In this document: piece after piece, positions 1-23,568 of the stretch | How the letters are laid out: every line of letters starts with the position of its first letter | Position numbering within the stretch: position 1 is the stretch's first letter | IMG/VR virus record: IMGVR_UViG_3300022200_000445 | Coordinates: 1-23,568 of that record | DNA from: a virus | Reading direction: 5' to 3' (one strand) | DNA: 23,568 nucleotides | The notes under the pieces: model-generated | What the model was told of the DNA's origin: nothing | Seen by the model: only the letters and a program-made list of their open reading frames with translations | Databases searched by the model: none | Program-made: the position numbers and the translations under genes

Positions 1-36
1 CTGTAGCCTTATACTTATCTATATACACCTATATGC

Positions 37-78
37 ACCCCGGGTAACCTTAAGTTTATTATACACGTTTCCCGGGGT
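37..78. repeat. Inverted repeat flanking the left-edge -10 box, operator candidate
   Basis: ACCCCGGG at 37-44 and its exact reverse complement CCCGGGGT at 71-78 bracket the TATAAT box. One arm sits in the -35/-10 spacer and the other around or just after the expected transcription start. This placement suits a repressor or activator site. It could instead be structural, because the downstream arm would be at the 5' end of the transcript. No regulator gene is visible in the window. Confidence 0.5.
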
Positions 79-86
79 TCTGTCAA
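58..86 (-). promoter_or_regulatory. Consensus sigma-70 promoter reading out of the left edge
   Basis: On the minus strand TTGACA (81-86) is followed after exactly 17 bases by TATAAT (58-63), a 12/12 match to the bacterial sigma-70 consensus. It lies just after the stop of the HNH gene (96-632) and fires towards position 1, so its gene is outside the window. The spacer and the start region carry an inverted repeat (arms 37-44 and 71-78). Seen directly; activity is inferred. Confidence 0.88.
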
Positions 87-95
87 GTACTTTCT

Positions 96-632
96 TTACT
101 CAGCGTCTAGAATCACTAGATCACCAGCCTCGAAAGAATTACGTTTAGAGCAGTTCTCAGACGCAGTAAGTATCTGTAAGTTTTCTGGTACATGTAGCCC
201 ACACACCGTTTTCCCATGAATGGGTATTATGTGATCTACATGATACTGTATGCCTGTCTCTATAGTCATTTGACGACACCTTTTATATATCGTATTTATC
301 TGCTTCTGCTGTTCAACTGTTAGCCAAGCTGGTCTTGCATTGTACCTTCGATACCTACAACGTACATCATTTTCCCGTGCTTTATCTGGGTTATTCTTAC
401 GCCATTGACGATTAGACTGTAGTACCTTTTCCTTGTTCTCGTCAAGGTACTTACGTTGCTTTTCCCTAATCTCTTCACGGTTCTCTTGGTAGTATTGCTT
501 CTTTCGACCTAGGTACTTCTCACGATTAGCTTGGTAACGTTCTTTTGCTTCAACAACCAGTTTTTCTTTATTACGCTTTCGGTATTCTCTTGCGTATTCC
601 CTAGCCGCCTGTAGTTGCTGTTCAGTTTTCAT
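96..632 (-). CDS. HNH endonuclease with basic helical N-terminal arm
   Basis: A 178-residue protein. Residues 1-90 are a highly charged helix built from loose repeats of the form YxxENREKxR. These are common in free-standing phage HNH proteins and probably bind DNA. The nuclease part is at about 128-168: YHVDHIIPIHGK, then CGLHVPENLQIL and ASENCSKRN. This matches the D-H...N...N layout of the HNH family, which nicks DNA with a divalent metal. It is the last gene before the left-edge promoter and its start overlaps the end of the preceding 62-aa gene by 11 bases, with only a weak ribosome site. Such genes are usually selfish homing endonucleases; a role in packaging is possible but less likely this far from the terminase. 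HNH assignment is firm, biological role inferred. Confidence 0.88.
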   Translation of the reverse strand: MKTEQQLQAAREYAREYRKRNKEKLVVEAKERYQANREKYLGRKKQYYQENREEIREKQRKYLDENKEKVLQSNRQWRKNNPDKARENDVRCRYRRYNARPAWLTVEQQKQINTIYKRCRQMTIETGIQYHVDHIIPIHGKTVCGLHVPENLQILTASENCSKRNSFEAGDLVILDAE

Positions 633-810
633 CAGCAGGTTGTACTACCAAAGTACCTTCTTCTACTTGCTTAAGTATCTCTGCGTAGTGACGGTTAGCT
701 GGGTCCAGCGGTACTGACATCTCTTGGCCGTCGATGGTGGCTTGGATGCCTCCGTTAGTTCCACCCAAGTCCAGCTTGTACTGCGCTGCTGTGATGTTCA
801 TATTATCCAT
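622..810 (-). CDS. Small conserved phage protein in the fibre cluster
   Basis: A 62-residue acidic protein with no membrane segment or signal peptide. The central part, VPLDPANRHYAEILKQVEEG, resembles a short protein I associate with tail-fibre ends of podo- and siphoviruses, but I know no proven function. The ATG at 810 has GGAG eight bases upstream and lies 2 bases after the stop of the fibre protein; a second Met at residue 4 is a possible alternative. Its end overlaps the HNH gene by 11 bases. Translation is likely coupled to the fibre gene. Function unknown; tail assembly or fibre accessory role is only suggested by position. Confidence 0.75.
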   Translation of the reverse strand: MDNMNITAAQYKLDLGGTNGGIQATIDGQEMSVPLDPANRHYAEILKQVEEGTLVVQPADEN

Positions 811-812
811 GA

Positions 813-1913
813 TTATAACTCCGCATCTAGTTGGATTGATGGAACTGGTACGCCACTTGTCCGAAGAAAACCACTCCGCCCCGCAGTGTTTACGGCTGTG
901 ACAGCTTCTATCTCAACAGCTTTTCTATGGCTTGAGGTCGAGAGGGTCACTGGGCTTGTAGTAATCGCCGCCCCCGCTACGAAAACCTTAAAACTTGATT
1001 GATTGAAGACGGTTCCAGTAGGATCAGCCCGCATTTCAACAGGCAGTGTAACTGGTGCGTAAAAGCCTGTGGTGCTGTAAAAGCTACCAGTTGCTACCGC
1101 TTCATTCGTCCCAGTTTTGGGGCATAACTCTTGGAAATACCGCTGACACAAAGCCAATTCCTGCCCGTAGCTACGATGCTCGAACGGGGTGGCTGTGTCG
1201 CCTACTTCTAGTTGGACGCCTGTAATCTGGAAGTAGTTGCTTGTGCTGCTAGCTATGTTTACGCCGTGGCCGTTTGCTATTGACACATAAGATGAGTTAG
1301 ATACCCAAGTATCAGAATTACCGTCTGCTATCTTCAGACCTTCTGGTGCGGCAAGCCACCAAGACAGATTTAAACCTATACCATTACCCGTGTCTAAAGC
1401 GGACCCCGTGTCTCCAACAATACTAATAGTTTTATACTCCCATGTATCCGCTACATCTATACTATAAGCTGTGTTAAAGTACCGACTTGTGGCAGATGTT
1501 TCTATGGAGAATGCGTATGTTCCAGCAACATTAGATTTAACCCAAAATGATAGCGTTAACTCTTTTGCAGTAGCAGTGTTGTAGTCTAAATGACTTACAT
1601 CATAGCCTTCTACTCTGGAATTTACCCTAATCTGATTTGGAGATGCTTGTGCTGTTGTGCAGTTTATTTTCCAACTATATGAGAATCCATTTGGGGTGTC
1701 CGTTGATTGACTAACTGTGTGAGTACCCGATATTCCACTGGAGCAACCTAAGTTCACTCTATCAATGGCGTAATATCCAGATGTTGTAACCCCAGCCACA
1801 CTAGTCCCACGCTGTGCCACCTGCATTGCACCATTGATAATCAAGTTACGATTACTCAAAGCACCATCGTTGTAGACGTTGCCTAGATCGGCTAGTCCTC
1901 TTGCTTTAGACAT
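813..1913 (-). CDS. Tail fibre / receptor-binding protein, beta-sandwich type
   Basis: A 366-residue protein. It begins with a short arm and then NLIINGAMQVAQRGTS (about 23-38), a start typical of phage tail proteins with a carbohydrate-binding-like jelly roll. Residues 40-245 are rich in Ser/Thr/Gly and alternating beta pattern, with YYAIDR and SFWVKSN. QITGVQLEVGDTATPFEHR (about 228-246) closes the sandwich and is followed by GQELALCQRYFQE, a frequent linker before the variable C-terminal tip. The ATG has a strong GGGAGG seven bases upstream, inside the end of the 109-aa gene, which it overlaps by 8 bases. As the most distal large fibre gene with a variable-looking tip it is a good candidate for the host-binding protein, but the receptor cannot be told. 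No enzyme motif is seen. Confidence 0.78.
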   Translation of the reverse strand: MSKARGLADLGNVYNDGALSNRNLIINGAMQVAQRGTSVAGVTTSGYYAIDRVNLGCSSGISGTHTVSQSTDTPNGFSYSWKINCTTAQASPNQIRVNSRVEGYDVSHLDYNTATAKELTLSFWVKSNVAGTYAFSIETSATSRYFNTAYSIDVADTWEYKTISIVGDTGSALDTGNGIGLNLSWWLAAPEGLKIADGNSDTWVSNSSYVSIANGHGVNIASSTSNYFQITGVQLEVGDTATPFEHRSYGQELALCQRYFQELCPKTGTNEAVATGSFYSTTGFYAPVTLPVEMRADPTGTVFNQSSFKVFVAGAAITTSPVTLSTSSHRKAVEIEAVTAVNTAGRSGFLRTSGVPVPSIQLDAEL

Positions 1914-2235
1914 TAGATACCCTCCCGCTGCGCAGCCACGTTGGCTTCACAGGCTTTATAGGCTTCATAGGCTTCACAGGCTTCATAGGATCTTCTGACA
2001 CATGGGCCTCATACGCTGCAATGACCTCTGGGGTGTGCATCAGTGCTACCAATGCTTGAACCTCTTGTGGCTCCCCTGTCACGTCGTCTGAGGGTGAGAT
2101 TACGTGGCGGTGGAAGCTACGGCTGATCTCTACACCATCACGTTCGATGACAGTGGCGTGACGACATTGGATGTGCTTGAAGTCACCGACTACTTCGTAT
2201 TTGTCGATGATAGTGCGTTCTGTAAGTGTTGCCAT
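1906..2235 (-). CDS. Fibre-cluster protein with Lys-Pro repeat tail
   Basis: A 109-residue protein. Residues 1-80 (TERTIIDKYEVVGDFKHIQ..., ATVIERDGVEISRSFHRHVISP) resemble a small protein found beside tail fibres in many marine phages; its function is not established. The C-terminus, from about residue 82, is a run of [VMI]KP triplets coded by five tandem 9-bp units. AAGGAG lies eight bases before the ATG. Its end overlaps the next fibre gene by 8 bases. It may be a fibre chaperone or attachment protein, which I infer only from its place. Confidence 0.72.
   Translation of the reverse strand: MATLTERTIIDKYEVVGDFKHIQCRHATVIERDGVEISRSFHRHVISPSDDVTGEPQEVQALVALMHTPEVIAAYEAHVSEDPMKPVKPMKPIKPVKPTWLRSGRVSNV
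1943..1987. repeat. Five tandem 9-bp units (GGCTTCACA type)
   Basis: Five head-to-tail 9-mers (ggcttcaca, ggctttata, ggcttcata, ggcttcaca, ggcttcata) lie in frame within the 109-aa gene and code for the Lys-Pro-hydrophobic repeat. The unit length is a multiple of three, so copy number can change by slippage without a frameshift. Confidence 0.9.
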
Positions 2236-2264
2236 TGGTTAGGCTCCTTGTATGCTTGTTTATC

Positions 2265-2305
2265 GTGGCGTTGTTGCCACCTGACTACCCTGTGATCCAA
2301 CAGGG
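2265..2305 (-). other. Two consecutive stem-loops between fibre genes
   Basis: In the 74-base gap after the 327-aa fibre gene, CCCTGT (2288-2293) pairs with ACAGGG (2300-2305), and GTGGC (2265-2269) pairs with GCCAC (2276-2280). Neither is followed by a U-run on the minus strand, so these look more like transcript-stabilising or processing hairpins than intrinsic terminators. Confidence 0.5.
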
Positions 2306-2309
2306 GTGG

Positions 2310-3293
2310 TTATGATGTTGTTCGGTATGTAAAATCTACGTGTATGTTTGCACCAGAGGAAAGGCCTGTTTGGACAAAACTTTCATTGTCTTTATATGAA
2401 CGGACGTAAATGGTTGGCGCACCACCGCCGATAGCCCAACCCATCCCAAGACAGCCTGTAGGCAAGTCCTGCAAGGCAAAGTATGGCGTAAAACCTGTAG
2501 TGTCAGCGGGGGTAAATGGAAGTCCGTAGATGATAGAAGCCCCGCCAGTTGCTATATAGCAATCAAAACCTATCCTAACTAATTGCCCGATTTTAGTATA
2601 TGTAGCATTGTAGGAAGAAAAAGTCCCAGAACTGAGAACAGGCGTCCAAGTCCCCTCCTCGTAATCATCCAGCGTATTGGCTGCTGAATAAACACCAGCA
2701 GCAGTGCCGAGGGTTACACCAGCAGGGATGATGACATGGCCTGACGAGTCGATGCGCATACGCTCTGCGGCAGAGGTGTTGTCGTAAAAACTAAACTCGT
2801 CAGAAGTACCCAAGCCAATACTGTACTCGTGTGACCCAGACTTATACGAAGTCAAAACTTGCCGATTTGACGTAGATGTTTCAATCGCAATTAGCTTGTG
2901 GTTTGTTCCAGAAACTTTCAAGCCAGAATAGTCAGTCGCACTAGACAATTCTAATTGCGCACTAGGCGAAGCCGTACCGATACCCACGTTACCTGTAGCA
3001 ACCAGAACATCTGTAGTAGTCGTCCCTGTGAACGTCTGGTTAGCCACCTCGAAAGGTGTATAAGCAACGTACTCAAGGATATCATTCAGAGCAGCACCAG
3101 CAGTCAGCACGATGTCTGAACCATTAGTAGCCGTGTAGTCCGCAGCAGCTAGCTTAACGCCGTTGAGGTACACGTCCACGAACTGAGGGGTATAACCTGC
3201 TGTCGGGAAGGATGTCTGAGAGGCTGTAGCTGTGAATGCTTCACGGTGCTGTGTAGCCTGTGGGACTGGCTGTGTGCCGATGTATCCACTCAT
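2310..3293 (-). CDS. Tail fibre protein, MSGYIG family
   Basis: A 327-residue fibre. The N-terminus MSGYIGTQPVPQATQ is shared in style with the two fibres upstream and is probably the virion-attachment end. Residues 17-80 form a beta domain (FTATASQTSFPTAGYTPQFVDVYLNG...), a common phage fibre module. Residues 98-190 hold shaft motifs GNVGIGTASPSAQLEL and AAERMRIDSSG, also present in the S74 fibre. DDYEEGTWTPVL (about 210-221) starts a C-terminal beta domain that ends at the stop and probably forms the tip. No S74 chaperone is present. GGAGG seven bases before the ATG lies inside the preceding gene, and the two reading frames overlap by four bases (ATGA), indicating coupled translation. Confidence 0.82.
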   Translation of the reverse strand: MSGYIGTQPVPQATQHREAFTATASQTSFPTAGYTPQFVDVYLNGVKLAAADYTATNGSDIVLTAGAALNDILEYVAYTPFEVANQTFTGTTTTDVLVATGNVGIGTASPSAQLELSSATDYSGLKVSGTNHKLIAIETSTSNRQVLTSYKSGSHEYSIGLGTSDEFSFYDNTSAAERMRIDSSGHVIIPAGVTLGTAAGVYSAANTLDDYEEGTWTPVLSSGTFSSYNATYTKIGQLVRIGFDCYIATGGASIIYGLPFTPADTTGFTPYFALQDLPTGCLGMGWAIGGGAPTIYVRSYKDNESFVQTGLSSGANIHVDFTYRTTS

Positions 3294-4381
3294 GGTGTTA
3301 CCTCCAGTGCTGTTAGTCGAGCCTCAAGGGCATCAATCTTGTTGAGTGCTTCTTGTAGTGCTGCTGTTAGGATTGGTGTGAGTTTAGAGTAGTCAACACC
3401 TTGGTAGTCAGGGACACTACGAGTACCCATGACAGCAGGAACAGCAGGTGTTAACTCTACGCCTTCATCATCATAAGTAGCTTCTACTGCTGGAGTAACT
3501 TCATACTCCTCATCACGCATTGCATCCTTGGAACCAGTGACTGCACGTGGATGCAACTCTTGTAGTTCGTGAGCAAGGAAACCATCGTGCCAAGAACCAT
3601 CAGACTTAAAGGTGTAGGTGCATGGACGCATCATCTTAACGATGTCAGCAGCGCCTTGGACTGGCGTGATGTTCTCTTTTAGGCGGTAGTCTGAGGATGT
3701 GTTATAACCAGTAGAGGAGCCGTTTACCCCAATATCCCCAACAAGCGCGGTATCTCTATAGAATTCAACAATTCTACCGTCAGAGCCGCTTCTCTGCAAG
3801 AAAAGTGGAGCTTGGGCGGACCTAGACGCGACAAGTGCACTCGGCTCAATGGTGACTCCTTGCGCGGTTCCAGTACCAAACGACAAGGAGGAGGTAGTCC
3901 CCACAAGCACATTACCGCTTGCATCGATGCGCATACGCTCTACTGGTGGATTTGCTGGGTCGGTTCCATCCACATTGTTGGTCGAGAATGCAATGATGCC
4001 CTTATGCCACGTTGTGGCGTCTGCGATGAACTTTATATTTGCCATACCCGCACCAGCGGGGGCATACGACCGTGGTGAGGCCATAATAGTACCTACCACA
4101 TCATTTACCGATACATCAGCAACTTGTTTTTCAAGGCGTAATGTGCCGCCCTGCATTGAGAATTTCTCAGCGGGAACCGCCGTATCGATACCCACGTTAC
4201 CACTAGCATCAATAGTAACAGCAGTAGCCGCAGCGTTGTCGTCGATGCCTAGTGAGGTAAAGGCACCAGTTACGGTAGTTGCTCCAGTAACATCAAGTGT
4301 ACCGTCTACGTTAGCATTACCATTGATATCAGCCCCAGTGGTACTGAGGTTGACCGCCTTAGTTCCAATATAACCAGCCAT
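3290..4381 (-). CDS. Tail fibre with C-terminal S74 self-cleaving chaperone
   Basis: A 363-residue fibre. Residues 1-15 carry the MAGYIGTKAVNLST head; residues 16-225 are a beta-repeat shaft with GNVGI and ERMRIDASGN motifs. From about 228 comes the intramolecular chaperone auto-processing domain (peptidase S74): SSDYRLKENITPV, then PCTYTFK, DGFLAHELQELHP, and a closing coiled coil DYSKLTPILTAALQEAL...ARLTALE. In this family a Ser and a Lys five residues later cut the chain; S230 and K235 fit, so a ~134-residue piece would be released after trimerisation. An acidic 'TPAVEA/TPAVPA' insert (about 295-317) interrupts the domain, a variation also seen in other marine phages. It probably forms a trimeric receptor-binding fibre. 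Ribosome site GGAGC before the ATG. Confidence 0.93.
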   Translation of the reverse strand: MAGYIGTKAVNLSTTGADINGNANVDGTLDVTGATTVTGAFTSLGIDDNAAATAVTIDASGNVGIDTAVPAEKFSMQGGTLRLEKQVADVSVNDVVGTIMASPRSYAPAGAGMANIKFIADATTWHKGIIAFSTNNVDGTDPANPPVERMRIDASGNVLVGTTSSLSFGTGTAQGVTIEPSALVASRSAQAPLFLQRSGSDGRIVEFYRDTALVGDIGVNGSSTGYNTSSDYRLKENITPVQGAADIVKMMRPCTYTFKSDGSWHDGFLAHELQELHPRAVTGSKDAMRDEEYEVTPAVEATYDDEGVELTPAVPAVMGTRSVPDYQGVDYSKLTPILTAALQEALNKIDALEARLTALEVTP

Positions 4382-4382
4382 A

Positions 4383-4688
4383 TTATGTTTGCTCCAGTAC
4401 GCTTACGATTACATCAGCTGATGCAGCGGTATCGCTAGTAACTACAACAGTATTAGTTGTCTCTAGAATGATCTTACCATCAAGTACTGATACTGCTGAG
4501 TTAGCGGGGATAGGAACACCCTTCACTAAGTAGACACCAGCAACCTGGACATCTACAGCAATCTGAGAAGCAGTTACATTAGAGATATTAAGTCCAATGA
4601 CAACTGCTGTAGTTGAAGCACCTACCGTATACGTAGTGACAGGCGAGGTGCCAACACTAGCTGAGGTGTAGTTAAGAAAGATATTCAT
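4383..4688 (-). CDS. Small beta-rich virion-type protein
   Basis: A 101-residue protein rich in Val, Thr, Ser and Ala with alternating beta-strand pattern (TTYTVGASTTAVVIGLNISN, VYLVKGVPIPANSAVSVLDGK). This type is common near phage fibres and looks like a single beta-sandwich domain, with no catalytic motif. The ATG overlaps the stop of the HNH gene by four bases (ATGA). A similar strand pattern is seen in the 120-aa protein at 19905-20267. Likely structural; exact role unknown. Confidence 0.7.
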   Translation of the reverse strand: MNIFLNYTSASVGTSPVTTYTVGASTTAVVIGLNISNVTASQIAVDVQVAGVYLVKGVPIPANSAVSVLDGKIILETTNTVVVTSDTAASADVIVSVLEQT

Positions 4689-5191
4689 TTAGTTATTCCC
4701 TTTAAGATCATGTTGCACCAGAAGGCCATTTGTTCATCTGTAAGCTCTTGGCGTAAGATGTTAACGCGAGCGCACACAAGCCTTACGTTATAGTGTGTGT
4801 ACCCCTTTGAGCTGTCTACTCTGTCTACACTAACAGCGTAATCGTTCTTAGAAGTAGCTCCTGATGTATACTGCATCTGGAGTCCTGTTACTGCACAGAG
4901 ACCCCCTTGGTTGGCATACATGATATCGATCTGCTCTTTACCTATCAGGACTTCAAGACCCCTCCGCCGAGCGTTACCTTTTAAGTTATTCCAGAGTTGT
5001 ACCTTAAACCCAACCTCAGTTAGTCTGTACTCCCCTTGCTTAATCGATACGCAGTCCTTACAGTGGTAGGTTCTTCCTGCTGTATTCTTGCGGTAGGTAC
5101 TCTTGTGAAAGTCAAACTCAGACTTTAAAACATTACACTTGCTGCAACGAAGGTTACCGTCTTCAACGACTCTGATATCGTAGACACCCAT
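4685..5191 (-). CDS. HNH-type endonuclease with N-terminal zinc ribbon
   Basis: A 168-residue protein. An N-terminal zinc-ribbon-like part has CSKC at 16-19 and CKDC at about 44-47. A basic helical region follows (LKGNARRRGL), then GGLCAVTGLQM (about 96-106) and SVDRVDSSKGYTHYNVRLVCARVN (about 121-144). This resembles the beta-beta-alpha metal nuclease core of free-standing homing endonucleases, with Asp/Arg in place of the usual His-His pair (VDR where many have IDH), as in related phage families. It sits between two fibre genes, overlapping the following one by 4 bases and starting 5 bases after the previous stop, so it was inserted without breaking a gene. It probably spreads by cutting fibre regions of related phages. 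The nuclease call is good; target unknown. Confidence 0.78.
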   Translation of the reverse strand: MGVYDIRVVEDGNLRCSKCNVLKSEFDFHKSTYRKNTAGRTYHCKDCVSIKQGEYRLTEVGFKVQLWNNLKGNARRRGLEVLIGKEQIDIMYANQGGLCAVTGLQMQYTSGATSKNDYAVSVDRVDSSKGYTHYNVRLVCARVNILRQELTDEQMAFWCNMILKGITK

Positions 5192-5196
5192 TTAAC

Positions 5197-6669
5197 TCAG
5201 CCCAATGCTATTGCCAAGGCAAGGGCAGTGCCCGCTTGGTCTACGTCTAAGTTAGTGCGTGCTGCAGCCGCTGTAGAGGCCCCTGTGCCACCGTCTGCTA
5301 CCGCTAGGTCACCTGATGAGGTAATAGTGGAGAGGTCCGCTGTAAGGACCCCTGAGGCGTTGAGAGTAGTGAAGCTACCAGCTGCTGCGGATGCACCACC
5401 AATGATTGCACCATCGACTGTACCACCATTGATATCAGCAGTAGTTGCTACAAGAGAGCTCGTAGTTACAGCTGCTGGGGTTGTACCACCAATAACTGTA
5501 CCATCGATTGTACCACCATTCAAGTCCATCGTGGTTACAGTACCGAGGCTAGTCCAAGTACCTGTAAGTGATCCACCACCTGTAGCGTTGAGGGTTGTGA
5601 CAGTTGCTGCTGCAGGTGTTGTACCACCTAGTACCGCGTCTACAGTACCAGCATTGATATCCGCTGTAGTGGCTACAAGAGAGCTCGTAGTTACAGCTGC
5701 TGGAGTAGTAGCACCAATAGTTGTACCATCGATAGTACCTCCATTGATATCAGTAGTTGTAAGGACTGAGGAAGCGACAGTAACTACACCAGTGACATCA
5801 GCGATAGAAGCAGCTGCTGTACTGTCCTTAGCTTTGATATTAGTAACCTCAAGGTTAGTCATATCGAAGGTAGTAGCATTAACAGTTGTAGCGTTGATAG
5901 TTACGAAGGTAGGGCTATCAGTTGTAGCTACACCTTGGTTCAATGCCTTGATAGCTGCGATGTTAGTAAGCTCAGAGTCCATGAGGGCTCCAGCAGCTGT
6001 TACATTGGTAGTATCAGTTACATCAGCGTTAGTTTCTACAGTGTCTAGCTTAGTACCGTCTGTAGCTACGTCACGTCCGTCTACAGTGCCACCAACAGTG
6101 ATGTTACCTGTAGCACTCAGTGCAGTGAAGCTACCAGCCAGAGGAGTTGTAGCACCGATGACAGTGTTATCAATAGTACCGCCATTGATGTCAGCTGTAG
6201 TAAGCACAGCAGAGGCAATAGTAAAGACGCCAGTGCTATCAGCAATAGTAGCAGAAGCTGTACCATCGTTAGCTTTGATATTTGTAACCTCTAGGTTTAC
6301 GGACTCAAGTGTTCCTGCAAAGAAACCGTCCTTAAACATGTAGATAGTGGCACCTAGGTCTACATCGTTAGTTGTAGCAGGGTACACAACACCGTTACTA
6401 ATATACAGCTGCTCCTCAGCTACAGAAGATACATCAACATAAAAAGATAGGCGATCATTACCTGTATCAATCTCAATCTTATTAAGAGGTGTGGTAAGAC
6501 CAGCATCCCCAATAAGACCGATGACTGGACCTTCAGCTGTAGTACCGTCATGAGCATGACCAGTAGAGTTGTTGAATGAGTCTAAAAGAGCATCAAACTC
6601 GTTGTTAGAGTCAGACGACTGGATAACGTCACCGTCTGTGTATGTACTCTGGCGTATGTAACCTGCCAT
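5197..6669 (-). CDS. Repeat-rich tail fibre protein, probably the proximal fibre
   Basis: A 490-residue protein, almost wholly Ala/Thr/Val/Gly/Ser/Asp with very few aromatic or basic residues. The N-terminus (MAGYIRQSTYTDGDVIQ...NSTGHAHDG) is a conserved phage fibre head with a HxH motif. From about residue 125 two ~32-residue blocks start with NLEVTNIKA, and five ~30-residue units carry the pattern TT-D-NGGT-DG--IG-TTPAA---S/TLxA. The C-terminus ends in VADGGTGASTAAAARTNL, a common fibre terminus. Such repeats form beta-helical trimer shafts. It lies immediately after the nozzle gene, so it likely bridges the tail to the distal fibres encoded downstream. No S74 domain or enzyme is present. 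Confidence 0.87.
   Translation of the reverse strand: MAGYIRQSTYTDGDVIQSSDSNNEFDALLDSFNNSTGHAHDGTTAEGPVIGLIGDAGLTTPLNKIEIDTGNDRLSFYVDVSSVAEEQLYISNGVVYPATTNDVDLGATIYMFKDGFFAGTLESVNLEVTNIKANDGTASATIADSTGVFTIASAVLTTADINGGTIDNTVIGATTPLAGSFTALSATGNITVGGTVDGRDVATDGTKLDTVETNADVTDTTNVTAAGALMDSELTNIAAIKALNQGVATTDSPTFVTINATTVNATTFDMTNLEVTNIKAKDSTAAASIADVTGVVTVASSVLTTTDINGGTIDGTTIGATTPAAVTTSSLVATTADINAGTVDAVLGGTTPAAATVTTLNATGGGSLTGTWTSLGTVTTMDLNGGTIDGTVIGGTTPAAVTTSSLVATTADINGGTVDGAIIGGASAAAGSFTTLNASGVLTADLSTITSSGDLAVADGGTGASTAAAARTNLDVDQAGTALALAIALG
5447..5703. repeat. 32-bp exact direct repeat inside the shaft gene
   Basis: The same 32 bases occur at 5447-5478 and 5672-5703, 225 bases apart (75 codons, in frame). 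They encode the TTSSLVAT part of two shaft units. Other, less exact copies surround them. In-frame recombination between these copies would shorten or lengthen the fibre by 75 residues. Confidence 0.92.
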
Positions 6670-6681
6670 CTAATCTCTCCT

Positions 6682-8391
6682 TTAGCGTCTAGCCGCTGTA
6701 GTGAATTCTAATTGGAAACCCTTGAGCGAGTAAGGGATCGATACGCCTGAGTCAATAACACGTAGCGCTACTGAGAAGCCTGAACCTTCAACTGGCTGTC
6801 TGACGAGAGGGTCTGTCTGACCACCGTAGGTTGCCACTCCGTAAACACTAATGCCATACAAAGCTACAACCTTGGTAGAGTCGAAAGGATAGGCTGCAGG
6901 TCGTGGTGAGCTAGATGACTCGTAGTCGTAACGAAGGAATAGGTCAGTGTTGATAGCACCCTCTGGAGCGTAGTTAATGATTACACGCTGGAATGCTTTA
7001 CGGATACCTGGGTCACCAGCTGTGATGTCAGGGCTACGATAGCGACCAATGATAGTTGTACCATCAAACGTATTACCTTGCTCAGCCCGATATACGTAGC
7101 CGTGGAAGTCACCCATAATCACGTAGTACTCACCTAGGTACTCCTCCGTATCACTGCAGTAGGGCTTAATGGCCTTTGTTGTAGCGAACTCGTAGGACTG
7201 CTCTGTGCGAGTACAGATAACACCTTGAGTGGTACTGATGTCAACGTCCGTAGAGCTAAAGAAGATACGGTACTGAGTCTTGTTAGGGATAACTAAAGCA
7301 TCAAACTCATCTACATCACTCCTATCTTGGAATAACTCTTGGATTGGCTTAGAGATTGTACCTAACTCAACGTCACCAATCTTGTCTGTACCAGCAATAG
7401 TACGTAGACCGTCTGGACCAAGGAATACAACATCACCAGCAAACTCTTTGATAGTCCAGCCGTTACGGCAACCAATCTCACGAGTAATAGGTTGCAGTGT
7501 GAAGTCAGCTTGTGAAGAACCTGTAAGCTTGTATATACGGTTAGCTGAGAAGATGTACAAGCTATCACGGAATACAATCATACCTGTTACAGCTGAGTCA
7601 ACTACAAAGCTACCAGCCCCGTTAGCTACTGAGAAGTCATCTAAAGTAAGAGGAGCTGTGTAGATAATCTCTTGTGGGTTAGATGACATTCCTGCATAGA
7701 AACCAGTATTCTTGAACACTGAGATATAGTGAGGGTCAGCTGGAGCATTAGTTCCATTTACATCAGTAACAGAAGTACCATCCCAGTAAGAAGCATTGTT
7801 AGCTCCGTCAGCAAAGGCAAGCAGCTCAGTACCGTTGAAGTTGATACGACGGAAGGTGTACTTCATAGCACCTGTACGGCCAGAGTCCACAACAGTCCAA
7901 GTTTGGTATACTGCTGCAGCGTCTAAGTGAGCTACTGCTGTAGTACCGTTAGCACCTCGTGTACAGCCCGTGAAGGTAGTTGTAGTTAAGCCTGTGTACG
8001 CGATCTGCTCAGAACCAATAATGATAGTACCTGTAACAGTGAATCCAGTTGTGCTTGCTACAGTAACTGTGGTAGCTACATCTGATAGTGCACCACTAAG
8101 TTCATTGATTGAATCAGTAGAACGGTAGATAGCTGTACCACGGGCAGCAATTACTTCACCTTGGTAAAAGGCTGACATCAGTACTGGCTCAGTAGGAGCT
8201 GCAGTAAAGGGTACGACCTCAGATGCCCACTTCTCGTGACCATTGATACGACGGTACCCACCAGCTGTGTCTGGTTCGAAGTTCTCTAGCTCAAGGGCCA
8301 TCCCTGGTTGTACAGAGAAGTTAGACTTGTTTAGAACAAGACCACCTTGTAGAGGAAAGATAAAGGGGCTCAGGCCACTTGTGTCTGCCAT
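6682..8391 (-). CDS. Tail nozzle / tubular protein B-like
   Basis: A 569-residue protein. The N-terminus (FIFPLQGGLVLNKSNFSVQPGMALELENFEPDTAGGYRRINGHEKW) is typical of phage tail-stabilisation/nozzle proteins of the T7 gp12 and P22 gp10 kind, which fold as a beta propeller and form a hexameric tip on the tail tube. Residues 105-161 look like an inserted small beta domain (VTVASTTGF, GSEQIAYTG, CTRGANGT). Propeller-like strands follow (IVFRDSLYIFSANRIYKLTG, GDVVFLGPDGLRTIAG). Residues 445-569 form a C-terminal beta domain ending in LKGFQLEFTTAARR. It lies directly between tube protein A and the first fibre, the expected order for a short-tailed phage. Placement and fold type are convincing; exact structural family needs a profile search. 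Confidence 0.85.
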   Translation of the reverse strand: MADTSGLSPFIFPLQGGLVLNKSNFSVQPGMALELENFEPDTAGGYRRINGHEKWASEVVPFTAAPTEPVLMSAFYQGEVIAARGTAIYRSTDSINELSGALSDVATTVTVASTTGFTVTGTIIIGSEQIAYTGLTTTTFTGCTRGANGTTAVAHLDAAAVYQTWTVVDSGRTGAMKYTFRRINFNGTELLAFADGANNASYWDGTSVTDVNGTNAPADPHYISVFKNTGFYAGMSSNPQEIIYTAPLTLDDFSVANGAGSFVVDSAVTGMIVFRDSLYIFSANRIYKLTGSSQADFTLQPITREIGCRNGWTIKEFAGDVVFLGPDGLRTIAGTDKIGDVELGTISKPIQELFQDRSDVDEFDALVIPNKTQYRIFFSSTDVDISTTQGVICTRTEQSYEFATTKAIKPYCSDTEEYLGEYYVIMGDFHGYVYRAEQGNTFDGTTIIGRYRSPDITAGDPGIRKAFQRVIINYAPEGAINTDLFLRYDYESSSSPRPAAYPFDSTKVVALYGISVYGVATYGGQTDPLVRQPVEGSGFSVALRVIDSGVSIPYSLKGFQLEFTTAARR

Positions 8392-8406
8392 GCTACTTAA
8401 CCCCTA

Positions 8407-9126
8407 TTAAAGTACAGAAGGAAAGACCGATGTTGCACCAGACCTTTCAATCACAGTTGAACGTACGTAAGGATAGCGGTTAGTCAAGATACTACGGATG
8501 TCTGAGATACCCTCTTGGAAGCGAGCCCAGTTAGCGTTGTACTGATCTAGCTCCCCACGGTACTGGTACGCATACGCTGTAGCACCGTCTGTTACTACTT
8601 GACGATAAGCCTCAGGTATACCTGGGACATCAGTAGAAGCTGAGAGGGTTGTAGGTTGGTCGTAGTACTCATACTTAAGCGAGTAAGCCTTGTCTGGGTA
8701 AGGGTACAGGAGATAGTTGTTATCTGGTGTACGTACAACCCAACGAGGTTCACCGCCTTGTAGAGTAGCATCATCTTCTTGATCGATGTACTTATCAATG
8801 TATTCTTTGTAGTCTAAACGACCAAGACCACCCCCTGCAGTGCCAAGACTAGAATCCTTAACCAAACGGAAGGTATCATAGTCAACGGTCTTAGCTGTAG
8901 TCGGGATGGCATAACGTGTTGTACCAGCTACCAGAACCTCAGTCTTTGAAGCGTGGTTGAAGGGCCAGTTGAATTCACGGTGGTTAATGAAGTTAATAGA
9001 ATCATTCACAGCATTCTTACACTGGATCTGGAATCCACGAGCTGTGTTGAAGTTAGAGGAAGTAAGTGTGACCTCGTTCATACGAGCTAATACTTCATTA
9101 GTAATGTCGAGGTATGTATAAGCCAT
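8407..9126 (-). CDS. Tail tubular protein A-like head-tail adaptor
   Basis: A 239-residue mainly helical protein starting MAYTYLDITNEVLARMNEV. This and the following NAVNDSINFINHREFNWPF are the hallmark of the T7 gp11/P22 gp4-like tube or gatekeeper family, which forms a dodecameric ring under the portal. The middle part (RYAIPTTAKTVDYDTFRLV, PDNNYLLYPYPDKAYSLKYEYYD) is beta, and the C-terminal part (IPEAYRQVVTDGATAYAYQYRG) is helical again. The length is slightly above that of T7 gp11. It lies 15 bases upstream of the nozzle gene and 63 bases after the small beta protein, with a strong hairpin in that gap. Confidence 0.87.
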   Translation of the reverse strand: MAYTYLDITNEVLARMNEVTLTSSNFNTARGFQIQCKNAVNDSINFINHREFNWPFNHASKTEVLVAGTTRYAIPTTAKTVDYDTFRLVKDSSLGTAGGGLGRLDYKEYIDKYIDQEDDATLQGGEPRWVVRTPDNNYLLYPYPDKAYSLKYEYYDQPTTLSASTDVPGIPEAYRQVVTDGATAYAYQYRGELDQYNANWARFQEGISDIRSILTNRYPYVRSTVIERSGATSVFPSVL

Positions 9127-9165
9127 TTCTTACCTTGTCTATAAAGTCTTTACAGGGTTAGAGAC

Positions 9166-9181
9166 CCCCGAAGGGGCCCCT
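9166..9181 (-). other. UUCG-capped stem-loop upstream of the tail tube gene
   Basis: On the minus-strand transcript GGCCCC, UUCG, GGGGUC folds into a short GC stem with the very stable C(UUCG)G tetraloop. It stands alone in the 63-base gap between two genes. No U-run follows, so a terminator is unlikely or weak; a processing, end-protecting or attenuating hairpin fits better. Seen directly in sequence; role inferred. Confidence 0.6.
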
Positions 9182-9189
9182 AGTTAGTC

Positions 9190-9600
9190 TTATGCGAGTA
9201 CGTCGCGTACTACTTCAGCAGCGTCACGAGTTGCCTCGTTTACGTCTACTACGATAGCCCATACACGTGCAGTAGCACCTGTAGTTACACCATCAATAAC
9301 TGTTACAGCGTCGATAGTGTCTGCGTCAGCAGAGATACCGAGTGTCTGTGTACCGAATACCATTGTACCAGCAGCTGCAGCGTCAACGCTAGTAGCAGCC
9401 ATGAAGGTAGTTGTAGCATCAGATACAGCAACAGTGAATGTAGTGATATCTTCTACTGCTGTGATGACTTCTACACCAGCAGCAAGAACAAGAGTACCAG
9501 CGCCAACGGCTGGGCCTACAACAGTACCGGAAGCGGTACCAAGGTTAACCGTCTTTTCGACCATATAGGCCTTAGACGTAAGGGAAGTTGAGAGAGCCAT
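9190..9600 (-). CDS. Small beta-rich virion protein after the capsid gene
   Basis: A 136-residue protein of very biased composition (Ala, Thr, Val, Gly, Asp; few charged or aromatic residues except near the C-terminus, ATRDAAEVVRDVLA). Strand-like segments (GTLVLAAGVEVITAV, TTFTVAVSDATTTFMAA) suggest a beta domain. Position just after the major capsid gene, separated by a hairpin-bearing 68-base gap, would suit a head decoration or head-completion protein. I do not recognise a named family. Expression could be as high as that of the capsid gene, since no separate promoter is seen. Confidence 0.68.
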   Translation of the reverse strand: MALSTSLTSKAYMVEKTVNLGTASGTVVGPAVGAGTLVLAAGVEVITAVEDITTFTVAVSDATTTFMAATSVDAAAAGTMVFGTQTLGISADADTIDAVTVIDGVTTGATARVWAIVVDVNEATRDAAEVVRDVLA

Positions 9601-9637
9601 TTAGGAATCCTTTCAAGATGTATGACTAGCAAAAGGA

Positions 9638-9661
9638 GGTACCCCAGTTACCCAGGGTACC
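9638..9661 (-). other. Stem-loop after the major capsid gene
   Basis: GGTACCC (9638-9644) and GGGTACC (9655-9661) form a 7-bp stem with a 10-nt loop, starting just 8 bases after the capsid stop codon. On the minus strand it is followed by TCCTTTTG, a short T tract. It may act as a partial terminator that lowers expression beyond the capsid gene, or as a 3' protecting hairpin. The TCC of the downstream sequence also lies close to the next gene's leader. Confidence 0.55.
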
Positions 9662-9668
9662 CACTGTC

Positions 9669-10742
9669 TTATGCCAAGTTGTACTTAGCTGTTACCAGAG
9701 CTTCTGGACGCAGAATCTTACGACCGTAGAGGTGCATACCACGAACGATGTCAGCAAAGCTGTCAGGGTCACGGTAAGTCTCAGTCTTGTTGATCTGCTC
9801 AGCAGAAGCTACAGCGGAGTCATGACCACCAACGATAACACCATAGTCAGTGTTCTGGTTAGCAGTACCCGTAGTAGCAGCACCACCGCCGACCTGTGGA
9901 AGGTTGTTGGATACATACACGCGGAAGCCGTTCCACTTGTTCATAACCAGACCGTTACGCAGACCACCAGAATCGCCGAAGTCAGCGTTCAAGAAGCGGG
10001 AGTCTTCGTCCATCAGGACTTCGAGCATGACTGGATCGATTACCAACCAACGGCCATCTTTGTCAACGTTCTGCTGGTCGAGCAAACGACCCATACGGTT
10101 GATAAGCATGACAGGAGAAGCGTAAGCTGTTGGCAAAGCAGTAGCACCAGGCAAACGAGCAGCAACTGGGATCGAGTGATCTGCAGCGGAGCCAGTTGTG
10201 ATGTTACCGAAAGAAGACTTGATGAGCTTCATGGAAGTCAGCAATTCGTCTGTACCAGCAGTCGAAACAGCAACAGTACCGTTTACCTGATCGTTAACAG
10301 TGTCACCAGCTGTGTGCAAAGCAGACTGCTTGTAACCTGAGAGGTAACCCAGAACTTCTTGGTCAAGCTGGTCAGCCAAGCGGTAAGCCGCACGGTTGGT
10401 TGCAAGGTCCATGAAGTTAACGTGGCTGTGAGCCTCTTCAATGTCGTCGATCTTGAAAGCGAAGTAGTTAGCTTTGTCGATTGTCAGGGAGAAGTCTTCG
10501 TCATCAAGATCTTGAGCAGCGATCTGTGTACCACGAGCATAGCTGGATACAGAGATTTCAGGCTCTTTGATGATCTTAACAGTATCGCCTTGGGAAGCGA
10601 TCTCACCGAAGTAATCGGAGTTAGTGATGTCGTTGGTGATCGACTTCTTACGGAAAGCAAGTTGTACTTTCTTAGAATAGATTACCGAAGAGAAGTTGCC
10701 GTTAGGCAGGTTGCCGTGACCGGCTGCAGATTGAAAAGCCAT
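9669..10742 (-). CDS. Major capsid protein
   Basis: 357 residues from the ATG at 10742, MAFQSAAGHGNLPNGNF. I prefer this start because GGAGG lies eight bases before it; the frame stays open 45 bases further upstream but without a comparable site. The protein reads like an HK97-fold major capsid protein of podoviruses: an N-terminal arm, SYFGEIASQGDTV-like strand region (NSDYFGEIASQGDTVKII), a long spine-like helix (NRAAYRLADQLDQEVLGYL), a P-domain segment (GRWLVIDPVMLEVLMDEDSRFL) and a C-terminal strand set ending in YGRKILRPEALVTAKYNLA. It follows the scaffold gene after a 336-base untranslated region holding its own promoter. No cleavage by a protease is indicated, since no protease gene is nearby. 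Several hundred copies build the head. Confidence 0.9.
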   Translation of the reverse strand: MAFQSAAGHGNLPNGNFSSVIYSKKVQLAFRKKSITNDITNSDYFGEIASQGDTVKIIKEPEISVSSYARGTQIAAQDLDDEDFSLTIDKANYFAFKIDDIEEAHSHVNFMDLATNRAAYRLADQLDQEVLGYLSGYKQSALHTAGDTVNDQVNGTVAVSTAGTDELLTSMKLIKSSFGNITTGSAADHSIPVAARLPGATALPTAYASPVMLINRMGRLLDQQNVDKDGRWLVIDPVMLEVLMDEDSRFLNADFGDSGGLRNGLVMNKWNGFRVYVSNNLPQVGGGAATTGTANQNTDYGVIVGGHDSAVASAEQINKTETYRDPDSFADIVRGMHLYGRKILRPEALVTAKYNLA

Positions 10743-11025
10743 TTGAATATCCTCCAAAGATGTTTGGCTTGATAAGACAAGACACACGTATAGTATTGAT
10801 TAAAGGGAAGGGTGTGTCTCAGTTAAGAGAACCTAAACAATCATTCTAAGAGGCTAATCGTTTCTAGGGTGCAACCTACCTTCGCTTGCCAGCTAGAGTA
10901 GATCGGGCCTATACTTAATTAGGTAGGTCTTTGTGTTGATTATTAGCGTTCAGTAATGGACCCAAAGGGGTCTACTGTAGTGGTCTAACAGGTATCCTAC
11001 TGAAAGGGGCTATTAGACCTCTAAA

Positions 11026-11054
11026 GTTATACCATACTCGATACCTGCTGTCAA
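11026..11054 (-). promoter_or_regulatory. Strong sigma-70 promoter for the capsid gene
   Basis: TTGACA (11049-11054), 17-base spacer, TATAAC (11026-11031), with TGG just before the -10 giving an extended -10. Eleven of twelve consensus positions match. Transcription would start near 11019 and run into the capsid gene. This allows more capsid than portal or scaffold message. Confidence 0.88.
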
Positions 11055-11071
11055 GGCTTAATATCGAGTAT
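11034..11071. repeat. 10-bp inverted repeat around the capsid promoter -35, operator candidate
   Basis: ATACTCGATA (11034-11043) and its perfect reverse complement TATCGAGTAT (11062-11071) lie on either side of the -35 box; one arm fills most of the spacer. The centre-to-centre distance is 28 bases. This suits a regulator binding over the promoter. As RNA it would also fold into a 10-bp hairpin ending the scaffold transcript, but no U-run follows. Confidence 0.6.
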
Positions 11072-11078
11072 AGAGGTA

Positions 11079-12002
11079 TTAGCGAGCTTTACCAGATACG
11101 TCGTAAACGAACTTACCTGAAGCCATTGCTTCTTGGATAGCATCGTAGCGATCCTCGAATTGTTTATCTGACATCTTAGCTACATCAGATTCCTTGATGG
11201 TTGAACCTGAGTCGTTAGAGTCAACAGATGTACGGCTTCCCTTAGATACAGTCTTAGCTGCATCCTTAGCACGAGCCTTCTTATCTGAAGGTGTAAGACC
11301 ATTGTCTACTTTGTAGAGGTCAAGTACACGGATAACACTGTCAGCATCGTCTGAGTTCTCGTAGAGAGCATCACGTACCCACTTAGGTTGCTCTTCAACC
11401 CAGTCGTGGAACTTGTCAGCATCACGGAGTTCATCAAAGTCAGCGTGTGCCTTACGGATGTTTGTCTCAGCCTTAGTACGAGTAGCCTCATACTTAGCCT
11501 CGTCGAGCTCCTTGAAGCGTCCCTCAGCTGCAGCAAAGCGCTCAGAGGCCTTCTTGTCAGCGATGGTCTCCACAATGGCAGCTACGTCAGGGTACTTACG
11601 GGCCCAAGCTTCGATGTCTTCATCTGACTTAGGGGCACGGATAGAATCGGATTGAACAGTAGAGGCTACGTCAAGCTTCTCTTTCCACTCCTTCTCCTTC
11701 TCAGCCATATGACGACGAAGATCACCGTACCGCTTCTTGAAGGACTTCTCCTCACGGCTTAGCTTGGAGTCGTCTTCTTCATCCTCTTCTACTTGAGGCT
11801 CAGCTTCGACTACGTCCTCTTCCTCCTCAGTATCATCGACCTCTTCCGTGTCTTTAGATACGTTAGTACGGCCTTTCATCAACTCTTCTAGTTCCTTCTC
11901 ATCCTTGTCTAGGCGAGCTTGCTTAGCTGAGTAGTTGGAACCACGTCCTGAGAAACTAGCTGTATCAGGGGTTGCGTTAGTTGCCATTGTGTTGGTAGAC
12001 AT
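11079..12002 (-). CDS. Head scaffolding protein
   Basis: A 307-residue, very hydrophilic protein. Residues 30-100 are strongly acidic (DTEEVDDTEEEEDVV, QVEEDEEDDSK); residues 80-200 are predicted long charged helices; the C-terminal third includes HADFDELRDADKFHDWVEEQPKWVRDALYEN and a short basic end. High charge, coiled-coil character and position directly before the major capsid gene are the classic signs of a podovirus internal scaffold, which templates procapsid assembly and then leaves. AAAGGA stands seven bases before the ATG. No protease domain is fused, so the scaffold is probably expelled intact. Confidence 0.87.
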   Translation of the reverse strand: MSTNTMATNATPDTASFSGRGSNYSAKQARLDKDEKELEELMKGRTNVSKDTEEVDDTEEEEDVVEAEPQVEEDEEDDSKLSREEKSFKKRYGDLRRHMAEKEKEWKEKLDVASTVQSDSIRAPKSDEDIEAWARKYPDVAAIVETIADKKASERFAAAEGRFKELDEAKYEATRTKAETNIRKAHADFDELRDADKFHDWVEEQPKWVRDALYENSDDADSVIRVLDLYKVDNGLTPSDKKARAKDAAKTVSKGSRTSVDSNDSGSTIKESDVAKMSDKQFEDRYDAIQEAMASGKFVYDVSGKAR

Positions 12003-12073
12003 TGTATTTCCTTTGTGTTGGGGCCAGCGTTATGCTGAGTAGCCTTAATTATTATTGTAGGAGTTGTTAGTTA

Positions 12074-15000
12074 TTACTTCTTCTTGCGAGGCTGGATAAG
12101 ACCGCCCCTGTTCTGAGGCCCTACTCGAGTGCCTCCACCCGAACCCGTACCTACCTCTGTTCCTGCTTTCATCTGACTACCAGAAAGCTTCGAAGCTGTC
12201 TTAGCGCTAACCCCAGCCTTACGGGCTGCGTTCATACTCTTTGCTTTAGACTCAGAAGTTGGAGTACTTACTTGGTTGGCCTTCTGTTGTGTAGCTGCTT
12301 TGTTTGTAGCTGCATTTGCTTTTGCACGTTCCATTGCCTCATTCCTACCGCCATCAGACGAACTAGACTTAGAACTAGAACTAGAGTCAGGTCTACTTGC
12401 TAAGCCAGCTTTAGAGGAAGAAGAAGATGGAGCAGCAGCTCGCTGGGTAGCATCCGTAGACCAGTTAGCTCCATACTCAGCTTTGACATTCTCAGCCAGG
12501 CGGTCTCCATCGCGCCAAGACTTAGGCACTAGCTCAAGTCCCTTTTCCTTAACAAAGGAATTGTACTGAGCATCAAGTTGGTCAGCTAGGTCTTCTCGAC
12601 CCATATCGCGAAGTGTAAGTGCATTAGCAGCCATCTGTGCTGCCTTGTTTGTATTGACAAACTTACCAACCAGACCACCAGCTAGACCACCACTTAGCAA
12701 GCCTTTAGCGGCTCCACCAAGGGACTCCAACCAGCCCTTCTCTTCTTCTTCTTCAGCACCTTCACCAGCAACACCGAGAGTAGACATCGACTGATTAAAG
12801 AGTGTTTCAGGGTCAGAGTAATCGTACTTCTTCATCCAAGCATTAGGATCACCTTTTGGTGCTGCAGGCGCTGGGCTGCTGTCTCGCTCACGCTTCTGCT
12901 GTACTGGTGCTGTGACGGGCATACAGACATTAGTCTCTGCATTCCAAGTGTACCCCTCAGGGCATGTCGGAGTTACTTCAGCTTCAGCTGTAGGCTTATA
13001 GGGAGTACCAGGGGCTTGTCCTGTAACGTCTGTTTCAGTAGAGAAGCCCATACCATGTGCATAAGGATTGTAGGAGCTTGCGTAGTTAGCTGGGTTATAC
13101 TCACCCTCCCCGTAGACCATACCACCTTCAGCAAAAGCTGCTGGCATAGCTTGACCTTGTACGGCAGGTGGAGCTGCTTGAGCAGGAACTGCTCCTGTTG
13201 CCATAGCCTGTTGCTGCGCTGTACCCTGTGGTTGTGGTTCTTGGATAAAGATACCCTTAGCCTTCAGCATATTGGTGACAGAAGCATCTTTACTTGCAGC
13301 AGCCTTAACCCGATCAATGATACCGTCTACGTCCATGCCCTCTACGAGGCCACCTGTAGCGTACCCATCGAGAGAAGCCAAGTCACCACCGAGGGTGTAC
13401 TCTTCTTCCATCTCTTTCATGTCCTCTTCAACGGGATCACCACCTACGCGGCCATCCTCTTTCATCTCCTCAAGACCTTCTTTAGCCTTGTTACGGAGCT
13501 TCTCAAAGTAGGAGACACCGAAGTACTTCACTACATCGGCAGGAACTACGTACTCACCTTCAGATAGCTTAGCATCTACGTCATCCCGTACGTCTACAGC
13601 ATTGGACCCAGTAGGGATCTCATTACCAGATACAGGATCGATGTCCATACCATCTGTGGCTAAGCCACCTTCTTTATACATCTTATTCATTGTATCTACT
13701 TCTCCTTGATTTGTAGCTAGACCACCTTCAGCAAATCTTAGGTCTCCGCTGGTTATTCTATCTGGATTAAACTCTGCTCTAGCATCTCTTAATACTGCAG
13801 GACTATCCTTTGGCCTGTCTGTTAACATAATAAAGCTTGTACTGCCTGGGTCTTCAATATTATTGGTATAGGGTATGTGGGTAAAACCTTGCTCTGCTAT
13901 ATCTTTTCTTAGCTGTACTGCAGTCTCTGTTCTATCAGGTAAGATGCTGTTGGAGCCATCAAACTTTTTCCACTCATAGTCGGATATGAATTTTCCTAAC
14001 TCTTCTTCAGAGAAGGTGTCCGTTGCGTTATCAAAAACCTCTTCTGTTTTCTTACCTAAAAGCCTTGCCGCCATCTCCTTTGTAAAAGGTTTATCCGTTC
14101 TTGCTCGTAGTTCCATCGTAGCACCACCACTACCACCTGTATAATAGTCACGTTCTGCAGCAGCACGAGGAGTACCAACGTGTACACCTAATATATCTTG
14201 AGTAAGCTTGGTACCCCCCTCAGGATCAGTATAAGAAGGGTCAAACTCTGTAAAGTCGTCAGGGGATTTGGAAGTGTGGTAGACAGTATCTGAAAAACCT
14301 AAATCTTCCGCTCTTTGGTCTGCCTCTGTCCTAGGCCGAGAGAAAGATGGCCTACCAATCTCGTCTTTGTATGGTAGTGGTCTGGTAGTTAACGTGGCAA
14401 GGTTTGGATCTGCTTTTTCTGGGAAGTAAGAACTTAAGTCCATTATAAGGTCATGTGTGTCACCAGATGAAACACCTGCAGCCCGTGCTGGGTCCGTTAT
14501 TTTTGTTTGTATGTAATCTTTGTAGTTAGGGTCTTTAAAGTGAGGCAGATCTCTTGCGACCTCAAGCAGATCATCATCAGAAAAACCCTCCAAGACTTTT
14601 AACTTATTAGCAGCCGCTTCCTGCATAGAAGGATAGGCAAGATTGCCTAAGTAATCCTTTTTCAGATCAGCTAAACCCTCTTCTGGGGTAAGGCTTACTT
14701 CGTCAGCCCAAACTGAACCTGCCCACAAATCTTCCGATGACACATCTCTTGGATCACCTAGTGTGCTACCTGTAGGGGTCTGATTGGGAGAAGGTACATG
14801 GTTTAAAACCTTCTTACCTTTATTAAAAAACTCTCTAGCACCCTTCTTAATAGCAGCTGCAGCAGCATCCCCTAGACCAGGAACAAGACCTATAATAGTA
14901 GCACCTCCTAAGGCACCTGCTAGATAATAGTTTGGCTCTTCCTTTTGCAGCTCATCATAGACATCCTTGGCAGCCATAGCGTCACCCACAACAGGTGTCA

Positions 15001-15160
15001 TTTCTGCTACAAAAGTGGCTGCATCTCTGAAAGTAATGTCATCTAAAGGTCTAGTATCTTTAACCAACTTGTCTGTATAAGCAGACCACTCACTAGGAGT
15101 ACCACCTGCTATCACTTCTTCTGTCTGATCGTAGGCATCCCATGAGTCTTTAGGGTCCAT
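12074..15160 (-). CDS. Large head-region protein with ADP-ribosyltransferase-like domain
   Basis: A 1028-residue multi-part protein. Residues 46-110 are hydrophobic and Gly/Ala-rich with VVGDA and VPGLGDA motifs, like the pre-toxin segments of polymorphic toxins. Residues 290-470 resemble toxin-type ADP-ribosyltransferases: VYHTS (H295), GVHVGTP (325-331), GFTHIPYTNNIEDPGSTSFIML (E436) and a closing EFNPDRI. Residues 475-640 form a module familiar from marine phages (DPVSGNEIPTG, KLSEGEYVVPADVVKYFG) with [FY]xxGG[LM] motifs. Residues 640-1028 are low complexity: a Cys pair (CPEGYTWNAETNVC), an acidic run, Ser tracts and a basic end (QPRKKK). The ATG overlaps the 68-aa stop (TAATG) after GGAG. 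The gene's first ~1.45 kb is AT-richer with AGA/AGG arginine codons. Placement between portal and scaffold suggests an internal or ejected virion protein. The transferase call is by motif resemblance only. Confidence 0.62.
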   Translation of the reverse strand: MDPKDSWDAYDQTEEVIAGGTPSEWSAYTDKLVKDTRPLDDITFRDAATFVAEMTPVVGDAMAAKDVYDELQKEEPNYYLAGALGGATIIGLVPGLGDAAAAAIKKGAREFFNKGKKVLNHVPSPNQTPTGSTLGDPRDVSSEDLWAGSVWADEVSLTPEEGLADLKKDYLGNLAYPSMQEAAANKLKVLEGFSDDDLLEVARDLPHFKDPNYKDYIQTKITDPARAAGVSSGDTHDLIMDLSSYFPEKADPNLATLTTRPLPYKDEIGRPSFSRPRTEADQRAEDLGFSDTVYHTSKSPDDFTEFDPSYTDPEGGTKLTQDILGVHVGTPRAAAERDYYTGGSGGATMELRARTDKPFTKEMAARLLGKKTEEVFDNATDTFSEEELGKFISDYEWKKFDGSNSILPDRTETAVQLRKDIAEQGFTHIPYTNNIEDPGSTSFIMLTDRPKDSPAVLRDARAEFNPDRITSGDLRFAEGGLATNQGEVDTMNKMYKEGGLATDGMDIDPVSGNEIPTGSNAVDVRDDVDAKLSEGEYVVPADVVKYFGVSYFEKLRNKAKEGLEEMKEDGRVGGDPVEEDMKEMEEEYTLGGDLASLDGYATGGLVEGMDVDGIIDRVKAAASKDASVTNMLKAKGIFIQEPQPQGTAQQQAMATGAVPAQAAPPAVQGQAMPAAFAEGGMVYGEGEYNPANYASSYNPYAHGMGFSTETDVTGQAPGTPYKPTAEAEVTPTCPEGYTWNAETNVCMPVTAPVQQKRERDSSPAPAAPKGDPNAWMKKYDYSDPETLFNQSMSTLGVAGEGAEEEEEKGWLESLGGAAKGLLSGGLAGGLVGKFVNTNKAAQMAANALTLRDMGREDLADQLDAQYNSFVKEKGLELVPKSWRDGDRLAENVKAEYGANWSTDATQRAAAPSSSSSKAGLASRPDSSSSSKSSSSDGGRNEAMERAKANAATNKAATQQKANQVSTPTSESKAKSMNAARKAGVSAKTASKLSGSQMKAGTEVGTGSGGGTRVGPQNRGGLIQPRKKK

Positions 15161-15366
15161 TATGGTTTCTCCGATCTAGCGCCGTTGACTTTATCACGCA
15201 GCTGTTTAAGGCTACGTAATGCTTTGATTTCACCTTGTATGCGGTGTAGTTCAGCAGGTTCAATCCGCTGCTCTAGTTGTTTTTGAGCAAAGACGATACG
15301 TGTATCTACTTCTTCTAAGAAGGAGTCCCAGATCAACTTATCGTTAACTAGTCTTTTGATTTGCAT
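15160..15366 (-). CDS. Small helical protein between portal and the large head protein
   Basis: 68 residues, almost entirely helical and charged (WDSFLEEVDTRIVFAQKQLEQ, GEIKALRSLKQLRDKVNG). Similar short proteins follow the portal gene in other podovirus-like genomes; no function is known to me. Stop and the next ATG overlap by one base (TAATG), so the two are probably translated together. It may be a minor head or portal-associated factor. Confidence 0.72.
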   Translation of the reverse strand: MQIKRLVNDKLIWDSFLEEVDTRIVFAQKQLEQRIEPAELHRIQGEIKALRSLKQLRDKVNGARSEKP

Positions 15367-15389
15367 TGTACTTCTCTCTAAGGAGGCTG

Positions 15390-15475
15390 AGAGGCCTCTG
15401 TATACCTTTTGGCTACCCTAGCCTACCTTTGAGCGAGAAGGCCCTCTAGGAGCCCTCTCTGTGGCTCTCAGAGCC
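15390..15475 (-). other. Cluster of small palindromes after the portal gene
   Basis: The 101-base gap after the portal has several short dyads: AGAGGCCTCT (15390-15399), GGCTA-CCC-TAGCC (15411-15423) and GGCTC-TCA-GAGCC (15463-15475, over the portal stop). No long U-run follows any of them. They could fold the message between portal and the next gene; no ORF with a start site is seen here. Confidence 0.45.
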
Positions 15476-17600
15476 CTTCAGGTGGCATACCACCCCCTGT
15501 GTTACCTGAGAATCCTTGTTCTCCTGGGACTGGAGCAGAGCCTGTACCCATACCCCCAGCCTGTGCTCCACCAGTAGGTGCAGCTGGGGCAGCGTTAGGA
15601 TCAGCAGGAGGAGCAGCAGGAGGAGGGTTCTGCTCTTGGAACTTCTTGAGGATCTCAGCCTGTACAGCAGCTTCACCAATAGAGTTAGCTACCTTGTCTG
15701 GGTCGAGGTCCATAGACTCAGCGATCTCACGGATGATGAAGTCCATCTTAGCAAATGGAGCCAAGGCTGGGTTCTGTACAACCTGCAAGAACTGAAGAAG
15801 ACGTTGACTACGTACTTCGTTAGCCATAAGAGAAGATGTACCACGAGCTTTGACTTCTAGGTCACCCTTGATCTCTGGGTCATGATCGAACTGCATGTTG
15901 AATGAGAAGAAGGCTTTACCGATAGGCCCAAGCAAGTAATCATCTACGTTCTTGATAACTGTACGGATAGAACCGTTAGCAGCTGACATGAGCATAGAGA
16001 TGCCTGAGGCAGTGCGACCAACACCTGATACACCAGTCTGACCATGCGAGAAGCTAGGTAGACCAGTAGACTCATCAGCTAGTACACGAGCCTTATCAAA
16101 CATCTGCATGTTCTCGTTAGACACGTTAGGGAAGGATGTACCGAAGATAGCTTGACCTGGGGCACCACCACTACGGCGGAAGACCTTGCCTGGGTAAATC
16201 TCTAGGTCTTGACCAGGAACTAGGTTGTTCTCGTCTACCTCAAGGATAAGGTTACCTGAGAGTGCAGCATTGTCAACAGCCATACGCATGAAGCCGTTCA
16301 TGAGTGTCTGTGTATCGTCCATGTTCTCAGCAAGTCCTACACCGAAGAAGGAGTAAGGGTTTACTTCGTATGGTACTGCGTAGTACGGAATGATTTGTGG
16401 GTTGAATGGGTTCATAACCAAACGAAGGACTTGACCGTTACATACCCAGATGTTTACATTAAGCTGGTCAGCCTTACGTAGTTCACGAGGGATGTCTACG
16501 TCATGATCCTCAAGGATCTCACGATCTACAAAGCCCCAGAACTCCAGAACTTCGTAACGCTCTGTCTGAGTCTCCTGTGAGTCGTCTTCCATAGCCTGTT
16601 CCCACCACTCTTTAGTGTAGGACTCACCGTATGTCAAAGCGAGGTCGATAGAGTTGTTACGGAAGAAAGGACGGCGCTTAAGAGCACGCATCTGTGAGCG
16701 AGACATCTTGTGACGCTCGACTACGTACTCAGCTTCGTCCATGTTGTTAGCGTCTGGGTCTGGATAGAAATTCCATACGGACACAGAGTCACACGATGGG
16801 ATAGTTTTGATGCGAGGCTTGTAGTTACCCTCGTCATCCCAGTGAGGATACTCTTTATCTACAGCAAAAGGACCCTTCATGATGCCTGTACCGAACAAAG
16901 CACACTCAAATGCTGCTGTACGTAGCTTCTTAGAGGCGTTAGACTCCTCCAGCTGGTCATGAATCTTCTTTTCCATCTTCTTAGCAGCGTACATAGCTGG
17001 ATGGAAGGTAACTTCAGTGGCTGTACGGCCTTCACCCTCCTTAAGAAGGTCAGCAACGGGCTCTAGCTTGCTCTTCATTCCTCCAAGACGCTCCTGGAGG
17101 TCCATGAGGGTTTCTCCTGGACGTAGTTTAGCGTCTTCTGGGGAGATTTCAGGCTTAGCTTGGGCAGAACCCTCGCCTTTAGCCTTCTGCATCTCAGGAT
17201 TGGACTCAAAGTACACTGATTCTGCAATGCCTTCAGGCAAAGAGGTAGGATCAATAGAGATTGGGAACTTGTTATTGCCGAAAAGTACCTCAACAAGCTG
17301 CCCGTAGGCTGCTAGAACCTTAGTCTTAGTAACTTTAACGAAGATACGGGACTTCTCAGTAGATGTAAAGCGAACATCAGGACCGTACAAGCCCCGATAG
17401 TTGCGATAGGAGCGTACCCAACGCTGCTCATCTTGGTAACGGGCTGTCTCAGCCTTCCTGAAGCGCTCCGTAACGAAGCTGACGACTGTACCAACAGGTG
17501 AATCGATTGTCTCACCTTCACTCATATCATCAATAAAAGAAGATTCTGACTCTTCCATGTTGTACTCAGTGGATGACTTGTCGTCTTCGAACGTATCCAT
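15468..17600 (-). CDS. Portal protein
   Basis: 710 residues, a usual size for podovirus portals. The ring forms at one head vertex, is the passage for DNA and holds the packaging motor and tail. Residues 1-35 are an acidic lead; residues 40-130 have the helical start common to this family (TARYQDEQRWVRSYRNYRGLYGPD, TKVLAAYGQLVEVLFG). The middle is alpha/beta (FGTGIMKGPFAVDKEYP, SVWNFYPDPDANNMDEAEYVVER). ALTLMNGFMRM-type helices (DDTQTLMNGFMRMAVDNAALSG) and GRTASGISMLMSAANGSIRT are portal hallmarks near the wing and stem. The last ~75 residues are Pro/Ala/Gly-rich and disordered. AAGGA lies seven bases before the ATG, and the gene is 12 bases after the terminase. Confidence 0.9.
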   Translation of the reverse strand: MDTFEDDKSSTEYNMEESESSFIDDMSEGETIDSPVGTVVSFVTERFRKAETARYQDEQRWVRSYRNYRGLYGPDVRFTSTEKSRIFVKVTKTKVLAAYGQLVEVLFGNNKFPISIDPTSLPEGIAESVYFESNPEMQKAKGEGSAQAKPEISPEDAKLRPGETLMDLQERLGGMKSKLEPVADLLKEGEGRTATEVTFHPAMYAAKKMEKKIHDQLEESNASKKLRTAAFECALFGTGIMKGPFAVDKEYPHWDDEGNYKPRIKTIPSCDSVSVWNFYPDPDANNMDEAEYVVERHKMSRSQMRALKRRPFFRNNSIDLALTYGESYTKEWWEQAMEDDSQETQTERYEVLEFWGFVDREILEDHDVDIPRELRKADQLNVNIWVCNGQVLRLVMNPFNPQIIPYYAVPYEVNPYSFFGVGLAENMDDTQTLMNGFMRMAVDNAALSGNLILEVDENNLVPGQDLEIYPGKVFRRSGGAPGQAIFGTSFPNVSNENMQMFDKARVLADESTGLPSFSHGQTGVSGVGRTASGISMLMSAANGSIRTVIKNVDDYLLGPIGKAFFSFNMQFDHDPEIKGDLEVKARGTSSLMANEVRSQRLLQFLQVVQNPALAPFAKMDFIIREIAESMDLDPDKVANSIGEAAVQAEILKKFQEQNPPPAAPPADPNAAPAAPTGGAQAGGMGTGSAPVPGEQGFSGNTGGGMPPEGL

Positions 17601-17612
17601 TGTAATTCCTTA

Positions 17613-19202
17613 TCAGTAACCGAATGTCGAGTCAGCAGCTTGGAAGCCTGATCTCTGTGAGTTGGGGTCGTAGTCGAAGAGACTGCTACGAGGGCGTGTC
17701 ATGAGTCCGTAACGTAGGGCGTCGTAGCCGTGGTCAATAGGACTCTTAGTATCTACATCGTCTAGGTTGTTCTTGTCGAGAGGGAGAGACGGTAGCTCCG
17801 AGATAATGTTACGACAAGTGTTAAAGAATATGATACGAGGTTCTTCTGTGAAGTCATCGATCTGTAGTCTGCGGTGTACTTCGTTCTTACCAGCAATACG
17901 AGAGCCACGGGATCGATCTGATGGTCGCCAACGGCAACCTTTGTTAATCATCTGCTCAGCGAGTGAAGGACCAGTGTCGCCTCGGTTGTGCCACAGTGAG
18001 CTGTCTAGTACACCGTACCGTATCTTCTCACCACGTTCAGCCTCTAGGATCATACCAGCTAAGTCTTGTGCTGTAACCTTGCTGCAGTAGAGCTCACGAT
18101 AGATCACGATCTGTTCAGAGGGTGACACAGCAAACCAGAGTACTGCTGTCATCGAACCGTATCCGTAGTCACACGCTCTGAACTTAGCCCAATCACTAGG
18201 GATATCGAAGGGAGCGACTACGTGTACCTTAGGGTTGAACTCTGAGAAGGCAGCTCCTTCTGAGATACTCCAATCACCGTCTAGCAACTGTCTCCGCTGA
18301 TGCTCAGGCATAGAGAGAAGGTTAGCTTCGTACATACCATCTTCTGACAAGTACGGGTTGTTGAACAGGTTAGCTGGGATGAACCTACGCTTAAATAAGG
18401 GTTGACCCTCGTTCGTGTGACCCTTAGGCCATCGGATAGTTTCACCGTGTTCGTCTGTAGCCCAGAAGGACGTATTGGCTGGAGCAGGGTCAATGAACAT
18501 CTTCTTAACCCAGAAGTGCCCAGGACCACCAGGGTTTGTTGTAGCCCGCATGTACAAGGGAAGACCTGAGGCCTTAGTTGTACGTAGACGAGAGCGCATG
18601 TAGTTCCAAGCGTAAGGTGTAGGCCACTGAGTCATCTCGTCGAGACCAATCCAGTTAAAGGCTTGACCTTGGTAACGCATAACGTCATCGTCTCGGTCTA
18701 GGTAGGACATCCAGAGAGTAGCACCGCTAGGGGCCACCCAAGTCTTATCTCGTTCCATGAACTTGATACCTGGAATAGCTTTAGGGTAAAGCTGTTTAGA
18801 TACTGAGATAAGTTCACGAAGTTCCTCTGTGCTACGACGGACTAGGAGTCCACGGGAGTGAGGGTTGTTAAAGAATCGTACTGGGTCAGCTACCATCGCG
18901 TAGGACTTACCACCACCAGCTGCACCACCGTAGAGAACCTCTTGCTCACAGGACGCTAGGAAGTCTTCCTGTGGGCCTGGGTTAGCTTCAAAGATAATCT
19001 CTTGAGCCTTCTTGATATCGATAGGTTCGGGTCTAGCTGTCGCTGGAGCCTTCGCCTGTATCGGTGTCAAGGTTTCTTGTACGTCTTCCACCGAGACGGT
19101 CTTCTTCGAGCTTGCGGGCCGCTTCCGAGGCTTCTTTGTAGCGCCTTTCATAGACTCGATAGGATTGGGCCGCGTTCCGCCGTTTTGATTCGATGCTGAC
19201 AC
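17613..19202 (-). CDS. terL: Terminase large subunit
   Basis: A 529-residue DNA-packaging ATPase/nuclease. Walker A is GAAGGGKS at about 93-100, Walker B WIGLDEM at about 184-190 (D188, E189), coupling motif ATTNPGG at about 220-226. The nuclease domain starts at DYGYGS (D344), continues with VLDSSLW (D399) and ends with PIDHGYDALRYG. These fit the terminase_6-type enzymes that cut and pump DNA into the procapsid. The GTG at 19202 has AGGA ten bases upstream; an ATG at 19151 is an alternative without a clear ribosome site. Either way the first 40-57 residues, a basic Lys/Pro stretch, lie inside the end of the upstream HTH gene in another frame. The ATPase core starts only after this overlap. 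Confidence 0.93.
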   Translation of the reverse strand: MSASNQNGGTRPNPIESMKGATKKPRKRPASSKKTVSVEDVQETLTPIQAKAPATARPEPIDIKKAQEIIFEANPGPQEDFLASCEQEVLYGGAAGGGKSYAMVADPVRFFNNPHSRGLLVRRSTEELRELISVSKQLYPKAIPGIKFMERDKTWVAPSGATLWMSYLDRDDDVMRYQGQAFNWIGLDEMTQWPTPYAWNYMRSRLRTTKASGLPLYMRATTNPGGPGHFWVKKMFIDPAPANTSFWATDEHGETIRWPKGHTNEGQPLFKRRFIPANLFNNPYLSEDGMYEANLLSMPEHQRRQLLDGDWSISEGAAFSEFNPKVHVVAPFDIPSDWAKFRACDYGYGSMTAVLWFAVSPSEQIVIYRELYCSKVTAQDLAGMILEAERGEKIRYGVLDSSLWHNRGDTGPSLAEQMINKGCRWRPSDRSRGSRIAGKNEVHRRLQIDDFTEEPRIIFFNTCRNIISELPSLPLDKNNLDDVDTKSPIDHGYDALRYGLMTRPRSSLFDYDPNSQRSGFQAADSTFGY

Positions 19203-19494
19203 GTTTGTTAAGTCCTACATGAGAGATGTATCGTCCTGACTCCTCTGTTAGCCAACGGGCTACCATACGAAGACTATACTCCGCTAAGTACTTCTTAGCT
19301 TGTTCTAGCATCTCTAATTCTAATGGGATAGGTTGGAGGACATTCTCATCCTCAGGATCTTGCTCGTACCCGAAAGGGATGTATCTACCTACGCGTACGA
19401 TAGGGAACCATTCACCATCTTCACCTCGCTTTGGTATCTTCCAAGCTTGGTTAGTTATGATGTTGTTCATTGATGGAGCTTGTTTTCTAGCCAT
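19033..19494 (-). CDS. HTH protein resembling part of a serine-recombinase domain
   Basis: About 153 residues from the ATG at 19494; a TTG at 19524 would add ten residues. Residues 31-100 (VGRYIPFGYEQDPED...LQPIPLELEMLEQAKKYLAEYSLRMVARWLTE) look like the 'recombinase' helix-turn-helix region of large serine recombinases, where a GY--D... loop precedes 'YS---IA-WL'. The catalytic resolvase domain is absent, so it cannot be a recombinase; a DNA-binding role in packaging or regulation is more likely. Residues 105-132 are a charged helix and the tail is Gly/Ser-rich. Its last 170 bases overlap the large terminase. A promoter -10 (19496-19501) ends one base before the ATG. No ribosome site is evident at any start. 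Confidence 0.68.
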   Translation of the reverse strand: MARKQAPSMNNIITNQAWKIPKRGEDGEWFPIVRVGRYIPFGYEQDPEDENVLQPIPLELEMLEQAKKYLAEYSLRMVARWLTEESGRYISHVGLNKRVSIESKRRNAAQSYRVYERRYKEASEAARKLEEDRLGGRRTRNLDTDTGEGSSDS

Positions 19495-19495
19495 A

Positions 19496-19524
19496 CTTAT
19501 ACCATATGTGTTCTTGTTTGTCAA
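19496..19524 (-). promoter_or_regulatory. Sigma-70 promoter at the start of the HTH/terminase genes
   Basis: TTGACA (19519-19524), 17-base spacer, TATAAG (19496-19501), with TGG before the -10, matching the capsid promoter closely. It lies four bases after the small-terminase stop. The expected start of transcription (about 19489) is inside or just beyond the first codons of the HTH gene, so translation from the promoter's own message would need a leaderless or internal start (Met codons at 19494 and 19470). It could mainly serve terminase and portal. Confidence 0.78.
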
Positions 19525-19527
19525 GCA

Positions 19528-19905
19528 TTAGTCTTCGTCTTTAGAAGACCTTTTAGCTGGGAGAATGAATACTGGTTCAGAAGTAGTTACTTCTACCTTC
19601 TCAGTCTTAACGAAACCAGCACGGTCCATCAAGTCCTTAGCTGCAGCCATACGCTCTTTAGCACCGAGCATGTCTTTAGCACCCATCACCTTAAACATGG
19701 TGTAGGCTGCTTTAGTAGAACTCTGTGCAATGAACTTACGGGTAAGCTCCGCGATCTCATCTACGAGAGAGGCTGTGACAGAAGAAGTAGGTACGTTGTC
19801 TGAGTAACCAGCTAGCTTCTTAGCGGTCAGTGGGTCACCCTCAGCTTCCTCAAAGAGGACATCAAGGAACATCTGCTGCTTGTCTGTTAGTTCACGTTTA
19901 GCCAT
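19528..19905 (-). CDS. terS: Terminase small subunit
   Basis: A 125-residue protein directly before the terminase region. Residues 5-50 (LTDKQQMFLDVLFEEAEGDPLTAKKLAGYSDNVPTSSV) match the start of phage small terminases, where a helix-turn-helix binds the packaging site, and the rest (VDEIAELTRKFIAQSSTKAAYTMFKVM...ERMAAAKDLMDRAGF) is the helical oligomerisation part. The tail EPVFILPAKR is a usual ending in this family. GAGGA lies seven bases before the ATG, and its start overlaps the previous stop (TAATG). It should form a ring that recognises phage DNA and hands it to the large subunit. Confidence is good by context and motif. Confidence 0.85.
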   Translation of the reverse strand: MAKRELTDKQQMFLDVLFEEAEGDPLTAKKLAGYSDNVPTSSVTASLVDEIAELTRKFIAQSSTKAAYTMFKVMGAKDMLGAKERMAAAKDLMDRAGFVKTEKVEVTTSEPVFILPAKRSSKDED

Positions 19906-20267
19906 TAGATATTCCTCACTGGGTTGTAGAAAAGTTTACCGGAGATAGATACATCAAAAACACCTCCAACTTTGTATGCTAGAATCTTATCACCTTGATG
20001 AAGATACAAACGTGCCTGAGTAATCACGGAGTATACACCGTTTGCTTGAATCTTGTAATCCCTAATCAAGTAATGGTAAGTATCATCAGCTGAGTGATAC
20101 ATAAGTATATTTATACTATCAGTCCCAGTTCCGTGCGTTATCGTAAGAAAAGAGACCTCTGCATCGTGGTTGTTAGGTACAGTGTAAATAAGGTCTGACC
20201 CAGCCCCAGTCGTCGTGCTTACGATTGAAACACCTTCAACAAAAGTAGTGTACTCTTGATTTGGCAT
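19905..20267 (-). CDS. Beta-rich protein of unknown function before the terminase
   Basis: A 120-residue protein with regular beta-strand pattern (YTVPNNHDAEVSFLTITHG, NILMYHSADDTYHYLIRDYKIQANGVYS, ARLYLHQGDKILAYKVG). It resembles small phage virion or fibre-associated domains; the pattern is similar to the 101-aa protein at 4383-4688, though sequence identity is low. Its composition is somewhat AT-richer than its neighbours. The ribosome site is weak (AAAGA). A structural role is plausible, not shown. Confidence 0.65.
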   Translation of the reverse strand: MPNQEYTTFVEGVSIVSTTTGAGSDLIYTVPNNHDAEVSFLTITHGTGTDSINILMYHSADDTYHYLIRDYKIQANGVYSVITQARLYLHQGDKILAYKVGGVFDVSISGKLFYNPVRNI

Positions 20268-20270
20268 TTG

Positions 20271-20555
20271 TTAGTCTTTAACTACAAGTTGGGAGGGTGC
20301 CTTAGGAGACTCCTGTGGCTCTTCAAGCTTACTCTTTTTAACAGGTTTTTTAACTGTTTCTTTAGTAGCTTTAACTTCTTGAGCTTCCGCCTGAGCTGCC
20401 TTACAGATAAGAACCATAAGATCATCATCGCTTGAGAGGAAGGAACCGTAAGGGTCCATCTGTCCTGCAACGTCACCACGGCTGTTCACAATCTGGTCAG
20501 TCGAGATAAAGTAACCTGCTTTGTTCAACTCTTTTTCATACTTCTTAAAGATCAT
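20271..20555 (-). CDS. Small unknown protein with Lys/Pro tail
   Basis: 94 residues. The first ~50 (KYEKELNKAGYFISTDQIVNSRGDVAGQMDPYGSF) may be a small alpha/beta domain; the rest is a flexible Lys/Glu/Pro tail (ETVKKPVKKSKLEEPQESPK). GGAAG lies before the ATG, one base after the stop of the preceding gene. No family recognised; likely expressed with the packaging genes. Confidence 0.65.
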   Translation of the reverse strand: MIFKKYEKELNKAGYFISTDQIVNSRGDVAGQMDPYGSFLSSDDDLMVLICKAAQAEAQEVKATKETVKKPVKKSKLEEPQESPKAPSQLVVKD

Positions 20556-20556
20556 A

Positions 20557-20931
20557 TTACTTCTTCCTTTGTGTAGGCTTCATGGAAGCACCACAGTTAG
20601 CCTTCTTGACCATACCGCCCTTAGCGAACCCAGGCTTACGGGTCTGGGTCTTTGTGGACTTGGATGTTCCAGTCTCTTGGTAGATGTCTGCAATAGAGAT
20701 TTCAGCGAGCTGGTTACCCAAAGCACGTGCAAGGCGGTCCTTAACCTCTTTAGATTTACCTTTACCACCAAGGAGGTCTACCGCCTCTTCGGTTGTTATC
20801 TCTCCAGCGGAATGTCTTGCTGCAATGGATCTAGCCTTCGGAGACATATACTGCTGAGAACCTGGGGTGCCACTGCTGCGAGTTGCAAGTTCCTTCTTTT
20901 TAGGTGCACTCTTCTTCTTATCGTCAGCCAT
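20557..20931 (-). CDS. Basic protein with FAKGGM motif and PTQRKK tail
   Basis: A 124-residue basic protein. A Lys-rich N-terminus (KKKSAPKKKE) is followed by a helical part (MSPKARSIAARHSAGEITTEEAVDLLGGKGKSKEVKDRLARALGNQLAEISIADIY, 29-84) and a flexible tail. The tail has FAKGGMV (102-108), the same motif as in the 1028-aa head protein, and ends GASMKPTQRKK, matching 9 of the last 11 residues of the neighbouring 101-aa protein. Small proteins with such tails are common in marine phages and of unknown role; binding of packaged DNA or of the head is a guess from charge and company. Confidence 0.68.
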   Translation of the reverse strand: MADDKKKSAPKKKELATRSSGTPGSQQYMSPKARSIAARHSAGEITTEEAVDLLGGKGKSKEVKDRLARALGNQLAEISIADIYQETGTSKSTKTQTRKPGFAKGGMVKKANCGASMKPTQRKK

Positions 20932-20933
20932 GA

Positions 20934-21239
20934 TTACTTTTTCCTTTGTGTAGGTGGGTTAGATGCGCCAATGTTCTTGGCATACTTCTTAGCGTTAACT
21001 TTACGAGAGAAGCTACGGTTAGCTGACTTAGGTTTAACCTTTAGGTTACTCCTGCCATTGTCTAGTGGGTTACGGTTGCTGTGGTCTACGTCTTTACCAT
21101 CATGCTTCTTAACCTTCCCCTCCTTCTCTAGCAGACGACGAGCACGCTTACGTGCAGCATTCTTAGCTAGTTCAGACGGAGTAGACTGGAGCTCACGCTC
21201 ACGCTTGTAGTCTCGTTTGTAGTTCTTAGAACTTGGCAT
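20934..21239 (-). CDS. Very basic mini HNH-like protein
   Basis: A 101-residue protein with roughly one third Lys/Arg. Residues 45-75 (DGKDVDHSNRNPLDNGRSNLKV...SANRSF) have the D-H...N...N spacing of HNH/EndoVII-like nuclease cores, without zinc-binding cysteines. HNH proteins next to terminases are known to take part in cos-type packaging; this one is near the small terminase, but separated by three genes. The tail NPPTQRKK is shared with the next gene. Whether it is an active nuclease cannot be judged. Confidence 0.7.
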   Translation of the reverse strand: MPSSKNYKRDYKRERELQSTPSELAKNAARKRARRLLEKEGKVKKHDGKDVDHSNRNPLDNGRSNLKVKPKSANRSFSRKVNAKKYAKNIGASNPPTQRKK

Positions 21240-21245
21240 TAGATC

Positions 21246-21536
21246 TCACCACTTCGCTTTGTCAGCCCAGTAGGCAGCGCTAAGCTTACCCTTCTTGATG
21301 TTCTTCCCGTGCCGAGCCTTGAAGCTAGCACGTTTCTTCTTCATAGCATCAGACTCACCAGCCTTAGGAGCACCAGCAGTCTTGGCACCCTGCTCACCGA
21401 AGCGAATAGTCTTAATCGTATCACCTTCTTTAGCCACAACAACGTGTGACTTCTTTGGGTGACCAGGGGTACGCTTGGGCTTGTTGAAGCCAGATACACC
21501 TGCTCGCTCTAGACGTGGGTCTTTCTTAGCAGCCAT
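21246..21536 (-). CDS. Basic conserved phage protein, SAAYWADKAKW end
   Basis: A 96-residue protein, strongly basic. Pattern: PKRTPGHPKKSHVVVAKEGDTIKTIRFGEQGAKTAG, then MKKKRASFKARHGKNIKKGKLSAAYWADKAKW. I recognise this as a conserved domain of many phages (often listed as DUF), whose function is not established. It overlaps the preceding stop by one base (TAATG). The fold appears to be a small beta unit followed by a basic helix, suited to nucleic acid contact. Confidence 0.75.
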   Translation of the reverse strand: MAAKKDPRLERAGVSGFNKPKRTPGHPKKSHVVVAKEGDTIKTIRFGEQGAKTAGAPKAGESDAMKKKRASFKARHGKNIKKGKLSAAYWADKAKW

Positions 21537-21718
21537 TACTTAGTCCTCTTCTTCGGTTTAGTAGCCTTGGCCTTGACGGCTTTAGTTGCGAGCTTTGCAG
21601 TGCCCTTCTTCAACTTACCAGACTTCTGGAGTTGGCTCGTAGCTACAGCGTAGGCCTTGTCCTGCGGGACACCCTTCGCCTTCAACTTAGAGACAAGCTT
21701 ATCAAGTACTTTAGGCAT
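21536..21718 (-). CDS. Lysine-rich small protein
   Basis: 60 residues from the ATG at 21718 (a GTG one codon earlier is possible). The first ~35 (LDKLVSKLKAKGVPQDKAYAVATSQLQKSGKL) form an alpha-helical motif found in various small phage proteins; the tail is an Ala/Lys/Thr-rich, histone-like stretch. GGATAAGAG, which holds the stop of the 44-aa ORF, would be its ribosome site. It may bind DNA; nothing more can be said. Confidence 0.7.
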   Translation of the reverse strand: MPKVLDKLVSKLKAKGVPQDKAYAVATSQLQKSGKLKKGTAKLATKAVKAKATKPKKRTK

Positions 21719-21723
21719 CACTC

Positions 21724-21858
21724 TTATCCAAAGATACAGATAGACATAATGACGGTTGTGTTGTACAACTTATGCCGTGTAGAAATAGAAGCTGGGTCCA
21801 TGTTCCAGCAGCCAAAGCACTTGTTACAAGGTTCGTCTTTGTTAATCCAGCAACCCAT
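21724..21858 (-). CDS. 44-residue Cys/Trp-rich small ORF
   Basis: A short ORF starting MGCWINKDEPCNKCFGCWN. It has four of its five cysteines in the first 17 residues (positions 3, 11, 14, 17, a CxxCxxC run), with Trp beside two of them, and ends in a hydrophobic stretch TVIMSICIFG. AAAGGA is seven bases before the ATG, overlapping the holin stop, and the stop lies in the ribosome site of the next gene. Exact fit between two neighbours makes it likely to be a real gene. It may bind a metal or sit at the membrane; no family recognised. Confidence 0.6.
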   Translation of the reverse strand: MGCWINKDEPCNKCFGCWNMDPASISTRHKLYNTTVIMSICIFG

Positions 21859-21862
21859 AGTC

Positions 21863-22225
21863 TTATCCTTTTCTCTTCTCAAACCCACGGGTCAAGAAGT
21901 AAGCTCCGAAGATGACCATCTGTAGCTGCCAGTAGGAGGCAGAGAGATCATCGGTGATACCTAAACCTAAGACCTTGTCATAGACAATGACCTTGAAGTT
22001 ATAGATGATGAATGGTAAAGCGAAGAGAGGACGAATCATACGAGTCATCCAAGACCCTTGCTCAGCTATCAGTACAGACTGTCGTGCCTCCAGTTGTCGG
22101 ATATGCACATCAGCTTCTATACGTTCTTGTTCTGTCTTAGCATCTAACCGTAGAGTCCTAGCCTCAATCAAGTTATCAGCTATCTTAGACAGGGGGTTGA
22201 CTAAGGAGATGAGGAACCCTAGCAC
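21863..22225 (-). CDS. 3TM-type holin-like protein
   Basis: 120 residues, starting at a GTG five bases after the previous stop. Hydrophobic stretches: LGFLISLVNPLS (2-13), PLFALPFIIYNFKVIVYD (66-83) and QLQMVIFGAYFLTRGF (100-115), separated by a charged helix (EARTLRLDAKTEQERIEADVHIRQLEARQ). This order, and the WMTRMIRPLFAL motif, resemble the holin family named for gene transfer agent release. Holins open the inner membrane at the set time so the endolysin can reach the wall. It belongs to the lysis group with three genes upstream. The start lacks a strong ribosome site and may depend on coupling. Confidence 0.77.
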   Translation of the reverse strand: MLGFLISLVNPLSKIADNLIEARTLRLDAKTEQERIEADVHIRQLEARQSVLIAEQGSWMTRMIRPLFALPFIIYNFKVIVYDKVLGLGITDDLSASYWQLQMVIFGAYFLTRGFEKRKG

Positions 22226-22230
22226 TGCTA

Positions 22231-22419
22231 CTACTTCTTACCCATTGGGGTAGTTGTAACAGAACGGAGGTACACGTTACCCATAGCTACAGCTAAGGCG
22301 TAGAAGGGTAGGTACTCTTCTGGCACAGCACCCTTCAGCTCGGTAAGTTCCAGGACAGGAACAATAGCAGCTAGTATATTGAATGTGACTGTCTTCCAGC
22401 CTTTGAACATATCAGTCAT
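22231..22419 (-). CDS. Small two-helix membrane protein of the lysis group
   Basis: A 62-residue protein with two hydrophobic parts: TVTFNILAAIVPVLELTEL (10-28) and YLPFYALAVAMGNVYLRSV (36-54), then the ending TTTPMGKK. This pattern (NILA..., NVYLR--TTTPxGxK) is one I know from short proteins beside phage endolysins; it could be a holin or antiholin. The ATG follows the previous stop without gap. The membrane character is clear, the function inferred. Confidence 0.7.
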   Translation of the reverse strand: MTDMFKGWKTVTFNILAAIVPVLELTELKGAVPEEYLPFYALAVAMGNVYLRSVTTTPMGKK

Positions 22420-22659
22420 TTATGCACTTCCTTTGAGTAGGTAGAGCCCTACACTAACTACGACAGATACAAGAGTAGTTAAGACTAGCTTAGAGTTATT
22501 GTCGAGCTTCTCAGTGATCTTAGTCAAAGCTACGCTCGTGTGAACGTAGTTAGTCTTAAGCTCTACAATATCGTCTTTCATCTTACGTTGGTCATCGGCG
22601 AGTCGATGTTGCTCTGATCTGATCTGTTCAATATCATCTTTTAAATGATCCCCTGACAT
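22420..22659 (-). CDS. Coiled-coil protein with C-terminal membrane anchor
   Basis: 79 residues: a charged heptad-like helix (HLKDDIEQIRSEQHRLADDQRKMKDDIVELKTNY, 5-38) and a single C-terminal membrane helix (LVLTTLVSVVVSVGLYLL, 58-75). The build resembles XhlA-like lysis proteins, or a regulator of holin action. GGGAG lies six bases before the ATG. Together with its two membrane neighbours it gives three candidate membrane lysis proteins in a row. Confidence 0.7.
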   Translation of the reverse strand: MSGDHLKDDIEQIRSEQHRLADDQRKMKDDIVELKTNYVHTSVALTKITEKLDNNSKLVLTTLVSVVVSVGLYLLKGSA

Positions 22660-22691
22660 GCGGCTCTCCCTGCTGTCGATAATTAAGTAAC

Positions 22692-23237
22692 CTACGTCAG
22701 GAACAGATCTCGTTCATGGTTACGTCTGATAGTAAGACCTTTGAGAGTCTTACCCTTTTGCTTATCCCAACGAGGCAACTGGTCAGCTGCTCCTTGGTAG
22801 TCACCCTTGTTCAACATCTTCAAGAGTGTCGAGTTCTTGAAGTTAGTCTCACCTAAGTTATAAACGAAGGAGGCAAGGGCATCGTATTGATTCTGTGTGA
22901 GGGGTACCTTAACGTACTTCTTGAGTGCTGCCTCAACCCAAGCTAGATCGTGCTTGAGGAGTGCTTCAGCACCAGCGAGTGTAATACGCATACCTGGCTT
23001 AGCTGTCTTGGTGTGACCGTACCCAATGGTCCATACGTCGTTAGGAGTAGGAAGGTAGGCCTCTAGTCGTATACCTTCAGATACCTTAATCAACTCCACA
23101 TCACCTAAGAACAACTGGTCTACAGGATAGAACTTGTCTTCACCTTTAGGTGGACCCAAGTCAATGACCTGACTAGTCTTACTAGAAAGAGACTCAAGGA
23201 TCTTCTTCAGCATCGCTATGATCTTTTCCATACTCAT
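22692..23237 (-). CDS. Endolysin, GH24 lysozyme (muramidase)
   Basis: About 181 residues from the ATG at 23237, chosen because AAGGA precedes it by 4-5 bases and because the longer frame (to 23348) would overlap the upstream gene by 100 bases; an ATG two codons later is also possible. Residues 1-45 are a helical lead without a clear signal peptide. The lysozyme domain starts at LIKVSEGIRLEAY (E54 as the catalytic acid) and runs through VWTIGYGHT (T70), LTQNQYDALASFVYNLG and IRRNHERDLFL, all typical of T4/P22-type lysozymes that cut peptidoglycan between MurNAc and GlcNAc. The catalytic Asp of T4 is not at its usual place: the loop reads YLPTPNDVW, with D67 further on. Without signal peptide it would need the holin to leave the cytoplasm. 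Confidence 0.92.
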   Translation of the reverse strand: MSMEKIIAMLKKILESLSSKTSQVIDLGPPKGEDKFYPVDQLFLGDVELIKVSEGIRLEAYLPTPNDVWTIGYGHTKTAKPGMRITLAGAEALLKHDLAWVEAALKKYVKVPLTQNQYDALASFVYNLGETNFKNSTLLKMLNKGDYQGAADQLPRWDKQKGKTLKGLTIRRNHERDLFLT

Positions 23238-23248
23238 CTCTTCCTTAG

Positions 23249-23503
23249 TCACTCCCAGTCTCGCTTCTTGTGAGGGTCCTTCACATCGTGTGTGTGTAGG
23301 TGCCCCTCTAAGTACATTGCTCGTTCCATTCGGTCTAAGGAGATCCAATTCCCTGTATCCTGGAAGTACTTCTGCCTTACGTAGAAGACATCAGAACGAG
23401 GGATGTGGATAGAACGTAGAGCTTGGATATTGTCATCTGCTAGAGCATTGAAGAAGTCAGCTAAGACATCATCTCCGTCTAGGTATGTTTCATTGGTTCT
23501 CAT
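23249..23503 (-). CDS. Small unknown protein before the endolysin
   Basis: 84 residues, hydrophilic and mixed-charge, with no membrane segment. Features: an acidic helical start (DDVLADFFNALADDN), RSDVFYVRQKYFQDTGNWISLDRMERAMYLEG in the middle, and a His/Asp/Lys end (HTHDVKDPHKKRDWE). Its stop lies 11 bases before the endolysin ATG, so it is in the same transcript. No family recognised. Confidence 0.65.
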   Translation of the reverse strand: MRTNETYLDGDDVLADFFNALADDNIQALRSIHIPRSDVFYVRQKYFQDTGNWISLDRMERAMYLEGHLHTHDVKDPHKKRDWE

Positions 23504-23539
23504 GAGCTTGGTCTCTTACGATTAGGAGTAAGCTTGATG

Positions 23540-23566
23540 GACCCCTCCAGTTATAACATAGGGGTC
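23540..23566. repeat. Inverted repeat at the right edge with a -10-like core
   Basis: GACCCCT (23540-23546) and AGGGGTC (23560-23566) flank, on the minus strand, GTTATAAC with a TATAAC hexamer at 23550-23555. The layout is like that of the left-edge promoter. The matching -35 would fall at 23573-23578, beyond the window, so it cannot be called a promoter. It could also be a hairpin of the upstream gene. Confidence 0.4.
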
Positions 23567-23568
23567 TG

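Follow-up and report, generated by a model that had tools for sequence, protein, structure and literature searches.

What is an inverted repeat doing across the -35 element of a phage capsid promoter, and does it act in DNA or in RNA? The question is raised by a stretch of 23,568 nt, called the window here, which was placed by PHROGs annotation and blastn among the HMO-2011-type podoviruses. Its closest named relatives are the Roseobacter phages CRP-9, CRP-13 and CRP-1 and Puniceispirillum phage HMO-2011. Phages of the HMO-2011 type have been described as dominant in the ocean, with a broad distribution (PMC9038755). A term search of the same article returned nothing on promoters or transcriptional control. 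In the literature on leader RNAs in front of capsid genes or on RNase III sites, nothing was found for the HMO-2011-type group, and the published pelagiphage transcriptome belongs to other phage groups. The structural genes of the window are located on the minus strand in the order terminase, portal, a 1028-aa protein, a scaffold-like protein, a long gap and the P22-like capsid protein. The scaffold-like gene is named from its gene position only. The capsid gene most likely starts at the ATG at 10742, 3' of a GGAGG site. The 1028-aa protein (12074-15160, minus strand), with the portal and scaffold-like proteins as neighbours, shows no PHROGs match. All features discussed below are listed in Table 1.

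Table 1. Location of genes, promoter elements and RNA features in the window.
Feature	Position	Strand	Basis
Scaffold-like gene, upstream of the promoter	11079..12002	minus	PHROG 13678, function unknown
Outer arm 1, ATACTCGATA, 5' strand of P0	11062..11071	minus	sequence, alignment
P0 inner helix CTTG-ACAG-CAGG with one U.G pair, over the -35	11044..11055	minus	alignment counts, nested fold
-35 hexamer TTGACA	11049..11054	minus	sequence; TTGACA in 54/56 lineages
Outer arm 2, TATCGAGTAT, 3' strand of P0, within the promoter spacer	11034..11043	minus	sequence, alignment
-10 hexamer TATAAC, no -7T; preceding TATGG makes it an extended -10	11026..11031	minus	TATAAC in 55/56 lineages
P1 hairpin with 2 x 4 internal loop (CC / NUAC type)	10978..11023	minus	fold and comparison of relatives
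Second hairpin CAGTAGACCCCTTTGGGTCCATTACTG, window's clade only	10951..10977	minus	sequence
Leader core: P2, P3, P4 (CCUA/UAGG), P5, GCACCCU	10828..10952	minus	model R1 83.5 bits, E 2e-19; covariation
Major capsid gene, P22-coat-like	9669..10742	minus	PHROG 267
Terminator-like stem past the capsid gene	9637..9662	minus	consensus match only
Further late promoter-like site without dyad, TTGACA-17-TATAAG, close to the terminase genes	19496..19524	minus	sequence motif

A preliminary description of this DNA had proposed a TTGACA-17-TATAAC promoter with extended -10 at 11071-11026 on the minus strand. The position, the spacing of 17 nt and the TG of the extended -10, one base 5' of the hexamer, were all confirmed; read 5' to 3', the segment is ATACTCGATA TTAAGCC TTGACA GCAGG TATCGAGTAT GG TATAAC. 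For comparison, 140 scaffold-capsid gaps, including that of the window, were extracted from loci of HMO-2011-type podoviruses holding both genes. In 139 of the 140 gaps, the scaffold-like stop codon is directly followed by a TTGACA-16/17-TATAA(C/T) promoter. After removal of close copies 56 lineages were left, of which 43 have a spacer of 16 nt and 13 a spacer of 17 nt. This family-wide conservation supports the earlier proposal that a host-type promoter is located directly 5' of the capsid gene. The TTG-type -35, the spacing of 16-17 nt and the non-T base at -7 are those of alphaproteobacterial sigma70 promoters lacking the -7T, and the hosts of the named isolates are Rhodobacteraceae and other alphaproteobacteria. 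In the alphaproteobacteria studied, more than 60% of sigma70 promoters are without -7T, and CarD was proposed as their activator (PMC8407463). Since TATAAC has no -7T, the analogy suggests that the capsid promoter may lean on this host factor. That the motif is a promoter is also supported by HMO-2011, CRP-1, CRP-207 and CRP-603, in each of which the DNA polymerase gene has a second TTGAC-TATAAC site at its 3' end. Promoter-like sites at DNA polymerase gene ends were recorded at L155:12503, L154:10304, L156:11260 and L157:12610.

The inverted repeat is likewise present as it had been described, with 10 perfect base pairs, one arm 5' of the -35 and the other in the spacer. It had been called very unlikely by chance, which holds for this particular position but not for the window, where about one such repeat is expected. 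In first-order Markov shuffles of the window (n = 200; perfect 10-bp repeats, loop of 3-40 nt) the mean number of repeats was 1.1, and 110 of the 200 shuffled windows contained at least one. A pure chance origin of the repeat was rejected by its relatives, as their arms change together. Among close relatives, paired changes which preserve the repeat are found in L086 (ACTCAATA/TATTGAGT) and L089 (ACTCAAGA/TCTTGAGT). The lineages were divided into class A, which is the clade of the window with a 17-nt spacer, and class B, comprising the other lineages with a 16-nt spacer. In class A, matches of arms with their own partner amount to 126 vs. 116.8 +/- 3.2 after permutation of the partners, a value reached in 22 of 5000 permutations and inflated by relatedness.

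Alignment of 24 distinct sequences of relatives (A1) resolves the repeat into two nested helices, an outer and an inner one, together named P0. The inner helix is CCTTG/CAAGG in many relatives and CTTG/CAGG in the window. In this alignment 77.8% of the P0 cells pair, vs. 27-48% when the pairing is slid. Double-change cells number 16 vs. 7.5 +/- 2.3 after shuffling, and none of 500 shuffles reached 16, the kinship of the sequences being uncorrected. Between the helices a bulge occurs on the 5' side only and the axes of the outer and inner helix do not coincide. The outer arms are perfectly symmetric in the window, and clade-wide the two axes are about 3 columns apart. Column-by-column covariation over ungapped promoters was uninformative, since the axis of the repeat shifts between lineages.

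The nesting of the helices, their shifted axes and the bulge on one side favour an RNA over a symmetric protein-binding site. From the sequence comparisons, we regard an RNA hairpin in the transcript reading through from the scaffold-like gene as the most likely nature of the repeat, with about an even chance of being right. The stop codon of that gene ends 5 nt ahead of the predicted hairpin in the window. Over 34 lineages of both classes, the hairpin starts 2.8 +/- 2.1 nt past the scaffold stop codon and at -8.9 +/- 7.8 from the -35. In class A (16 lineages) the mean z of the fold is -3.34 for the sense vs. -2.42 for the antisense strand, and the shuffle-corrected difference amounts to -1.6 kcal/mol (Wilcoxon p 0.011). 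For the 46 lineages of class B the two strands do not differ significantly (p 0.21), and a clear hairpin is missing in about half of them. G.U cells in P0 outnumber A.C cells by 24 to 13, an excess which strand-biased mutation could also produce. Bases -6 to -1, located 5' of the canonical start, pair with the P1 partner of their own lineage better than with that of other lineages; this was equalled in 0 of 3000 permutations, a result inflated by relatedness. Read-through RNA is implied by this pairing, because these bases precede the start.

As an intrinsic terminator P0 was rejected, as it lacks a U-run, is followed by GGTATAACTTTAG and is unlisted by the terminator scan. A hairpin promoter of the N4 type was also rejected: a virion RNA polymerase of about 3500 aa is absent, the longest open reading frame being 1028 aa in the window and 1270 aa in a 48-kb relative.

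The preliminary description had regarded the repeat as suited to an operator. Its non-random dyad overlapping the promoter stands, but the conclusion drawn from it is weakened by the single site, the shifted axes of the nested, one-sidedly bulged helices and the tracking of the scaffold stop codon by the start of the repeat. A dimeric phage or host regulator would bind the dyad over the -35 and block RNA polymerase until late infection, which we consider unlikely in spite of several observations in its favour. The arms flank the -35, the second of them being in the spacer, and they covary; moreover, a strong promoter would require restraint. Class B lineages contain different repeats inside the promoter with recurring axes, and as a whole set these exceed shuffles with a combined p of about 1e-7. 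However, a search for further sites found ATACTCGATA in exact form only at the capsid promoter of a near-identical, near-complete relative of 48 kb, and only one exact arm pair occurs in the 47.9 kb of this record, which may be incomplete. At 19524 and 86 (minus strand) the window has two more strong promoter-like sites, both without dyad. A Pfam search of 30 proteins revealed no HTH or other DNA-binding regulator and a single weak match to an HNH nuclease; small novel proteins can escape such a search, and a typical genome has 55 kb, several kb more than the sequence it covered.

A double function, in which P0 works as a hairpin of the read-through RNA and a regulator recognises the same symmetry in the DNA, appears rather improbable. 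It shares the support of the RNA and the operator readings, and with perfect arms, as in the window, DNA symmetry and RNA pairing are inseparable, but neither a regulator nor a second site was found. Somewhat more doubtful still is a processing site, at which RNase III or E would separate the scaffold and capsid parts of a polycistronic late message. The RNA folds, and a hairpin between two cistrons, one per genome, would be in line with such a site. The interrupted outer stem of only about 7-10 bp is short for RNase III, however, and the lack of a clear hairpin in about half of the class B lineages also speaks against cleavage here. That the repeat has no function, having arisen by chance or merely as a consequence of TTGACA and the extended -10, is very improbable: the expected number of repeats per window, the near-palindromic TTGACA(A) and the overlap of TATG in arm 2 with the extended -10 would fit, but arm 1, on which the promoter imposes no constraint, is nevertheless conserved and covaries with arm 2.

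Downstream of the promoter, the gap contains a conserved leader of roughly 277 nt, which is the stronger discovery compared to the repeat. It is almost certainly a real structured RNA, whose P1 and core end a little 5' of the capsid start codon. A search with the P1 motif gave a match in 44 of 53 relatives. The core of 125 nt is closed by the helices P2 and P3; P4 is CCUG/CAGG in relatives and CCUA/UAGG in the window, GGCCC and GCACCCU are invariant, and the P5 hairpin is hypervariable and covaries. In an alignment of 32 diverse core sequences (A2), with the structure named by hand, 85% of the core cells pair. Double-change cells amount to 151 vs. 57.9 +/- 6.8 after shuffling, with kinship uncorrected, and the covariation score is 0.387 vs. 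at most 0.107 for slid versions. A covariance model (R1) detected the core in isolates outside its training set, namely HMO-2011 (E 2e-8), CRP-603 (E 1e-7), CRP-207 (E 2e-7) and CRP-3 (E 4e-6), in each case upstream of the capsid gene. Compensatory changes and a fixed place in the 5' UTR, occupied once per genome, are both found, these being the general marks of a structured cis-regulatory leader. The core was also matched in two contigs of bacterial assemblies, and a weak second match in L229 (E 0.09) is probably due to chance.

Searches against Rfam 15 gave no credible match for the leader at permissive thresholds and none at gathering cut-offs in 12 relatives. Candidates such as RMST_5 and mir-1805, obtained at permissive thresholds, were rejected as chance-level matches. 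RNAalifold predicted almost no structure from a leader alignment of 60 sequences with ragged 3' ends; the structure emerged after the alignment was restricted to the core. No core was detected 5' of the capsid gene in the pelagiphages HTVC115P and HTVC033P or in Aeromonas phage 1233. Phages of Rhizobium and Sinorhizobium gave no significant match either; in their short gaps, inspection by eye shows only look-alike loops. Sinorhizobium phiM6 (L280) and Rhizobium RHph_I3_11 (L281) show short pre-capsid leaders which, judged by eye, seem to contain two nested copies of a CC/CUACC-like internal loop and to be without the rest of the core.

Some relatives carry insertions in this region. In L288:1903-3888 (NVWB01000161.1) the capsid gene is split after about residue 62 by approximately 0.9 kb with a 234-aa open reading frame, which resembles an intron-borne homing endonuclease; the promoter and leader upstream are intact. 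An HNH endonuclease gene is located inside the leader in L286:1848-2417 (MW202701.1, ctYwJ313), splitting promoter and P1 from the core. Elsewhere in the 48-kb relative, a SbmA/BacA-like transporter (Pfam E 1e-121) adjoins a Clp protease-like protein (L158:5670-6641 and 6610-7263), which is unusual cargo for a phage. In class B relatives, e.g., L147 and L028, the scaffold gene closes with a TCTGGC-NNN-GCCAGA inverted repeat, located in its final codons just 5' of the stop; the strong pairwise signal of this repeat may reflect codon usage alone.

Returning to P0 as an RNA hairpin, a possible course of events at the junction can be outlined. Late transcription would enter from upstream as well as from the capsid promoter, where host RNA polymerase may start near 11019. 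The minus-strand site near the terminase genes is a possible source of the read-through. P0, which lies just past the scaffold-like stop codon and shares its DNA with the sigma70-type promoter, may mark the junction and protect or insulate the scaffold message at its 3' end. The leader, in turn, may control how stable the capsid message is or how well it is translated, and capsid would thereby be made in excess of scaffold. The likeness of the CC/CUACC-type loops in P1 and the core, judged by eye, suggests two sites for one binding partner. We tentatively suggest, as a possibility rather than an expectation, a new class of regulatory RNA at the HMO-2011-type junction. It would consist of P0, P1 and the multi-helix core with a shared CC/CUACC-like loop, bind a phage protein or a small molecule and set the capsid-to-scaffold ratio, the promoter being embedded in its 5' part. 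The conserved promoter and structured leader would offer a handle on how capsid is produced in time and in excess by phages without their own RNA polymerase. With its strong covariation and its absence from Rfam, the leader lends itself directly to studies of its structure and possible ligands.

Among known systems, operators of the lambda/P22 repressor type resemble the locus in that a strong promoter carries an inverted repeat across its -35 region. In contrast to these, the phage described here has a single site, lineage-specific arms and nested, one-sidedly bulged helices, and no repressor was found among the proteins searched. The leader resembles Rfam riboswitches and ribosomal protein leaders as a multi-helix 5' UTR RNA with compensatory changes and invariant bases, but it matches no Rfam 15 family and precedes a phage capsid gene. 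In phage T7, phi10 is a separate strong promoter between the scaffold and capsid genes. The window shares this own promoter at the scaffold/capsid junction; unlike phi10, it is of host type, and a phage RNA polymerase was absent from the annotations examined for the HMO-2011-type group. The promoters without -7T of the Rhodobacter sphaeroides type have the same TTGACA -35, spacer of 16-17 nt and -10 ending in a non-T base. Whereas the bases at -7 are mixed in that type, TATAAC is near-invariant over the 56 lineages of the phage group.

Follow-up and report, generated by a model that had tools for sequence, protein, structure and literature searches.

The head of phage T4 carries Alt, an ADP-ribosyltransferase (ART) that is injected into the cell and acts on host RNA polymerase, and the ARTs of the PARP/diphtheria kind have an H-Y-E active site. 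Virion-carried ARTs are a theme already published under the name of polyvalent proteins (PMC5512222); no other protein-modifying domain is as frequent in these proteins as the ART, and about 44% of the phage ARTs are found in contexts suggestive of head packaging (PMC5512222, PMC9503650). The prototype of the ART-PolyVal family is the vRNAP of Roseovarius Plymouth podovirus 1 (Iyer et al. 2017, PMC5512222), and the active site of this family consists of H in strand 1, Y in strand 2 and D in strand 5; T4 Alt belongs to the R-S-E type ART clade (PMC5512222). HMO-2011-type phages are described as a dominant group with a wide distribution in the ocean, and five HMO-2011-type metagenomic genomes carry a DraG-like ADP-ribosyl hydrolase (PMC9038755).

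The DNA analysed here (the window) is the 23,568-base virus record IMGVR_UViG_3300022200_000445, positions 1 to 23,568, and it carries the late-gene block of an HMO-2011-type podovirus in the order terminase, portal, 68-aa ORF, 1028-aa ORF, ORF at the scaffold position and major head protein. The assignment to the HMO-2011 type is based on a homologous core in the 1028-aa ORF, which occupies what is called here the slot, and on the gene order terminase-portal-small ORF-slot-scaffold position-coat, both of which were found. The features to which the text refers are the following:

17613..19202, minus strand: terminase large subunit (PHROGs)
15468..17600, minus strand: portal / head-tail adaptor protein (phrog_332, E 9e-78; phrog_1216, E 2e-35)
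15160..15366, minus strand: 68-aa ORF between the portal gene and the 1028-aa ORF
13691..15167, minus strand: cargo cassette, absent from the sister phage L062 and near-identical in L003/L002 (dS 0.015)
12074..15160, minus strand: whole ORF of 1028 aa, with cargo (residues 1-490), conserved core (491-600) and C-terminal tail (601-1028)
14804..15037, minus strand: Gly/Ala-rich four-helix module, residues 42-119, with PVVGDA/PGLGDA motifs
14432..14692, minus strand: all-helical domain, residues 157-243 (pLDDT mostly 83-96), which accompanies the ART in several relatives
13751..14323, minus strand: ADP-ribosyltransferase-like domain, residues 280-470
14276..14278, minus strand: H295 codon (VYH, strand 1), invariant in 23 relatives
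14180..14182, minus strand: H327 codon (GVHVG, strand 2), invariant
13853..13855, minus strand: E436 codon (PYxNxxE), invariant, predicted catalytic acid
13702..13707, minus strand: Shine-Dalgarno-like AAGGAG, 11 nt upstream of the internal ATG
13688..13690, minus strand: internal ATG, M491 (MNKMYKEGG), equivalent to the start codon of the short gene in L062 (MDKMYKEGG)
13361..13690, minus strand: conserved core, residues 491-600 (DPVSGN...VRDD...LSEGEYVVPADVV), the sole part common to all 14 annotated relatives
11079..12002, minus strand: putative scaffold, by position only (matches phrog_13678, of unknown function)
9669..10739, minus strand: major head protein (PHROGs)

The terminase, portal and head protein calls are backed by PHROGs. 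The initial annotation had set the large ORF between portal and scaffold; its place among the head genes and the portal hold, but the identity of the scaffold depends on position only. The tail of the ORF (601-1028) is of low complexity with a basic end, and it contains a second Gly/Ala-rich hydrophobic stretch (residues 815-850, about 12611-12718), similar ones being present in the tails of relatives. Elsewhere in the window, two small HNH-type homing endonuclease-like ORFs, recognised by eye from HVDHIIPIHG and CxxC pairs, are located among the tail genes (96-632 and 4685-5191, minus strand).

An ART-like domain had been proposed for this protein from three motifs, and the proposal is upheld by the predicted fold, by kinship with the ART-PolyVal family and by conservation of the candidate active site. 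VYHTS (residues 293-297), GVHVGTP (325-331) and NNIEDPGSTSF (433-443) lie where they had been placed, residue 295 is H and residue 436 is E, and the interval first reported, 13751-15160, corresponds to residues 1-470. Two scans of viral contigs provided 41 loci with relatives of the domain; the candidate L007 was discarded as a false positive due to a chance DYEWKKFD peptide. In 23 aligned relatives, most of them 28-46% identical, H295, H327, R337, Y431, N433, E436 and S442, together with G325, E385 and P430, are invariant (ORF numbering), so that the motifs exceed chance; retention of H295 and E436 in homologues had been named beforehand as a check, and both are kept in 23/23.

Searches of the whole ORF against Pfam, NCBIfam and PHROGs gave nothing but a sub-threshold match to ART-PolyVal (residues 292-402 of the full protein, E 0.036); with the isolated domain, hmmscan matched ART-PolyVal (PF18760) at E 0.0013 and 20 bits, below the cut-off of 31.2. 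At Pfam E-values up to 10, only weak matches to DUF4112, ART-PolyVal, CBM_14 and SR-25 were obtained, with no Alt or other ART family among them. A myovirus protein with 65.5 bits for ART-PolyVal (L145) was the starting point for a set of 47 distinct classic ART-PolyVal sequences. The profile-profile comparison with these, leaving out the bridging L061, reached 98.6% (E 7.1e-16, 151 columns; shuffles at most 0.2%), or, when restricted to HMO-type members, 97.3% (E 1.8e-11), the reversed and 20 column-shuffled controls staying at or below 0.3% overall. Concerning the two branches, L061 and L142 have adjacent standalone ART genes, one window-type and one classic, whose common flanking motifs form a sequence bridge between them, and a single protein of L039 (2167-3951) contains two ART-like stretches, one window-type at about residue 186 and one closer to classic ART-PolyVal (421-465, E 3.7e-5). 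Searched against PDB sequences, the domain and its profile returned chance matches only, such as FliA and Top7. No credible match to the ART was found by tblastn in 50,697 annotated phages, hence it is absent from isolates at the sensitivity of that search.

The AlphaFold2 model of the ART domain, built with the alignment of its relatives, has a pLDDT of 85.2 and a pTM of 0.83, and Foldseek against viral models (BFVD) gave 19 matches with E-values of at most 0.001, several of which bear the name ART-PolyVal (top match E 5.5e-8; first match so named E 2.7e-6). Model and matches fit the ART fold, which is the structural check that had been suggested. Fold matches in the PDB are weak, all with E-values above 0.001, and the leading ones belong mostly to the ART superfamily: the anti-CRISPR 6kyf comes first (E 0.039, prob 0.77), followed by (Xre-)RES toxin, a diphtheria toxin homologue, KptA and tankyrases. 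Unlike the domain studied here, 6kyf, presumably AcrIF11, an ART modifying Cas8f, is a small standalone protein, and the identity is 9%. The model of residues 1-491 has a pTM of 0.52, and its fold search gave nothing past the ART. Taken from profiles and predicted structure, the ART-PolyVal type of homology and fold is well supported, and the domain is almost certainly an ART homologue.

The domain shares with ART-PolyVal the fold, the YH motif of strand 1, a conserved C-terminal (A/G)xFDP..xxDL motif and the occurrence in large multidomain proteins encoded by late phage genes. It differs in lying under the Pfam cut-off, in the H of the second strand, in R337, which aligns where the classic set mostly has Y, and in E as the likely acid; besides, it is fused to an HMO-2011-specific core, whereas ART-PolyVal is fused to RNA polymerase or peptidase. 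Since the published H-Y-D signature is not reproduced (H295 is kept, strand 2 has H327 and the acid is E436), the domain is classified as a divergent ART-PolyVal relative and not as a full member, and we read its site as an H-H-E variant. By itself, this ART is a divergent variant of an already known kind.

The less expected feature of the locus is that a small conserved core is preceded by an N-terminal half which phages gain, lose and exchange. When the protein is compared with annotated phages, only residues ~454-577 match, in 14 HMO-2011-type records. HMO-2011 gp49 and the corresponding proteins of CRP-1, -2, -3, -9, -13, -207 and others have the same slot and LSEGEYVVPADVV core as the window, and the slot protein is annotated as hypothetical in all the isolate records examined. 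In the cultured HMO-2011-type members the ART of the window is absent and the cargo is lacking or different: the residues ahead of the core are few in HMO-2011 and CRP-1, about 160 in CRP-2, 470 in CRP-13, 820 in CRP-9 and more than 1100 in CRP-3; CRP-603 is nearly cargo-free as well. Scanning with the core confirmed at least 575 contigs, from which the best 80 were taken; 51 distinct complete N-termini have 25 residues or fewer before the core in 21 cases, 41-150 in 4 and 253-1642 in 26. About half of the relatives surveyed (among the best 80 of at least 575) have no cargo, and because these contigs were picked by core similarity the cargo fractions apply to close relatives only.

The N-terminal extensions are mosaics of shared modules. 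Among those of the surveyed contigs, LPD23 (large polyvalent protein associated domain 23) occurs in 7/28, and there are also NlpC/P60, CHAP, DUF6782 and a putative metallopeptidase, and those of isolates include a cell-wall hydrolase (Hydrolase_2), DUF7178 and methyltransferase-like domains. The four-helix module of residues 42-119 is also present, with other types of cargo, in L102, L128, L132, L085, L088, L097, CRP-9 and CRP-207, and in L025/L026 cargo and core are split into separate ORFs. Methyltransferase-domain ORFs are annotated in or near the slot at 6683-7378 of L013 (CRP-13), 8204-8908 of L018 (CRP-345) and 10119-10652 of L008 (CRP-9). In the slot proteins of CRP-13 and CRP-345, a Ser/Gly run is followed by a near-identical C-terminal module (CCFIMLEARYG...GDTEF(V/I)RENGEVV), so exchange may extend to the C-terminal end. 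In phages whose terminase is of another type (phrog_38), the gene of the ART protein is flanked by those of terminase and portal (L006, L052), and in L040 it immediately precedes the portal gene, which indicates that portal adjacency recurs.

At the joint between cargo and core, fused genes keep a Met that corresponds to the first residue of the short genes. The sequence AAGGAGG precedes this Met in 19/45 joints, whereas the same type of peptide ([EKQ]GG) at other places in the ORFs uses it in 3/163 cases, and GGAGG separates joints from control sites with a Fisher p of 1.5e-9. After clustering at 85% core identity the figures for AAGGAGG are 12/29 versus 2/101 (p 1e-7); clustering at 75% leaves 6 groups, with which the comparison has no power. 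All the AAGGAGG joints are of the FA[EQK]GG type and none of the FN[KQE]GG type, the perfect sequence is missing from 26/45 joints, and in the window AAGGAG stands 11 nt from the ATG, which is longer than ideal. This pattern in the DNA suggests that the core alone may be synthesised in many relatives, and the balance tilts slightly towards the internal start being used in many of them. Alternatively, the site could have been inherited as the start region of a formerly separate core gene; both readings agree in that the core stands alone functionally.

The cassette has its breakpoints in or just past the 68-aa ORF and at the joint between cargo and core. The window and its sister phage L062 share 98.6% identity over 15168-21156 (5992 bp upstream) and 95.2% over 7395-12853, but L062 lacks 13691-15167, and its gene starts with MDKMYKEGGLATDG, which corresponds to residue 491 of the window. 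A comparison of the window with L003 gives a dS of 0.015 for residues 1-490 and of about 2.5 (saturated) for the portal gene and the core, from which it follows that the cassette moved recently between distant phages. L003 is identical to L002, from another metagenome record, across their overlap, both carrying the cassette of the window; further versions are found in the backbones L005 and L210, and the versions in the four backbones (window, L003/L002, L005, L210) have 90-97% identity. The exchange of the cassette is very probably real, and its gain, loss and exchange suggest an interchangeable payload delivered to the host.

The best explanation of these observations, to which we give a probability of about 60%, is a two-part polyvalent protein in which the core acts as a seat and the ART is an exchangeable cargo delivered into the host. 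The core of about 110 residues and the disordered tail, conserved between the portal and scaffold-position genes, would probably seat the protein within the head or on its surface, close to the portal. The N-terminal cargo would comprise the four-helix module, the helical domain and the divergent ART-PolyVal-type ADP-ribosyltransferase, with H295, H327 and E436 as the likely NAD+ site. Copies bearing cargo would be built into the virion, and the cargo would come into the cell alongside the DNA and, early in infection, modify a host protein or a defence component by ADP-ribosylation, while core-only copies may arise from the internal ribosome-binding site at the joint. Judging from the genes, packaging in the virion appears reasonably likely and the chances of injection are about even. 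As in other polyvalent proteins, two or more functionally different domains are present (helical modules, ART and core) and the gene is situated among the virion genes of a terminase-portal phage. The proposed logic, that is a head-associated ART delivered with the DNA, resembles that of T4 Alt, although for the window it is deduced from genes; the ART clade appears to be different, and the phage of Alt is a myovirus whereas that of the window is a podovirus.

Several other readings have to be weighed against this one. Since the exact 3' joint of the cassette was found in no independent record, the gain and loss seen in this one contig could come from an assembly chimaera of two co-occurring phages, and the cassette-less sister L062 and the carrier L003 both come from metagenome 3300025645. 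Nevertheless, a chimaera is highly unlikely because the four backbones hold similar and not identical cassettes, the ORF is open across both joints, length varies at the same joint in 51 other contigs and in cultured isolates, and L002/L003 show the same arrangement in a different backbone. Even less probable is an accidental fusion of a polymorphic-toxin-like module, with a pre-toxin membrane segment and a toxin, to a phage gene. The initial annotation had described such an order of parts, and motifs of the PGxGDA type are indeed present ahead of the ART (PVVGDA at 56, PGLGDA at 94) in a helical segment. However, the stretch described as hydrophobic is only modestly so (top 19-residue Kyte-Doolittle mean 1.51), under the usual transmembrane level, and no pre-toxin family of Pfam matches at E up to 10. 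The segment also precedes quite different, unrelated modules in at least eight phages, and none of its neighbours was recognised as an immunity gene; the pre-toxin part of the annotation is consequently abandoned.

It is also conceivable, but unlikely, that the ART-fold enzyme is made late and stays in the cell, where it would protect assembly or hit targets of the host or of competing phages. Gene position is the sole argument for packaging, the ART is an ORF apart from the core in L025/L026, and shielding of packaging components from host immunity is offered as an alternative in PMC9503650 itself. Against this, fusion to the core of a head slot fits entry functions better, peptidoglycan hydrolase and LPD domains recur at the same place, and adjacency to the portal is repeated in another phage group. 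With respect to activity, a catalytically dead domain serving as a structural or binding module would agree with the altered H-Y-D site, in which H occupies the GxHVG strand and R the position where the family mostly has Y. This possibility is rather improbable in view of the strict invariance of H295 and E436 among members mostly 28-46% identical and of a dN/dS of about 0.11 for the ART against L023, where dS is saturated; the predicted enzyme is probably active.

Extended to the whole group, the two-part protein leads to a tentative proposal, whose chances we put a little short of even: HMO-2011-type phages would have a payload slot, a conserved head-region protein with an N-terminal plug-in position for exchanged early effectors and a conserved internal ribosome-binding site at the joint, core-only and cargo forms being in the same frame, and the list of cargo would include the ART, peptidoglycan hydrolases, methyltransferase-like and other modules. 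In the literature searched, whose coverage was partial, no description of this architecture, no paper joining 'HMO-2011' and 'polyvalent protein' and no proteomics of HMO-2011-type virions were found. The cultured relatives CRP-2, CRP-3, CRP-9 and CRP-207 make the predictions on the virion and on the internal start testable by mass spectrometry. If the proposal is true, a constant anchor with exchangeable cargo would offer a direct way to list the injected effectors of uncultured marine phages.
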